A stretch of DNA of 64,000 nucleotides, from positions 186,001-250,000 of the forward strand of contig NZ_WITC01000036.1 in the NCBI RefSeq assembly GCF_009601505.1, written 5' to 3'. The notes under the pieces are model-generated. The model saw only the letters and a program-made list of their open reading frames with translations, was not told the DNA's origin and did not search any database. Of the stretch, positions 1 through 64,000 are shown in pieces. Within the stretch, counting starts at the first letter, position 1, and each line of letters begins with the position of its first letter. The translations under genes were made by a program, and so were the position numbers. The DNA is from Sinorhizobium terangae. GTDB taxonomy: Bacteria > Pseudomonadota > Alphaproteobacteria > Rhizobiales > Rhizobiaceae.

Positions 1-1358
1 GGGCGGGTGACGGGCGGTTCGGCGCGCGCCAGACAGCCTTGCCGCTCGCAGAGGCGGCAGGCCGCACCGACGGGTACTGCCACCATCTTCGAAGCACCAT
101 AGACGACTTCCTCCGCGAATCCGGCGTCACAGCCGATGAGCAGCGCCGTACGTCTCACCCTTTCCTCAAAGCCCGCTTGCGGTCCGTCGAGTGTCCGCGA
201 AACGACAAGGAATTCACTACCTTCCGGCATTTCGACGCGGTCGACGAGAACCTGGCCCGGCACGGCGAAGGCGGCATGGATATTGAGCTTGGGACAGGCG
301 CCGCCGAAGCGCGCAGCAGGAAAGCCAAGCGCGCCTGCACGGCGCAGCCGGTGGCCGGCATTATCGATCTCCATGAGGAAAAACGGGATGCCCGTTGCAC
401 CGGGACGCTGCAGCATCGTCAGTCGATTGGCTGCCTGTTCGAAGGACACCTGAAAGCGGGATCGCAATAGATCGATGTCGTATTTCGCGCGCTGTGCGGC
501 GGCGAGAAACGTTTGATAGGGCATCATCAAGGCGTGAGCGGCATATCGTGCGAGTTCGAAGCGACCGATGCGGCGCGCCTCGGCAGTCGAGAAGCGGATT
601 TGCTCCAGCTCTGCGTCGATCGCCTCGTGACAGGCGATCGACGCCACTTCCATGGCGATTTCCCGCGTCTGGTCGAAGGGTGACAGGCGTTCGGAAATAA
701 AGAGCCGCATCGAGTGCCGGTCGAAACGCCGGCGCAGGTTCGGCATGGCGTGCACCGGCAGCGTTCTGACGACGAGGCCATGCTCCTTCTTGAGCCAGGC
801 CTTCAGCGCTCCGGAGAGATCGTCGCCGGGGGAAAGCGCCGCATGGAACGCCTCCATGGCCTCCTCGATCCGCGCGAAATGATTGGGCCGCGCCTCGAAC
901 GCCTCGCGCACCTCGTCGATCGGCAGCCGCGTGCCCGAAAGCGCCGCCATGTGCCCCTGTCCCGCAAGGAGATCGGCAAGATCCTTGAGGCGTGACGCCT
1001 GCTCGCGATAGGCGCGATAAAGCTTGACGATGCCGCCGGAGGCATTGGGCGCCGCTTCGGCGATTTCGATCAGTTCCTGGTCGCCCGGGAGTTCCCCGGC
1101 TAGAAGCGGGTCCGCGAAAACCTCGCGCAGCTGCGCCAGACCGCCGCCGGTTTCTCCCTGCAACTCGTCGAGGTCCACCTTGTAGACCGAGGAAAGCTTG
1201 AGGAGAAGCTGCACCGTCAGCGGCCGCTGATTGCGCTCGATAAGGTTCAGGTAGGAGGGGGAGATGCCGAGCGCCTCCGCCATCGCCGTCTGCGTCAACT
1301 GAAGGCCGTTGCGGATGCGTCTGACGCGCGGCCCGGCGAAGATCTTGTTTTCAGCCAT
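1..1358 (-). CDS. RamB/ScfR-type XRE transcriptional regulator (3' end outside window)
   Basis: The reading frame starts at 1358 (MAENKIFAGPRVRRIRNG) and is open to the window edge, so at least 452 residues are present and the stop lies outside. Residues about 9-63 form an XRE helix-turn-helix (LTQTAMAEALGISPSYLNLIERNQRP). A central region contains the IrrE/ImmA-type stretch with ACHEAIDAELEQIRFS, and the C-terminal part is cysteine-containing (LIGCDAGF, CRLCERQGC), as in the family of short-chain fatty acyl regulators typified by RamB/MccR/ScfR. The gene is divergent from aceA, the classic target of RamB-type regulators. I infer that it senses acyl-CoA or acetate status and controls aceA and itself. 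The family is clear; the effector is inferred. Confidence 0.85.
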   Translation of the reverse strand, partial: MAENKIFAGPRVRRIRNGLQLTQTAMAEALGISPSYLNLIERNQRPLTVQLLLKLSSVYKVDLDELQGETGGGLAQLREVFADPLLAGELPGDQELIEIAEAAPNASGGIVKLYRAYREQASRLKDLADLLAGQGHMAALSGTRLPIDEVREAFEARPNHFARIEEAMEAFHAALSPGDDLSGALKAWLKKEHGLVVRTLPVHAMPNLRRRFDRHSMRLFISERLSPFDQTREIAMEVASIACHEAIDAELEQIRFSTAEARRIGRFELARYAAHALMMPYQTFLAAAQRAKYDIDLLRSRFQVSFEQAANRLTMLQRPGATGIPFFLMEIDNAGHRLRRAGALGFPAARFGGACPKLNIHAAFAVPGQVLVDRVEMPEGSEFLVVSRTLDGPQAGFEERVRRTALLIGCDAGFAEEVVYGASKMVAVPVGAACRLCERQGCLARAEPPVTR

Positions 1359-1359
1359 T

Positions 1360-1420
1360 TGTAACTCCCTTTACAAAATCGGCGCCGCGGCAGCTTTGAC
1401 ATCTTTTACAGATTTACAGA
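1360..1420. promoter_or_regulatory. TGTAA/TTACA inverted repeat and tandem TTTACAGA boxes
   Basis: An inverted repeat with arms TGTAA and TTACA and a 6-nt spacer lies at 1360-1375, directly before the regulator start codon. Two adjacent direct copies of TTTACAGA lie at 1405-1412 and 1413-1420. Related strings, TGTAAAAAATGT at 1503-1514 and TTTTTACAAGG just before aceA, continue across the divergent promoter region. They look like binding sites for the adjacent RamB-type regulator, with autoregulation. This is inferred from position and repetition. Confidence 0.5.
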
Positions 1421-1587
1421 TTCCCACTGTCAAACACAAGACAAGATAACCCTTTTGAATCGGCTATTCCTGCGATTTCCATGGCGCTCACGTGCACTGC
1501 AATGTAAAAAATGTCACATGAGCTTGCGGCCAAGAATGGGCGTAAGACCAAAGTCAAAGAGCTATCGGTTTTTACAAGGAGGCAAGA

Positions 1588-2877
<1,290 letters not shown>

Positions 2878-2887
2878 ACGAAAGGCC

Positions 2888-2921
2888 GGGGCGCGCGGCA
2901 TCCCTGCCCGTCGCGCGCCTC
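2888..2921 (+). terminator. Hairpin between aceA and the next gene (attenuator-like)
   Basis: GGCGCGCG at 2890-2897 pairs with CGCGCGCC at 2912-2919, extendable to 10 pairs with one G-U. No U-tract follows, so it may partly terminate or stabilise the aceA message rather than end it. Confidence 0.4.
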
Positions 2922-2998
2922 GGAAAACAACAGAACCTCGAACGGAAAGCGGAACCAATATCCCGCATCCGGCTCTTACCTTTGAAGGAGCAACACCA

Positions 2999-3238
2999 AT
3001 GACAGTACAGACACGCGTCAAGGAACGGGCCGAGGAACAGTCGTCGGCCATGACCCCGGAACAGCAGGCAGCGATCCGCATGGTCGCGAACGACCTGCAT
3101 CGCCTCAACCAGTCGGTCATGAAGGCCGTCGACGCCGGCGTTTCGGTCGAGCTCGTGCGCTCGGCGCGCCATCATGGCGGCGAAGGCAACTGGGGCGACC
3201 TGCTCATTCCGGTCATCGTCACACAAGGGCGGTCGTGA
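2999..3238 (+). CDS. Small conserved-type protein downstream of aceA (79 aa)
   Basis: This 79-residue acidic-to-neutral helical protein has a strong GAAGGAGC ribosome site 7 nt before its ATG, which supports a real gene. It contains an MTPEQQAAIRMVANDLHRLNQ helix and a GNWGDLLIPVIVTQG tail. I recognise no named domain. It lies 121 nt after aceA behind a GC-rich hairpin and is probably co-transcribed. I recall similar small proteins beside aceA in rhizobia but cannot verify that here. Its function is unknown. Confidence 0.75.
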   Translation: MTVQTRVKERAEEQSSAMTPEQQAAIRMVANDLHRLNQSVMKAVDAGVSVELVRSARHHGGEGNWGDLLIPVIVTQGRS

Positions 3239-3351
3239 TGTTCGGTCTCGCGGCTGTCGTGCTCGTCCTAACGCTCTCTGGCATGTACTGGCGCGACACC
3301 CTGTCACGCAAGCGTCGGATTCCCGTGGCCGTCACTCGCGACAGGGGCTGA
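3238..3351 (+). CDS. 37-residue single-span membrane microprotein
   Basis: Its ATG overlaps the TGA of the preceding 79-residue gene (TGATG at 3236-3240), a typical translational-coupling arrangement. The product begins MFGLAAVVLVLTLSGMYW, a single hydrophobic segment of about 17 residues, followed by a basic tail (RDTLSRKRRIPVAVTRDRG). A terminator-like hairpin follows 25 nt after the stop. It is too short for routine gene calling. Function unknown; a small inner-membrane protein made with its upstream partner is the likeliest reading. Confidence 0.55.
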   Translation: MFGLAAVVLVLTLSGMYWRDTLSRKRRIPVAVTRDRG

Positions 3352-3376
3352 AAGATAGCCTTCCATCCAGAGGAGG

Positions 3377-3405
3377 TCATCGGCCGACCGCAAATCGGCC
3401 GGTGA
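3377..3405. terminator. Hairpin between convergent genes
   Basis: CGGCCGA at 3381-3387 and TCGGCCG at 3395-3401 form a stem around a 7-nt loop, extended by TCA/TGA with one mismatch. It sits between the convergent ends of the aceA group and the lysR gene and could serve both. Confidence 0.5.
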
Positions 3406-3416
3406 CCGTTTCGGTC

Positions 3417-4298
3417 CTATGCAGAGGAGGTCCGCCGCGGGCGCTTGCCGGCAAATACATCCACGTGGCTGCGCAGCAGCCGTGTCATTCGGTCAACGAC
3501 GGTGCGGATTTCCCGCCTGTGGCGGTCATCGTTGTTCATGACGATCCATTGCCGATGTCGAAGCGGTTCGATTTCCTCGCCGGCGCGCTCGAGCAGCGGA
3601 TCGAGGTCGCCGACGAAGCAGGGCAATACCGCCCTTCCCGCCCCGGCGCGCGCGAGATCGAGCAAGGAGCGCGGGCGACCAACCGTCGCAACAATGCGGC
3701 CGGCCGCCTGCTCGTGCGGCCAGCGCAGATAGGCCGAGATCGCCTCTTCCTCGGCAACCGCAACCCAGCGATCCGGCCCACCGTCCGGCGCATTTTTCCG
3801 CCGGTAGGCGGCATAGGCCACTTCGCCGATCAACCGCGAGGCCAGATAGGCCTCTTCCGGCTCGAAGGCGCGGATGCCGATATCGCTCTCCCGATAGGCA
3901 AGATTCGCCCGCGCCTCCCCGATCGAAAGCGATATGGCAAAGGCATCGCGCTCGGTGCAGATCGCCGGAAAATTTTCCGCGATCAGCCATGCGTTCCACG
4001 TTCCGGCCGCGATGCGCACGACCGGCATCCCCTCGCCTTCCTTTTGCCAGTTCTCAACCTTGCGAGCCGCCGCCTCCATTTCCTGCAATTGCTCGAACAG
4101 GAGACGTCCGTCGGCGGTGAGCACGTATCCGGTCTGGCTGCGCACGAAGAGCGAGCGCCCGGTACGCTCCTCGATCTCCAGCATCCGGCGGCCGATGGTT
4201 GCCGGACTAAGGCCAGTTACCTGCGCCGCACCAGTCAGGCCGCCGGCGCGCGCCACGGTCATGAAACAGCGGTAGATGTCCCAGTCCATGTTTTTCAT
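3417..4298 (-). CDS. LysR-family transcriptional regulator
   Basis: The 293-residue protein has an N-terminal winged helix-turn-helix at about residues 5-65. Typical LysR features are MDWDIYRCFMTVARAGGLTGAA, IGRRMLEIEERTGRSLFVR and LTADGRLLFEQL. A LysR substrate-binding region follows, including DIGIRA and the C-terminal LARAGAGRAVLPCFVGD. An alternative start at 4289 (MDWDIY) is equally possible, because neither ATG has a clear Shine-Dalgarno. The 68-residue gene at 4386 is divergent from it and the only obvious candidate target nearby. Ligand and regulon cannot be read from the sequence. Confidence 0.9.
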   Translation of the reverse strand: MKNMDWDIYRCFMTVARAGGLTGAAQVTGLSPATIGRRMLEIEERTGRSLFVRSQTGYVLTADGRLLFEQLQEMEAAARKVENWQKEGEGMPVVRIAAGTWNAWLIAENFPAICTERDAFAISLSIGEARANLAYRESDIGIRAFEPEEAYLASRLIGEVAYAAYRRKNAPDGGPDRWVAVAEEEAISAYLRWPHEQAAGRIVATVGRPRSLLDLARAGAGRAVLPCFVGDLDPLLERAGEEIEPLRHRQWIVMNNDDRHRREIRTVVDRMTRLLRSHVDVFAGKRPRRTSSA

Positions 4299-4385
4299 GG
4301 GTGAAAGACATATGGGGAAATGGGATGTATGTAAAACAGTTTTGAATGCATAAAAAGGAGATGCCCAAAAACGAGGAGCATCACC

Positions 4386-4592
4386 ATGGACATGATGGCA
4401 ATGGCCGTTCTATTCGATATGGCCTCAAGAAATCGCCGCTGGGACGAACCGTTCGAGCCCCGACGGCCAAGCCGCACGAAGGACTTCACGAAGGAGCTAT
4501 TTGCGGCGTTCTTCCGCAGGCGACGGCCCGCCGAGACGCACGAGGACACGGCCGACACCTGTCCGGCCCTTTGCGCAAGCAGCATGAAATGA
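4386..4592 (+). CDS. Small hypothetical protein (68 aa), divergent from lysR
   Basis: It starts MDMMAMAVLFDMASRNRRWDE behind a GAGGAG ribosome site 7 nt upstream. It contains a basic patch (FFRRRRP) and two cysteines near the C-terminus (TCPALCASS). The stop is followed immediately by a 13-bp hairpin terminator, which together with the ribosome site argues for a real transcript. No family is recognised. Divergent placement suggests control by the LysR regulator. A longer ATG at 4346 is in another frame and has no better support. Confidence 0.5.
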   Translation: MDMMAMAVLFDMASRNRRWDEPFEPRRPSRTKDFTKELFAAFFRRRRPAETHEDTADTCPALCASSMK

Positions 4593-4623
4593 GAACGCCG
4601 CGCATCCCTGATGCGCGGCGTTC
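4593..4623 (+). terminator. Strong hairpin terminator
   Basis: GAACGCCGCGCAT (4593-4605) pairs perfectly with ATGCGCGGCGTTC (4611-4623) around a 5-nt loop, and the T-rich AGTTCTT follows. It begins on the base after the stop of the 68-residue gene and faces the end of the chemoreceptor gene, so it may act in both directions. Confidence 0.75.
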
Positions 4624-4675
4624 AGTTCTTCGGCGCCACGCGGCGTGCCCGCAGGACCTTTAACGTTGGCGTCCG

Positions 4676-7210
4676 CTACGCTGCGCGATAGACCTGACCG
4701 GAACCGGTCTCCGGCTCCAGCCGGAATTGCTCGACGAGCATCATCAGCGTATCTGCCTGGCTTGCGAGTGCGCGGCTGGTGGCCGTCGCTTCCTCGACCA
4801 TCGAGGCATTCTGCTGGGTCATCTGATCCATCTGGTTGACGGAGCCGTTGACCTCGTTCAGCGCCGCCGCCTGGTCGCGGCTGGCCGTCGCGATCATGTC
4901 CACATGCTGGCTGACGGAAACGATCTGAGCGCTGATCGAAGCGAGCACCGCGCCGGTCTCCTTGACGAGATGCGAGCCGGAATTGACCTCCTCGGTCGAC
5001 TTGTTGATGAGCCCCTTGATTTCCCGAGCCGCCTCGGCGGAACGCTGCGCCAGTTCCCGGACCTCCTGCGCGACGACGGCAAAGCCCTTGCCCGCCTCAC
5101 CGGCTCGTGCAGCCTCAATGCCGGCGTTCAAGGCCAGCAGATTGGTCTGGAAGGCGATGTCGTCGATGACCTCGATGATCTGCTCGATCTGGCGTGAAGC
5201 CTCTTCGATGCGTCCCATCGCGGCGATGGCATTGGTAACGACGGTCGCAGAGCTGTCGGCGCTCTTCTTGGTCTGCGAAACGGCGAGGTTCGCCTCGTGC
5301 GCACGCTCGGCCGAGGAACGCACGGTCACCGTGATCTGGTCGACCGCGGCCGCGGTCTCCTCGAGCGAAGCCGCCTGGGCTTCGGTGCGCTTGGAGAGCG
5401 AGTCGGCCGAATGATGCATGTCCGCACCGCTCTGCTGGATTGCCTGGGCGTTCGTTCGGATCTGAGCGAGCGTATCCTGAAGCCGGATGAGCGACCCATT
5501 GAAATCCGTCCGCAACTGCTCGAGCCGGCCGTGGAAGGGCACCTCGATCTGGCGCGATAGGTCGCCTTGCGCCAGACGTCCTAGGCCAGCGGCGAGTTCG
5601 CTGACGGCAAGATCGATCTGCCGGTCGAGTTCACGCTTCTCGGCGTCGTTGCGGCTGCGCTCCGCTTCGGCACGAGACCGCTGCTCTTCGCTTTCTGCCT
5701 CGATGCGCACCTTGGAAAGGGCGTTTTCCTTGAACACGCCGAGGGCACGCGCCATGTCGCCGATTTCGTCGCGCCGTGCGTCGCCGTCGATCGCCGTATC
5801 GAGCGCACCGTCGGCAAGGCGGCGCATCGCGGCGGTAATCTGCCCGATCGGTTTCTTCAGCGTCAGCGTCAGCGCGATTCCGGCGAGCAACGCGATGATG
5901 ACGCCGGCGACGGTCGCAGCAACGGAGATCTGGTTCGCTTCGTCGCGTTCGGTACCGGCGGCGACTTTCTGCTGCTCGGCGAACTCGGTCAGATCGCCCC
6001 AGATCTGATTGATCGATTCACCCGCCGCATTGAACTCGGAATTGCGCTTATCGGAACTCGCGACCAGCGCAACACCATCCTTCTTCATGACGTCGATGAT
6101 CGGAAGGAGCGTGTCCGACGTGGTGCCGAAGAAGCTCATCCCGTTCGCGACTCCGCGCAGCGTCGTCAAATTTGCCTGAACGGCAAGGAACTTATCCAGG
6201 AGCTTTTTGCGATTTTCCTCGGTCGTGCTGCCAAGGAAGGCGGCTGCGGCGATCTGGATGTCGGTGATCGACGTGGATAGCCGGCGCGTCGCCGTCAGCA
6301 CCGATTCGGTGCTCGCGATCTTTTCATCGAGTTCACTGAAGATCTGCGTGGCTTCGCGCATCTTGCCAACGGAGGCGGCTTCGAGGCGGAAGCTCGCCGT
6401 GCGGAAGCTATCGACATACTTCGAAATGCTGCCGAGTGTTTCGGGTCCGACCGGTGCCTTGATCAGCGAGCCGATCTCGCTCGAGGCTGAATTCACGGTG
6501 TCGGCAAGGGACTTTTCGCCCTTCGGCAACAAGGTAAAGATCTCGCGCTGCGTGCGGCCGATCATCGGGAAGCGGTCCCTGACCTGCTTCAGCTTCTCCT
6601 CGACAGTGGTCGCCTTGGCGACCTCGGTGCCGAACTCAGCGAAGAAGCGGCTGGCGCGCAGGAGCTTTTCGGCGTTCCGGAGCATCGTCTTGGCCGCGTT
6701 CTCGTCCTTGCGCACGGCATATTGCAGCCGGTTCGTCTCTTCATTGATCTTCGACTGCTCGGCCACCAGACGTTCCAGATTGGCCGTCGTGGCCGCACGC
6801 AGTTCCTGCTCGCCGACATGCAGCGTCCAAAGTCCCTCGATACGCGCCTCGATATCGCTGGTCGCAGCGATCGCAGCGGTCAGCTCTTCCTGTCCATTCT
6901 GGCCGGCAACCTGTTCGGCGGTTTCAGCGAGGACGTCCTTCTGGGCGGCGATCGTAGAGCGAACGGCATCGCGGCTTTCCTCGGTCGTCTTGTAGAGGAA
7001 GTTGTTCATGCCCGCATAGACGTCCTTGAAGCCGCTCAGCGTTTGCAGGACGCTATTTGAAATCTCCATGCGCCCCTGCAGCAGACCCGATGCGTAGAGG
7101 CCAGTGATGCCGACAGCCGAGATGCTGACGACAAACGGCAGGATGAAGAAAAGAACCTTCGTCTGAATCTTGAAACGGGCAAGAATTCTATCGATGAACA
7201 TTGAAAACAC
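4676..7210 (-). CDS. mcpZ: Methyl-accepting chemotaxis protein, McpZ-like
   Basis: This 844-residue transmembrane chemoreceptor has TM1 at about residues 18-38, a very large, mostly helical periplasmic region (about 40-428) and TM2 at about 429-451. A HAMP domain follows (452-505), then a second HAMP-like segment near 540-580. The cytoplasmic signalling domain carries the conserved hairpin tip DDIAFQTNLLALNAGIEAAR at about 683-702. There is no C-terminal CheR-tether pentapeptide. S. meliloti McpZ, which I recall as encoded near aceA, has a similarly long periplasmic module of stacked helical bundles. The name therefore rests on position and architecture rather than alignment. Ligand unknown. 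Confidence 0.93.
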   Translation of the reverse strand: MFSMFIDRILARFKIQTKVLFFILPFVVSISAVGITGLYASGLLQGRMEISNSVLQTLSGFKDVYAGMNNFLYKTTEESRDAVRSTIAAQKDVLAETAEQVAGQNGQEELTAAIAATSDIEARIEGLWTLHVGEQELRAATTANLERLVAEQSKINEETNRLQYAVRKDENAAKTMLRNAEKLLRASRFFAEFGTEVAKATTVEEKLKQVRDRFPMIGRTQREIFTLLPKGEKSLADTVNSASSEIGSLIKAPVGPETLGSISKYVDSFRTASFRLEAASVGKMREATQIFSELDEKIASTESVLTATRRLSTSITDIQIAAAAFLGSTTEENRKKLLDKFLAVQANLTTLRGVANGMSFFGTTSDTLLPIIDVMKKDGVALVASSDKRNSEFNAAGESINQIWGDLTEFAEQQKVAAGTERDEANQISVAATVAGVIIALLAGIALTLTLKKPIGQITAAMRRLADGALDTAIDGDARRDEIGDMARALGVFKENALSKVRIEAESEEQRSRAEAERSRNDAEKRELDRQIDLAVSELAAGLGRLAQGDLSRQIEVPFHGRLEQLRTDFNGSLIRLQDTLAQIRTNAQAIQQSGADMHHSADSLSKRTEAQAASLEETAAAVDQITVTVRSSAERAHEANLAVSQTKKSADSSATVVTNAIAAMGRIEEASRQIEQIIEVIDDIAFQTNLLALNAGIEAARAGEAGKGFAVVAQEVRELAQRSAEAAREIKGLINKSTEEVNSGSHLVKETGAVLASISAQIVSVSQHVDMIATASRDQAAALNEVNGSVNQMDQMTQQNASMVEEATATSRALASQADTLMMLVEQFRLEPETGSGQVYRAA

Positions 7211-7380
7211 CTTGGCTCGCAGCTCGCGTTTCGCTTCCCCCGATGGCCCTCACGCCCCAAGCAATTGCTGGGGGAGAAACAGGCCACCCGATGCGCAAAC
7301 AGGCTGATGTTTTTCGGGAGATCATGCGGCGCACGCCGCCAGTTCGCCGGCAATCATTGCGGGGCCAAGCTGCCTCTTAC

Positions 7381-7480
7381 TGCCTGGTTTCTTAAATCGC
7401 AGCCGACTTAAGGACAAAAACATGCAGCAATTCAAAGTGCTACAGCGTCCCTTGCGCGTCGGGTAGGACGCGCGGCGCTG
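7381..7480. repeat. Composite rhizobial palindromic repeat
   Basis: A segment resembling TTAAATCG...GATTTAAGG...ATCATGCAGCAATTCAAAGTGC is followed by a palindrome that runs from CTACAGCG through GCGCGTC and GGACGCGC to GGCGCTG. The same two-part order recurs at 16607-16708 and, inverted, at 28942-29045. Confidence 0.75.
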
Positions 7481-7647
7481 CAAGGCAGCGAGGCCCTGAC
7501 GGAACTCACTTGGGCGCAATAGTCGATTTGAACGATTAAGATTTGTATAAGCGGCCGGCGGTTTTTAAGGCGGCGATAGCGGCCCGGATGACTTTGTGAC
7601 AACGGCCACGCGGTTTCGGCCGTATCACAGGCACCGCAAATGTAGAT

Positions 7648-7688
7648 CAGGTGAGCTTGGCTTCACCTGGAAGGCGCTTCCGCCTTCC
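7648..7688 (-). terminator. Double hairpin after the 46-residue gene
   Basis: GGAAGGCG/CGCCTTCC (7669-7676 and 7681-7688, 4-nt loop) is followed on the minus strand by CAGGTGA/TCACCTG (7648-7654 and 7663-7669). They lie 17 nt after the stop of the small minus-strand gene. There is no long U-tract. Confidence 0.4.
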
Positions 7689-7704
7689 TGACTTGCACTC
7701 AGAT

Positions 7705-7845
7705 TCAGAAAGTGGCGAACGTCGCGACGGTCACAACGAGAAAGAGAGCGATAACCGCACCGAAAGCAATCAGCTCATGGTGCGAGCGGCTCTGCTCAGT
7801 GCGGGCAATCGCAACAGCGCGGGGACGGCGGCGTGAGTGAATCAT
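7705..7845 (-). CDS. 46-residue single-span membrane protein
   Basis: The frame from 7845 reads MIHSRRRPRAVAIARTEQS and then a hydrophobic segment, LIAFGAVIALFLVVTVATFA, up to the stop at 7705. An AGGAT ribosome site sits 5-10 nt before the ATG, and a pair of hairpins follows the stop. A positively charged N-terminus with a C-terminal membrane span suggests a small inner-membrane protein with its N-terminus in the cytoplasm. No family or function is assigned. Composition, ribosome site and hairpins together make it more credible than the overlapping plus-strand frames. Confidence 0.6.
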   Translation of the reverse strand: MIHSRRRPRAVAIARTEQSRSHHELIAFGAVIALFLVVTVATFATF

Positions 7846-7863
7846 GGCATCCTATCCTTGTCC

Positions 7864-7905
7864 TACAGCGCCGCGCGTTTTTCCGACGCGCACAGGACGC
7901 TGTAA
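7864..7905. repeat. Palindromic repeat, TACAGCGCCGCGCG family
   Basis: TACAGCGCCGCGCGT pairs imperfectly with CGCGCACAGGACGCTGTA around TTTTCCGA. It belongs to the same family as the elements at 7430, 14601, 16665, 28942 and 47411. Confidence 0.75.
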
Positions 7906-8111
7906 CCTTGAATCGCTGGCAGCCAACCTCGCTACCATGCCCATCATGGTGCCTTCATCCTGCGGCCGAGGAAAGTCCATGAAATGGAAACAGTGTGGTT
8001 TCCGTTTAGGGACCGCCCCCAGTCCTGTGCAGGCCGTGCAGCCATAAGTTCAGGTTGAGCCATTTCCATTAACAATGGCTGAAAAGGCAAATCACCAATT
8101 CTTCCGCATGG

Positions 8112-9296
8112 TCACACCTCTTGACCGGCGGCGAAGCCGGAAGCCCAGGCCCATTGAAAATTATAGCCGCCGAGCCAGCCGGTGACATCGATACATTCAC
8201 CGATGAAATAAAGCCCTGGATTTTGCCTCGCCTGCATCGTGCGGGAATCGAGCGCACGGGTGTCGACGCCGCCGAGCGTAACCTCTGCGGTCCTGTAACC
8301 CTCCGACCCGGCGGGCTTCAGCGTCCAGTTCTGGATGGAAGCCGACAGCGCATCGATGGCCTTGTCGGAGAGGTCGGCGAGCATCCGCCCGGCCAGTTTT
8401 GCTTCGTCGGTAAAGAACTGCGCCAGCCGTCGCGGCAGGATGTCGGCCAGGGCCGTGTGCGCAGCCTGCCGGCCGTTTGTCCGGCGCATCCCCTTGAGAA
8501 TGGATGCGATATCGATATCGGGCATGAGCCGCAGGACGACCTCCGCGCCTTCCCGCCAATAGGAGGAAATCTGCAGAATGGCGGGGCCGCTCAGGCCGCG
8601 ATGAGTGAGTAACAGCGCTTCGCGGAAGGCGGCCTTGCCGCAGCGCGCTTCGACATCGGCCGCAACGCCTGCCAGTTGCCCTATCTTTTCAAGTTGTGCC
8701 GGATCGAGGGTCAACGGCACGAGCGCCGGCCGCGTTTCGACGATCGGCAGACCAAACTGTTCCGCGATCCTGTAGGCAAAGCCCGTCGCGCCCATTTTCG
8801 GGGTCGACTTGCCACCGCTCGCAACCACCAGTGACGCAGCCTCGACAGGACCATCATCGGTCGTCACACGGAATCCGGATGCGGCTTTCTCGATCGCCGA
8901 GATCGCCGTTGCGAGCCGGAGCACGACGCCCGCCTGCTGCATCTCGGCGAGCAGCATGCGGATGATGTCCTTCGCCGAATGATCGCAGAAGAGCTGGCCA
9001 AGCGTCTTCTCGTGCCATGTGATGCCGTGCCGCTCGACGAGCGCGACGAAGTCCTGCGGCCGGTAGCGTGCCAGCGCCGACTTGCAGAAATGCGGATTCT
9101 CGGAGAGGAAGTTCTTCGGGCCGGCATGAATATTGGTGAAGTTACAGCGGCCGCCGCCGGAGATGCGGATCTTTTCGCCCGGTGCCTTGGCGTGGTCGAG
9201 CACGAGCACGCGGCGTCCGCGTTTTCCCGCCTCGATCGCGCACATCATGCCGGCCGCACCTGCACCAATGATCACCACATCGTGTTTTTCTGCCAC
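8112..9296 (-). CDS. BaiN/YhiN (HI0933) family FAD-dependent oxidoreductase
   Basis: The 394-residue protein starts with a dinucleotide-binding GAGAAGMMCAIEAGKRGRRV and continues with KIRISGGGRCNFTN, the hallmark of the HI0933/YhiN flavoprotein family. The C-terminal FAD motif is GLYFIGECIDVTGWLGGYNFQWAW. The length matches the family norm of about 390-400. The family is cytoplasmic and related to aminoacetone or bile-acid reductases, but the physiological substrate is generally unknown and cannot be read here. It is divergent from the glutamine synthetase-like gene, across a 135-nt gap. Confidence 0.9.
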   Translation of the reverse strand: MAEKHDVVIIGAGAAGMMCAIEAGKRGRRVLVLDHAKAPGEKIRISGGGRCNFTNIHAGPKNFLSENPHFCKSALARYRPQDFVALVERHGITWHEKTLGQLFCDHSAKDIIRMLLAEMQQAGVVLRLATAISAIEKAASGFRVTTDDGPVEAASLVVASGGKSTPKMGATGFAYRIAEQFGLPIVETRPALVPLTLDPAQLEKIGQLAGVAADVEARCGKAAFREALLLTHRGLSGPAILQISSYWREGAEVVLRLMPDIDIASILKGMRRTNGRQAAHTALADILPRRLAQFFTDEAKLAGRMLADLSDKAIDALSASIQNWTLKPAGSEGYRTAEVTLGGVDTRALDSRTMQARQNPGLYFIGECIDVTGWLGGYNFQWAWASGFAAGQEV

Positions 9297-9431
9297 GGAA
9301 GACCCTTTTTCACGTTTCAGCCTTCCTTTCCGATGGCCGAACCAAAAGTCAATCGCGATCCGCTGAAGCCGCTCTAGCCAATCGCCAAACTCCGGCTATG
9401 ATGCGCTATCCGAAGCCAAACCCGGTGATTT

Positions 9432-10868
9432 ATGCCCTCCAAGAGAAGTGTCGCCCAGCAAGCAGCAAAGATCAGCAAGAGTTCGAAAATTCCCGCCGCC
9501 CTGCACTCGTCCCGAGGCGTGAAGACTTGGAAGGAGGCAGTCGACTGGCTCAAGATTCGCGGTATCGAAGATATCGAATGCATCACGCCTGACCTTGCCG
9601 GCGTACCGCGCGGCAAGATGATGCCGACCTCCAAGTTCACATCGAACACCTCGCTTGCCCTTCCTTCGGCGATCTACCGTCACACGATTTCCGGCGAATA
9701 TCCCGACGAAACCGACCAGTTCCGCTATGACTCGCGCGACAGCGACATCAAGCTGCTGCCCGATCTTTCGACCCTTTCGATCGTTCCCTGGGAGACCGAC
9801 CCGACGGCGCAGGTGATCTGCGACATCGTCGGCTCGCAAGGCGAGCAGATCAATTACACGCCGCGCAACGTCTTGAAGCGCGTGGTCGACCTCTATCGCC
9901 AGAAGGGATGGAAGCCGGTCGTAGCACCCGAGATCGAGTTCTATCTGGTCGCCCAGAATGATGATCCGGACTATCCGCTGCGTCCGCCGAAGGGCCGCTC
10001 CGGCCGCTCGATTCTCGGCGGCCAAGGCTATTCCATCGCCGGCATCAACGAGTTCGACGAACTGATCGACGACATCTACCACTTCTCCGAAAAACAGGGC
10101 TTGGAGATCGACACCCTCATTCACGAAGAGGGGCCGGCGCAACTCGAAATCAACCTCAGGCACGGCGACCCGATCGAGCTTGCCGATCAGGTTTTCCTGT
10201 TCAAGCGCACGATTCGTGAAGCGGCGCTGAAGCACGGCATCTATGCGACCTTCATGGCGAAGCCGATGCAGGGCCAGCCCGGCTCGGCGATGCACATTCA
10301 CCAGTCGGTCGTCGAGATCAATACCGGCCGCAACCTCTTCTCGAATGTGGACGGGTCGCCATCGAAGGAATTCTTCTCCTTCATCGGCGGGATGCAGCAT
10401 TACGTGCCGAGGACGCTGGCGATGATGGCGCCTTATGTGAACTCCTACCGGCGGCTGACACCCGACATGTCTGCACCGGTGAACACCGCCTGGGGTTACG
10501 ACAACCGGACGACGGCGTTCCGCATCCCCGTCTCGGACGCGGCGGCTCGGCGCATCGAGAACCGCCTGCCGAGTTCGGATGCCAATCCCTATCTGGCGCT
10601 TGCGGCCTCGCTCGGCTGCGGCTATCTCGGCATCATCGAGGGCTTGCAGCCTACACCGCCGACCGAGGACACCGCCAACGAAGGCGAAATCGATCTGCCG
10701 CGCGGCCTGCTCGAGGCCGTTTCGCTGCTCGAATCGGCACCTTCGCTCGCCGACGTCTTCACGCCCGAGTTCATCGCCATCTATGCCGGCGTGAAGCGTG
10801 GTGAATTCGAGACCTTCATGCAGGTCATCAGTCCGTGGGAACGGGAATTCCTGCTTCTGAACGTCTGA
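9432..10868 (+). CDS. Glutamine synthetase-family protein, gamma-glutamylpolyamine synthetase type
   Basis: This 478-residue ATP-dependent ligase has the glutamine synthetase fold. Visible signatures are the N-terminal VKTWKEAVDWLKIRGI region, EIEFYLV, the glutamate-binding stretch HEEGPAQLEINLRHGDP, the FMAKPMQGQPGSAMHIHQS loop and the C-terminal NRLPSSDANPYLALAASL. It lacks the adenylylation-type NLY C-terminus of GlnA. The FAD oxidase 15 nt downstream makes a PuuA-PuuB-like gamma-glutamyl route for putrescine or another amine likely. The exact amine is not visible. The true start may be internal, because the first 28 residues are basic and low in complexity. Confidence 0.85.
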   Translation: MPSKRSVAQQAAKISKSSKIPAALHSSRGVKTWKEAVDWLKIRGIEDIECITPDLAGVPRGKMMPTSKFTSNTSLALPSAIYRHTISGEYPDETDQFRYDSRDSDIKLLPDLSTLSIVPWETDPTAQVICDIVGSQGEQINYTPRNVLKRVVDLYRQKGWKPVVAPEIEFYLVAQNDDPDYPLRPPKGRSGRSILGGQGYSIAGINEFDELIDDIYHFSEKQGLEIDTLIHEEGPAQLEINLRHGDPIELADQVFLFKRTIREAALKHGIYATFMAKPMQGQPGSAMHIHQSVVEINTGRNLFSNVDGSPSKEFFSFIGGMQHYVPRTLAMMAPYVNSYRRLTPDMSAPVNTAWGYDNRTTAFRIPVSDAAARRIENRLPSSDANPYLALAASLGCGYLGIIEGLQPTPPTEDTANEGEIDLPRGLLEAVSLLESAPSLADVFTPEFIAIYAGVKRGEFETFMQVISPWEREFLLLNV

Positions 10869-10883
10869 CCGAAAGGCGCCCTC

Positions 10884-12170
10884 ATGCCCTGGCAAAGCCC
10901 GATCTCGCCCGGAATTTCCTGGTATGAGGCGACGATCCCGAAGCGTCCGGCCTATCCGGTGCTGACAGGCGCGCGGAAAACCGACGTTGCTATCATCGGC
11001 GGCGGCTACACGGGCCTTCAAGCCGCCTACAATCTCGCGAAAAGCGGAACAGACGTCACCTTGATCGACGCCTGCCGTTTCGGCGATGGCGCCTCGGGCC
11101 GCAACGGCGGCCAGTTCGGCACCGGGCAGCGCGCCTGGGCGGAGGATACGGAGGAAGTGCTCGGCCACGAGCGTGCCAAGCTCCTGTTCGAGATGGCGGA
11201 GAATGCCAAGCGCTATCTGCTGGACTTCGCCGCCGAACACGGAATCGACATCGAGTTCGTGCCCGGGCAGCTTTCTGTCGGACACAAGAACAGTCTTGAG
11301 AAAGACTACCGCCGTCATGTCGAGGCGATGGTGGAGCGTTTCGGATATCCGCACCTTACCTTCATGGAACGGGACGAGACGGCAAGCCGACTTGGATCGC
11401 ATCATTATCAGTTCGGCATACGCGACACCGGCACCGGGCACATCCACCCGATGAAACTGCTCGTCGGTCTTGCAGAGCAAGCGGCCCGTGCCGGCGCCAG
11501 CCTGCACGAACAGACGAAGGCGCTGAAGATCGACAAAAAGGGCGCCGCGATCGTCATCGACACCGATCGCGGCACGATCACCGCCGACCGGGTGCTGATC
11601 GCATGCAACGCCCATATCGGCAACCTTGAGCCTGTAACCGCCAGCCACGTCATGCCGATCCGCTCGTTCATCGGCGCGACGGAGATCCTGTCCGACCATC
11701 CGGATGTACTGCCCGGCGGCGAATCGGTCGATGATTCGCGCTTCGTCGTGCGCTATTTCCGCAAATCGAAAGACGGACGGCTGCTCTTCGGCGGGCGCGA
11801 AGCCTATACGGCCGACAATCCACGCGACATTTCCAGCCACATCCGCCGCCAGATCAGCGAAATCTATCCGGCACTCGCCAATGTCGAGATCACCCACGCC
11901 TGGGGCGGTTCGGTCGGCATCACCATGCCGCGCCAGCCTTTCTGCCGCGAGGTCATGCCGGGAGTCACGAGCATCGGTGGCTATTCCGGTCACGGCGTCA
12001 TGCTGTCCAACTATTGCGGCAAGCTCTATGCTGACTTGGTCTTGGGCAAACAGACGGAGCTGGATCTTCTCAAGGCCTTGAAAATACCGGCTTTCCCAGG
12101 CGGAATGCGATTCCGCTCGGCACTCCTGTTCCTCGCGCTCAGCTGGTATGCTTTGCGCGACCGGCTCTAA
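10884..12170 (+). CDS. FAD-dependent amine oxidase, PuuB/DadA type
   Basis: This 428-residue flavoenzyme begins with a substrate-entry segment SPGISWYEATIP. The Rossmann motif IIGGGYTGLQAAYNLAKSG follows at about residues 38-56, then DGASGRNGGQFGTG. The C-terminal GGYSGHGVMLSNYCGKL stretch is also characteristic of PuuB-like gamma-glutamylputrescine oxidases. It starts 15 nt after the glutamine synthetase-like gene with an AAAGGCG ribosome site, so the two form an operon. The likely role is oxidation of a gamma-glutamylated amine with release of an aldehyde and hydrogen peroxide. The substrate is inferred. Confidence 0.86.
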   Translation: MPWQSPISPGISWYEATIPKRPAYPVLTGARKTDVAIIGGGYTGLQAAYNLAKSGTDVTLIDACRFGDGASGRNGGQFGTGQRAWAEDTEEVLGHERAKLLFEMAENAKRYLLDFAAEHGIDIEFVPGQLSVGHKNSLEKDYRRHVEAMVERFGYPHLTFMERDETASRLGSHHYQFGIRDTGTGHIHPMKLLVGLAEQAARAGASLHEQTKALKIDKKGAAIVIDTDRGTITADRVLIACNAHIGNLEPVTASHVMPIRSFIGATEILSDHPDVLPGGESVDDSRFVVRYFRKSKDGRLLFGGREAYTADNPRDISSHIRRQISEIYPALANVEITHAWGGSVGITMPRQPFCREVMPGVTSIGGYSGHGVMLSNYCGKLYADLVLGKQTELDLLKALKIPAFPGGMRFRSALLFLALSWYALRDRL

Positions 12171-12183
12171 AAAGCCGCGCGCA

Positions 12184-12201
12184 GACGCATTTTGTTGCGT
12201 C
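12184..12201 (+). terminator. Short hairpin after the oxidase gene
   Basis: GACGCA (12184-12189) pairs with TGCGTC (12196-12201) around a T-rich loop, 14 nt after the oxidase stop and upstream of zwf. Six base pairs with no clear U-tract make this a weak call. Confidence 0.35.
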
Positions 12202-12268
12202 GCACCCTAGCGTAATTAAATCGATTAGATTATACGTGCCCCTGACCTGAACGAGATCGAGATATCCC

Positions 12269-13744
12269 ATGAGCAGCCAGATCATTCCCGTCGACCCGTT
12301 TGATTATGTGGTGTTCGGGGGCACCGGCGATCTTGCGGAGCGCAAGCTTCTGCCCGCGCTCTATCACCGGCAGATCGAAGGTCAATTCAGCGAACCGACG
12401 CGGATCATCGGCGCATCACGTGCGGCACTGACCCATGAAGAATACCGCACGTTCGCGACCGACGCCTTGAGAGAGCATCTGAAACAGGGCGAATTCAACG
12501 AAGCGGAAGTGGCGAAATTCACAGCCCGACTCTACTACGTCTCGGTCGACGCCAAGTCCGACCAGGGCTGGGACGATCTGAAGAAGATCCTCGAAGAAGG
12601 AAAGGATCGCATCCGCGCCTTCTATCTCGCCGTGGGCCCGGCGATCTTCGGCGACATTTCGGAAAAGATCCGCGACAACAAGCTCATCACCAAGAACACC
12701 CGGATCGTCGTCGAAAAACCGATCGGCCGCGACCTCGCCACGGCGACGGAACTCAACGACACGATCGGCAAGGTGTTCCGCGAAGAGCAGATCTTCCGTA
12801 TCGATCACTACCTCGGCAAGGAGACGGTGCAGAACCTCATGGCCCTGCGCTTTGCCAACGCGCTTTACGAGCCGCTGTGGAACTCGGCGCATATCGACCA
12901 CGTGCAGATCACCGTTTCGGAGTCCGTCGGCCTCGAAAATCGCGCAGGCTACTACGACAAGGCGGGTGCGCTGCGCGACATGGTGCAGAACCACATTCTG
13001 CAACTCGTCTGTTTCGTCGCCATGGAAGCGCCGACCTCCATGGACGCGGAGGCCGTGCGCGACGAAAAGCTCAAGGTGCTTCGCGCGCTGAAGCCGATCA
13101 CCGCCGCCAATGTCGAGCAGGTGACGGTTCGCGGCCAGTATCGTGCCGGCGCATCCGCCGGCGGTCCGGTCAAGGGCTATCTCGAGGAACTGGAAGGCGG
13201 CGTTTCCAACACCGAAACCTTCGTCGCGATCAAGGCCGAGGTCAGCAACTGGCGCTGGGCTGGCGTGCCCTTCTATATTCGCACCGGCAAGCGCATGGCG
13301 GGCCGCATGTCGGAGATCGTCATTACCTTCAAGCAGATCCCGCACTCGATCTTCGATCACAGTGCCGGACGCATTTCGGCCAACCAGTTGATGATCCGTC
13401 TGCAGCCGAACGAAGGCGTCAAGCAGTCGCTGATGATCAAGGACCCGGGACCGGGCGGGATGCGGTTGCGCAATGTTTCGCTCGACATGAGCTTCGCGGA
13501 GGCCTTCGCCGTGCGCAACGCCGATGCTTATGAACGGCTACTGCTCGATGTCGTCCGCAACAACCAGACGCTGTTCGTGCGCCGCGACGAGGTGGAAGCC
13601 GCATGGCAATGGATCGATCCGATCCTGAAGGCATGGGAAACGACCGGGCAGCAGGTGCAGGGCTACACGGCCGGCACCTGGGGGCCGAGCCAGTCCATCG
13701 CGCTCATTGAGCGCGATGGACGCACCTGGAATGATACGATCTAG
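12269..13744 (+). CDS. zwf: Glucose-6-phosphate 1-dehydrogenase
   Basis: This 491-residue enzyme oxidises glucose-6-phosphate to 6-phosphogluconolactone with NAD(P). The N-terminal nucleotide motif is VVFGGTGDLAERKLLPALY, with the usual G6PD spacing, and VEKPIGRD lies near residue 149. The active-site signature RIDHYLGKETVQN is present at about 177-189. The length is standard. It is the first gene of zwf-pgl, with edd following after a short repeat-bearing gap, so it feeds the Entner-Doudoroff pathway that rhizobia use for hexoses. A 98-nt AT-richer leader probably holds the promoter. Confidence 0.97.
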   Translation: MSSQIIPVDPFDYVVFGGTGDLAERKLLPALYHRQIEGQFSEPTRIIGASRAALTHEEYRTFATDALREHLKQGEFNEAEVAKFTARLYYVSVDAKSDQGWDDLKKILEEGKDRIRAFYLAVGPAIFGDISEKIRDNKLITKNTRIVVEKPIGRDLATATELNDTIGKVFREEQIFRIDHYLGKETVQNLMALRFANALYEPLWNSAHIDHVQITVSESVGLENRAGYYDKAGALRDMVQNHILQLVCFVAMEAPTSMDAEAVRDEKLKVLRALKPITAANVEQVTVRGQYRAGASAGGPVKGYLEELEGGVSNTETFVAIKAEVSNWRWAGVPFYIRTGKRMAGRMSEIVITFKQIPHSIFDHSAGRISANQLMIRLQPNEGVKQSLMIKDPGPGGMRLRNVSLDMSFAEAFAVRNADAYERLLLDVVRNNQTLFVRRDEVEAAWQWIDPILKAWETTGQQVQGYTAGTWGPSQSIALIERDGRTWNDTI

Positions 13745-13753
13745 GATCGACCG

Positions 13754-14452
13754 ATGAGCGCTTCCCTGCACATATTCGAAAACGGAACGGCATTGGCGGA
13801 GGGCCTTGCGGATGCGGTCAGCGCCAAGCTCGCCGCGGCGATTGAGGCCCGCGGCGCTGCGAGCATCGCGGTCTCCGGCGGAACGACGCCGAAGGCATTC
13901 TTCCAGGCACTGTCGCGGCGCGAGATCGACTGGACCAAGGTGACCGTCACCCTTGTCGACGAGCGGTTGGTGCCGCCGGAAAACGAGCGCTCCAACCATG
14001 GGCTGGTCGCCGCCAACCTGCTGCAGAACAAGGCGGCAGCAGCAAGATTCCTGCCGCTTTACCACGCAGCAGCCACGGCCGAGGACGCCGCAGCGACGGC
14101 AAGCCGTTCGATGGCGGCGATCGGCACGCCCTTCGATGTGGTTATCCTCGGGATGGGAACGGATGGACACACCGCCTCGTTCTTTCCGGGAGGTACGCGT
14201 CTCAAAGAGGCGATCGATCCGGCGACGCCACGCGGCGTGATCACGATGGAAGCGGACGGCGCGGGCGAGACGCGCCTGACATTCACCTTTTCCAGTCTTG
14301 AGGATGCCGGGCTACTCGTCCTGCATATCGAAGGCGACGGCAAGAAGGAGGTTCTTGCCCGAGCGGAGGCGCCCGGCGACGAGGCAGAGATGCCGATCCG
14401 CGCGATGTTGCGGCGCGCAACATCGCCGCTGCAGATCTACTGGGCGCCGTAA
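13754..14452 (+). CDS. pgl: 6-phosphogluconolactonase
   Basis: The 232-residue protein matches DevB-type 6-phosphogluconolactonase, which hydrolyses the lactone made by Zwf. Family signatures are IAVSGGTTPKAFFQALS near residues 36-52, VTLVDERLVPPENERSNHGL near 65-84 and GMGTDGHTASFFPG near 133-146. It starts 9 nt after zwf and is clearly co-transcribed. Length and motif order are complete. Confidence 0.96.
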   Translation: MSASLHIFENGTALAEGLADAVSAKLAAAIEARGAASIAVSGGTTPKAFFQALSRREIDWTKVTVTLVDERLVPPENERSNHGLVAANLLQNKAAAARFLPLYHAAATAEDAAATASRSMAAIGTPFDVVILGMGTDGHTASFFPGGTRLKEAIDPATPRGVITMEADGAGETRLTFTFSSLEDAGLLVLHIEGDGKKEVLARAEAPGDEAEMPIRAMLRRATSPLQIYWAP

Positions 14453-14581
14453 CAGGGGCGAGTGCCCTTCGGGGAACCGCCGAGGTAGATGCGCCCAGAA
14501 CCAGAGCTTTCCTTGCGCGTTCTCCCGAGTGCGCAGGTCGTGTTGAGTGATTTATCCTCGCGATCGAACTGAGGCTAGATT

Positions 14582-14635
14582 ACACAACAATTCAAACTGT
14601 TACAGCCGCCGATGCGGTGTCGCACGGCCGCTGTA
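14582..14635. repeat. Palindromic repeat between pgl and edd
   Basis: An ACAATTCAAACTGT lead is followed by a palindrome with arms TACAGCCG and CGGCCGCTGTA. It is a diverged copy of the CTACAGCG family, lying between genes of one pathway, so it may affect edd expression relative to zwf-pgl. Confidence 0.65.
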
Positions 14636-14692
14636 GACCGATGACAGGATGAAGACAGGGGCCCTCCTCACGGCTCCGGAACAGGATGTATC

Positions 14693-16510
14693 ATGTCCGC
14701 CGATTCCCGCGTTGCCGCCATCACCGCCCGCATTGTCGAGCGTTCCAAACCCCAGCGCGAAGCCTATCTCGATCGCATCCGTAGTGCTGCGGCAAACGGG
14801 CCACATCGCAGCGTTCTCGGCTGCGGCAACCTTGCACATGGCTTTGCTGTCTGTTCGCCCGCCGAGAAGACGGCGCTCGCGGGTGACCGTGTCCCGAATC
14901 TCGGCATCATCACCTCCTACAACGACATGCTCTCGGCGCATCAGCCCTTTGAGACCTATCCGGCGCTGATCCGCGAGGCCGCCCGCGAGGCTGGCGGCGT
15001 GGCGCAAGTTGCCGGCGGCGTGCCGGCGATGTGCGACGGCGTCACCCAAGGCCAGCCCGGCATGGAGCTGTCGCTTTTCTCACGCGACCTCATCGCGATG
15101 GCCGCGGGCGTCGGGCTGTCGCACAACATGTTCGACGCCGCTGTCTATCTCGGCGTCTGCGACAAGATCGTGCCTGGCCTCGTGATCGCCGCATTGACAT
15201 TCGGCCACCTGCCCGCGGTCTTCGTCCCCGCCGGGCCGATGACCTCGGGCCTGCCGAATGACGAGAAGGCCAAGGTCCGCCAGCTCTTTGCCGAGGGCAA
15301 GGTCGGTCGCGACGAATTGCTCGAGGCTGAATCCAAGTCGTATCACGGCCCCGGCACCTGTACCTTCTACGGCACCGCCAACTCCAACCAGATGCTGATG
15401 GAGATCATGGGCTTCCACCTGCCTGGCGCCTCCTTCATCAATCCCGGCACGCCGCTGCGCGACGCGCTGACGAAGGAAGCAGCCAAACGGGCGCTCGCCA
15501 TCACCGCCATGGGTAACGAATTCACCCCCGCCGGCGAGATGATCGATGAACGATCGATCGTCAACGGCGTCGTTGGCCTGCACGCTACGGGCGGCTCGAC
15601 CAACCACACCATGCACCTCGTTGCCATGGCGCGGGCTGCGGGCATCCTGCTCACCTGGCAGGACATTTCCGAACTTTCCGACATCGTGCCGCTTCTGGCC
15701 CGCGTCTATCCGAACGGGCTCGCGGACGTGAACCATTTCCACGCCGCCGGCGGCATGGGCTTCCTGATCGGCCAGTTGCTCAAGAACGGATTGCTGCACG
15801 ACGACGTCCGGACGGTGTTCGGCCAGGGTCTCGACGCCTATGCCATCGACGTCAAGCTCGGCGCCAACGGCGGCGTTCACCGCGAGCCGGCGCCGCAACA
15901 GAGCGCCGATCCGAAGGTGCTGGCGACGATCGATCAACCGTTCCAGCACACCGGCGGGCTCAAGATGCTCGCCGGCAATCTCGGCAAGGCGGTCATCAAG
16001 ATTTCGGCCGTCAAGCCGGATCGCCATGTCATCGAAGCGCCCGCGAAGATCTTCCACGACCAGGCGGAGCTCAACGCCGCCTTCAAGGCGGGCAAGCTTG
16101 AGGGCGATTTTGTCGCCGTGGTCCGCTTTCAGGGTCCGAAGGCCAATGGCATGCCGGAACTGCACAAGCTGACGACCGTGCTCGGCATCCTGCAGGACCG
16201 TGGCCAGAAGGTGGCCATCCTGACCGACGGCCGCATGTCAGGCGCGTCCGGCAAGGTCCCGGCCGCCATCCATGTCACCCCGGAAGCAAAGGACGGCGGA
16301 CCGATCGCGCGCATTCAGGAAGGTGACATCATCCGTATCGACGCGATTGCCGGAACGATCGAGGTACTGGTCGAAGACATTGCGCTGAAGACGCGCGTGC
16401 CGGCCCATATCGACCTCTCCGACAACGAATTCGGCATGGGCCGCGAGCTTTTCGCGCCGTTCCGCCGCATCGCTGGCGCGGCCGATCATGGGGCTAGCGT
16501 CCTCTTCTAG
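14693..16510 (+). CDS. edd: Phosphogluconate dehydratase
   Basis: This 605-residue dehydratase converts 6-phosphogluconate to 2-keto-3-deoxy-6-phosphogluconate. It belongs to the IlvD/Edd Fe-S family. Cysteines in expected contexts are [19 protein letters not shown] and [16 protein letters not shown]. The [17 protein letters not shown] and [17 protein letters not shown] motifs are also present. The start has an AGGA ribosome site. The length agrees with Edd (about 600) rather than IlvD. It completes zwf-pgl-edd; no eda aldolase gene is in the window. Confidence 0.97.
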
Positions 16511-16708
16511 AGCGCCGTGCGTTCAAATGAACGCACCAAGGACGCTCTAGCACTTTGATTCGAGAGCATCTTATCCGCTTTCCATTTGAAAGCGGGATGC
16601 TCTACTGCATGATTCCCTAAATCGGAATCGATTTAAGGATAAAATCATGCAGCAATTCAACGTGCTACAGCGACCTTTGCGCGTCCAATTGGACGCGCGG
16701 CGCTGTAG
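16508..16708. repeat. Block of four consecutive palindromes after edd
   Basis: Four units follow one another. The first is an AGAGCG...CGCTCT hairpin (16508-16550), which overlaps the edd stop. The second is AGAGCATC...GATGCTCT with inner CCGCTTTC/GAAAGCGG (16563-16603). The third is GCATGATT...AATCATGC around TTAAATCG-like arms (16607-16650). The fourth is CTACAGCG...CGCTGTAG (16665-16708). All belong to rhizobial palindrome families seen elsewhere in the window. They may also terminate edd transcription. Confidence 0.8.
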
Positions 16709-16756
16709 TGACTCGGCGAACGTCCGGACTTGCCCACCAAATAATGGCCGCCCTCG

Positions 16757-17122
16757 CTACGGGAGCGGCCCGGGAGGCATGTCGTTTTGGCCGTCGTAAC
16801 GCTCGATCTCGAGTGTGAACACGTCCACCCCCTCGATGCAGCGGGCGTTGAGCGAAACGCGGTCGCCCGGATAGCCGCTTCGCATGATCGCGGTGCCACA
16901 GGTGGGGCAGAAGTGATGGCCTCCGTTGACATCGCGCCAGATGTAGCTCGACAGGCGGCGCTTTTCGGTGATCAGCCTGACAGCGGCGGCATCCACCTTC
17001 CAATGAAGGAAACCGGAACGCCGGCACGTCGAGCAGTTGCATTCGACCAATCGCGATAACTCAGCGTCGACCTCGAGAGAGATGTCGCCGCAATGACAGG
17101 AAAGGCGATAGGGTCGCTGCAT
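16757..17122 (-). CDS. GFA/CENP-V domain zinc protein
   Basis: The 121-residue protein carries the three cysteine motifs of the glutathione-dependent formaldehyde-activating (GFA) family: CHCG at residues 9-12, CNCSTC at 29-34 and CPTCGT at 72-77. These bind two zinc ions in the beta-fold. Members are small cytoplasmic proteins often annotated as aldehyde-detoxifying, although most have no proven activity. It stands alone between edd and the PilZ-like gene, with repeats on its 3' side, and has only a weak ribosome site. Confidence 0.85.
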   Translation of the reverse strand: MQRPYRLSCHCGDISLEVDAELSRLVECNCSTCRRSGFLHWKVDAAAVRLITEKRRLSSYIWRDVNGGHHFCPTCGTAIMRSGYPGDRVSLNARCIEGVDVFTLEIERYDGQNDMPPGPLP

Positions 17123-17240
17123 GGCGGTTCTCTGACCTGATCTACAGTCGTCACAGCTTGAGTCTCGACGACGCAGGCAACCCCGTCAAGACGGAGCGCA
17201 AATGCAGGCAAGAACGCCGGACGTGGCGCGCTTTCACTTT

Positions 17241-17639
17241 TCAGCGGTAGATATCGAGCGTGCGGTTGCGGTGGTTCGGATGCGTGCTGTAGACGAAAAT
17301 CCGGTTCAGGTCGCGATCGGTCAAAAGCCGCAGGAAGCGGGCTTCAATGATATTGTTGGCATGCACGCGCTTGAGCAGGCAGCCGATCAAGGGGATGCGT
17401 GCGCTCGGGATATCGAGATAGAAGTTCCGCGGCAGCTGGAACTGCGTCATGATGCCTATGAGGGCGCTGCTTTTGGAAAGCTTGATGATCTCGCAGCGGC
17501 GAGACGAGAGGTGCTGCATTCCTTTCTCGGTGAATTCGATGCGCGCCTCGTTGCGAGTGTCCTCCATTGGGAAGTTCGCTTCCCGATCATACATAAAGGA
17601 TTCTTCCTTGTTGAGGAAGTGCTGGGCCGCGCCGCTCAT
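17241..17639 (-). CDS. Divergent PilZ-like domain protein
   Basis: The start at 17639 (MSGAAQHFLNKEE) is preferred over upstream ATGs because AAAGG lies about 8-10 nt before it. That gives 132 residues. From about residue 42, RRCEIIKLSKSSALIGI and the following FYLDIP...GCLLKRVHANNIIEARF resemble the RxxxR - (D/N)xSxxG - beta-barrel pattern of rhizobial PilZ domains. The canonical (D/N)xSxxG is degenerate (KLSKSSA), so c-di-GMP binding is doubtful. The gene is monocistronic, next to aglK. An alternative is a PilZ-fold protein that has lost ligand binding. Confidence 0.55.
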   Translation of the reverse strand: MSGAAQHFLNKEESFMYDREANFPMEDTRNEARIEFTEKGMQHLSSRRCEIIKLSKSSALIGIMTQFQLPRNFYLDIPSARIPLIGCLLKRVHANNIIEARFLRLLTDRDLNRIFVYSTHPNHRNRTLDIYR

Positions 17640-17884
17640 AGAATTCGCCTTTCGCATTTCAATCTGCGGCGACGCTAGCCCATGAAATTTAACAGAGAGT
17701 TTGACTTGCCAAACACCTGTGGAAAACTCGCCCGGCAACGCCGGAGCGGTGCAATATGGTTAAATCCATCTAACCGAAGCGGAGGAGAAAGCGCAGCCAT
17801 TTGTCCGCTTGCGCCGATCGCCGGTGACTCCTTGAACTTGCGCATTCCGGACGGAAAACCGCGCACACTTTTCCTCATCCCGCT

Positions 17885-18973
17885 CTAGGCGCGATAGCTG
17901 CGTCCTTCGGCATCGAAGAGGTGAAGCTTTGCCTTGTCGGCGGTAAAGCGCACCTTGTCTCCACGTTTGACCTGCGGGATGCCGGGCATCTTCGCGATGA
18001 GCGGCTCGTTCTCGACCAGTCCCTCGATATAGAGCAGCGTCACTTCACCGAGCGCCTCGACGATCGAAACCGTTCCTTCGAACAGGAAATCTTCGGACTG
18101 CGTCGCCTGCAGGTCTTCCGGACGCACGCCGAAACTCGCCGTCTTTCCTTTCTCGGATGCGTCCGTGGCCATGTCGAGCGTCACCGACTTGCCGCCCGCG
18201 AGCGTCACGGTCGTCTGCGCGCCGGTGGCCGAGATCGTCGAAGGGATGATGTTCATCGCCGGCGAGCCGATGAAGCGGGCGACGAAGAGGTTCGCCGGGC
18301 GCTCATAAAGTTCGAGCGGCGCACCGACCTGCTCGATATGGCCTGCCGAAAGCACGACGATGCGGTCAGCAAGTGTCATCGCCTCCACCTGGTCGTGCGT
18401 GACATAGATCATTGTTGTATCGGCCATCTGCTCATTGAGCTTGGCGATCTCGATCCGCGTGGCGACGCGCAGGGCCGCATCGAGGTTGGAAAGCGGCTCG
18501 TCGAAGAGGAAGACCTTGGGATTTCGGCAAATCGCCCGTCCGATCGCCACGCGCTGACGCTGCCCGCCGGAGAGCGCCTTTGGCAGGCGGTCGAGATATT
18601 GGGTTAGTTGGAGGATTTCCGCCGCCGAGCGCACGCGGCGGTCGATCTCCTCCTTCGACTCCTTGGCGATCCGCATGCCGAAAGCCATGTTGTCGTAGAC
18701 CGTCATGTGCGGATAGAGCGCGTAGGACTGGAACACCATGGCGATGCCGCGCTTCGATGGCGGCACGTCGTTGACCCGGTCGCCATCGATGAACATGTCA
18801 CCGCCGGTTATCTGCTCAAGGCCGGCGATCATCCTGAGCAGCGTCGATTTCCCGCAGCCCGATGGCCCGACGAAGACGATGAACTCACCCTGTTTGATGT
18901 CGAGGTTGATGCCATGAATGACATCAACGGCCCCATAGGACTTGCGGATATCTTTAAGCAGCAGGCCTGTCAT
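17885..18973 (-). CDS. aglK: Alpha-glucoside ABC transporter, ATP-binding subunit
   Basis: This 362-residue ATPase powers alpha-glucoside import. Walker A is GPSGCGKST, the signature is LSGGQRQRVAIGRAI, Walker B is VFLFDEPLSNLDA and the switch histidine lies in YVTHDQVEAMTLADRIVVL. The C-terminal third is the TOBE/regulatory region of MalK/UgpC-type ATPases. The start at 18973 (MTGLLLKDIRKS) has a GGGGAGGG ribosome site 4-6 nt upstream, so the 10-residue longer frame to 19003 is not used. It is the last gene of aglEFGAK. Confidence 0.95.
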   Translation of the reverse strand: MTGLLLKDIRKSYGAVDVIHGINLDIKQGEFIVFVGPSGCGKSTLLRMIAGLEQITGGDMFIDGDRVNDVPPSKRGIAMVFQSYALYPHMTVYDNMAFGMRIAKESKEEIDRRVRSAAEILQLTQYLDRLPKALSGGQRQRVAIGRAICRNPKVFLFDEPLSNLDAALRVATRIEIAKLNEQMADTTMIYVTHDQVEAMTLADRIVVLSAGHIEQVGAPLELYERPANLFVARFIGSPAMNIIPSTISATGAQTTVTLAGGKSVTLDMATDASEKGKTASFGVRPEDLQATQSEDFLFEGTVSIVEALGEVTLLYIEGLVENEPLIAKMPGIPQVKRGDKVRFTADKAKLHLFDAEGRSYRA

Positions 18974-19047
18974 CGCACCCTCCCCTCGCTGTTTCTTCAT
19001 CATCCATTTTCTTCAAACGAACCGGCGTCCGCTTCGCTTGAAGATGC

Positions 19048-20703
<1,656 letters not shown>

Positions 20704-20733
20704 TCGTGTAAAAGGTCCTTGTCCTGAAATCTG

Positions 20734-21879
20734 TCAGCCGCCCTTGACCGATCCAGCGAGCAGACCGCGCACGAGATAGCGCTGCAGGGCGAAGAAGACG
20801 ATCAGGGGAACGACGATGGTGATGAAGGCGGAGGCAGTCAGGATTTCCCAGTTGCCGCCGCGAGAGCCGAGCAGGTTGACCAGCCGCCCCGTCAGCACGA
20901 GTTGGTCCTGGCCGGTGCCGAGGAAGACGATCGCGACCAGGAGATCGTTCCAGGTCCACAGGAACTGGAAGATCGCGAAGGAGGCGAGCGCCGGGAAAGA
21001 CAATGGCAGGATGATCTTGACGAAAATGTCAAAATCGCTAGCGCCGTCGACGCGCGCGGATTCCATGATCTCGCGCGGCAGGCCCGCCATGTAATTGCGC
21101 AAGAGATAGATCGCGAGCGGCAGGCCGAAGCCGGTGTGCGCAAGCCAGATGCCCATATAGGTCTTGGCCGGGACGCCGAAAAATGCGCCGACGCCGTTGT
21201 AGAGCTTCAGGAGCGGAATGAGCGACATCTGCAGCGGCACGACCAGCAGCCCGACGACCACGGCGATCAGGATCGCACGCCCCGGAAAGGGCATCCAGGC
21301 CAGGGCATAGGCTGCAAAGGCCGCGATCAGAATCGGGATGACCGTCGATGGAACGGCAACCGTCAGCGAGTTGATGAAGGACGCACCGATGCCCTCCGCA
21401 CCCAGCACCTCCCGATAGTTATCGAGGGTGAAGCGCGGTGGTGCTGCGGCGGTGAAGAAGATGCGCTGGCCGCGCGAGCCTTCCATCTTCGTATCGGAAA
21501 CGATCTCGAAGCTGCCGTCTGCCTGCACGGTCAGCTTCTCGCCGTCGTTCAGTTCCGCGGTTTCTCCGGCCTTGAACGCTGCCGGTTCGCGGCTGGAGAA
21601 GCCGAAGGCCGAAATCTGTCCGGCCTGACCGTCAAGAATGTTACCGGAGATGACGAACTTGCCGTCCCGTTCAACCTGGCTGTCGGCCGCCGGAGCACGC
21701 GCGACGTCATTGCGCGACGAAGTGGCAAGGGCGGTCCACCATCCGGAAACGGCGAGTTGATCCTTGTCGCGCAGCGACGAGATCAACAGGCCCGCGGTCG
21801 GCATCGTCCAGAGAGCGACGATGAGAAGCACCGAGAGATGGACGGCCCACATCAGCGGGGAGCGCGTGGCTGGGGTCAT
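20734..21879 (-). CDS. aglG: Alpha-glucoside ABC transporter permease AglG
   Basis: This 381-residue inner-membrane permease has an N-terminal span (about residues 13-35), a long hydrophilic insertion of about 120 residues exposed to the periplasm, and then five further spans. The EAA loop MESARVDGASDFDIFVKIILP contacts AglK. The insertion explains why it is longer than simple MalG-type permeases of about 280 residues. It begins 1 nt after the aglF stop, so the two permeases are translationally coupled. Confidence 0.93.
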   Translation of the reverse strand: MTPATRSPLMWAVHLSVLLIVALWTMPTAGLLISSLRDKDQLAVSGWWTALATSSRNDVARAPAADSQVERDGKFVISGNILDGQAGQISAFGFSSREPAAFKAGETAELNDGEKLTVQADGSFEIVSDTKMEGSRGQRIFFTAAAPPRFTLDNYREVLGAEGIGASFINSLTVAVPSTVIPILIAAFAAYALAWMPFPGRAILIAVVVGLLVVPLQMSLIPLLKLYNGVGAFFGVPAKTYMGIWLAHTGFGLPLAIYLLRNYMAGLPREIMESARVDGASDFDIFVKIILPLSFPALASFAIFQFLWTWNDLLVAIVFLGTGQDQLVLTGRLVNLLGSRGGNWEILTASAFITIVVPLIVFFALQRYLVRGLLAGSVKGG

Positions 21880-21880
21880 C

Positions 21881-22891
21881 TCAGTGGCTCCTCATTTCCT
21901 TGGCCGCATTGCGGATGTTCCATATCATGATCGGGACGACGAGAATCATGATCACCACTGCGATCGATGCGCCGCGGCCAAAGTCCCCGCCGCCGCGGAA
22001 CATCCAGTCGAACATGAGGTTGGCGAGCACCTGGCTCTGCCATTGCCCGTTCGTCATCGCCAGAACGATGTCGAAAACCTTGAGCACCAGGATCGTGATG
22101 GTGGTCCAGACGACGGCGATCGTGCCCCAGATCTGCGGCACCATGATCTTGAAGAAGATCTGCCAGCCATTGGCGCCGTCGATCACCGCGGCCTCGATGG
22201 TCTCCTCCGGTATGCCGCGCAGCGCCGCGGAGAGAATGACCATCGCAAATCCTGTCTGGATCCAGATGAGGATGACCATGAGGAAGAAATTGTTCCAGAA
22301 GGGCAGCGTGATCCAGGCCTGCGGTACGCCGCCGAGGGCGACGACGATGGCGTTCAAGAGCCCGATCTGTTCGGCCCCCTCCGCACGGTAATCGTAGATG
22401 AACTTCCAGATGACGGCGGCGCCGACGAAGGAGATCGCCATCGGCATGAAGATCAGCGTTTTGGCGATGTTGCCCCACCAGATACGGTCCGTCAGCGCCG
22501 CGATGACGAGCCCGAAGAAGGTCGACAGTGCCGGAACGACCAGCAGCCAGAGGAAATTGTTGAAGATCGACTGCCGGAATTCACCGTCATTGATCATCCA
22601 GCCGTAATTGCGTGCGCCGACGAAATTCTGACCGCCGCGATCATGAAAGCTCAGCCACACGGACTCGATGACCGGGTAAATGAGATAGATCGACAGGGCG
22701 AACAATGCCGGCGCCAGAAACAGCCAAGGCCGGATGGCGTTGGTGATACGCAGGTTGCGGGAGGCCGCCTTACCGGAGAGGCCCTTCGATGGGAAAATCC
22801 GATCGAGAATGAAATTCGTGCCCCAGAAATAGGCTGCGCAAGCCAGGACACCGGCAATCATGGTCACAATGGCAGTAAGTAGCTGCTGCAT
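21881..22891 (-). CDS. aglF: Alpha-glucoside ABC transporter permease AglF
   Basis: The 336-residue MalF-type permease starts behind a GGGAGGGATGTGTC ribosome region. Two N-terminal spans are followed by the periplasmic FHDRGGQNFVGARNY segment and the transmembrane core. The EAA loop IEAAVIDGANGWQIFFKIMVP sits in the C-terminal half. It pairs with AglG to form the channel. A 163-nt gap with two hairpins separates it from aglE, consistent with higher output of the binding protein than of the permeases. Confidence 0.93.
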   Translation of the reverse strand: MQQLLTAIVTMIAGVLACAAYFWGTNFILDRIFPSKGLSGKAASRNLRITNAIRPWLFLAPALFALSIYLIYPVIESVWLSFHDRGGQNFVGARNYGWMINDGEFRQSIFNNFLWLLVVPALSTFFGLVIAALTDRIWWGNIAKTLIFMPMAISFVGAAVIWKFIYDYRAEGAEQIGLLNAIVVALGGVPQAWITLPFWNNFFLMVILIWIQTGFAMVILSAALRGIPEETIEAAVIDGANGWQIFFKIMVPQIWGTIAVVWTTITILVLKVFDIVLAMTNGQWQSQVLANLMFDWMFRGGGDFGRGASIAVVIMILVVPIMIWNIRNAAKEMRSH

Positions 22892-22918
22892 GACACATCC
22901 CTCCCCTTAAACGCCCTC

Positions 22919-23039
22919 TGGAGCAGGGATGCTCCGAGCGCATCGTGTGATTGCGGCTGCCGCTCTTGATTGGGACTGCCCCGATTGCTGAGGCGATCCG
23001 GAAATGAAGGAGTGGCGGACGAGATTAGCATCGTCCGCC
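22919..23039 (-). promoter_or_regulatory. Intercistronic hairpins between aglE and aglF
   Basis: GGCGGACGA (23014-23022) pairs perfectly with TCGTCCGCC (23031-23039), starting 16 nt after the aglE stop. A second hairpin, GGAGCA/TGCTCC, lies at 22919-22934 just before the aglF leader. This arrangement usually stabilises the upstream binding-protein message or partly terminates before the permeases. Confidence 0.6.
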
Positions 23040-23054
23040 GTCATTATTTGAGTC

Positions 23055-24413
23055 TTACTTGATGGCGTCCCACGCCTTCTGCACGCCGGCCGCGACGTCG
23101 GCAGACGATTTACCGCCTACGAAATCGACCATGCCTGTCCAGAAGGCGCCTGCGCCGATCTTGCCCGGCATCAGGTCGGACCCGTCAAAACGGAAAGTGG
23201 TCGCGTTGAGCAGGATCTCGCCCTGTTTCTTCAGCGGCGGATTGCCATAGGTCTCCACGTTGACGCTCTTGTAGGGCGTCAGGAAACTCGTCTGGGCCAT
23301 CCAGACCTCATGCGCAATCGGCGTCTTCAGGAACTCGATGAAGGCGCGCGCGGCTGGCGTGTCCTTGGTGATCAACGCGAGCGTGCCTGCGCCGAGCACC
23401 GGATTGCCAAGCTCCTTCTTGCTCTCATAGGGAGGCATGTAGAAGAAATCGGCATCTTCGCCGATCACCGTGCCTTCCGGGAAGAAGGACGGAATGAACG
23501 ACGCCTGATGGTGCAGGTAGCACTTCGGCGGCGAGGCGAAGAGGCCCTTCGGGCTGTCGCGGAAGTCGGTTGAGGCGACGGCCGCAGCCCCGCCGTCGAC
23601 GAACTTGTCGTTGCGCGCAAACCAACCGAACTCGTCCAATGCGCCGGTGACCGCCGGATCGGTGAACGGGATCTCGTTCTTGACCCACTTGTCGTAGACG
23701 TCGGCTGACTGCGTGCGCAGCATCAGGTCCTCGACCCAGTCGGTTGCCGGCCAGCCGGTCGCGCCACCCGAACCGAGGCCGATGCACCACGGCTTTTCAC
23801 CATCGGCAGCGATCTTTTCGGTCAGCGCCTTCAGCTCTTCCATGGTCTTCGGCACTTCGTAGCCGGCGTCCTCGAAGTTTTCCGGCACGTACCAGACCAG
23901 CGACTTCACGTCGATCTTGTAGGGGAATGCATAAAGCGCCGCCTTGCCGTCCTTGCCGGTGTAGGTGGAAAGATCGACCCAGGATTGACCGGCGGCGTAG
24001 TTGTCGAGCAGCCACTGTTTGGTTTCATCGCCGAGCGGCGTCAGGTAGCCCTTCGAGGCAAGGTCTGCGATGAGGCCCGGCTGCGGCAGGATCGCGACGT
24101 CCGGCGGGCTCCCGGCTTGCGTGTCGATGACGATCTGCTGTTCGTAGTTCTCGGAGGACGAGTACTTGAGGTCAACGCCGGTCGCTTCGACGAAGTAAGC
24201 ATAGACGCTCTTGAAGAGTGCCTCGTCCTCGCCGCGCCAGGGGCCGAAGATCGTCAGCGTCTGGCCCTTGAGGTCGTGGCCTTTCTTGAACTCTTCGAAG
24301 CTCGCCCAGTTGAACTTGGAGTCTTCGCCGGGCTTGAACTTCAGCTCGGCAGCATCGGCAGTCCCCACTACCAGTGCGAGCGCAGCCACGCCCATCAGGA
24401 ATGATCTCTTCAC
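23055..24413 (-). CDS. aglE: Alpha-glucoside-binding periplasmic protein
   Basis: This is an extracellular solute-binding protein of the family-1 type, 452 residues, that delivers alpha-glucosides to AglFG. A GTG start at 24413 is chosen: GGGAGGA lies 8 nt upstream and the product then begins with a clean signal peptide, KRSFLMGVAALALVVGTADA, cleaved before AELKF. The longer frame to 24473 would add residues that spoil the signal and would cover an operator. The mature protein shows typical SBP_bac_1 features, including TLTIFGPWRGED and GAGTLALITKDTPAARAFIEFLKTP. First gene of the agl operon, divergent from aglR. Confidence 0.93.
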   Translation of the reverse strand: MKRSFLMGVAALALVVGTADAAELKFKPGEDSKFNWASFEEFKKGHDLKGQTLTIFGPWRGEDEALFKSVYAYFVEATGVDLKYSSSENYEQQIVIDTQAGSPPDVAILPQPGLIADLASKGYLTPLGDETKQWLLDNYAAGQSWVDLSTYTGKDGKAALYAFPYKIDVKSLVWYVPENFEDAGYEVPKTMEELKALTEKIAADGEKPWCIGLGSGGATGWPATDWVEDLMLRTQSADVYDKWVKNEIPFTDPAVTGALDEFGWFARNDKFVDGGAAAVASTDFRDSPKGLFASPPKCYLHHQASFIPSFFPEGTVIGEDADFFYMPPYESKKELGNPVLGAGTLALITKDTPAARAFIEFLKTPIAHEVWMAQTSFLTPYKSVNVETYGNPPLKKQGEILLNATTFRFDGSDLMPGKIGAGAFWTGMVDFVGGKSSADVAAGVQKAWDAIK

Positions 24414-24473
24414 GTCATCGTCCTCCCAACATGAACCCGGACGTTGCGTCGCGGGCGGATCATAAATGCGCAT

Positions 24474-24487
24474 TCAAAGCGCTTTGA
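24474..24487. promoter_or_regulatory. Palindromic operator O1 (aglE side)
   Basis: TCAAAGCGCTTTGA is a perfect 14-bp palindrome about 60 nt upstream of the aglE GTG start. It shares the core CAAAGCGCTTTG with the element at 24679. It has the form of a LacI/GalR-family operator and sits between aglE and aglR. Confidence 0.8.
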
Positions 24488-24678
24488 GTTCGCTAAGAAA
24501 TCATCGCGGCAGACGAAGAGTCAAGGGCTTTCCTTCCGACCGTCTCAATGGAACGTGGATATTGCCATGCATCAACATTTTGCGGCGCGAAAACGCGGTT
24601 TTCCGCTTTTTCCGATGCGGAACGGGTGGTAGAGGACAGTGGGGGCGCTGACCGGAACATCCTAAATGAAAGGAGCAT

Positions 24679-24692
24679 CCAAAGCGCTTTGG
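24679..24692. promoter_or_regulatory. Palindromic operator O2 (aglR side)
   Basis: CCAAAGCGCTTTGG is a perfect 14-bp palindrome abutting the aglR ribosome site, 10 nt before its ATG. Its centre is 205 bp from that of O1. Binding here would block aglR expression directly (autoregulation) and allow looping to O1. Confidence 0.8.
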
Positions 24693-24702
24693 GAGGAGGC
24701 CA

Positions 24703-25734
24703 ATGCCGGTCAAACTTAAGCAGCTAGCGGAGCTGCTCGGCCTGTCGCAGACGACGGTCAGCCGAGCGCTCAACGGCTACCCGGAAGTAAACGCCAAGAC
24801 GCGACAGCGGGTCCTGAAAGCGGTACGCGAGACCGGCTACAGGCCGAACCGCGCAGCGCAGCGGCTCGCAACAGGCAAGGCCTACTCCATCGGCCTCGTG
24901 ATGCCGATCGCCTCCGGCATCGTATCGGACATTCATTTCGGCGAATTCCTCGCAGGTCTCGCCGAAGAGGCGGTCAAGCATGACTTTCACTTCGTGCTGA
25001 ACCCCAGCGCACCGGATGACGAGGAAGCGACGTTCCGGCGGCTGGCGGCAAGCGGCAATGTCGACGCGGTCTTTCTTGCCCATATGCGCGCCAACGACCC
25101 GCGCATCGCCATGCTGAAGTCTCTGTCTATCCCCTTTGTCGTGCATGGCCGATCGATCGGCGGCCCGAAAGACTATCCGTTCGTCGACATAGACAACACC
25201 GCCGCCTTCTATGAGGCGACGCGGCTTCTCATCCAGCTCGGCCACCGGCGGATCGCGCTAATCAACGGACAGGAACATCTCGCCTTCGCCATTCGCCGGA
25301 AAAAGGGCGCGACGCGCGCACTCAAGGAGTGGGGTCTCGATCTCGACGAAACATTGGTCCACCACTCGGTCATGACCGATGAATTCGGCTATCGCAGCAT
25401 GCAGCGCTTCCTGACGCAGCCGGATCCGCCAACCGCCGTTCTCTGCTCGAGTACGGTTCTGGCGCTCGGCGCCGTGCGCGCCATCAATCAGGCCGGCCTC
25501 ACGGTCGGCACGGATATTTCGATCATCGCCCACGACGATGTGTTGCCTATGCTGAAGCCGGAAAATTTCAGCGTACCGCTGACGACGACGCGCTCGTCCT
25601 TGAGGGCGGCCGGCGCACGCGTCGCCAGCCGGCTGATTGGCGGCATTCTGGAACGCGGCACCTACCCCGATCAGGAACTATGGCACCCGGAGCTGATCGT
25701 TCGTGCCTCGACGGGACCGGCACGGGACAAATAG
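24703..25734 (+). CDS. aglR: LacI-family repressor of alpha-glucoside use
   Basis: This 343-residue LacI/GalR regulator has its helix-turn-helix at residues 3-24 (KLKQLAELLGLSQTTVSRALNG). The hinge NAKTRQRVLKAVRETGYRPNRAAQRLATG follows, and then a periplasmic-binding-protein-like effector domain. GGAGGAGG immediately before the ATG fixes the start. It is divergent from aglE, with matching palindromic operators at both ends of the intergenic region, which supports repression of both transcripts and relief by an alpha-glucoside or derivative. Inducer identity is inferred from context. Confidence 0.93.
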   Translation: MPVKLKQLAELLGLSQTTVSRALNGYPEVNAKTRQRVLKAVRETGYRPNRAAQRLATGKAYSIGLVMPIASGIVSDIHFGEFLAGLAEEAVKHDFHFVLNPSAPDDEEATFRRLAASGNVDAVFLAHMRANDPRIAMLKSLSIPFVVHGRSIGGPKDYPFVDIDNTAAFYEATRLLIQLGHRRIALINGQEHLAFAIRRKKGATRALKEWGLDLDETLVHHSVMTDEFGYRSMQRFLTQPDPPTAVLCSSTVLALGAVRAINQAGLTVGTDISIIAHDDVLPMLKPENFSVPLTTTRSSLRAAGARVASRLIGGILERGTYPDQELWHPELIVRASTGPARDK

Positions 25735-25818
25735 CAACTGACGCGTGCGACGGTTTTCCGTCCGAACACTCACGAAACGGCGAAGCGGACGGCAGAAAGC
25801 CGCCCCCCCAATATTGTC

Positions 25819-26718
25819 TCAGAACTTCGGCGGCTTGCGACCGGCCTTGCGGCAGGCGGCAATGATCGTGTTCGCCATGAGCATGGCGATGGTCATCGGC
25901 CCGACACCGCCGGGGACCGGCGTGATGACGCTTGCGAGCTTTGCGCATTCCTCGAAGGCAACGTCGCCGACGAGCTTTGTCTTGCCGTCGCCACGTTCCG
26001 GCGCCGGGACGCGATTGATACCGACGTCGATCACCGTCGCACCGGGCTTCACCCAATCGGCCTTGACCATCTCCGGACGACCCACGGCGGCAACCAGAAT
26101 GTCGGCATTTCGGCAGACGGCAGGCAGATCCTTCGTGCGCGAATGCGCCGTCGTTACCGTCGCATTGGCGGCCAGAAGCAACGCCGACATCGGCTTGCCA
26201 AAAAGGTTGGAACGGCCGATGACGACGGCGTTTAATCCAGAAAGATCCTCGCCATGCGTGCGGCGCACGAACACCATGGCCCCGGCGGGCGTGCACGACA
26301 CGAGCCCGCCATCGAGATCCCCGGTCGCGACCTTGCCGGCATTGACGACGTGCAGCCCGTCGACATCCTTCTCAGGGAGGATGGACTGAATGATCGGCTC
26401 CGACCGAAGATGCTTCGGCAGCGGCAGCTGCACGAGAATGCCGTGGATGGACGTATCCGCGTTGAGTTCGGCGATGAGCGCCGCGAGCTCCTCCTGCGAT
26501 GTCTCCTGCGGCAGCGTGTGCTGGACCGAAAGGAAACCGCATTCCTTGGCCATCTTGCTCTTTGCCGATACATAGGTATGGCTTGCCGGATCGTCTCCGA
26601 CGATCACCACCGCGAGTCCGGCGCGCACGCCGGTTTCCGCCTCCAGCGCCTTTGTGGCGGATTTCACGGTTTCGATGACCGAAGCGGCAACGGCCTTGCC
26701 ATCAATCACAGTCGTCAC
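25819..26718 (-). CDS. folD: Methylenetetrahydrofolate dehydrogenase/cyclohydrolase
   Basis: This bifunctional cytoplasmic enzyme interconverts 5,10-methylene-, methenyl- and 10-formyl-tetrahydrofolate. A GTG start at 26718 with GGGAG 7 nt upstream gives 299 residues. The catalytic-lysine region [41 protein letters not shown], the NADP-site [15 protein letters not shown] and the C-terminal [15 protein letters not shown] are all present. Usual family members have I-V-G-K-P where this reads LFGKP. The gene appears monocistronic, convergent with aglR. Confidence 0.95.
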
Positions 26719-26978
26719 GGCGTTTCTCCCGGTTTGTCCTTCTCGCGGCACACTCTAGTGGGCAGGGTATCAAGCGATTGCCTGCATGCGCCCTATGCTG
26801 TTCCAAATGCATAAATGCAAGAGCTGACACGCCCGGAAGCAGCAATGCGGCGAAGGACTACCGCATTTTCCTTGCATCGCTGAAAGATCGGATCCGCCCG
26901 CCTGCAAAGTCTTGAGGGAGCAAACCGCACCGCGAGAGCAATTTTCGGCAAGCGTCGATCATCCGGCAGTGCTCGAAA

Positions 26979-27650
26979 TCATTCGCCCGAGATGCGGCGG
27001 CTGCCGCGAAACGCCTCCGGTGAGTGTCCGAAATGTTTCGGCCGGGAAGCACTGGCAAGATCACGCTCCATCGGTCTCCACCGAAAGGCATGATAGCTGC
27101 GCTGCCGGCCGGCCTCGGCCACGAGCCGATAGAGCCGCTCGAGCCAGCGCAAGAGAACGGGCGTGCGGGAAAATTCCCGTACGACAAAATCGCCAACGGT
27201 GACGACGAGCCGCCCATGCTCGGGAGCAATATTCCGGTCGACCCATTTCTCCTGATCGAAACTCTCGATCGCCACGAGAAGAATATCGGGCCGGAGGGCA
27301 CGCACTTCATCGAGGGCCTTCGTCTCGTCGGAAAAGCCCCCGATAGCGATGAACTGGTGCCAGGGCGCGTGGCTGCGGAAATTCTCGGCAGCCTGCTCCG
27401 CCGCGTGACGGTGCGATCCGATCAGCGCGACACGCATCGGCTTTTCGATATAGGTCAGGAGCGCGGGCACGAACGCCACCGCATCCCGACTGGTCGGAAA
27501 CATGCGGTCGGTCACGATCGCGTGCCATTTGGGCCGGGAGACGACCGTGTCGGCGAAAGCCAAGGCATCGGCCCAGCCGAAATCGGGAGGCGGCGCGCTG
27601 GCTGCGATCCGCCTGGATGCCACTGCCGCAATCCGCGAAACGGCGCTCAT
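26979..27650 (-). CDS. WecG/TagA/CpsF-like glycosyltransferase
   Basis: The start at 27650 (MSAVSRIAAVASRR) has GGAGG 9 nt upstream, which gives 223 residues and excludes the longer frame to 27785. The core MRVALIGSHRHAAEQAAENF, the FIAIGGFSDET segment, PDILLVAIESFDQEKWV and the C-terminal RTPVLLRWLERLYRLVAE follow the GT26 pattern (family members have VGLGxPxQExW and APxWxxxxGLEWLYRL). Several usual GT26 residues differ, for example IES in place of GxP, so activity is uncertain. It probably transfers an N-acetylmannosaminuronate-like sugar to a lipid carrier. It is divergent from a GT2 gene 283 nt away. Confidence 0.7.
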   Translation of the reverse strand: MSAVSRIAAVASRRIAASAPPPDFGWADALAFADTVVSRPKWHAIVTDRMFPTSRDAVAFVPALLTYIEKPMRVALIGSHRHAAEQAAENFRSHAPWHQFIAIGGFSDETKALDEVRALRPDILLVAIESFDQEKWVDRNIAPEHGRLVVTVGDFVVREFSRTPVLLRWLERLYRLVAEAGRQRSYHAFRWRPMERDLASASRPKHFGHSPEAFRGSRRISGE

Positions 27651-27933
27651 CGTGATTTGCCTCCGATCGTGCCGATCGAAGCTGCGGCGAACCATTGCCA
27701 TATGCGCTCCGCCATATCGAATCCCGAGGCCGAATTTGGCATCAGCGCGATAGGAAGGACCGGTATCGAAAACATGTTGCCACACGGGGATGAGAGACTA
27801 TTCTTTTCACTTTAGCCGCTTGCAGTGAAAGGGCGTTTAAGGCTCTCATTCAAAAGCCGTTTGCCGGATTCAACATCTGTTTAGGAAGTTTTGCTGTAGT
27901 GCTTGCCAGCTATCTGCGCGCACGGGTCTCAAG

Positions 27934-28920
27934 ATGACGCCGAACGGTCAGGACATCACCGTCTATTTCCAGACCGAGCGGGAAGATGCGGCGGATATCG
28001 AACTTGTGGTCGTCGTGCCGACCTTCCGCCGGCCCGATCACATCGTCAAAACGCTGAAAACCATTGTTTCGCAACGGCCTGACGTGCCTTTGGCGACGGT
28101 CGTCGTCGAGAGCGACGCGGAGGGGCTGGCTGGGGCCGAGGCGGCGAAAAGCTTCTTTGTCGGGCACCCGTCCGATTCCGCCATTGTCGTCGTTCGCCAC
28201 CGCGGACACGCTCATGCGTGCAATGCCGGATGGGCGACGGCACTCGATCTCTATCCCAACCTCCGCGCGCTCGCCGTCATTTATGATGATGAAGTTGCCG
28301 CTCCGGAATGGCTCGATTGCCTCGTCGCCGTCCAGGAAACCCATGGGGCGGATATCGTCGGTGGGCCGCAGCTTCCCGTCTTCCAGGATCCACATGAACA
28401 GAAGTGGAAGCGACACCCCGTTTTCACGCCTCCTTACAGCGAGAGCGGACCGGTACCGATGCTCTATTCGGCAGGCAACGTCCTTGTAACCCGGCCGGCG
28501 CTCGACGGGATGGGCCGGCCATTTCTGGATCCGACGCTCAACGTCGTCGGCGTCGGCGACGCGGACTTCTTCGATCGCTGCAAGGCGAAGGGATTCACGT
28601 TTGCCTGGGCAACGGAAGCCTGGGTCGCGGAAACGGTTCCGTTCTATCACACCACGAGGTCGTGGATCCGCGCCCGCAGTCTCGAGAACGGTGCGATCTC
28701 GGCACTCCTGGAGCATCAGCGCGATCCGACATTCTCCAGTCGGTTGAGAGCGCTCGGCAAGTCCCTTGCGCTCATCGCCACCTCTCTGCCGGTAGGCCTC
28801 AAGCTTTGGGCGGAGACCGGGCTTGCTGCTGCAAGCCTCTATCCGCTCTATGTCGCTGTCGGAAGGCTGACGGCGAAGATCGGCTCCGCCGAGGCGCAAG
28901 ACCGGACGCCCGCTGCATGA
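27934..28920 (+). CDS. Family 2 glycosyltransferase
   Basis: This 328-residue inverting glycosyltransferase has the GT-A fold. The nucleotide-binding start is LVVVVPTFRRPDHIVKTLKTI at about residues 24-44. The DxD-like motif is VIYDDEVAAPEWL at about 112-124, and a later acidic acceptor motif, GVGDADFFDRCKAKGF, is also present. Hydrophobic stretches near the C-terminus (ALIATSLPVGL) suggest membrane association. With the adjacent WecG-like gene it may act on a surface polysaccharide. Its stop codon is part of a palindromic repeat (GCATGATTCC), so the C-terminus may have been shaped by the insertion. Confidence 0.87.
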   Translation: MTPNGQDITVYFQTEREDAADIELVVVVPTFRRPDHIVKTLKTIVSQRPDVPLATVVVESDAEGLAGAEAAKSFFVGHPSDSAIVVVRHRGHAHACNAGWATALDLYPNLRALAVIYDDEVAAPEWLDCLVAVQETHGADIVGGPQLPVFQDPHEQKWKRHPVFTPPYSESGPVPMLYSAGNVLVTRPALDGMGRPFLDPTLNVVGVGDADFFDRCKAKGFTFAWATEAWVAETVPFYHTTRSWIRARSLENGAISALLEHQRDPTFSSRLRALGKSLALIATSLPVGLKLWAETGLAAASLYPLYVAVGRLTAKIGSAEAQDRTPAA

Positions 28921-29063
28921 TTCCTTAAATCGGAGTCCGATTACAGCGCCGCGCGTCCAATCGGACGCGCAAAGGTCGCTGTAGCACTTTGAATTGCTGC
29001 ATGATTTTGTCCATAAATCGATTCCGATTTAAGGAATCACGCAGTAGGCGCGCGGCGCTGTAG
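28915..29063. repeat. Nested composite palindromic repeat
   Basis: A GCATGATTCCTTAAATCGG half (28915 onward, overlapping the glycosyltransferase stop) abuts a complete TACAGCGCC...CGCTGTAG palindrome (28942-28984). A reversed GCATGATT...TTAAGGAATCACGC unit (28999-29042) and a GCGCGGCGCTGTAG half unit (29050-29063) follow. It looks like one element inserted in another. Confidence 0.8.
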
Positions 29064-29069
29064 GACCGG

Positions 29070-29639
29070 TCAATGGCCGCTGGAAGTGGCCTTCACGGCG
29101 CCTTCGGGAATCTTGTCCGCAGCGACGTTTCCGTTTCTGTCGACCACGGGAACCGGCTTTTGATATGGCCTGTTCTGGCTGTTGGCGACCCGCTCGACAT
29201 CGTCCTTGGTGAGATATTCGAGCTGTTCCACCAGCACCTCGGTGATCACCTCATTGCCGAGCTTCTTGTTCAGCCTCTCCTTTACCGCGACCTTGAAGCT
29301 CGGCAGATCGAACGATCCGGTATCGGCAAGATCGACGAACTTCGAGCCGACGAGCATGTCATAAAGCTCGTCCGTCACGAGCTGCCGAAGCGGAGCATGC
29401 AGCTTCGCAATGCCTTCCTTGGTGGCCGAGAAGGACAGCTTGGCGAGGAAATATCCCTGCACGCCCCCTTCCTTGATGACCGGGACCGTGATGATTTCCC
29501 CCGGTATGTATTCCTCGGATGCGCGTCTGTCCGCGTCGGCCTCCGACACGACGGGCGCGGAAGCATATTGCATCGAGAAATAGACGGATCCGAGCGTAAC
29601 GGCACAGACCCAGACCCCGGTGAGAACGAGCTTCAGCAT
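29070..29639 (-). CDS. FliL-like membrane protein (second FliL-type gene of the cluster)
   Basis: The 189-residue protein has one N-terminal membrane span (about residues 3-24). Its periplasmic domain includes LRQLVTDELYDMLVGSKFVDL and then LPSFKVAVKERLNKKLGNEVITEVLVEQLEYL. This matches the C-terminal pattern of FliL (R-x-x-I/L...L...k-x-x-dL...lr-x-x-l-x-x-x-iN-x-x-l...v-x-x-v-x-f). A canonical fliL is at 52987. It is the last gene of the hook/export operon and its 5' end abuts the flgN-like gene. I infer a role at the stator or basal body. The motif is read by eye, so homology needs a profile search. Confidence 0.6.
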   Translation of the reverse strand: MLKLVLTGVWVCAVTLGSVYFSMQYASAPVVSEADADRRASEEYIPGEIITVPVIKEGGVQGYFLAKLSFSATKEGIAKLHAPLRQLVTDELYDMLVGSKFVDLADTGSFDLPSFKVAVKERLNKKLGNEVITEVLVEQLEYLTKDDVERVANSQNRPYQKPVPVVDRNGNVAADKIPEGAVKATSSGH

Positions 29640-30007
29640 CAGAAATCGCTGTAGCGGAACTGCGCTTCGGTGTAGATGCCGTCCGCATCGGCATCCTGGG
29701 CAGCCGTTTTGAGAAGATCGACCACGGAACGCACCGCCTCCAGATGCGCCTCGACCTTCTGGGAGTTGATCCGCAGCTTGTTGCGCAGATGGCGCGTCTG
29801 CGAAACGAAGGCCGGCGAGATTTCGCCGGGAATGGCATCGCGATGGAGCATCGTCAGTTCGTAGAGGCAGCGGCTCTTGTGTGCGTTCGACGTCTTGATA
29901 TCGAAATCGGGGTCCACGCCGATTCGGCTGTTCTCGTTGTCGATGATCATTTCCAGGCGGCCGAGAACATTGCGAATCCGTACATCATTCGATGCCACAG
30001 CTTCCAT
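29639..30007 (-). CDS. FlgN-like putative export chaperone
   Basis: This 122-residue all-helical protein has an N-terminal helix RIRNVLGRLEMIIDNENSRI and a C-terminal helix pair around LRNKLRINSQKVEAHLEAVRSVVDLL. These resemble FlgN in layout: a short helix with a central glutamate, then an asparagine followed by heptads. FlgN escorts the hook-filament junction proteins FlgK and FlgL, which are encoded upstream in the same operon. No other flgN is visible in the window. Similarity is by pattern and context only. Confidence 0.5.
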   Translation of the reverse strand: MEAVASNDVRIRNVLGRLEMIIDNENSRIGVDPDFDIKTSNAHKSRCLYELTMLHRDAIPGEISPAFVSQTRHLRNKLRINSQKVEAHLEAVRSVVDLLKTAAQDADADGIYTEAQFRYSDF

Positions 30008-30074
30008 AACTAAACTCCCAAAATAATCTAAAGCGCGATGCAGGCGAAAACCGCCGGATATGCTCGTCCGCTCC

Positions 30075-30177
30075 AGAGCAATTCCAGGAAAAGTGCGTAG
30101 CGGTTTTCCGTCCGGAATTGCGTAGTTTCAAAGGATTAGAGCATTTCACTGTTTCAATGAAAAACAGCGAATGCTCT
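30075..30177. repeat. Rhizobial intergenic repeat between flgJ and the flgN-like gene
   Basis: An AGAGCAATTCCAGGAAAAGT...TCCGGAATTGCG unit is followed by AGAGCATT...AATGCTCT (30138-30177) with an inner CACTGTTT/AAACAGCG pairing. The second part has the same outer arms as 16563-16603. It overlaps the flgJ stop and could act as its terminator or attenuator. Confidence 0.65.
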
Positions 30178-30727
30178 AGGCTTGCTTCTTCTTTTCATCG
30201 TTGGTCAAAAAGCCGGAGAGAGCCTTGCGCTCGTATTCCTGGACCATGCTCGTCGCGAGGTTGTGGCTGTTGCCGTCGACCGAAGCATTCACCCGATCGG
30301 TCGCATCGCCCCCGACCATCCGGTCGGCAATGCCGATACCGCCGCCTGCGGCAAGTACGTCGCCGATCTGCTCGGCCATCATGCTCTTCCAGACGTCGCC
30401 GGATGTGCCCTTGCCGTAGACGTTTTCGCTTTCGCTGGGCAGCATGGATTTCACGAAATTCTGCAGCACCATCGCCTCGAATTTCCGATAGGTCTCGGGA
30501 ATCTTCTTCTGCTCGACGCGGTTGTTGATGTCGCCCAGTCCGGTCGATCCCTCGGAGGGGTCGACAACGGAAACTGCCGCGGCAAAACCGTTGCCGTTCT
30601 CCGCAAGGCTCCTTGCCTGGAAAGCGGCGCGATTGGCCTTGAGCCTTGCCTGAGCCTCCTGAATTTCCGCCGGATCGGCCGCACGGACGACGTCCATCAC
30701 AAGGTCGCTGGGCGGGGAAATAGCCAT
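30176..30727 (-). CDS. flgJ: FlgJ-type rod-binding protein without muramidase domain
   Basis: The start at 30727 (MAISPPSDLVMDVV) has AGAGGA 6 nt upstream, giving 183 residues. The rod-binding motif is present near residues 80-130: YRKFEAMVLQNFVKSMLPS and KSMMAEQIGDVLAAGGGIGIAD. This is the N-terminal FlgJ domain that caps rod assembly in the periplasm. The C-terminal peptidoglycan hydrolase domain found in enteric FlgJ is absent. A separate transglycosylase gene at 40616 in the same cluster probably supplies that activity. Confidence 0.8.
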   Translation of the reverse strand: MAISPPSDLVMDVVRAADPAEIQEAQARLKANRAAFQARSLAENGNGFAAAVSVVDPSEGSTGLGDINNRVEQKKIPETYRKFEAMVLQNFVKSMLPSESENVYGKGTSGDVWKSMMAEQIGDVLAAGGGIGIADRMVGGDATDRVNASVDGNSHNLATSMVQEYERKALSGFLTNDEKKKQA

Positions 30728-30823
30728 GTCAGATCCTCTCGAACCGAAGCGCCCGCAATCCTGCGCGGCCGCAAATGTCCCGAACCGGCTTGCCCATCGT
30801 TGGCAGGCCAACCCGATGGCCCA

Positions 30824-31231
30824 CTATCGCCCTTCAACCTTACCGGAAGCTGGCGGAGCGAGGTGCTGGTCGATCAGATCGAGGATCGCATTGTCGGCCG
30901 CCTCGCGGTCCTCGACGAGGCGGGCATCTTTCATGTGCTCTTCGAAGCGGTCGCCTTTTGCGCGTTCCCTCAGCATGCGCGCCTCGTGAACCTGCTGGAT
31001 GCCGAGCAGCATCTGATCCTTCTGTACCAGGCGCCCGAGCTGGGAGGCGTAATGGCCCGAGAAGACACGATGCATCGGGTGAGCCGAACCCATTGCATCG
31101 ACGACCACGTCGATCGTTTCGGCAAGAACGGCCCGCTGACGCGTGGTCTCGGTGAACTCGCTTTCCGCCATCCGCTCGAGGTGCCGCTGGACGGCGACCA
31201 GGCGCTTCAACTTTTCCGACCGCGCCTTCAC
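30824..31231 (-). CDS. FliJ-like coiled-coil protein
   Basis: The 135-residue, highly charged, helical protein (KARSEKLKRLVAVQRHLERMAE; QKDQMLLGIQQVHEARMLRERAKGD) begins 2 nt after the fliR stop. Size, two long helices and the position in an export-gene operon fit FliJ, the central stalk of the FliI ATPase. FliJ proteins are too divergent for recognition by motif, so the call rests on architecture and context. Confidence 0.55.
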   Translation of the reverse strand: MKARSEKLKRLVAVQRHLERMAESEFTETTRQRAVLAETIDVVVDAMGSAHPMHRVFSGHYASQLGRLVQKDQMLLGIQQVHEARMLRERAKGDRFEEHMKDARLVEDREAADNAILDLIDQHLAPPASGKVEGR

Positions 31232-31233
31232 GC

Positions 31234-31986
31234 CTAGCCTCCCTGCATTACCGGCGCGAAGCCGTCAGCAAAGAGGCGCAGCATTGCTGCGATCCCGAGA
31301 TACAGCAGGAACATGCCGCCCATGATGAGATAGGGCTGGGAGATGAAATAGACGGGAATCTGCGGGGCGAGCTTGTTCACCATGCCGATCGCGACGTTGA
31401 AGAGGAGGCCATAGATCAGGAAGGGGCTCGCGAGCCTCAACATGATCATGAAGGTCTGCCCCAGCGAATTGGCGAGCGTGATCAGCACACCTTGCGGGTC
31501 AAAGCCGCTGCCGATCGGCATCACACGATAGGATTGCGCGACCGCCTCGATGATCACGTGGTGAAAGTCCAGCATGAACAGGATCATCAGCCCGGCGAAG
31601 CTGATGAGGCTGGTGAGCTGGTTTTCGGCCGTATCTTCAAGCACGTCCGCCGTTGGCGGCGGACTGAATCCGATCAGCATGGTCGCGGCCGTGCCGGCGA
31701 ACTGGAGGCCAAGCACATAATAACGGGCGACGAGGCCAATGACGGCGCCGACGATCGCCTCGGTCGTGATGAGATAGATGTAAGTGTGGCCCTTTCCGGT
31801 GACCTGCGGGTAGATGTCATCCCACATGATCGGCAGGATTGCCATCGAGATCGCCACGGCGATGAACAGCCGGACCTGGACCGGAATCCGCGCGGCTGAA
31901 AATCCCGGCATGATCATGACGCAGGCGCCGATCCGGCAGAAGGCCGCAAACAGCGCCAGTACCGTGCCCTCCGGGTCGGTAATCAT
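31234..31986 (-). CDS. fliR: Flagellar export gate protein FliR
   Basis: This 250-residue membrane protein of the type III flagellar export gate contains repeated hydrophobic segments. It has the usual FliR start, [33 protein letters not shown], and the late [30 protein letters not shown] segment. Its start overlaps the flhA stop by 4 nt. It works with FliP, FliQ, FlhA and FlhB; the flhB gene is outside the window. Confidence 0.95.
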
Positions 31987-34070
31987 GAAATCGAGCCGAT
32001 GATCTTGATCTCAAGGCCCTTGGCAAGCTCGACGTGGGAGAGCACGGGCAGCGTGGCGAAGAGGCGTTCGATGATCATGCGCACATAAGAGCGGGATTCG
32101 GGCGAACTTACCAGCACGAAAGGCATGCCGCGATCGAGATGTTCACGGATAACTTTGGTCGCCTGTTCGCTGAATTCCTCCAGGTGACGGGGATCGATGT
32201 CGAACTCGACGATTTCGCCCTTAGCATCGCGCTTGAGTGCCTGATGGAAGACCATGTCCCATTTGTTGCCGAGCCGGAGAACGCGGAGAACGCCGTTGTC
32301 GGCAAGGTCGCCGCAGAGCTGTTGCGACATGCGCACGCGCACATGCTCGACAATCTGCTCGGTCTTGCGCACATGCGGCGCAAGCTCCGCTACGGCTTCG
32401 AGGATTAGGTGCAGGTTGCGGATCGACACTCGCTCCGCGAGCAGCAGCTTCAACACCGCCTGCAGGCCCGAATAGGACATGTGCGACGTGCAGATCTCGT
32501 CGGCGAGCTTTCGGTATTCCGGATCGAGCCGCTCGATCAGCACTTTCACATCCTTGTAGGAAAGGAGATGCGGAAGATTGTTGCGGATGACCTCGCTCAA
32601 ATGGGTCAGCACGACCGAGACGTTGTCGATCGGATGGAAACCCTCGCGCTTCAAGTCTTCCGTGAAGGTCTCCAGGATGGAGACGGCTGGCATGCCGAAG
32701 GCCGGTTCCCTGATCTCGTCGCCCGGCACGCTGGGTCGGCGGCCGCCGCCGGTCACGACCAGCACTTCGCCGACCCGCACCGTGTTGGACGCGATCGTCG
32801 TGCCGTGAATGCGGATATGATAGGCCTTGTCCGGGATCGAGATATCGTCGGAGACCTTGATTTCCGGAACAACGAGGCCGTACTGGCCAGCAAATTTGCG
32901 GCGCATCTTGCCAACGCGAAAAGCGAGTTCCTGATGTGCGCCGAGCAGTCGCGTGGAAACCTGCTTGCCGAGCAGTAGTTCGATCTCCGCCGTCTTCAAC
33001 ACTGACTTGACGGAATCCTTGTCGCTCTCCGTCGCCTGCTGTGCCTTCATGGCCTCCTCAGCCCGCTTCTCCGCATTGGCGGCCTCGAGCTGCTTCGGAA
33101 TGAGCCAGCCGAGGAAGGCCATGCCGCCGCCGAGCGCGGCAAAGGGCAGGAAGGGCAGCCCCGGCATGACCGAAAGCAGGATGATAAGGCCGGCGGCGAC
33201 CGTCAGTGCCCGCGGATAACCGCTGAGCTGGCCGACGACGGCCTGATCGGTGGAGCCGGCGGTTCCGCCTCGCGAGACGAGCAGGCCGGCGGCGAGCGAG
33301 ACGATCAGCGCCGGGATCTGCGAGACCAGACCGTCGCCGACGGAGAGCTTGACGAAAACGTCGGCCGCCTCACCGATCGGCATGTCGTGGCGGAGATAGC
33401 CGATGATGATGCCGCCGAAGATGTTGATCGCGGTAATGATCAGGCCGGCGATCGCGTCACCGCGGACGAATTTCGACGCGCCGTCCATGGCGCCGTAGAA
33501 AGAGCTTTCCTCTTCCAGCTCGCGGCGGCGGCGTTGCGCCTCCTTCTCGTCGATCAGACCGGCCGAAAGGTCGGCGTCGATCGACATCTGCTTGCCGGGG
33601 ATCGCGTCGAGGGTAAAGCGGGCGCCGACTTCGGCGATACGGGTCGCACCCTTGGTAATGACGATGAAGTTCACCGTGATCAGGATCAGGAAGACGATCA
33701 GACCGATGACGAAATCGCCGGACATGACGAGGCTGGCGAAGCCGGAAATGACCCCACCCGCAGCGTCATGGCCTTCATGCCCGTGCGAAAGGATGACACG
33801 CGTCGTCGCGATATTCAGCGACAGGCGCGTCATCGTGGAAATCAGCAGGATGGTCGGAAAGGACGAGAACTCCAACGGCCGCTGGATCCACAGCGCGACC
33901 ATCAGGATCAGCACAGAGAAGGCGATCGAGAACGCCAAGCCGAGGTCGATCAGGAACGGGGGGATCGGCAGGAAGAGAACCGACAGGATCGTCACGATCC
34001 CGAGCGCAAAGCCGATGTCCCGGCTCTTGGGTGCGAGTTTCGGGATGGTCAGCGTCGCCTGTTGTGCCAT
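31983..34070 (-). CDS. flhA: Flagellar export protein FlhA
   Basis: At 695 residues this is the major export-gate subunit. Eight membrane spans occupy the first about 330 residues. The conserved FHIPEP region reads [33 protein letters not shown] near residue 150-180. The cytoplasmic nonamer domain follows, including [29 protein letters not shown] 231-nt gap with a repeat separates it from fliQ, unusual in an otherwise tight operon. Confidence 0.96.
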
Positions 34071-34179
34071 GTCTCTTCCGTCTCTTCATGAGAGGCGGGC
34101 AGCGGTCGCAGGCGCTGCCCAAGCTATAACGGAAGACCTAAAGGCCCAAGCTTGCGCGAGGGTGGTATAGAAAATGGTG

Positions 34180-34262
34180 CTGATGTTGATACCCCTTGTG
34201 GGGGAGATGCCCGACAGGGCGGAGGGGGGTGCTTCGCCAAGCGCTCGAAGTGAAAGCGCGCG
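34180..34262. repeat. Rhizobial intergenic repeat between fliQ and flhA
   Basis: The CCCCTTGTGGGGGAGATGCCCGACAGGGCGGAGGGGG stretch and the AGCGCTCGAAGTGAAAGCGCG tail are GC-rich hairpin-forming modules of a type I recall as common between rhizobial genes. The copy explains the 231-nt gap within an operon. Confidence 0.5.
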
Positions 34263-34301
34263 GGGCAAAGCCGCAGCGACTAACTCGGAGCGATCCTTGC
34301 T

Positions 34302-34568
34302 CTAGAATCCGGACTGGATCCGGGAGAAGATGATGTCGGTGAAGATGGATATCTGCGCACCGACGAAGGGTGCGGAAACGGCGACGGTGATCATGACGGC
34401 CAGGATCTTCGGCACGAAGGTCAGCGTCATTTCCTGGACTTGGGTCAGGGCCTGAATGAACGCGATGACGACGCCGACCACCATGGCGGCGAGGACGGCG
34501 GGACCGGAGGCCACGATCACCGTCCAGATCGCAGCCTGCACAATATCAAGGGCGTCCGCCTCGTTCAT
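34302..34568 (-). CDS. fliQ: Flagellar export gate protein FliQ
   Basis: The 88-residue protein has the normal FliQ length and two membrane spans: IVQAAIWTVIVASGPAVLAAMVVGVVIAFIQ and VPKILAVMITVAVSAPFVG. The conserved QALTQVQEMTLTFVPK cytoplasmic loop lies between them. It follows flgD by 7 nt. Confidence 0.95.
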   Translation of the reverse strand: MNEADALDIVQAAIWTVIVASGPAVLAAMVVGVVIAFIQALTQVQEMTLTFVPKILAVMITVAVSAPFVGAQISIFTDIIFSRIQSGF

Positions 34569-34575
34569 ACGGAAA

Positions 34576-35776
<1,201 letters not shown>

Positions 35777-35811
35777 TCAGACATCCTTCATGTTTGTCCG
35801 GTTCCTCCCGA

Positions 35812-36870
35812 TCAGAGGAAATTGAGCAAGCTCAACTGCTGAATCCGCGATGTGAGCGTGTAAGATGTCTCAAGTTGCGTTTTCAGAAGGTTTATCCGCG
35901 TCGACGCCGCCTCCTCGTCGATGCCTTCGATGTCGCCGATATGCGTGGTGACGAGTTTGATCTGCGCCGCAAGCGAGTCGTTTGCCTTCTTCACGCGAGC
36001 CTCGGCGACGCCAAGTGCGCTGCGCTCGGCGTCGATGCCGGTGATCCCCTTTTCGACGTAATCAAGGGCCGCTTCGCCGATTGCGCTGCGGACTTCCGAA
36101 GTGACGCCCTTGTCCATCAGCTCCGAGGCGAGAACGCTTGCAATCGCGAACATCCGGACCCCGGTCGTGTTGACGTTCGTCGAGCTTTCGATCACCTCGG
36201 ACGTGCTGATGCGGCTCGTCATATTCTGGTTCGATGCATCGGACCAATCGGCGTCCCATTGGGCGCCGGTATACATCGGCTCCACGACCGTCGTGATGAA
36301 ATCCTGCATCTGCGTGACAGAGAACTGGTCCATCGACGTCAGAGGCGGAACCTGGGCGGCCATATATGTCGACAGCGCCGTGTTGAACGCAGTCTTGGCG
36401 GCCGAGGTCACCGTCGAATTGTAGTCCGCGAGCGGCTTCGCGTCGGAATTGATGCCGGAAAACAGAAACTCGCCATTGAACGAGGTATTCGCCGCTGCCG
36501 TGAACAGCGAAAGCGCGCTGTCGATTTCGGTCTTCTGAATAGCCAATTTGTCGGCGGAATCGTTGCCTTTGAAGGTCACCAGCGTATCGCGGACCTTTTG
36601 TGCCGCGCTCGCCATCGTCTCGAGCGCCTCCTGGGAGGCAGAGAGCCGCTGGTTGACGATCGAATTCGTGCTTGTCAGCGCGTTCATGCGCGCCAGCTCG
36701 CGTTGCAGGTTGAGCGAGCGCGAGGTCGTTGCTCCGAGCGTGAGCCCGACATCGGCGTGGCGGCCCGTCGTCAGTTCCTTTTGAAGGTTGAGCATCTCCG
36801 CCTGTTGCTGCTGAATCGTCAGCCGCATGGCGTTTTGCACCGCCAGGTTCGAAACGAAGGACGTCTTCAT
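35812..36870 (-). CDS. flgL: Hook-filament junction protein FlgL
   Basis: The 352-residue FlgL/HAP3 protein shares flagellin-like ends. The N-terminal NAMRLTIQQQQAEMLNLQKELTTGRHADVG and C-terminal ARVKKANDSLAAQIKLVTTHIGDIEGIDEEAASTRINLLKTQLETSYTLTSRIQQLSLLNFL helices are seen. It lies 2 nt after flgK. It joins the filament to the hook; the flgN-like gene further along the operon may encode its chaperone. Confidence 0.95.
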   Translation of the reverse strand: MKTSFVSNLAVQNAMRLTIQQQQAEMLNLQKELTTGRHADVGLTLGATTSRSLNLQRELARMNALTSTNSIVNQRLSASQEALETMASAAQKVRDTLVTFKGNDSADKLAIQKTEIDSALSLFTAAANTSFNGEFLFSGINSDAKPLADYNSTVTSAAKTAFNTALSTYMAAQVPPLTSMDQFSVTQMQDFITTVVEPMYTGAQWDADWSDASNQNMTSRISTSEVIESSTNVNTTGVRMFAIASVLASELMDKGVTSEVRSAIGEAALDYVEKGITGIDAERSALGVAEARVKKANDSLAAQIKLVTTHIGDIEGIDEEAASTRINLLKTQLETSYTLTSRIQQLSLLNFL

Positions 36871-36872
36871 AA

Positions 36873-38330
36873 TTACCTCACAGCTTCGAGAAGGGCCGCC
36901 ATCATGGCGTCCACGGTGCTGACCAGCTTGGCCGATGCTTTGTAGGATTGCTCCAGGTCGAGCAGCAGGGACAATTCCTCATCGATGCTGACACCCGTTT
37001 CCTTGCTGAGCGCCTCCTGCGTGCGGGCGAGAAGCGCCGATTTGTTGTCGCTAGCGGTTGAAGCGGTGCTGCGCAGCTGCTCCAGCCAGCCGATCGACGA
37101 TGTCGCGAAATCGAGGATCGAGCTGCTTCCGTCGAGGCCCGTTGCGGGATCGAAGGCCATGTCCTTACCCATGGCATCGATGAAGCCTTCGAGCAGGGCG
37201 GTGTAGCCCGCATCGGGCGTTGCAGCGCCGCCCGGATTGGACACGACGCCGTTGAAGCCACCGTCGCGCAGCAGCATCGGATTGGCTTTCGCCAAGGGAT
37301 TGACGGCAAGCGTCGCCGCAAGACCGGGAACGACCGTGCCCGCCGGCGGGACCGTACCGCCTGCCCAGGTGAAGAGCCCGGGTGCATAGGGCATCGGCGG
37401 CACGCCGGACGGATTGCCCTCCTGGAAGAGGGTCACCAGACCACGGGCAATTTCGTCGAGCTGCGACTGAAATTTTGGCGCGACGTCGTCGCGCAATTGA
37501 AGCAGGCTCGCCAGCTTGCCTTCGGCCGTCGTGTTGGCACCGGAACCCGCGGCAACCGGTACACCGTCGACATAGATCTTGTTGCCGGTGATCGTCGCAT
37601 CATAGGCTGCCTTCGGAGCAAAGGTGACGGACCGCGGCATGGTCTCGAAGAGCACCGTGCCATCTGCCGTGTAGATCACCGTGTCGTTATTGGCTCTCGT
37701 CACGGTCGAGATGCCGATGATCTCAGACACCTGCTTCAAGATCTTGTCGCGTTGGTCGAGGGCTTCGCTCGCGTCCTGCCCCTGAGCCGTCGCCGATTTC
37801 ACCGCATTGTTCGCCTTTTCAAAATCGGCAAGCAGGCTGTTCAGCTTCTCGACCTCGATCGCGATCTCCTTGTCGGCGTCGGCGCGCAGGCTCTGAACGG
37901 CATTCGCCGTCGTGCTGATCGCGTTGGCCAAATCGCCAGCGTCCGACACCGCGGAAGCGGCCATCGAGGGGTTTCCGGGCGTCGACGCGAAAGTCTGCAG
38001 GCTGTCCCGGAACGTCGCCAGGTATGTCGCCGGCGACGTTTCGTAGTCGTTGCCGCCGAGTGACGATTTCAGGAGCTCCAAACCGGAAAGCAGACGAGCC
38101 TGGCCGGACGACTGGCCGATGCTCGATATGGTCTGCTTAAGCAGTGCCTCGTTCTGCGCCCGATAGATCGAGACGACCTGCGCTCCGTTCGGCGTCGAGC
38201 CCAGCAGCGCCATGCGGCGCGAATAATCCGCGTTGCCCGCGTTCGCGACGTTCTTCGATACGATGGCCGTCTGAGCCGCCGTGTTGTTGAAAGCCGATTG
38301 CGCGATTGTGATTGCGGTGGACAGCGACAT
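36873..38330 (-). CDS. flgK: Hook-filament junction protein FlgK
   Basis: The 485-residue HAP1 protein has the rod/hook-type N-terminus ITIAQSAFNNTAAQTAIVSKNVANAGNADYSRRM. The C-terminal helix SIDEELSLLLDLEQSYKASAKLVSTVDAMMAALLE completes the D0 domain. The central region carries the variable domain. It lies between flgE (24-nt gap) and flgL, in the canonical order of hook completion. Confidence 0.95.
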   Translation of the reverse strand: MSLSTAITIAQSAFNNTAAQTAIVSKNVANAGNADYSRRMALLGSTPNGAQVVSIYRAQNEALLKQTISSIGQSSGQARLLSGLELLKSSLGGNDYETSPATYLATFRDSLQTFASTPGNPSMAASAVSDAGDLANAISTTANAVQSLRADADKEIAIEVEKLNSLLADFEKANNAVKSATAQGQDASEALDQRDKILKQVSEIIGISTVTRANNDTVIYTADGTVLFETMPRSVTFAPKAAYDATITGNKIYVDGVPVAAGSGANTTAEGKLASLLQLRDDVAPKFQSQLDEIARGLVTLFQEGNPSGVPPMPYAPGLFTWAGGTVPPAGTVVPGLAATLAVNPLAKANPMLLRDGGFNGVVSNPGGAATPDAGYTALLEGFIDAMGKDMAFDPATGLDGSSSILDFATSSIGWLEQLRSTASTASDNKSALLARTQEALSKETGVSIDEELSLLLDLEQSYKASAKLVSTVDAMMAALLEAVR

Positions 38331-38354
38331 AACGCGGACCGTCTCTCTTTTCGA

Positions 38355-39584
38355 TTACCGTTTCAGGTTGACCAGCACGTCGAGCAGTTCGGAGCCAGTC
38401 TGGAAGACCTTGGAGTTAGCCGTGTAGTTGCGCTGGGATTCGATCATCGCCGTCAGTTCTTCAGCGATGTCGACATTGGAGCTTTCGAGCGCCCCGGAAA
38501 GGATTTCGCCGAAGTTACCGGCACCGGCGAAGCCGGTGATGATGACGCCGGAGTCGACGCCCTGCGAATAGACGTTGCCGGACTCAGGCAGCAGCTTGTC
38601 TGGGCTCTGCACGTTGGCAAGAGCGATGCGATAACGTGGGTCGAGCTTGCCGTTTTCGTACTTGACGTAGACGATGCCGTCGGAGTCGATCTGGAAACCG
38701 GCGACCTTGCTCGGCGCGTTGCCGTCGATCGTACCGCCATCGGAGTTGAAGGCGTAGCCAAGTTGGGTGGTCTTGGTGAGGTCGATGGTGATCGCGGCAA
38801 GGTTCGCGCCAGTGCCGGGCAGACCGGTCATCGCCGTGGTCGTGAGCGTTGCCGGAGAGGTTGTGAGCGCCCCGCTTGCATCAAAGGCCAAGGCCGCGGT
38901 GCCGAGTACACCGGTGGCCGGCGGACCGGCGGTATAGGTCGCACGATCGCGGATTTCGACTGACCAATTGTTTGCTGCGGTTTTCGTGTACACAAAATCG
39001 AGAATGCGTGTGTTGCCCTGGCTGTCATAGACGACGAGCGACGTGGTGGACGCATCGCCTACGGCGGCGCCTGAAGGAAGATTGGCGCCCATCGACCCCT
39101 TCGTCGACCCCTGCGCGACCAAGCCTTCCGAGCTGAGATTCACCTTAGTCAGACCGTCGAAGCCGTTGACGACAACCGTCGGATCCGCGCCAGCCTGGTA
39201 CTCGTAGCCCATCAGCGTGAAGCCGGCGGCGTTGACGAGATTGCCTTCCTTGTCCGGGACGAAGGCGCCGGCGCGCGTCAGATATTCCTGACCGTTTGCG
39301 CCTTCAACGATGAAGAAGCCACCGCCGTCGATGGCGAGATCGCTGCCGGACGTGGTGTAGGTCGTCGCACCCTGCTCGGAGATGCTGTAACGGACCTGGG
39401 TCTGCACGCCGCCGGAATTGTAGGCACCGTTGCTCGACGGCAGGATCATCGACGAGAATTCCGTCGACGCCCGCTTATAGCCGGTCGTATTGGCGTTCGC
39501 GATGTTCTCTGCGACCGTGCTGAGCCGGTTCGATTGGGCGTTCATACCTGAAACGCCGGTTCTCATGGTACCGTAGAGACTCAT
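38355..39584 (-). CDS. flgE: Flagellar hook protein FlgE
   Basis: The 409-residue hook subunit begins [39 protein letters not shown], the rod/hook signature with its ANxxTxGY motif. It ends SNVDIAEELTAMIESQRNYTANSKVFQTGSELLDVLVNLKR, the FlgE C-terminal helix. The central SSEGLVAQGSTKGSMGANLP region fits the FlgE family. It is the first gene of the hook/export operon, 87 nt after rem. Confidence 0.96.
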   Translation of the reverse strand: MSLYGTMRTGVSGMNAQSNRLSTVAENIANANTTGYKRASTEFSSMILPSSNGAYNSGGVQTQVRYSISEQGATTYTTSGSDLAIDGGGFFIVEGANGQEYLTRAGAFVPDKEGNLVNAAGFTLMGYEYQAGADPTVVVNGFDGLTKVNLSSEGLVAQGSTKGSMGANLPSGAAVGDASTTSLVVYDSQGNTRILDFVYTKTAANNWSVEIRDRATYTAGPPATGVLGTAALAFDASGALTTSPATLTTTAMTGLPGTGANLAAITIDLTKTTQLGYAFNSDGGTIDGNAPSKVAGFQIDSDGIVYVKYENGKLDPRYRIALANVQSPDKLLPESGNVYSQGVDSGVIITGFAGAGNFGEILSGALESSNVDIAEELTAMIESQRNYTANSKVFQTGSELLDVLVNLKR

Positions 39585-39671
39585 GTCGGATCCTCAATTC
39601 CTCGTTGCGGCGACACTAGGAGCCGGGCCTTGCGTGAACCTGTCTTGAGCTGCCCGGCTCGGTGCCGGCAC

Positions 39672-40343
39672 TCAATTCCAGTCGATGCAGTAGCCAAGGA
39701 AACGCTTGGAATCGATCGGGTCGAAACCGAGCTTCTTGCGCAGCTTCTTGCGCAGTTTGCTGATGTGGCTTTCGACGACGTTCTCCTCGACGTCCTCGTC
39801 GAAGATGCCGTAGATCGCGTTGAAGATCTGCGACTTCGACACGCGGCGGCCGCGGTTCGCGACCAAGTATTCGAGAATGCGCCGCTCGCGCCGCGGCAGG
39901 GCGAAGACCTCGCCGTTGATTTCCGGATCGCGGCCGTCGGCGAAAACGCGGATCGGGCCGATATCGGTGTAGTTGGTGATGGCCTTGAGGCGCCGGCGGA
40001 TCGCGGCAACCCGAGCGAGGATCTCGCGCGGGTGCACCGGCTTGCGCACGACGTCGTCGACCCCGCAGTCGAACAGCGCCAGGGTGTTTTCGAGCGAAGG
40101 TGTGTCGCTCATCGCGATGACCGGTGCCATGGAGCGGTCACGGATCGCGCGCGGCAGGCTGAATGCGCTGTCGCCCTGCCCGATCAGAAACGCTTCGACC
40201 GCGTCGATATCCGAGTCCGCAGCCGTGTTTACCCACTCGCCGAATTCCCTCGGATCAAACCCCGTCGAGGGAATACCTTCGCGCCCGAACAAGGACGTGT
40301 AGCCATCCTTTACGAGCTCTCTATCATCAACCACCACGATCAT
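39672..40343 (-). CDS. rem: Rem, OmpR-type activator of flagellar genes
   Basis: The 223-residue protein has a receiver-like domain (residues 1-115) and an OmpR-type winged helix (about 125-223, including [24 protein letters not shown] and [22 protein letters not shown]). The acidic pair D6-D7 is present, but the beta-3 segment reads [11 protein letters not shown] without the expected phospho-acceptor aspartate. This fits Rem as a growth-phase-regulated activator in rhizobia that needs no known kinase. No kinase gene is adjacent. It stands between the motility operon and flgE, with a 272-nt upstream region. Confidence 0.94.
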
Positions 40344-40615
40344 TCGTCCGCCTCCGAATCAATATGGGTGCCTCGTTGGATAAAGAGGTACGAATCGAGG
40401 GATTCATGAACAACTAGAGGAAGTTAATGGGAGATTTTAATAATTGATTAGGGATTGCGTGCCGATTTGATCTATATCTAGTAGGTGGTTGTTAATCATG
40501 ACACTAAAATCGTGTGGAAAAGTTAACGGCGTGCAACAAATCCACTTGCCATCACAATCCGCCCGCATTGTCGCCACAATGCGGCAGCGGCTCTAAAATT
40601 ACAACCTCAGGTTGA

Positions 40616-41182
40616 TTATTGACAGAACTGCGTGGCGTTCGGCGTCCACTTGCCGTAGCCGGTCGCGACGAGATTCGCGATCACCCGGCAAACGTATTTC
40701 TTCTGCGCCGGATCGTTATTCGGACCGGCATGATAACGCGCGACAGCCATCGTCCAGCTCTCGTGCTTGGCGCGCAGATTGGAGAGGAAGCGGGCGGCAT
40801 ATTCGACATTCTTGCGCGGATCAAGCATTTCCTCCGGCGAACGGAAATTCTCGCCGTGGAAGTAGTAGTTGATCTGCATGCAGCCGAGATCGATCAGCTT
40901 GGCCCCTTGCGCGCGGGCCGTACCGAAGCGTGCCAAAACGTCTTGCACGCTGGTGCCGAAATAGGCCTGGCCCTCGATGTTCATCGCGTAAGGCTGGAGG
41001 GATCCCTTGCGGCCGGTCTCGGTCAAGCCGACGGAATAGAGAATTCCCGTCGGAATGCCGTATTTCGAGGCGGCTGAAACTATCTCGCGTTCGCAGACCC
41101 CGGCGCTTGCCCAAGCGCTACATGTAGACGTAGCCAGCACGATTGCGCTCAGCGTCAACCGGCGCATCATCCAGTCCGTCAT
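40616..41182 (-). CDS. Periplasmic lytic transglycosylase of the flagellar cluster
   Basis: The start at 41182 (MTDWMMRRLTLS) has AGGTGG about 8 nt upstream, giving 188 residues. A signal peptide (RRLTLSAIVLATSTCSAWA) is followed by an SLT-like domain. ASKYGIPTGILYSVGLTETG holds the likely catalytic glutamate, and AKLIDLGCMQINYYFH and ARYHAGPNN are the usual later motifs. It begins within the last 65 nt of fliK. Because FlgJ here lacks a muramidase domain, this enzyme is the likely one that opens peptidoglycan for the rod. Confidence 0.85.
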   Translation of the reverse strand: MTDWMMRRLTLSAIVLATSTCSAWASAGVCEREIVSAASKYGIPTGILYSVGLTETGRKGSLQPYAMNIEGQAYFGTSVQDVLARFGTARAQGAKLIDLGCMQINYYFHGENFRSPEEMLDPRKNVEYAARFLSNLRAKHESWTMAVARYHAGPNNDPAQKKYVCRVIANLVATGYGKWTPNATQFCQ

Positions 41183-42626
41183 TGCCCGTCCACCTTTCCG
41201 CCATGGGTGCTTGCGCACCGTCCTGTCTCTGGCGTCCCTGCCCGCCCCCCTCGCCGGCGTGCTCGCGCCCCTGCTGACCGGGGGCGGTTTGCGCCTGCTG
41301 CTGCGCACTGCCGCCGGAAGCAGCATCACCGCCGGCATTGAACACGATATTGACCTGGTCGACCGCGAAGCCCTGCGCGCGCAAGGCTTTCACCATCTCA
41401 CCCTGATCGTCACGCAACTGGCGGAACGCCTCGCCGGACTCGACCTTCAGATCGACCTGCAGTTCGTCGTCCTTCAACCGCAAGGTCGCCGTCACGGTGC
41501 CGAGCTCGATCGGATGCATCTGGATCTTGAGGGTGTTGAGCGTCTTGCCGACTTGGCCTGAGGGGTCGGATTGCGCCAAGGCTGCGCTCGATTGCATCAA
41601 CTGCGCCCATCCGCTATCGCCCGCAATCGCACCGGCCACCGACGCGGTGTTGGTGTTCATGGCCAAGCCGAGATAACGGCGCGCCTCCAGGACAGTGACG
41701 TTTTCCACTTTGGATATGGTGGCCGGCTTGCCGTTATCGACGACCGTCTTCTCTCCGTCCTTCGAAATGTTCATCGTCACTGCCTGACCCTTGCCATCGG
41801 CACGTGCAAACCGGAACAAGTGGTCGGGTTCGGACACGTCCTTCTCGCCATGCAGGCCCTCATCCGGACCAATGTCGGTCACGCCTTCGCCTTTAATTCG
41901 GACCGTATTGCCCGCAACGTCGCGCTCGCCGGATACGCGGTCCGGCTTGCCTTCCGGCTGCTGCAGAGCGGCGGTTACCGCGGCGGCCGTACCGAGCATC
42001 GTCAGCAAGTCGTCAACGCTTCCTTTCGGGGACTCGGCCGAACCGGAAGCATCCTTCTCACCGGCGCCTGCCTGCGGCTCGGCCAAGGCCGCGCCTTCCG
42101 CCACCACCTGCCCATGTGTAAGGGCAGCAATTTTTTGCGCGAGCGCATCGGTGTCCTTCTCGCCCCCAGCGGCCCGATGACTGCCCAATGACGCGCGTTC
42201 CCTCCCCGCGAGGCCCAGGCGCTGGAGCCTTTTCATGGCGTGCTCGCGAACGGAGAGGGAGTCGGATGGCGCTCGGTTGCCTGCCGGAATCATATCTTCC
42301 GATCCACCGTTGCCGGGATCCTGCAACGACCCCGCGCGCCAGTTATCCCCTAACCCGTTGTGCCCGGTCGTGGCGCGACCTTCGCGGCCGCCTGCTGCTC
42401 TGATTTCATCGGACGACCGCTGCGGACCGTTCGACCCGTCTGTCGACTGCTTGGCATCGCCGGGGCCGGCGCTTTGTCCCTGCGCCTTCTGACGACCGGC
42501 GTCGGCAACGGCGTCTTCGAAAGCGCGCGGCGCGTCGCCGACCTGCTCTCTTCCGCCCTGCCGCGATCCTGCCTTGCCTGTTGCTGCCGGGACTGCGCTA
42601 CGCAAGTTCTCTTCGAGAGGCCTCAT
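41118..42626 (-). CDS. fliK: Hook-length regulator FliK (formerly MotD)
   Basis: The 502-residue protein has a long, low-complexity, charged N-terminal region. The conserved C-terminal FliK domain lies near residues 365-430: LKIQMHPIELGTVTATLRLKDDELQV, ESGEAFRQLRDDQGEMVKALRAQGF. A Gly/Gln-rich tail follows. In S. meliloti the gene named motD at this position was reassigned as the hook-length regulator. Its start overlaps motC by 4 nt. Confidence 0.9.
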   Translation of the reverse strand: MRPLEENLRSAVPAATGKAGSRQGGREQVGDAPRAFEDAVADAGRQKAQGQSAGPGDAKQSTDGSNGPQRSSDEIRAAGGREGRATTGHNGLGDNWRAGSLQDPGNGGSEDMIPAGNRAPSDSLSVREHAMKRLQRLGLAGRERASLGSHRAAGGEKDTDALAQKIAALTHGQVVAEGAALAEPQAGAGEKDASGSAESPKGSVDDLLTMLGTAAAVTAALQQPEGKPDRVSGERDVAGNTVRIKGEGVTDIGPDEGLHGEKDVSEPDHLFRFARADGKGQAVTMNISKDGEKTVVDNGKPATISKVENVTVLEARRYLGLAMNTNTASVAGAIAGDSGWAQLMQSSAALAQSDPSGQVGKTLNTLKIQMHPIELGTVTATLRLKDDELQVDLKVESGEAFRQLRDDQGEMVKALRAQGFAVDQVNIVFNAGGDAASGGSAQQQAQTAPGQQGREHAGEGGGQGRQRQDGAQAPMAERWTGNDGLDDAPVDAERNRAGYVYM

Positions 42627-43927
42627 AGTCCTTCCTCCTTCAGGAGCGCATCGATCTCAGCGATCTTCGAGCGACCGTTGGTGACGAACCCTTCAAACGC
42701 CGGATCCGCAGATGGGGCCGCTCCGACGCTGGTCTGGCCACCGTCCCTCGGCTGACCCGGTGCCTCAGCCGCCTCGCCGAACGGGCTCATCCCGCTTCCC
42801 GTCTCCTCGGGCACAAGCTGGCCCTCTACCGCGGCGATTCCGTCTTGTGTAGGCGCTGACGCTTGTGTGAAGCTTTCATCCTGCGGCAGTTGCACCACCG
42901 CGTCCGCAACCGTCTTGGCCGCATCGCGGAGCGCACGGTCGCGCGGAGACAGCTTTTCATCAGGGATTGCATTGATGGTCTCGGTGGCGGCGAACACGTC
43001 CGCAGAGGGCACTGCGGCGAGCCCCTCGTAGAAGCTCGCGAGTACCTGCGACTGCGAAGCGCCTCCGTCGGCGAGACCTTCGGCCCGCTGCGAGGCAAGC
43101 CGCGCGAGCGCCTGGTTGCCGCCGATCGCCGCACGCCGGGCGACGCGAAGATAGACCTCGCGCTGGCGCGGTTGATCCATGAAGGCCAGGATTTCGGAGA
43201 TCTTCTGCTCGGCGGCTTCGTCGAAATGTGCAACCGCGAGTTCGACGAACACGTCCGCGAACTGACTTGCGTAAGGCGACGTCAGGTAGCGGCGCGCATA
43301 ACTTAAAGCGTAACGAAACCCTTTGTCGGGTTCGTTCGCCTTCAGTGCAAGAAAGACGGAACGGCGCAGCGCCGCCTCCTCGATGATCGTGCCCGGCGCA
43401 GTCAGACGGGCCCAGTCATAGTATTTCATCGCAGCCAGGGGGTTCTGCTGCGAGGTCGCGTTGCCGAGGATCAGAAAAAGATAGGGGCCGATGCGGGCGT
43501 TCTTGTATTCCGGCGCCGCCTTCGAAAGCGTCTCGACGGTGAGCGCGCCCTTGCCGCTCAGATATTGCCGCAGCGCGTCCGTTATCCGGCTATCGAAATT
43601 GCCTTCGATATCGCGGTCGGCCAGATAGTCGAGTGTGTCAGGGTTACCGCCGCTCATGACATAGACCAGCGCCGCGTCGACGTTGCGCGGATCGCGGAAG
43701 GCCGATTGCTCGACGACCCTCAGCCGCTTGTCGATCGCGCCCAGCATGAAGCGCTGCATCTCGATTGCGGAATGATCGCCGAGCACGACCGAATCCTGAA
43801 CATATTGCAGCGACCTTATCATCTTGAAGGGCGCGAGCTCTTCAGCCTCTCGCGCCCGGGCAAGCCCGACGGCAAGCGGGAAGGCCAGAACCGACGTCAG
43901 GAGGATGGCGTGCAGCCGCTTCAGCAT
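42623..43927 (-). CDS. motC: Periplasmic motility protein MotC
   Basis: The start at 43927 (MLKRLHAILLTSVLA) lies 4 nt after the motB stop and yields a signal peptide cleaved near ARA/REAEELAP. The 434-residue product is a periplasmic, helical-repeat-rich protein. In rhizobia MotC binds the periplasmic part of MotB and is needed for flagellar rotation. The longer frame to 44041 would lie inside motB and disrupt the signal. It overlaps fliK by 4 nt. Confidence 0.92.
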   Translation of the reverse strand: MLKRLHAILLTSVLAFPLAVGLARAREAEELAPFKMIRSLQYVQDSVVLGDHSAIEMQRFMLGAIDKRLRVVEQSAFRDPRNVDAALVYVMSGGNPDTLDYLADRDIEGNFDSRITDALRQYLSGKGALTVETLSKAAPEYKNARIGPYLFLILGNATSQQNPLAAMKYYDWARLTAPGTIIEEAALRRSVFLALKANEPDKGFRYALSYARRYLTSPYASQFADVFVELAVAHFDEAAEQKISEILAFMDQPRQREVYLRVARRAAIGGNQALARLASQRAEGLADGGASQSQVLASFYEGLAAVPSADVFAATETINAIPDEKLSPRDRALRDAAKTVADAVVQLPQDESFTQASAPTQDGIAAVEGQLVPEETGSGMSPFGEAAEAPGQPRDGGQTSVGAAPSADPAFEGFVTNGRSKIAEIDALLKEEGL

Positions 43928-43931
43928 CCGA

Positions 43932-45140
43932 TCAACCCTGTCCCGACTGCAACAGGATTTCGATGCGCCGGTTGCCGGGCGCGTAGGGATCGCTCGGAAC
44001 CTGGAGGCGGCGATCCGCGAAGCCACTGATCTGGCTGACACGGTCCTCCGTCAGGCCGCCGCGGACGAGCATGTAGTAGGCGCTCTGCGCGCGCGCCGCC
44101 GAGAGGCGCCAGTTGTCATAGGTTCCGTCCTTGAACGGCCGTCCGTCCGTGTGGCCGCGGATAGCGACGGCACCCTTGCGCGCTGCAAGCAGCCGGCCGA
44201 TTTTTGCCATGGCGAGCACGAGTTCCTTCTGCGGCACGGCGGAGCCGACCGCGAACATCGGCGCATCCGTCTGCTCGCTGATGGTCACCAGAAGGCCGCC
44301 CTCGGCTGGGGTTACCATCAGCCCCTCGATGAGGCGCCCGGCATTTCCGCCGAGTTCCTTCTGGATTTCGGCTTTGAGCGCGTCTGCCTCTTTCTGCTGA
44401 TCTTTTGCGGCGGCCTCCGTCTTGGACGCGTCCACGCTCGCCGCCGCTTGGCCTTCGGCCTTGGCCGGCAGCGTGCCGTTGGCGGCCGGCTTTTGTTCGG
44501 CCGCTCCCTGCTGCGCAGGGTTAGTCGCGGCCGCCACGTCGTCTACCGCGGTATTGCCGGCGTCCTTGATCTCGACCTGCTTGGTCCAGAAGTCCGGATC
44601 GAAGGGATCGCGGTAGGCCTCGCCGCCCTCGGCACCCGTCGCCGGACCTGACCGCGCGGCGCCACCATCGCCCTTGACACTGATATTGGCCTGCTGGCCG
44701 ACTTCCTTGGCGATCTCCGAAAGGACCGAATAGGGATTCTCGAAGAAATCGGCGTCGGAATACTTCGTTTCCTCGCCGGAGGTCGCGGTCAGCTGATCGC
44801 CTTTTTTGGCGGTACCGCCGGTTTTCGCTTGCTCGCCGTCGGTCTTCGACCGCTGCTGCGTCTGCTCGCCCTGGGCGTCCTTGGCGGGATCCTTGAGCCC
44901 CTTCTCCGAGGGCTTCTGATCGGTGAGTTGCACCGGATTGAAATAGGATGCGATGGCAGCCTTCGTCTCTTCGTTCGCGGCGTTGATCAGCCACATCACC
45001 AGAAAGAAGGCCATCATCGCCGTCATGAAGTCGGCATAGGCAATCTTCCACGAGCCGCCATGATGATCGCCATGGCCGTCCGCGGGACGCTTGACTATGA
45101 TGATTTCGTTCTTGCCGTTATGATGGCTTTCGTCACTCAT
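43932..45140 (-). CDS. motB: Stator protein MotB
   Basis: The 402-residue proton-channel stator subunit has a charged N-terminus. Its single span WKIAYADFMTAMMAFFLVMWLINAA contains the conserved proton-binding aspartate (YADF). A long, variable, Lys/Gln/Ala-rich linker precedes the C-terminal OmpA-like domain, which includes VAIRGHTDGRPFKDGTYDNWRLSAARAQSAYYMLV and PGNRRIEILL. Its start overlaps the fliH-like gene by 4 nt. Confidence 0.96.
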   Translation of the reverse strand: MSDESHHNGKNEIIIVKRPADGHGDHHGGSWKIAYADFMTAMMAFFLVMWLINAANEETKAAIASYFNPVQLTDQKPSEKGLKDPAKDAQGEQTQQRSKTDGEQAKTGGTAKKGDQLTATSGEETKYSDADFFENPYSVLSEIAKEVGQQANISVKGDGGAARSGPATGAEGGEAYRDPFDPDFWTKQVEIKDAGNTAVDDVAAATNPAQQGAAEQKPAANGTLPAKAEGQAAASVDASKTEAAAKDQQKEADALKAEIQKELGGNAGRLIEGLMVTPAEGGLLVTISEQTDAPMFAVGSAVPQKELVLAMAKIGRLLAARKGAVAIRGHTDGRPFKDGTYDNWRLSAARAQSAYYMLVRGGLTEDRVSQISGFADRRLQVPSDPYAPGNRRIEILLQSGQG

Positions 45141-45796
45141 GCCAGAACTTTCCGGACGGTATCGGACCAGGCGGCCATTCTGGTCACCAGTACGGCATCA
45201 CCCATTTCGACCGCGAGATCCATGTCGTTGGTTTCGATATGACGGAAAAGCATCGTGTCATCCGGCATATGCCGCTTCAGCGCCTCGAAAAGAGTGAGCG
45301 GCCCCTTGACCGTGATCGCGCATCCCTCGCCGGCGCCAAGTCCCTGTCTGACCATCCGCGCCAGATCTTCGATGGCGCGCTTCAGCAGCGCCTCTTCCAT
45401 GACGGGCGCAAGTACGCGCGCCGTCTGGTCACCAAGGCCAAGGGCCAATCGCTCGGTCATTTCCGCGACCTTGCTTGCCAGCCTGCCCGCAACTTCCTCT
45501 TCGAGGCGCTGCGCCAACGCTTCCATTTCCTCGACGTGACGCGCCTTAAGTTCGGCGATCTCTCTTTCATGCTCGAAGACAAGTTCGGCGCTGGCTTCGG
45601 CCCGACCTTGGGCGAAGGCATCGCGCCGCTCGGCATCGATGTCGATCTCCGGCATGGCTGGCCTCGCACTAGGACGATCCGCGCCTGGAAAGTCGGCGTC
45701 GATATCCGGGAAATATTTCGGCGGCATCCTCGACAACTCGATCTTCGGTGCGCTGAAATCCTTGAGGTACCGGGAAAGCTGGGCGCTCATCGGCAC
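45137..45796 (-). CDS. FliH-like flagellar export ATPase regulator
   Basis: This 219-residue protein is the first gene of the motBC-fliK operon. A charged coiled coil lies at about residues 55-115 (AFAQGRAEASAELVFEHEREIAELKARHVEEMEALAQRL). A C-terminal domain ends METNDMDLAVEMGDAVLVTRMAAWSDTVRKVLA. This coiled coil plus a 'D-x-x-L...Gd...w...v/l-x-x-v/L' ending is the FliH/SctL pattern. No other fliH is seen beside fliI. Assignment is by architecture and context. Confidence 0.55.
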   Translation of the reverse strand: MPMSAQLSRYLKDFSAPKIELSRMPPKYFPDIDADFPGADRPSARPAMPEIDIDAERRDAFAQGRAEASAELVFEHEREIAELKARHVEEMEALAQRLEEEVAGRLASKVAEMTERLALGLGDQTARVLAPVMEEALLKRAIEDLARMVRQGLGAGEGCAITVKGPLTLFEALKRHMPDDTMLFRHIETNDMDLAVEMGDAVLVTRMAAWSDTVRKVLA

Positions 45797-46222
45797 GCCT
45801 CCGATGGTCGCGCGGCGGACGTCGGCATGATCCGCCCGTCCCTCGCACGCGGCCTCACGGCCCGGAAATCCAAAGAGCCTGACACGTTTTCAATGTCTCC
45901 CTCGGGTCCCCCCGCCCGAGACAGCGACAGGACCCAACATTCTCGATGTGCAACGGCTCCTTGCGAAAGCGGAGCTGGCAAGACCGATGCAAGCGGCGGC
46001 GCAAAACTCATTTTGGCCGACAGTCCGAAAAGACTGCGATGGGAGGCTATTCGGTCAAACTTGCGCGAAAATGGTTGGACCGCGCCAGGGCAAGCAGCGC
46101 GGTCCAACTGTCTCCGCCCGATGCCGATGACCGGCGGCACGGCGGAAGGCGACGCCGCTTGCTTTCGCGCAAGCGGACGGAAAGCGACGGCAGCTGCGCC
46201 GTCGCGCGAGGCATACCAGCGC
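45797..46222. other. 426-nt gap between the third flagellin and the motB operon
   Basis: No convincing gene or flagellin remnant is seen on either strand. It contains a perfect 8-bp hairpin, CCGCTTGC/GCAAGCGG (46153-46160 and 46167-46174), 49 nt after the flagellin stop. It presumably holds the promoter for the fliH-like-motBC-fliK operon. As I recall, S. meliloti has a fourth flagellin gene here. Confidence 0.55.
46153..46174 (-). terminator. Hairpin after the third flagellin gene
   Basis: CCGCTTGC pairs with GCAAGCGG around a 6-nt loop downstream of the minus-strand flagellin gene. No U-tract follows. Confidence 0.4.
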
Positions 46223-47194
46223 TCACTGCTGGAAGAGGCGCAGGATGTTCTCGGAGTTGGTGTTGGCGATCGAAAGGGCCTGGATGCCGAGTTGCTGCTG
46301 CGTCTGCAGAGCCTTGAGCCGCGTCGATTCCTCGTTCATGTCCGCATCGACGAGACGTCCGACGCCTTTGTCGATCACGTCCATCAGGTTCGCGACAAAG
46401 CTTTCCTGCATGTCGATGCGGGTGGTGATCGCTCCGAGCGTTGAGGCGGAATCGGTGAGCTTGCTCAACATTTTGTCGACAACGCGGATCATGTCGTCCA
46501 GCTGCGCGCTCGTCGTCGCAGCGGTGAGCTTGATCTCGGTGCTGCCGGCGACAGGCGTGGCCGGGGGCGCGACGATGAGGTGAAACAGGCGCGCCGTGCC
46601 CGATGGCGTCGCCTGCAACTGATCAGCGTCATAGCTGTTGGTCAGCAGCCCACGCGTGGCATCGGCCGAATCGATCAGCATCGACTGAGCCGTGTCGAAG
46701 TCGAGCGTCGTCACGGAAACATTGCCGTTACCGCTGCGGTTGAAGGACGCGACGATCGACTTGGTCCCGACCGCCGCGGTGTTGGAATTGTAAAGCCAGT
46801 TCTCGCCGGAGAAAGACGCGGACTGCGCTGCGGAAAGCAGCTGATTCTTGAGCTCGGTGATTTCCTTGTCAATTTTCAGCTTGTCGACGCCCGGCTCGCG
46901 CGCGGCAACGAGCTTCGCCTTGATCTCGCTGATCACGTCGATCGACGTCTCCATCGCGGCATAGGCCGTATCGACCTTGGCGGCGCCAAGGCCAAGTGCG
47001 TCCTGGACGGTGGAAAGCGCCGCGTTGTCGGACCGCATGGTCGTTGCGATCGACCAGTAGGCCGCGTTGTCGCCGGCGGTCTGGACGCGGTAGCCGGACG
47101 AAATCCGGTTCTGCACCTCGGCCATGTTGCTGTTGATCGAGCGCAATGTCTGGAGCGCCGCCATCGCGGCGGCATTGGTCATGATGCTGGTCAT
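46223..47194 (-). CDS. Flagellin (divergent third copy)
   Basis: The 323-residue filament subunit keeps the conserved D0/D1 ends (TLRSINSNMAEVQNRISSGYRV, NEESTRLKALQTQQQLGIQALSIANTNSENILRLF). The middle differs from the other two copies: LFHLIVAPPATPVAGSTEIKLTAAT replaces the YTDTDGTTTVTLSYNLLE region. It ends with an extra Gln-Gln. It has its own 357-nt upstream region. By position it corresponds to FlaD or FlaC of S. meliloti; which one cannot be decided. Confidence 0.93.
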   Translation of the reverse strand: MTSIMTNAAAMAALQTLRSINSNMAEVQNRISSGYRVQTAGDNAAYWSIATTMRSDNAALSTVQDALGLGAAKVDTAYAAMETSIDVISEIKAKLVAAREPGVDKLKIDKEITELKNQLLSAAQSASFSGENWLYNSNTAAVGTKSIVASFNRSGNGNVSVTTLDFDTAQSMLIDSADATRGLLTNSYDADQLQATPSGTARLFHLIVAPPATPVAGSTEIKLTAATTSAQLDDMIRVVDKMLSKLTDSASTLGAITTRIDMQESFVANLMDVIDKGVGRLVDADMNEESTRLKALQTQQQLGIQALSIANTNSENILRLFQQ

Positions 47195-47410
47195 AGATCG
47201 TTTGCCCTGAATGATTTTTTCAAGAACATTCCGGAGTGCACCGGCAGCGATGGGACCAGCGTCATGCGAACCGCCTCTAATTTGCCCTGAGAGACGGCCC
47301 CTCGCTCTTAACGAAGATGTAACGATTTGATGGTTAACAAATAGTTAACGGGCTTTACGAGGCAGTAATAAAAATAAACGAAAATAAACAAAGATTGAGG
47401 AATACCTAAA

Positions 47411-47452
47411 TACAGCGCCGCGCGTCTTAACGGACGCGGCAGGGACACTGCA
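47411..47452. repeat. Palindromic repeat, TACAGCGCCGCGCG family
   Basis: TACAGCGCCGCGCGTC opens an imperfect palindrome closing with GGACGCGGCAGGGACACTGCA around TTAAC. It matches the 7864 and 28942 copies. Confidence 0.7.
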
Positions 47453-47488
47453 ACCCTTTGTATTGCTGCTGGACAGGCAAGAAAGCGG

Positions 47489-47521
47489 AAAGCCGCGCTG
47501 CTCGTCGAGCAGCGCGGCTTT
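47489..47521 (-). terminator. Strong hairpin terminator of the second flagellin gene
   Basis: AAAGCCGCGCTGCTC (47489-47503) pairs perfectly with GAGCAGCGCGGCTTT (47507-47521) around a 3-nt loop, starting 30 nt after the flagellin stop. The minus-strand side continues CCGCTTTCTT. Confidence 0.75.
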
Positions 47522-47551
47522 CTTGTGCGATTAAGCTGTAATCGGCTCCGA

Positions 47552-48496
47552 TTAACGGAACAGCGACAGGATGTTCTGCGAGTTGGTGTTGGCGATCGAG
47601 AGCGACTGGATGCCGAGCTGCTGTTGCGTCTGCAGGGCCTTGAGGCGCGTCGATTCCTCGTTCATGTCGGCATCGACCAGGCGCCCGACACCCTTCTCGA
47701 TCGAGTCCATCAGATCGGCAACGAAGTCGTTCTGCATGGTGACGCGGCTGTTGAGTGCGCCGAGGTCCGAAGCGGCATCGGTCATGGTCAGCAGCGCTGC
47801 GTCGACGCCGGAGATGGCTTCCGCCAGATCGCCAACAGTCATGCTGGTGATGTCCATCTCGAGCAGGTTGTAGCTCAAGGTGACCGTCGTCGTGCCGTCC
47901 GTGTCGGTGTATTCGAGGTCGCTCGAGAGCAGGCCAGAGCCGTTGGTGACATAATCGCCAGACGCATCGACTTCGATGAGCGAGCTCTTGGTCGTGTCGA
48001 ACTGCAGCGTGGTCAGGCTGACATTGCCATTGGCATCGCGGTTGAACGAGCCGACGATCGACTTGGTGCCGGCGGCATTGTTCGGGTCGTTGTAGACCCA
48101 GTTTTCGCCGGAGAACGAAGCGGACTTCGCGATGCTGATCAGCTGGTTCTGAAGCTCGGTGATTTCCTTCTGGATCTTGCCCTTGTCGACGCCCGGCTCA
48201 GAGGCAGCAACGAGCTTCGCCTTGATTTCGTCGACGACGTCGATCGAGGATTCCATCGCGGTGTAGGCGACGTCGGTCTTGGCGGCGCCGAGGCCGAGGG
48301 CATCCTGAACGGTCGAAAGCGCCTTGTTGTCCGAACGCATCGTGGTCGCGATCGACCAGTAAGCGGCGTTGTCCTGCGCGGCACCGACGCGGTAGCCGGA
48401 GGAGACCCGGTCCTGAGTCGTTTCCATCGAGGAATTGATCGAGCGCAGGGTTGCGAGCGCCGTCATTGCGGCGGTGTTCGTCATGATGCTTGTCAT
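47552..48496 (-). CDS. flaB: Flagellin (FlaB position)
   Basis: The 314-residue flagellin is about 93% identical by eye to the neighbour at 48778, so the two arose by tandem duplication or are kept alike by conversion. The N-terminal MTSIMTNTAAMTALATLRS and C-terminal QQQLGIQSLSIANTNSQNILSLFR helices are standard. The variable centre is only about 100 residues. AAGGGGC lies 9 nt before the ATG. Name given by position after the first flagellin gene. Confidence 0.93.
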   Translation of the reverse strand: MTSIMTNTAAMTALATLRSINSSMETTQDRVSSGYRVGAAQDNAAYWSIATTMRSDNKALSTVQDALGLGAAKTDVAYTAMESSIDVVDEIKAKLVAASEPGVDKGKIQKEITELQNQLISIAKSASFSGENWVYNDPNNAAGTKSIVGSFNRDANGNVSLTTLQFDTTKSSLIEVDASGDYVTNGSGLLSSDLEYTDTDGTTTVTLSYNLLEMDITSMTVGDLAEAISGVDAALLTMTDAASDLGALNSRVTMQNDFVADLMDSIEKGVGRLVDADMNEESTRLKALQTQQQLGIQSLSIANTNSQNILSLFR

Positions 48497-48708
48497 TGGC
48501 TGAGTGCCCCTTGGTGACAGTTGAAAGAAAAAGGGACATTCCGGGATTACCGGGAAACGGCGGTCAGCTTCATGCCTGCTAACGCGTTAATCTTGTTGGT
48601 TAACCCGCCGTCTCGATGGCCACAGCAAACACCAACATAGTTAACGAAGGCTGAAGCGAATTCCCGATTCCGTCAGATTTTTGAGAAGCCATCGACCAGA
48701 AAGGCAGA

Positions 48709-48735
48709 AGGCCGCGTTCTTGCGAAACGCGGCCT
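48709..48735 (-). terminator. Hairpin terminator of the first flagellin gene
   Basis: AGGCCGCGTT (48709-48718) pairs with AACGCGGCCT (48726-48735) around a 7-nt loop, 43 nt after the flagellin stop. Confidence 0.65.
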
Positions 48736-48777
48736 CGATTTGCTGAAGTCAGGTACGGGTAATCACCCGCCCATTGC

Positions 48778-49722
48778 TTAGCGGAACAGCGACAGGATGT
48801 TCTGCGAGTTGCTGTTGGCGATCGACAGCGACTGGATGCCGAGCTGCTGCTGCGTCTGCAGGGCCTTGAGGCGTGTCGATTCCTCGTTCATGTCGGCATC
48901 GACGAGCTTGCCGACACCCTTCTCGATCGAGTCCATCAGATCGGCCACGAAGTCCTTCTGCATGTCGACGCGGCTATTGAGCGCACCGAGATCGGAGGCT
49001 GCATCGGTCATCGTCTGCAGGGCGGCATCGACACCGGAGATGGCCTCGGCCAGGTCACCAGTGGTCATGCTGCTGATGTCCATCTCGAGCAGGTTGTAGC
49101 TCAAGGTGACCGTCGTCGTGCCATCCGTGTCGGTGTATTCGAGGTCACTCGAAAGCAGGCCCGAACCATTGGTGACGTAGGCACCGGCCGAGTCGACTTC
49201 GATGAGCGAGCTCTTGGTCGTATCGAACTGCAGCGTGGTCAGGCTGACATTGCCGCTAGCGTCGCGGTTGAACGAACCGACGATCGACTTGGTGCCGGCA
49301 GCATTGTTGTTGTCGTTGTAGACCCAGTTTTCGCCCGAGAACGAAGCGGACTTCGCGATGCTGACGAGCTGGTTCTGCAGTTCCTTGATTTCCTTCTGGA
49401 TCTTGCCCTTGTCGACGCCCGGCTCAGAGGCAGCAACGAGCTTTGCCTTGATTTCGTCGACGACGTCGATCGAGGACTTCATCGCGGTGTAGGCAACGTC
49501 CGTCTTGGCGGCGCCGAGGCCGAGTGCGTCCTGAACGGTCGAAAGCGCCTTGTTGTCCGAACGCATCGTGGTCGCGATCGACCAATAGGCGGCGTTGTCA
49601 GAGGCCGAACCAACGCGATAGCCGGAGGAAATGCGGTCCTGGGTCGTTTCCATCGAGGAATTGATCGAGCGCAGGGTCGCAATTGCGGCCATTGCCGAAG
49701 AGTTCGTCATGATGCTGGTCAT
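48778..49722 (-). CDS. flaA: Flagellin (FlaA position)
   Basis: The 314-residue flagellin is the first of three. D0/D1 regions are complete (MTSIMTNSSAMAAIATLRS; ADMNEESTRLKALQTQQQLG). AAGGGACA precedes the ATG. In S. meliloti the main flagellin FlaA is indispensable for motility, and the neighbouring position and own promoter region suggest the same role. The protein is about 80 residues shorter than S. meliloti FlaA as I recall it, mainly in the surface-exposed centre. Confidence 0.94.
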   Translation of the reverse strand: MTSIMTNSSAMAAIATLRSINSSMETTQDRISSGYRVGSASDNAAYWSIATTMRSDNKALSTVQDALGLGAAKTDVAYTAMKSSIDVVDEIKAKLVAASEPGVDKGKIQKEIKELQNQLVSIAKSASFSGENWVYNDNNNAAGTKSIVGSFNRDASGNVSLTTLQFDTTKSSLIEVDSAGAYVTNGSGLLSSDLEYTDTDGTTTVTLSYNLLEMDISSMTTGDLAEAISGVDAALQTMTDAASDLGALNSRVDMQKDFVADLMDSIEKGVGKLVDADMNEESTRLKALQTQQQLGIQSLSIANSNSQNILSLFR

Positions 49723-50057
49723 GTGAGTTGTCCCTTTTTTACTGAATACGGTTGGGGGACATACCGGACTGCGTACACTACCGGTGATGACGGACCGGCT
49801 TCATGCCTCTCGGTTCCAACAAACATCCTTTGGAAGAAACCAAACCCGTCATGTGGAGACGAATATCGAGACCAATGCTTGCAAATTCATTAAATGCGGG
49901 TGCCTGTTCCGGATGGCTCGAATCATGCTTAACGCACAATTAAATGACTGACCTCATGTAGTTTTTTCGTCGCAGCACATCTCCTTGACAGGTGTAAGCC
50001 AACAATCTTGGAGTCACGCCTGAGGCAAGGTCCGGCAGCGACAATGTCCCCTGAAAC
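49723..50057. other. 335-nt divergent promoter region, flaA versus GT41 gene
   Basis: Holds the leader and promoter of the first flagellin gene and of the divergent glycosyltransferase gene. It is relatively AT-rich around 49880-49960. No repeat or small gene is seen. Confidence 0.55.
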
Positions 50058-52037
50058 ATGTCGATCGAATCAGGACTGGAGCGGCAGGACGCCGACCGCT
50101 GTCCGCCCTATGCGACGGAGCCGCACTTGAACGCGCATGCCCTCTTCACGACCGCCTCCCGGCAATATCAGAAAGGCCAGTACACCGAGGCGCTCAACCA
50201 GCTTAACCACCTGATGAACATCAGCCGGGAGGCCAAGACATTCGTCCTCCTGGCGAAGGTCCTCTTGAAACTTGGCTTCAAGACCGATGCGGCGCGCGCC
50301 TATCAATTGGCCGGAGAGGAGAAGGGTTCGCGTTCGGAACATTATTTGACCGAAGCGATGAAGCTGCACTTTGCGTGCGGCAACGAGGACGAGGCGCTCA
50401 GCATCGGTCTTCCCCTTCTCGAAAAGGCGAAGACCGACCCGGACATCGCATTCATCATCGCATCCATCTTCTTGAAGCGGGACCAGAAGGAAATTCTCGG
50501 CCTGTTCAAGGCGCCGCTTTCCACCAGCGCAAATATCCAGCACCAGTCTCTCGCCTTCAAGCTTCTGACGGCCGATATCGACGATGCGCAGGATCGCGAT
50601 GCAGTCGTCAATCTCTTCCGGAAAAATCCGAAGAGCACGGTGTTGCGGGCGGCCTATCTCGTCTTCGCCCGCGAGGCTAACGACTACGTAGAGATCGAGA
50701 AGTACTATCCGGACGTCCAGAAAGCCCTGGATGCGGGGAAATACCAGATCCTAGCTGCCGAGTCCCCTTACTATCACGTTACGTGGTGCGGCGATGAAAA
50801 GCTTAACCGATGGGCCGGCGCAAGGAGCCAACCTTTTGCTTCCGCAATTACCGAGGCGCGACGCAACATGCCGCATCAATGGGCGAAGAAGATCCGCATC
50901 GGATATCTTTCGGCGGACTTCTGGGATCAGCATGCAACGATGAAGTTGCTTCAGGCAGTATTGGAACTACACGATCCGGAAAGATTCGAGGTCACGCTCT
51001 TTTGCCATACGAAGGAGAGCAACCTGGCCCGCGATCGCGGCAACCGCGGCAACTGGGGACGAATTGTCCGCATCAACGATATGTCCGATGAGGAGGCGGC
51101 GGCTGTCATCCGTTCAGAAGGCATCGATATCCTGGTCGACCTCAAGGGCCATACGCTCGACAACCGGCTGAAGATCCTTAACCATCAGGCTGCACCGGTT
51201 CAGGTTTCCTGGCTCGGCTTTCCCGGAACCGCGACAAACATCGATGTCGACTATGTTATCGGTGACCCGTATGTGCTGCCTGAGGGAAGCCAGGATCATT
51301 ACTACGAAAAGTTCTGCCGACTGCCGGAAACCTATCAGCCGAACGATCCCTATCACCGCCCACGCGCGTACGGCATTGCGCGAAAGGACCTCGGCCTTCC
51401 GGACGACGCGTTCGTCTTTGCGTCGTTTAACGCCAGCAGAAAGATCTCTCTGCAGACGATCAATCTCTGGATCGAAATCCTTCGCCGAACACCGGACAGC
51501 GTTTTGTGGCTCATGTGCAAGAGGGACGCGCAGGCCAACATTCTGCGCAAGTTCCAGAGCGGCGGTATCGCTTCGAAACGCATCATCCTGTGCAGCAAGA
51601 CGGCCTATACACAGCATATCAACCGTCTGCCCGCGGCCGATCTCGGCCTCGACACCTATCCTTATAACGGCCACACGACCACGTCGGAACAGCTCTGGGC
51701 AGGCTTGCCGGTGCTGACCTTCAAGGGTACCAACTTCGCCTCGCGCGTAAGCGAAAGCCTGCTCAACGCGATCGGGCTTCCAGAACTCGTGACCGCCGGC
51801 GCCGAAGCCTATGTCGCCGAAGCGGTCGCACTCTATGAGAACCGCGAGAAAATCGCCGAATACAGGAAGACGCTCGAGGAGAACCGCTTCCGCATGCCGC
51901 TGTTCGACGCGGAGCGCTTCTGCCGACACCTGGAGCGCGGCTATGAGATGATGGTGGATCGCGCCAAGCAGAAGCTGCCACCGGATCACATCGATGTTCC
52001 CGCACTTCCGCCGCGCGAGGGTTCCTTCGAGCGATAG
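50058..52037 (+). CDS. TPR-containing OGT-like glycosyltransferase (GT41/SPINDLY type)
   Basis: The 659-residue protein has a helical, TPR-like N-terminus (about residues 25-230). A GT41 catalytic region follows (about 278-640). O-GlcNAc-transferase motifs are KIRIGYLSADF (278-288), ILVDLKGHT (358-366), PVQVSWLGFPGT (380-391), FASFNASRKIS (454-464), YPYNGHTTTSEQLWAGLPV (534-552) and FASRVSESLL (560-569). The histidine of NGHTT and lysine of SRKIS correspond to key OGT residues. It lies inside the flagellar cluster, divergent from the first flagellin gene, so flagellin is a likely acceptor. Cytoplasmic. The sugar donor is inferred to be a UDP-sugar. Confidence 0.9.
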   Translation: MSIESGLERQDADRCPPYATEPHLNAHALFTTASRQYQKGQYTEALNQLNHLMNISREAKTFVLLAKVLLKLGFKTDAARAYQLAGEEKGSRSEHYLTEAMKLHFACGNEDEALSIGLPLLEKAKTDPDIAFIIASIFLKRDQKEILGLFKAPLSTSANIQHQSLAFKLLTADIDDAQDRDAVVNLFRKNPKSTVLRAAYLVFAREANDYVEIEKYYPDVQKALDAGKYQILAAESPYYHVTWCGDEKLNRWAGARSQPFASAITEARRNMPHQWAKKIRIGYLSADFWDQHATMKLLQAVLELHDPERFEVTLFCHTKESNLARDRGNRGNWGRIVRINDMSDEEAAAVIRSEGIDILVDLKGHTLDNRLKILNHQAAPVQVSWLGFPGTATNIDVDYVIGDPYVLPEGSQDHYYEKFCRLPETYQPNDPYHRPRAYGIARKDLGLPDDAFVFASFNASRKISLQTINLWIEILRRTPDSVLWLMCKRDAQANILRKFQSGGIASKRIILCSKTAYTQHINRLPAADLGLDTYPYNGHTTTSEQLWAGLPVLTFKGTNFASRVSESLLNAIGLPELVTAGAEAYVAEAVALYENREKIAEYRKTLEENRFRMPLFDAERFCRHLERGYEMMVDRAKQKLPPDHIDVPALPPREGSFER

Positions 52038-52065
52038 ATCGCCCGCATCACAGAAAAGGTTGAAA

Positions 52066-52087
52066 GAGGCAGTGGATCCACTGCCTC
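52066..52087. terminator. Bidirectional terminator between GT41 gene and fliP
   Basis: GAGGCAGTGGA/TCCACTGCCTC is a perfect 22-nt palindrome 28 nt after the glycosyltransferase stop. T-rich CTTGCTG follows on the plus strand and CTTTC on the minus strand. It suits the convergent fliP end. Confidence 0.7.
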
Positions 52088-52200
52088 CTTGCTGTTTGGC
52101 TTCGATCAGGCCGCATTTTCGCAGAACTCACAGTGTCCGCCAGGATGCCGCGGCGACAGTTTTGGATTGCTGGATTGTCGAAAGGCTGCCCGACTGCAGA

Positions 52201-52938
52201 TCAGGTGAACGACCGCACCAGGCTGCCGACCAGCAGGTTCCAGCCGTCGATCAGCACGAAGAAGAGGATCTTGAACGGCAGCGAGATAGCCGTCGGCGGC
52301 AGCATCATCATGCCCATCGCCATGGTGATGGTCGCGACTATTAGGTCGATCACCAGGAACGGTAGCATGATCAGGAAGCCGATTTCGAAGCCGCGGCGGA
52401 TCTCCGAGATCATGAAGGCCGGCACCACGGCCCTGAGATCGACCTTGTCTTCGACCACGACGGTCTGGCCCTTTTCCTTGGCGATATCGATGAAGAGTTG
52501 CAGATCCTTGTCGCGCGTATTGGCAAGCATGAACTCGCGGAATGGCTCTGCTACGCGCGGCATGGCCTCGGTTTCCGAGATTTCATTCTTGAGGAGCGGA
52601 TCTATCCCCTCGCGCCAGGCGCGATCGAAGGTCGGCGCCATCACATAGAAGGTCATGAACAGGGCAAGCGACACCATGATCATGTTGGACGGCGTGGTTG
52701 CTAGTCCCATGCCCGACCGCAGGATCGCGAAGGCGATGACGAAGCGCGGGAAGCTCGTCACCATAATCAGAATGCCCGGTGCCACCGATAGAACGGTGAT
52801 GAGACCGAAGGTGCGGATGATCCACGATGCAACGGAACCGTCGACCGGCGTGTTCAGAATGTCGGCGGGAAAACTCTGCGCCCCGGCAATTCCCGACATC
52901 GCCAGCATGGCGATTATGAAGGCAGCAATCCGGAGCAT
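52201..52938 (-). CDS. fliP: Flagellar export gate protein FliP
   Basis: The 245-residue protein has a cleavable signal peptide (LRIAAFIIAMLAMSGIAGAQ). The FliP signatures VAPGILIMVTSFPRFVIAFAILRSGMG and RRGFEIGFLIMLPFLVIDLIVATITMAMGMMMLPP follow. It forms the central pore of the export gate with FliQ and FliR. It is the last gene of the basal-body operon, 48 nt after fliL. Confidence 0.96.
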   Translation of the reverse strand: MLRIAAFIIAMLAMSGIAGAQSFPADILNTPVDGSVASWIIRTFGLITVLSVAPGILIMVTSFPRFVIAFAILRSGMGLATTPSNMIMVSLALFMTFYVMAPTFDRAWREGIDPLLKNEISETEAMPRVAEPFREFMLANTRDKDLQLFIDIAKEKGQTVVVEDKVDLRAVVPAFMISEIRRGFEIGFLIMLPFLVIDLIVATITMAMGMMMLPPTAISLPFKILFFVLIDGWNLLVGSLVRSFT

Positions 52939-52986
52939 TGAGGGGCCTGACAGAATGGATGAATTCCTAGTCCCGACCCTGCCGAA

Positions 52987-53478
52987 TCATTGGATGACGA
53001 AGGTTCGGAACATCACATTCGTTACGCGTCCGTCGGAGCGCAGGTCAACCCGCTCCTGAATGTCATCCCGGAGATATTGAAAGCCTCGCGGCCCTTGAAT
53101 TTGCTGCAGGGACACGGTCTTGAGATAGGCTGCAATGTCCTGGTGTATCTGCTCGGCCAAGGCAACGTCCGGGATGCCATTGAACTGCAGCGCGACTTCC
53201 AGGCGGACCCAGTTTTCGGCGGGATAAGCGAGGTTGGTCGTGATCGGCTCCAGCTGCACGACACCATTGGCCTCGGTGGCGATCTTGGGAACACCTTCGG
53301 TACCGGTGGCGTTCGGCGCGACTTCGGCAACGGCCTCGGTCTTCTCCGCTGGTGGAGGCGGCGCCAACAACTGACCGACGAGCCATCCGCCGCCGCCGGC
53401 GACGACGGTCACCACGGCCAGGGCGGCAATCGTCATCACCTTGGATTTGGAGGACTGCGCGCTATCGATTTCTTCCAT
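52987..53478 (-). CDS. fliL: Flagellar basal-body protein FliL
   Basis: The 163-residue protein has a membrane span at about residues 14-36 (KVMTIAALAVVTVVAGGGGWLVGQLL). Its periplasmic FliL domain ends DDIQERVDLRSDGRVTNVMFRTFVIQ. FliL associates with the stator and supports torque. It lies between flgH and fliP. Compare the second FliL-like gene at 29070. Confidence 0.92.
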   Translation of the reverse strand: MEEIDSAQSSKSKVMTIAALAVVTVVAGGGGWLVGQLLAPPPPAEKTEAVAEVAPNATGTEGVPKIATEANGVVQLEPITTNLAYPAENWVRLEVALQFNGIPDVALAEQIHQDIAAYLKTVSLQQIQGPRGFQYLRDDIQERVDLRSDGRVTNVMFRTFVIQ

Positions 53479-53568
53479 GGTGCCAATCCGTGCCGGTTGG
53501 CCACGGCGCGGCGCCTTGTCGGGGAGACAGGCGACGCCGTGGCACTTCGATTTGCAATCCGCCCCCGA

Positions 53569-54279
53569 TCAGATCGGCGAGAGCAGGTCTACGACTTGCT
53601 GGCCCCAAGGCGGCTGCTGCACTTCGGTCAGGCGGCCACGGCCGCCGTAGGAGATGCGGGCCTCGGCGATACGGTCGTAGGAGATGATGTTGTCGGCGTC
53701 GACATCCCTCGGCCGGACGATGCCTGCGACATTGAGGATGCGCAGTTCATGGTTGACCCGAACTTCCTGCGAACCGCTGATCAACAGGTTGCCGTTCTCG
53801 AGCACTCCGGTCACGACGGCGGCGACAAGCAAGCGCAGCTTTTCGGACCGCTCTGTCTTGCCATCGCCCTCGGTCTTGGTGTTGGAGCCGTATTTGAGAT
53901 CACCCGACCAATCGAAATCGCTGGTCTGCGATGCCCCGCTGGCCCCGATGTTGAAGCCGCTTGAATTCTTGCGGCTGCGATCCGTCTTGTTGTCGAAGGA
54001 CGCCTTGTCGTCGATCCTGATATCGACCGTCAGGATGTCGCCGACATTGATCGCGCGCGCATCCTTGAAGAGAGCGGCCTGCTGATCGTTCCAGAGCGAA
54101 TACCCGTTCGTGATCTGGTGCGGCTGCTTTGGATATGCGGCGAGCTGCGGCGCCTGCGTATATTGCAGGCCACTGCCGATCGGGCTCATTGACGGGGCCT
54201 GGCCGATCTCCCGCAGAGCCTGGTTCTGACATCCCGCAAGGAGGCCCGCGGCCAGGACGGCCGTAAAATGCTTTCTCAT
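53569..54279 (-). CDS. flgH: L-ring lipoprotein FlgH
   Basis: The 236-residue outer-membrane ring protein has a lipobox LLAGC at residues 14-18, so it is acylated at that cysteine. The FlgH region includes SLWNDQQAALFKDARAINVGDILTVDIRIDDKASFDNKT and INHELRILNVAGIVRPRDV-like motifs. The start overlaps motE by 4 nt. Confidence 0.95.
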   Translation of the reverse strand: MRKHFTAVLAAGLLAGCQNQALREIGQAPSMSPIGSGLQYTQAPQLAAYPKQPHQITNGYSLWNDQQAALFKDARAINVGDILTVDIRIDDKASFDNKTDRSRKNSSGFNIGASGASQTSDFDWSGDLKYGSNTKTEGDGKTERSEKLRLLVAAVVTGVLENGNLLISGSQEVRVNHELRILNVAGIVRPRDVDADNIISYDRIAEARISYGGRGRLTEVQQPPWGQQVVDLLSPI

Positions 54280-54815
54280 GATGGCTCCTTGGAGGTGTTG
54301 GGATCGCTCGCGCTCGAAATGATGTTGGTCAGCACCGCTGCCTTGTCGTCGCTCATCTCGCTGAGGATCAGCGACGACTGACGCGGCGGCAGCTTCATGA
54401 CGATGGCCGCGGCGATCTCCGGGCGCACCATCTCGAGCTTACCGGCGGCCGCATCGGGTTTCATCGTCTTGTAGATATCGACGAGCCCGAGTTCCGCCTG
54501 TTTGAGGAAATCGTTGCGGCGTTTCAGCCAGTCCTCGTATTCGGCGCGCCGCTTCTCGAGCGTCGCGATGCGCTCGTCGACGTTGGCCTGAAGATTTTCC
54601 AGTTCCTTGCGTTGCAGGAGATAGCGCTGGTCACGCGCGGCATCGGCGATGTTCGTGCAAAACTGCTGGATCTCGTTGGCACTGCCGCTTTCCGCCGGTG
54701 GCGCCGTTACGTCCTGCGCAAAGGCCCCCGGCAGCGCCAGCATCAAGGCGCCGGCGGCCGAGATCACCAGCATGCGCAGCGAATTTCCGAGAAGTTCGTC
54801 CAAATGTCCGGTCAT
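54276..54815 (-). CDS. motE: Periplasmic motility chaperone MotE
   Basis: The 179-residue protein has a signal-type segment (MLVISAAGALMLALPGAFA). A coiled coil follows (ELENLQANVDERIATLEKRRAEYEDWLKRRNDFL), then a MgtE-N-like helical end (PEIAAAIVMKLPPRQSSLILSEMSDDKAAVLTNIIS). In S. meliloti MotE is described as the chaperone for periplasmic MotC. It overlaps flgI and flgH by 4 nt each. Confidence 0.92.
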   Translation of the reverse strand: MTGHLDELLGNSLRMLVISAAGALMLALPGAFAQDVTAPPAESGSANEIQQFCTNIADAARDQRYLLQRKELENLQANVDERIATLEKRRAEYEDWLKRRNDFLKQAELGLVDIYKTMKPDAAAGKLEMVRPEIAAAIVMKLPPRQSSLILSEMSDDKAAVLTNIISSASDPNTSKEPS

Positions 54816-55927
54816 TGCAGAACAAGCTCCGCCTGAAGGGCTCCCGCCGTTTTGATGCTTTGCAGGATGGCGATGATGCCATCCGGCTTGACGCCGATAT
54901 TGTTGAGACCGGCGACGAGCGAGCGGAGACTCGAGCCATTCAGGATCGCGACCGTTCCGCCATCCGATTGTGCCTCGATAATGGTGTTCGGTTCGAGCGC
55001 CGTCTCGCCGCGCGAGAACGGCGCCGGCTGCACGACGGTCGGCGCCTCGGTCACCTGTACGGTGAGCGTGCCGTAACTGACCGCGACCTCGGCGACGCGC
55101 ACGTCCTGGCCAATGACGATCGTGCCGGTTCTTTCATTGATGACGACGCGCGCCGGCACATCGGTTTCGATCACCAGGTTTTCAACATCGGCCATCAGGC
55201 GTGCGAGATCGGCCATCTTGGGCTTTTCGACCAGCACCGACTGCGAATCCTTGGCTTCGGCGATGCGGCCGCCAAACTGCGCGGCGGCATATTTGTTGAT
55301 TGCCGCGGCCATGCCGACAGCCGTCGAAAAATCCGGGTTGCGCAGTTGCAGCACCAGATTGACGCCGTCCTTGAACCGCGCCGGCAGTTCCCGCTCGATG
55401 ATGGCACCGTTCGGCACGCGCCCGGCCGTAGTCACGCCCTGATTGAGGGTGGCGGCATCGCCTTGCGCGCTGAAGCCGGTCACGACGACCGAGCCTTGCG
55501 CCACCGCGTAAATCTGCCCATCGGCGCCGGAGAGCGAGGTCATGACCAGCGTACCGCCGCGCAGCGACGTCGCATCGCCGAGAGAGCCGACCGTCACGTC
55601 GACGCGGCTGCCCGGGCTTGCGAAGGGCGGCAGTGTTGCCGTGACCAGCACCGCCGCGACGTTGCGCGTGCGCGACTCGCCGCCCTGGGTCGAGATCCCG
55701 AGGTTCTGCAGCATGGCGCGGATCGACTGGTCAGTGAAGGGCGAAGAGCGCAGGCTGTCGCCGGTTCCCTGCAGGCCGACGACGAGACCATAGCCGATAA
55801 GCTGGTTGTCTCGCCCTGCCTGCAGCGAGGCCACGTCCTTGATGCGGGAGGCGCCATGGGCAAGCGTCAGTGTCGCGGCGAAGGCCGCGATGAGTGTCAG
55901 GAACCACTTACAGACATGCCGCTTCAT
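54812..55927 (-). CDS. flgI: P-ring protein FlgI
   Basis: The 371-residue periplasmic ring protein has a signal peptide ending LTLAHGA. FlgI signatures are SRIKDVASLQAGRDNQLIGYGLVVGLQGTGDS, GIKPDGI-like NNIGVKPDGIIAILQSIKTAGALQAELVLQ and RVVINERTGTIVIG. Its start overlaps flgA by 4 nt; FlgA is the chaperone for its assembly. Confidence 0.96.
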   Translation of the reverse strand: MKRHVCKWFLTLIAAFAATLTLAHGASRIKDVASLQAGRDNQLIGYGLVVGLQGTGDSLRSSPFTDQSIRAMLQNLGISTQGGESRTRNVAAVLVTATLPPFASPGSRVDVTVGSLGDATSLRGGTLVMTSLSGADGQIYAVAQGSVVVTGFSAQGDAATLNQGVTTAGRVPNGAIIERELPARFKDGVNLVLQLRNPDFSTAVGMAAAINKYAAAQFGGRIAEAKDSQSVLVEKPKMADLARLMADVENLVIETDVPARVVINERTGTIVIGQDVRVAEVAVSYGTLTVQVTEAPTVVQPAPFSRGETALEPNTIIEAQSDGGTVAILNGSSLRSLVAGLNNIGVKPDGIIAILQSIKTAGALQAELVLQ

Positions 55928-56430
55928 TTCGCCACCACATGGATCGTGCCGTCAGCCATGACCGTGCCGGAAATGATGACGCCGGTATCGATGTTGCGTG
56001 CGCGGATCAGTTCGCCAACTGCGGCGTCCTGCAACGGCGAGCCGGCCGCCGTGATCGTCAGGCCGCCATCGTTGAAGACGAGCCGAACCGTCGAACCGCG
56101 CTCGACGGCATATTGCTCGCGCAATGCCGAGGCGAGGATCACCCGTCCGGGAAGGAGGGTCCGTTTCGTGACCTTGCCCTCAATCTCCTCGATGGAACGG
56201 ACATAGCCGTCCGCGAGATTGGGATTGGTCACGTCGACCACCTCGACAAGGCTCTCGTCGAGAGTCTCGCCGGGATAGATGGTCTGCTTGGGGATGACAG
56301 CGGTCGGCCGTTCCGCGAAAACAGTAGCCGGCGACAGAAGGGCCGCGACAGCCGCGGCGAAGGCCACGGTTCGTACCCGAAGCGGGGAACCGTTTGTCGA
56401 TTTGTTTGCGGCGGATCGGCGAAACATCAT
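55924..56430 (-). CDS. flgA: P-ring assembly chaperone FlgA
   Basis: The 168-residue protein has a basic N-terminus and signal segment (VRTVAFAAAVAALLSPATVFA) and an SAF domain (ERPTAVIPKQTIYPGETLDESLVEVVD; LLPGRVILASALREQYAVERGSTVRLVF). It is periplasmic and helps FlgI polymerise. It lies between flgG and flgI in the standard order. Confidence 0.93.
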   Translation of the reverse strand: MMFRRSAANKSTNGSPLRVRTVAFAAAVAALLSPATVFAERPTAVIPKQTIYPGETLDESLVEVVDVTNPNLADGYVRSIEEIEGKVTKRTLLPGRVILASALREQYAVERGSTVRLVFNDGGLTITAAGSPLQDAAVGELIRARNIDTGVIISGTVMADGTIHVVAK

Positions 56431-56448
56431 GTTTGCCCCTGTTTCACG

Positions 56449-57237
56449 TTACCTGAGGTTCTTGCTGACCGTCGCCGCCATCTCGTCAGCGGCCTGAATG
56501 ATCTTGGAATTCATCTCATAGGCGCGCTGGGCCGAGATCAGGTCGGTGATTTCCTTGACCGGATCGACGTTCGAGGCCTCGAGATAGTTCTGCTTGATCT
56601 GGGCGAAGCCGGGATCGGCCGGCGTGCCGATGATCGGCTCGCCGGAAGCCGGCGTTTGCTTGAAGAGGTTCTCACCCTGCGGCTCAAGGCCGGCCTCGTT
56701 GACGAAGTTCGCGATCGTCAGCTGGCCGATTTCCTGCAATTCCGTGTTGTTGCCGATGCGGACCAGCACCTGTCCGGAAGAAGTGAAGGTGATTTCGCTC
56801 GCATCCTGCGGCACCGTGATGCCGGGAACGACGGCGTAGCCGTCAATGGTGACGAGCTGGCCGGTGGCATTGGTGTTGAAGGCGCCTGAACGGGTATAGG
56901 CCGTCTCTCCGTCCGGCGTTTCGATCTGGAACCAGCCGCGGCCGACGAGCGCCAGGTCGTAGTCGTTGCCGGTGTTGACGAGGCTGCCCTGGATATGAAG
57001 GTTGCGCACCGCCGAGGTCTGGACGCCGAGACCGATGATCGCGCCTTCCGGGACGATCGCCTGGTTGGCGCGGTTGGGCACGCCCTGGGCGCGCTCGGTC
57101 TGATAGAGCAGGTCGGAAAACTCGGCGCGCGCCCGCTTGTAGCCGGTCGTATTGATGTTCGCGATGTTGTTCGCGATGACTTCCAGGTTGAGCTGCTGGG
57201 CGTTCATGCCCGTGGCGGCGATGGAAAGGGCCTTCAT
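56449..57237 (-). CDS. flgG: Distal rod protein FlgG
   Basis: The 262-residue protein begins [40 protein letters not shown], the rod-protein signature with the FlgG-specific YKRARAEF. It ends [29 protein letters not shown], the usual C-terminal helix. Length is exact for FlgG. Starts 12 nt after fliE. Confidence 0.96.
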
Positions 57238-57248
57238 GTCTCGTTCCT

Positions 57249-57584
57249 TCAGATCTGCATGCGCGCGATTTCGAGATAGGCGCTCACCACCTTGTCGCGA
57301 ATGGCGAGTGCGGTCTGCAGCGACTGTTCCGCATTCATCACCGCGTCGATGACTTCACGGGTATTGGCTTCGCCGCGGACAGCCTGGAGCGATGCCCCTT
57401 CGGCGGACTTCATCGAACGGATGGCGTCGGTCGTCATGTTGCCGAGGACTTCGGCAAAGCTCTGCGACTGCGGAACGGAAGCGCCGGCGCTCGGCGCAAT
57501 GAGCGAGCTGGAGGCGGTCAGGCTCGTGCCTTCCGTCTCCTTCATGGCCGAAAAAGCGCCGACGGACTGGATTGCATCGATCAT
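57249..57584 (-). CDS. fliE: Basal-body MS ring-rod adapter FliE
   Basis: The 111-residue protein has the FliE core [70 protein letters not shown], typical in spacing and length. Its start shares one base with the flgC stop. Confidence 0.94.
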
Positions 57585-58003
57585 TATTGCGAAGCCCTCA
57601 ACAGGTCGATTGTCTGGGAAATGAGATCGCGAGACTGCTTGATGGTCTGCAGGTTGGCCTCATAGGCGCGGTTGGCCTCGCGCATGTCGGCCATTTCGAT
57701 CAGGACGTTGACGTTCGGCATCTTGACCATGCCCTTTTCGTCGGCTGCCGGATTGCCGGGATCGAACTCGATGTTGAAATTCGAGTCGTCCGTGCCAAGA
57801 CGCTGGATCTCGACGAGAGATGCGCCGCTCGCCCGGTCGACCTCCGCCGCGAAGCTGATGGTCTTGCGGCGATACGGCTCGGCACCGGGCGTATCGCCCG
57901 TCGAGCGGGCATTGGCGATGTTTTCTGAAACGATGCGCAGACGGGTAGATTCCGCCTGCAGGCCGGAGGCCGAAACCTTGAGGGCCGAAGTCAAAGGATC
58001 CAT
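57584..58003 (-). CDS. flgC: Proximal rod protein FlgC
   Basis: The 139-residue protein carries [40 protein letters not shown], the FlgC N-terminal motif. It ends with [39 protein letters not shown]. It starts 5 nt after flgB and overlaps fliE by one base. Confidence 0.95.
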
Positions 58004-58008
58004 GATTC

Positions 58009-58389
58009 TTATTTCCGTACCGTCATGAGCATCATCCGGTGAAAGGCTTTGACGAGCCCGGCATTGAGCTCGTAGTCGCGCTTGATCTCACCGGTCTTCA
58101 TCATTTCCTGTTCGATCGCGACCGTGTTGCCGGACTGCTGTACCTGCACGTCGTCGATCATGCTGACTTCGGTGACCTGGGCGGCATCCGGGCTTTCGGT
58201 GAAGTGCGCGCGATGCGTCGCCGCCATCTGGATGCCGGTGTTCTGCAGCACGCTTTCAAAGGGCTCGACGTCTTTCGCCCGGTAGTGCGGCGTATTGGCG
58301 TTGGCGATGTTCCCCGCCACGACGTTCTGACGAACCGTCAGCCATTGGGCCTGGCGCGACGCAAGTTCGAAAAGCTGAATCGGTTCCAT
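58009..58389 (-). CDS. flgB: Proximal rod protein FlgB
   Basis: The start at 58389 ([17 protein letters not shown]) has AGGAGC 7 nt upstream, giving 126 residues, so the frame extension to 58536 is not coding. The rod motif [29 protein letters not shown] and the C-terminal [29 protein letters not shown] are typical of FlgB. A 222-nt gap on its 5' side suggests a promoter. Confidence 0.94.
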
Positions 58390-58611
58390 CAAAAGCTCCT
58401 GCCTGATGATGACGAACCTAGGCAGGTAATCTTGCGTGGGACTTGTCGGGATCGCGGATTTCTGGCTGCACCGCGATCCAGCTCTACAGCGGCTGCAATT
58501 CCAGGAAACATGCGACAGCGCCGCATTTTCATGCACGAATGGGAAACGGAGCTAACGACGGCTAAAGGGAGGCGCCTTGTCATTCGCGGCCGCCTGCGTT
58601 TGATCGCCGGT

Positions 58612-59163
58612 CTACTGCTCTTCGTAGATCTCGCCCTTGGATGTGATCATCACCCAGCGGCCATCGCGCTCCTGAAACGTCGCAAGACGGCTGTTGTCAG
58701 GCAGGATCGACCCTACGCGAACGATATACATGCCGCTTGCGTCCTCGATCAGGGCGCGGCCATTGATGACATGCCTCAGCCTGAAGCCCGACTGCCCCGG
58801 GAACGGCTGATCCATCCCAGCTTCTGTTTCCGCCTGCCCGCGACCCGGCGCATCACCAAGCCCGGGCACGGTCGCCGTCGTCAGACGATCCACGGCGGCC
58901 GCCGTGTCGCTATCCATATCCTTCATCGCCTGGGGCGAAACGGACAGCACATCGCGGCCGGGGCGCCCCGGCATGTCGCGCGCCGATCCCTGCCACAGCC
59001 GCGGCATCGAGAATTCACCCTGATGGACGAAGGCATACCAGGGAAAGAAGGTCGCAAACGCCGCCATCGTCAGTCCGATGGCAGCCAGGAACTTGTCGAT
59101 CAGCGGCATCTTTGCCTCGCGGCGGCGCTGCTTGACGATCTCGTCTGCGTCGTAGTCGGTCAC
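58612..59163 (-). CDS. Membrane-anchored protein of unknown function between fliI and flgB
   Basis: The 183-residue protein has a basic N-terminus and one membrane span (about 26-47, FLAAIGLTMAAFATFFPWYAFV). A periplasmic region follows, ending in a beta-rich domain with GRALIEDASGMYIVRVGSILPDNSRLATFQERDGRWVMITSKGEIYEEQ. This ending resembles the small C-terminal C39/pilus-assembly beta-modules, but I assign no family. It starts 2 nt after fliI and is co-transcribed, so a flagellar role is likely. I recall an equivalent hypothetical gene here in S. meliloti. Confidence 0.8.
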   Translation of the reverse strand: MTDYDADEIVKQRRREAKMPLIDKFLAAIGLTMAAFATFFPWYAFVHQGEFSMPRLWQGSARDMPGRPGRDVLSVSPQAMKDMDSDTAAAVDRLTTATVPGLGDAPGRGQAETEAGMDQPFPGQSGFRLRHVINGRALIEDASGMYIVRVGSILPDNSRLATFQERDGRWVMITSKGEIYEEQ

Positions 59164-59165
59164 CC

Positions 59166-60581
59166 CTATCCCCTCGGTCGCATGCCGGCTGCACCCGGCT
59201 GATTTCCCATCGCGGCCGCCTTCAGCGCGTTGGCGAGATCGGTGAAGGCGTCGAACGCGGCTCGCTCGCCGGGCGTCTGCTTGAGTACGTCATAGATGAT
59301 CGGCACCTGCTTGATCGCCATGTCGAGATCTGCATCGCCGCCCGGCCGGTAACCACCGATCAGGCGAAGGTCGCGCGTTTCCTCAAAGCGATGAATCAGT
59401 GCCTTGAGACGCGCCACCAGCTTCTCCTGATCCGGAGTCCACGCCTTCCGCGCCAGGCGCGAGATCGAGGCGAGCGGATTGATCGGCGGGTAGCGTCCCT
59501 CCTCCGCCAGGCTGCGCTCCAGCACGATATGCCCGTCCAGAATGCCGCGCGTCGAGTCGGCGACCGGATCGTTGTGGTTGTCGCCATCCACCAGGATTGA
59601 GATGATCGCGGTGATCGTCCCGGTCCCCTCGACGCCGGGGCCGGCGCGCTCGAGCAGGCGGGGTAGTTCGGTGAAGACGGAAGCCGGATAACCGCGCGCG
59701 ATCGGAGGCTCACCCGCCGCCGTCGCCACCTCGCGGATCGCATGGGCGAAGCGCGTCACGCTATCGACGATGAGGAGCACGTTGTCGCCCTTGTCGCGGT
59801 AGTGCTCGGCAATCGTGACGGCCGTCAGCGGTGCCATCTTCCGCAGCATCGGGCTTTCGTCGCTGGTAGCGACGACGGCGACCGATTTGGAGAGATTGTC
59901 GCCGAGCGTGTCCTCGATGAATTCACGGACTTCGCGGCCGCGTTCGCCGACCAGCGCTATCACCACCTTGTCGAAGGCATCCGCACGCGCCAGCATCGAA
60001 AGCAGCGTCGACTTGCCGACACCGGAGCCGGCAAAGATGCCAAGGCGCTGCCCGAGGCAAAGCGGCGAGAAAATGTCGATGGCACGCACACCCGTTCTGA
60101 AGCCATGCTCGACGCGCTTGCGCGCCATGGAGGGCGGCGCGGTGTTGGAGATCGAGCGGCGAACGTCGCCCTGTAGCAGCGGCCCGAGGCCATCGATCGG
60201 CTCTGCCAGCGCGTTGATCGTGCGTCCGCACCAATCGTCCGTCGGAGCAATCCGGAAAGCACCCTTGCGAATGACCGTATCGTGAGTGCCGATCGGATCG
60301 CCGGGTTCGATCGGGCAGACGACGACCTGCCCCGGCTCGACACGGACGACCTCGCCGAGATGGGTGCCCGTCGCGCTTTTGTGCGCGACGAAATCGCCGA
60401 GCCGAACGTGGCGCGAAAGACCGCTAACGGTGTAATGCCCCGGCGCGATCGTCTGCACGTGCCCACCCGGCGCGATCGAAAACTCCGGCTTCGAATAGCG
60501 CTCGACCAGCCCGGCAAGCGCCGCCAGCGATGTCGATGCGGCAAGGGTCTCGGGACCTTCGCGTTTCATGGTTTCCGTCAT
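59166..60581 (-). CDS. fliI: Flagellar export ATPase FliI
   Basis: The 471-residue F1-beta-like ATPase energises flagellar export. Walker A is GIFAGSGVGKSTLLSML (about residues 182-198). The conserved GERGREVREFIED and Walker B VLLIVDSVTRFAHAIRE motifs follow, then YPPINPLASISRLARKAW. It is preceded by flgF with a 3-nt gap. The FliH-like and FliJ-like proteins encoded elsewhere in the cluster are its likely partners. Confidence 0.96.
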   Translation of the reverse strand: MTETMKREGPETLAASTSLAALAGLVERYSKPEFSIAPGGHVQTIAPGHYTVSGLSRHVRLGDFVAHKSATGTHLGEVVRVEPGQVVVCPIEPGDPIGTHDTVIRKGAFRIAPTDDWCGRTINALAEPIDGLGPLLQGDVRRSISNTAPPSMARKRVEHGFRTGVRAIDIFSPLCLGQRLGIFAGSGVGKSTLLSMLARADAFDKVVIALVGERGREVREFIEDTLGDNLSKSVAVVATSDESPMLRKMAPLTAVTIAEHYRDKGDNVLLIVDSVTRFAHAIREVATAAGEPPIARGYPASVFTELPRLLERAGPGVEGTGTITAIISILVDGDNHNDPVADSTRGILDGHIVLERSLAEEGRYPPINPLASISRLARKAWTPDQEKLVARLKALIHRFEETRDLRLIGGYRPGGDADLDMAIKQVPIIYDVLKQTPGERAAFDAFTDLANALKAAAMGNQPGAAGMRPRG

Positions 60582-60584
60582 TTA

Positions 60585-61307
60585 TCAGCTGCCGCCCAGC
60601 GTCTTGATCGCTTCTTCCAGCGATCCCTCGCTGTCGCGCATCAGGGCCGTGATGTTGTCGAAGGCACGGGTGACCATGATGAGCTGCGACATTTCCTGAA
60701 TGGCGTTGACGTTCGACTCCTCGAGGAATCCCTGCATGACGCCGACATCGAAACGGTCGACGACCGGCTCCGGCTGGATGGCCGGCATGACGGCGCTGTT
60801 GTCGTATCGCATGAAGCCGTTGCTGAAGTCCGCCTCAAAGAGGCCGAGCAGAGCGACCTGATTGCCGTTCTCGTGGATGGCGCCATCGGCTCCGACGGTG
60901 ATTTCGCCTGCTCCGCCATTCAGCTGGATCGGCGCCCCGCCGGCATCGAGCACCGGATAGCCCTTGATGGTGACGAGCTCACCGGCTTCCGTCAGCGTGA
61001 ACCGGCCGTCGCGGGTCAAAGCCGGCCCGCCGGGCGTGTCGATCGAAAACCAGGCGTCGCCCTTGATCGCAAAATCGAGCGAGGCGCCGGTGCGTGCGAG
61101 CGACCCGGTATTGGTGTTGAGGTACTCCTCACCTTCCGACACGTAGGAGACCTTGGTCGGCTTGGTGTCGCCGAGCATCTGGTTGAACTTCACTTCAGCG
61201 CCGCGGAAGCCGACGGTGCCGGAGTTTGCGATGTTGTCGGCGATTGTGTTCAGGCGCTTTTCGAGCGCCATCTGCGATGAGATCGCCACATAGAGACCGG
61301 TCTGCAC
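60585..61307 (-). CDS. flgF: Proximal rod protein FlgF
   Basis: The 240-residue protein starts MQTGLYVAISSQMALEKRLNTIADNIANSGTVGFRGAEVKF and ends ESNVNAIQEMSQLIMVTRAFDNITALMRDSEGSLEEAIKTLGG, the FlgF pattern. It follows the DUF1217 gene by 1 nt. FlgF forms the outer part of the proximal rod. Confidence 0.94.
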   Translation of the reverse strand: MQTGLYVAISSQMALEKRLNTIADNIANSGTVGFRGAEVKFNQMLGDTKPTKVSYVSEGEEYLNTNTGSLARTGASLDFAIKGDAWFSIDTPGGPALTRDGRFTLTEAGELVTIKGYPVLDAGGAPIQLNGGAGEITVGADGAIHENGNQVALLGLFEADFSNGFMRYDNSAVMPAIQPEPVVDRFDVGVMQGFLEESNVNAIQEMSQLIMVTRAFDNITALMRDSEGSLEEAIKTLGGS

Positions 61308-61308
61308 C

Positions 61309-62088
61309 TCAGCGTCCCCCGAGTTTCAGGCTGTTAATGGACAGGAGCAGATCGGAGGAGATGCCGTAGCCGCTCGATGAACCGAAAACCGCAAGCGGAT
61401 CGTAGCTGTCCGTGGAGTTGTTGACTTCCCAAAGGGCGGTAAAGCGATCGAGAAACGCCGCCAGCTTCTCGGGATCCTGGAAGTCCTTGAGGTCGATCGC
61501 CGCCTCATAGGCCTCGGCCTGGCGGTCGACGTCGGTCGCCGCGAACTCCTCCGGCAGTTGCAGAGCAGTCCGCACGACCTGTGCCAGCGCCTCGTCGGCG
61601 ATGATGGCGTAGCCGCTGGTGATCGTCGGCGCCATGCGCGAGAAATAGAGCGCCAGCCGCACGCCGGCATTTTCCTCGCCGGCATTCTGTTCCAGCGTCT
61701 GGCGCGCATATTTGTCGGCAACACCTTTTTGCGCGCGGTCGAATGAGGTCGCCGCCTCGCCGTTGCGGGCGAAATTGAGCGATTCGACCAGCGCCTTGTA
61801 ACGACCGTCCGTCAGCTTGTTGGCGAAGGCGTCGTCGCTGTCGATGCCCCCGGAAAGCACCTTGCGCATGAAGGCCTTCGCATAGGCCATATCTTCGAGG
61901 CCGTGCGCCTTCATCGCGTAGTTGTAGAGCCGGCTGTCGGCGAAGAAATCGTCGATGGTTTTGATGCTGCCGATCTTCGACAAGTAGTATTCCGTCTCGC
62001 GCGCGACGTCCGGCTGTTCGGAAACGCGCTCCAGCGACTTCGTCAGATCGGCGGTGATCAGCTTGTAGCTCGTATAGGTCGTGGTCAC
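61309..62088 (-). CDS. DUF1217 protein, first gene of the basal-body operon
   Basis: The 259-residue protein carries the repeated DUF1217-type helical pattern: DDFFADSRLYNYAMKAHGLEDMAYAKAFMRKVLSGG and, later, AGVRLALYFSRMAPTITSGYAIIADEALAQVVRTALQLP. DUF1217 proteins occur in rhizobial and rhodobacterial flagellar clusters and their role is unknown. No signal peptide is seen. Its end is 1 nt from flgF, so it is made with the rod proteins. It is divergent from motA. Confidence 0.8.
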   Translation of the reverse strand: MTTTYTSYKLITADLTKSLERVSEQPDVARETEYYLSKIGSIKTIDDFFADSRLYNYAMKAHGLEDMAYAKAFMRKVLSGGIDSDDAFANKLTDGRYKALVESLNFARNGEAATSFDRAQKGVADKYARQTLEQNAGEENAGVRLALYFSRMAPTITSGYAIIADEALAQVVRTALQLPEEFAATDVDRQAEAYEAAIDLKDFQDPEKLAAFLDRFTALWEVNNSTDSYDPLAVFGSSSGYGISSDLLLSINSLKLGGR

Positions 62089-62271
62089 GATCGCTTCGCC
62101 CTGTCCGGAATAAAGCCGGGCGCAATGTGGCCCGACCTAGCAAATCCTGACCTGACTGGCTTGCGCGAACCTGTTCCGGGCGCGGCTTCAAGAAGGTCTT
62201 AGGAACAGCCTCACGCAAGGATGAAATCCTATTCCATCAACGGAAAATCACGATCGCGACAGGTATCGACA

Positions 62272-63150
62272 ATGAACATCATCATCGGGCTTCTTGTGAC
62301 CTTCGGCTGTATCCTCGGCGGATATCTCGCGATGGGTGGCCACCTGGAGGTGCTGAACCAGCCTTTCGAGTTGATGATCATCGGCGGTGCAGGCATCGGC
62401 GGCTTCATCATGGCCAACTCGATGAAGGTCGTGAAGGACACCGGCAAGGCGCTCGGCGAAGCCTTCAGGCATAAGGTGCCGAAAGAGCGCCACTACCTTG
62501 ATACGCTCGGCGTCCTCTACAGCCTGATGCGCGATCTCAGGACCAAATCCCGCAACGAGATCGAGAGCCACATCGACAACCCGGAAGAATCCTCGATCTT
62601 CCAGTCAGCGCCCACCGTCCTGCAGAACAAGGAACTGACCGCCTTCATCTGCGACTATGTGCGGCTGATCATCATCGGCAACGCCCGCTCACATGAGATT
62701 GAGGCGCTGATGGACGAGGAAATCCAGACAATCACCCATGACAAGATGAAATGTTATCACTCGCTGACGATCATGGGCGATGCGCTGCCGGCGATCGGTA
62801 TCGTCGCAGCGGTTCTCGGCGTCATAAAGGCGATGGGTGCCATCAACGAGGCCCCGGAAGTGCTTGGGGCCAAGATTGCCGCCGCACTCGTCGGAACGCT
62901 GCTTGGCGTCTTCCTCTCCTATTCGGTCGTCGGCCCGCTCGTCGCCAACATCAAGGCCGTGCGCGAGAAGCAGAACCGCCTCTACGTCATCGTCAAGCAG
63001 ACGCTGCTTGCCTACATGAACGGCTCGGTTCCGCAGGTCGCGCTCGAATATGGCCGCAAGACGATCTCCGCCTATGAGCGGCCGTCCATCGACGCCGTCG
63101 AGCAGGAGATGATGAACCCGGGCGGCGGCAGCGAAAGCAAGGCGGCATAA
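62272..63150 (+). CDS. motA: Stator protein MotA
   Basis: The start at 62272 ([20 protein letters not shown]) gives 292 residues and is the usual MotA start, so the 17 residues before it in the frame are not used. Four membrane spans and the large cytoplasmic loop with [28 protein letters not shown] and [24 protein letters not shown] are present. The [21 protein letters not shown] span is family-typical. First gene of the motA-fliM side, divergent from the basal-body operon. Confidence 0.96.
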
Positions 63151-63151
63151 C

Positions 63152-64000
63152 ATGAACCCGAGCATGGCATCCAACGTCTACGCATTCGACAAGAGGCTGC
63201 TTGCGCGCATGATCGGCGCGCTCGGCGACGACAAGGTGATCGGCCGAACCGCACTCGAACTCGGCCAGGTTTTCGGCGAACTGCTTCCGGGCATATACAA
63301 GGCCGAGACTGGTCACGACATTGCGATCGGCTATGCCGGTTTCAAGACCGGTTTCAGGAACGAGCTCATTGCGGGCCTTGGAGACGGTGTTCTGCTCACA
63401 GACGCTTCGCTGCGCAACTGGTGCCAGGATTTTCAGATCGGTTGTGACAGTCCCGTTCTCATCACCCTCGTCGAGGCTCTGCTCGGCGCCGAGCCCACGA
63501 GCATCGGGGAACCGCAGCCCCGGTCGATGTCGCAGATTGAGATCGACGTCGCGGTGCCGATCTTCGAAAAGATCGCCGATGTGCTGCGCCAAGCGGTGAA
63601 CGCGCCGGGTGGATTCGAGGTCGTCGTCAGCCGTCCATACAACAGCGAAACGCGCCCCAAACCCGATCCCGCGATGGAGGACGTTTACGCGGCCTCCATC
63701 GACATGACGATCGGCCTCGGGCCGGTGCTCTCGACCTTTTCGGTCGTCGTTCCCCAGAGCGTTCTCCTGAAGACGCAGATCGTCCCGCCCAAAGGCGCCG
63801 GCCAGGGTCAAAAAACAAAGACGGAATGGACCGAACAGCTCGAGGAGCAGGTTCGCCGCTCCGCCGTGACGCTCGAGGCACGCATCCGGTTGGAAAGCCT
63901 GACGCTCGACACGATCAGTCGCCTGCAGCCAGGAGACGTGATCCCGTTTCATGACGGTCAGGACGTTCGCGTGGAGGTAAACGCCAATGGGCGCGAGCTC
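63152..64000 (+). CDS. fliM: Flagellar switch protein FliM (3' end outside window)
   Basis: The frame opens at 63152 (MNPSMASNVYAFDKRLLAR), 1 nt after the motA stop, and runs to the window edge (283 codons). An alternative start is the second ATG at 63164. CheC-like segments include IAIGYAGFKTGFRNELIAGLGDGVLLTDASLRNW and MSQIEIDVAVPIFEKIADVLRQAV. The end enters the SpoA domain (LTLDTISRLQPGDVIPFHDGQDVRVEVNANGREL). Rhizobial FliM lacks some signatures of enteric FliM, so the call relies partly on position after motA. Confidence 0.85.
   Translation, partial: MNPSMASNVYAFDKRLLARMIGALGDDKVIGRTALELGQVFGELLPGIYKAETGHDIAIGYAGFKTGFRNELIAGLGDGVLLTDASLRNWCQDFQIGCDSPVLITLVEALLGAEPTSIGEPQPRSMSQIEIDVAVPIFEKIADVLRQAVNAPGGFEVVVSRPYNSETRPKPDPAMEDVYAASIDMTIGLGPVLSTFSVVVPQSVLLKTQIVPPKGAGQGQKTKTEWTEQLEEQVRRSAVTLEARIRLESLTLDTISRLQPGDVIPFHDGQDVRVEVNANGREL

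Follow-up and report, generated by a model that had tools for sequence, protein, structure and literature searches.

A single gene lying between fliP and the flagellin genes of Sinorhizobium terangae probably encodes a cytoplasmic flagellin glycosyltransferase, with a TPR-like domain that would hold flagellin, a UDP-sugar as donor and modification before export. It lies in the window, that is, the whole 64,000-nucleotide stretch of contig NZ_WITC01000036.1 analysed here (Table 1). In the proposed mechanism, the TPR-like superhelix would hold newly made flagellin monomers, the UDP-sugar would donate its sugar, most likely GlcNAc or a hexose, for the catalytic domain to attach to residues exposed on the short flagellin centre, and the modified protein would then leave through the flagellar secretion system. 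Since relatives keep the transferase in the same place beside flagellins, it probably sugar-coats the flagellar filament; flagellin as the substrate, the donor, the O-linkage and the effect on filament or motility are what we infer.

Table 1. Features of the transferase locus in the window
Feature	Window coordinates	Strand	Basis or remark
Flagellin 3 (323 aa), proposed substrate	46223..47194	-	Flagellin_N and Flagellin_C
Flagellin 2 (314 aa), proposed substrate	47552..48496	-	Flagellin_N and Flagellin_C
Flagellin 1 (flaA-like, 314 aa), proposed substrate	48778..49722	-	Divergent neighbour; Flagellin_N and Flagellin_C
19-bp block	50015..50033	+	24 bp upstream of transferase start; possible promoter or operator element
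TPR-like and GT41 glycosyltransferase gene	50058..52037	+	659-aa open reading frame
All-helical TPR-like domain, residues 21-225	50118..50732	+	AlphaFold2 model; sub-threshold TPR-type Pfam match; proposed flagellin-binding part
GT41 catalytic domain, residues 278-636	50889..51965	+	Alignments to human OGT
fliP, converging neighbour	52201..52938	-	TIGR01103

The reading frame opens with ATG and contains no internal stops. The preliminary description of this DNA had recognised a complete GT41 catalytic region preceded by an N-terminal TPR-like module, and both elements were borne out. The motifs DLKGHT, WLGFPGT, NGHTT and FASRV all fall within the translation, and the profile Glyco_transf_41 (PF13844) matches it in two stretches (225.5 bits, the cut-off being 25; E = 1.3e-66), so that the protein is a GT41 member by the curated Pfam cut-off. 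At the N-terminus, a TPR-type Pfam match remains below threshold (ANAPC3, E = 2.2e-4; 21.9 bits versus 27.2), and the AlphaFold2 model places 12 helices in this region, followed from residue 279 by the catalytic part, in which strands and helices alternate. The model (mean pLDDT 83.9, pTM 0.79) was built on alignment A1 of 41 hand-chosen transferase sequences, which left out L112 and G010 (both with a stop within the alignment) as well as L041, L102 and L104. A GT41 family search of the source genome (100% complete, 0.89% contamination) found no further copy, making this the sole GT41 found, and dN/dS values of 0.06-0.16 against six orthologs indicate purifying selection.

The predicted model thus contains a TPR-like superhelix followed by a GT-B fold of the OGT type. 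Foldseek ranked OGT structures first in the PDB, those of fly, Xanthomonas (XcOGT) and human, at E about 1e-29, with SPINDLY lower in the list. Among these first matches, TM scores were about 0.62-0.64 by query length and rmsd was 9-12.5 Å over the whole chain, so the two domains of the model are arranged otherwise than in the solved OGTs. In the alignment, H292, K462, H520, R523, H539, T540 and T541 correspond to human OGT H558, K842, H901, R904, H920, T921 and T922, whereas donor-site K898 is replaced by Y517 and D925 by E544; of the nine catalytic or donor-binding positions compared, seven are kept. The offset of the human numbering fits the title of a D554N structure. Among the matches listed in a class survey of 385 genomes, those outside Rhizobiaceae cover the catalytic domain and few reach partly into the N-terminal domain, which belongs to a Rhizobiaceae lineage in the surveys made.

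The gene was correctly placed by the preliminary description inside the flagellar cluster and divergent from flaA: it sits between fliP and three minus-strand flagellin genes (46223-49722), its start separated by 335 bp from the head-to-head flagellin 1. Profile matches identify fliP, fliL, motB and motC; the names flgH, motE, flgI, flgA, flgG, fliE, flgC, flgE and rem were assigned on our own reading. The 19-bp block upstream of the transferase, which may act as a promoter or operator element, has one copy in the window, is identical in all 11 Sinorhizobium loci aligned and is recognisable in Ensifer. A promoter motif common to the transferase and the flagellins was also sought, and no convincing shared element emerged.

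Full-length orthologs (83-100% identity) were found in 12 of 33 Sinorhizobium genomes, the copy in G010 being interrupted by a stop within the alignment, and in all 12 the gene lies between flaA and fliP (L028-L033, L065-L069 and the window). Six of these genomes are the named loci L028-L033; named relatives with 93-96% identity are Ensifer sp. IC4062, Sinorhizobium sp. 6-70 and 8-89, and S. psoraleae. The same position is occupied in 15 of 15 named loci (L028-L042, 62-96% identity), whereas the weaker named loci of Rhizobium paknamense and Agrobacterium vitis (39%) have a different gene order. The A. vitis locus carries three consecutive GT41 genes (L044:6038-11922) and that of R. paknamense a single 1245-aa frame with apparently two GT41 units (L043:7920-11654); at both loci, EAL/GGDEF and alcohol dehydrogenase genes lie upstream of these GT41 genes.

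The other 21 Sinorhizobium genomes have flagellin genes and no ortholog, indicating that the transferase is dispensable for the flagellum as such. Thirteen carry only a different GT41 (36-39% identity over the catalytic domain), six none, one (70% complete) a fragment of the different GT41, and one a weak TPR match only. No GT41 was present at the flagellin locus in the 15 genomes of the 21 whose locus was read, and fliP adjoins the first flagellin in all 11 of those stretches that reach fliP. The different GT41 (L051-L063) has, in the two loci analysed with Pfam (L061:8098-10194 with 805-6720 and 13199-17953, and L053:9838-14222), giant ALTTAQ-repeat frames (PF20080, up to 77 stretches) and a UDP-galactopyranose mutase gene as neighbours. 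Such surroundings point to a second GT41 that acts on a repetitive substrate of its own; our literature search returned no paper on ALTTAQ.

In the family search, 114 of 394 Rhizobiaceae genomes gave matches at E 0.001 or better. Of the best 28 loci outside Sinorhizobium, 26 have flaA adjoining the transferase and 19 contain fliP. One exception, L102, ends about 450 bases past the transferase on the flaA side; the other, L112, is unlinked, and its re-reading as L214 (12 kb of a 41-kb contig) disclosed neither flagellin nor fliP near the transferase. Several of the Ensifer (g71) genomes are apparently the same strains as the named Ensifer loci and are not independent. The linkage to flaA persists across genera down to about 45-50% identity. 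In eight genomes (L107/L222 and, from genera g18 and g97, L121-L127, re-read as L216-L221 and L223), flaA adjoins the transferase and fliP is absent from the stretch read or 5.6 kb away, which favours flaA rather than the export gene as the partner.

Forty further, lower-scoring Rhizobiaceae regions (20 by family-search rank and 20 hand-picked lower down) included four in the flagellin slot and 36 elsewhere. The unlinked homologs are 37-53% identical and mostly full-length; Pfam analysis of three regions (L174, L182 and L192), whose homologs are full-length and 45-49% identical, identified the adjacent genes as znuA-type zinc uptake, cobW, GH43 or aldo/keto reductase genes. The protein family is thus not restricted to flagellar loci. 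When 29 non-Rhizobiaceae loci were queried with the window flagellins, no flagellin turned up within 1.5 kb of the transferase homolog, a search that would miss distant flagellins. A FastTree phylogeny covered 114 sequences, with 21 of the 29 non-Rhizobiaceae sequences omitted and only the first 660 residues of the two-unit L043 protein used. In it, L112 groups with the 51 linked genes (support 0.77), and the next wider group, with three unlinked genes added, has support of 1.0.

We also considered horizontal transfer of flaA and the transferase as a cassette. FlaA of gene-bearing Sinorhizobium is 76% identical to Ensifer FlaA and 61% to that of Sinorhizobium without the gene; FliP behaves in the opposite way (92% and 96%, respectively), the comparison using the best-scoring flaA copy per genome and FliP from 11 of 15 gene-less loci, mostly partial. 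However, the AU test does not reject a monophyletic Sinorhizobium FlaA (p = 0.173), and the gene-bearing set and Ensifer also fall on one side of a branch in the flanking-gene tree (support 91); accordingly, no horizontal transfer is claimed.

Genus g30 is taken to be Rhizobium because one of its flagellins matches Rhizobium plasmid flagellins at 83-86% among the best 15 records; a second g30 flagellin reaches 71% or less. All 148 g30 genomes contain transferase matches; E is 2.2e-232 or better in 146 of them, and only about 1e-60 in G888 and G891. In each of the 34 g30 loci viewed (seven earlier and 27 new, the latter being the best new matches of the search and thus a non-random sample), flaA adjoins the transferase, with the flagellin of L115 split over two frames. 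Genome G865 contains the flagellin of the R. leguminosarum plasmid pRL31b4 at 100% identity over 909 bases and, by this one plasmid gene, is presumed to be R. leguminosarum; its transferase lies between fliP and flaA (L243).

That the transferase acts on another flagellar or cytoplasmic protein, or regulates flagellar genes, the proximity of flaA being regulatory only, is in our estimate unlikely. Listeria GmaR is a controller of flagellar gene expression, linkage does not name a substrate, and related proteins occur outside the flagellar cluster; against this stand the linkage to flaA, which holds even without an adjacent fliP, and the absence from the transferase of any Pfam DNA-binding domain at E 0.01.

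The FlaA-type flagellins beside the transferase in Sinorhizobium have 313-314 aa, whereas Sinorhizobium without the transferase has flagellins of 389-401 aa or 298-338 aa. The longer class corresponds in size to the flagellins of S. meliloti, a species with an outer D2 domain on its filament (PMC8931119). At two loci of other genera, 361-366 aa flagellins lie beside the transferase (L116 and L119), so that the enzyme is not strictly tied to short flagellins. One Ensifer flagellin copy (L035:5649-6485) is just 256 aa long, without the central part present in its neighbours. The serine/threonine-rich loops invoked in the preliminary description proved non-discriminating: with flagellins below 250 aa dropped, the Ser+Thr fraction of the central region was 0.264 beside the transferase (n = 55) and 0.231 in short flagellins of Sinorhizobium without it (n = 20), a gap too small, among related sequences, to be a substrate signature.

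The O-linkage suggested in that description likewise found no support, as an N-V-S sequon is conserved in the adjoining Sinorhizobium and Ensifer flagellins. With flagellins below 280 aa dropped, all 31 distinct Sinorhizobium flagellins beside the transferase have the motif (at residue 158 in the three of the window), as do 21 of 22 in Ensifer, versus 15 of 52 in Sinorhizobium loci without the gene. As N-glycosyltransferases (NGTs) also belong to GT41, the enzyme could modify Asn-X-Ser/Thr of flagellin as HMW1C does on adhesins. We nevertheless rate this as rather improbable: among flagellins beside the transferase in other genera, only one of 19 has N-V-S and the outer part of seven of 19 lacks any sequon; the transferase is far closer to OGT (E about 1e-56) than to NGT (1e-7); it scores 44.5 bits on the NGT/HMW1C model (NCBIfam NF049992), below the cut-off of 1000; and shared descent may account for the sequon pattern. 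Of the earlier claim that the transferase glycosylates flagellin, the flagellin link is well supported, by the kept linkage to flaA and the single tree group of linked genes; O-linkage is not.

The choice of donor bears on the comparison with FlmG of Caulobacter crescentus, also alphaproteobacterial. According to PMC7591256, FlmG combines an N-terminal TPR domain, through which it binds flagellin, with a C-terminal GT-B domain, modifies flagellin in the cytoplasm, as we propose for the transferase, and requires pseudaminic acid and with it NeuB. The analogy drawn in the preliminary description survives in the architecture but not in the donor, since NeuB (PF03102) has no match in the source genome, and we do not file the transferase in the FlmG class for this reason; a control Caulobacter genome gave a NeuB match, showing that the search works. 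FlmG has 596 aa, the transferase 659 aa. Among Sinorhizobium genomes, NeuB is present in two of the 12 that carry the ortholog and missing from the other 10, against nine of 21 without it; of the 28 genomes surveyed in other genera (seven of them g30), 23 lack it and five have it, and it is missing from 100 of the 148 g30 genomes and present in 48, although 146 carry the transferase. As most gene-bearing genomes lack NeuB, the general donor cannot be a nonulosonic acid. The simplest candidate is UDP-GlcNAc, the transferase being closest to OGT; UDP-hexose, GDP-fucose and CMP-Kdo may also serve.

Transfer of a nonulosonic acid to flagellin in the manner of FlmG is consequently an alternative to which we give a small chance. 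Besides the shared architecture, it would draw on the 48 g30 genomes with NeuB, among them the presumed R. leguminosarum G865, where the published R. leguminosarum phenotype could involve nonulosonic acid. When on one contig, NeuB often lies about 88-130 kb from the linked transferase, at rather even distances (for example, G224, G809, G838, G868, G833 and G907). According to PMC7591256, S. fredii NGR234 makes pseudaminic acid and stays motile when the synthase for it is lost, and Caulobacter flagellin shifted only if FlmG was supplied. The domain of Maf flagellin glycosyltransferases, PF20157, had no match in five of five genomes, nor in any of 14 control genomes. Finally, that the transferase is a passenger with no flagellar role, as its absence from 21 of 33 Sinorhizobium genomes, all 21 with flagellins, might suggest, is hardly credible in view of a slot kept across genera at about 50% identity, its dN/dS values and its presence in 146 of 148 g30 genomes.

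Two further groups of enzymes invite comparison. Flagellin glycosylation islands of Enterobacteriaceae carry GT41 genes by prediction, and these share the flagellar setting and are predicted to use GlcNAc derivatives; according to that source (PMC4875605), however, they reside in variable islands with other sugar genes and most are fused to methyltransferases, whereas the rhizobial transferase is a lone gene in a stable slot. With eukaryotic and Xanthomonas OGTs, the transferase shares the TPR and GT-B architecture and seven of the nine donor or catalytic positions compared, and differs at the K898 and D925 positions, in domain arrangement and in the N-terminal domain of its Rhizobiaceae lineage. 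In the titles and abstract beginnings searched, which cover subscription journals thinly, no flagellin-linked GT41 of Rhizobiaceae was named, and we claim no priority; the available sections of PMC6637203 and PMC7617929 make no mention of "glycosyl" or TPR.

A phenotype that the transferase might explain has been published. Tambalo and colleagues report that R. leguminosarum 3841 and VF39SM have flagellins that run heavier than predicted and stain as glycoproteins; N-X-S/T sequons were looked at, a modified peptide was not found, and the paper does not use the word "glycosyltransferase" (PMC2936354). For filaments of Agrobacterium sp. H13-3, preliminary, unshown evidence of glycosylation is cited (PMC8310070). 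Against the present reading, a review states that other rhizobia lack the polysaccharide sheath seen on the polar flagellum of Azospirillum brasilense (PMC8429497). We consider it evenly balanced whether Rhizobiaceae possess a flagellin glycosyltransferase lineage that works without nonulosonic acids, probably with GlcNAc or hexose, is near-universal in Rhizobium, consists of a single TPR-GT41 gene beside its substrate genes and explains the R. leguminosarum staining.

Collectively, a one-gene candidate beside flaA opens rhizobial flagellin glycosylation to a direct test and provides a FlmG-like enzyme, one that should need no special sugar pathway. Sugars on the filament could, in turn, affect filament assembly, the attachment of flagellotropic phages and recognition by the plant.
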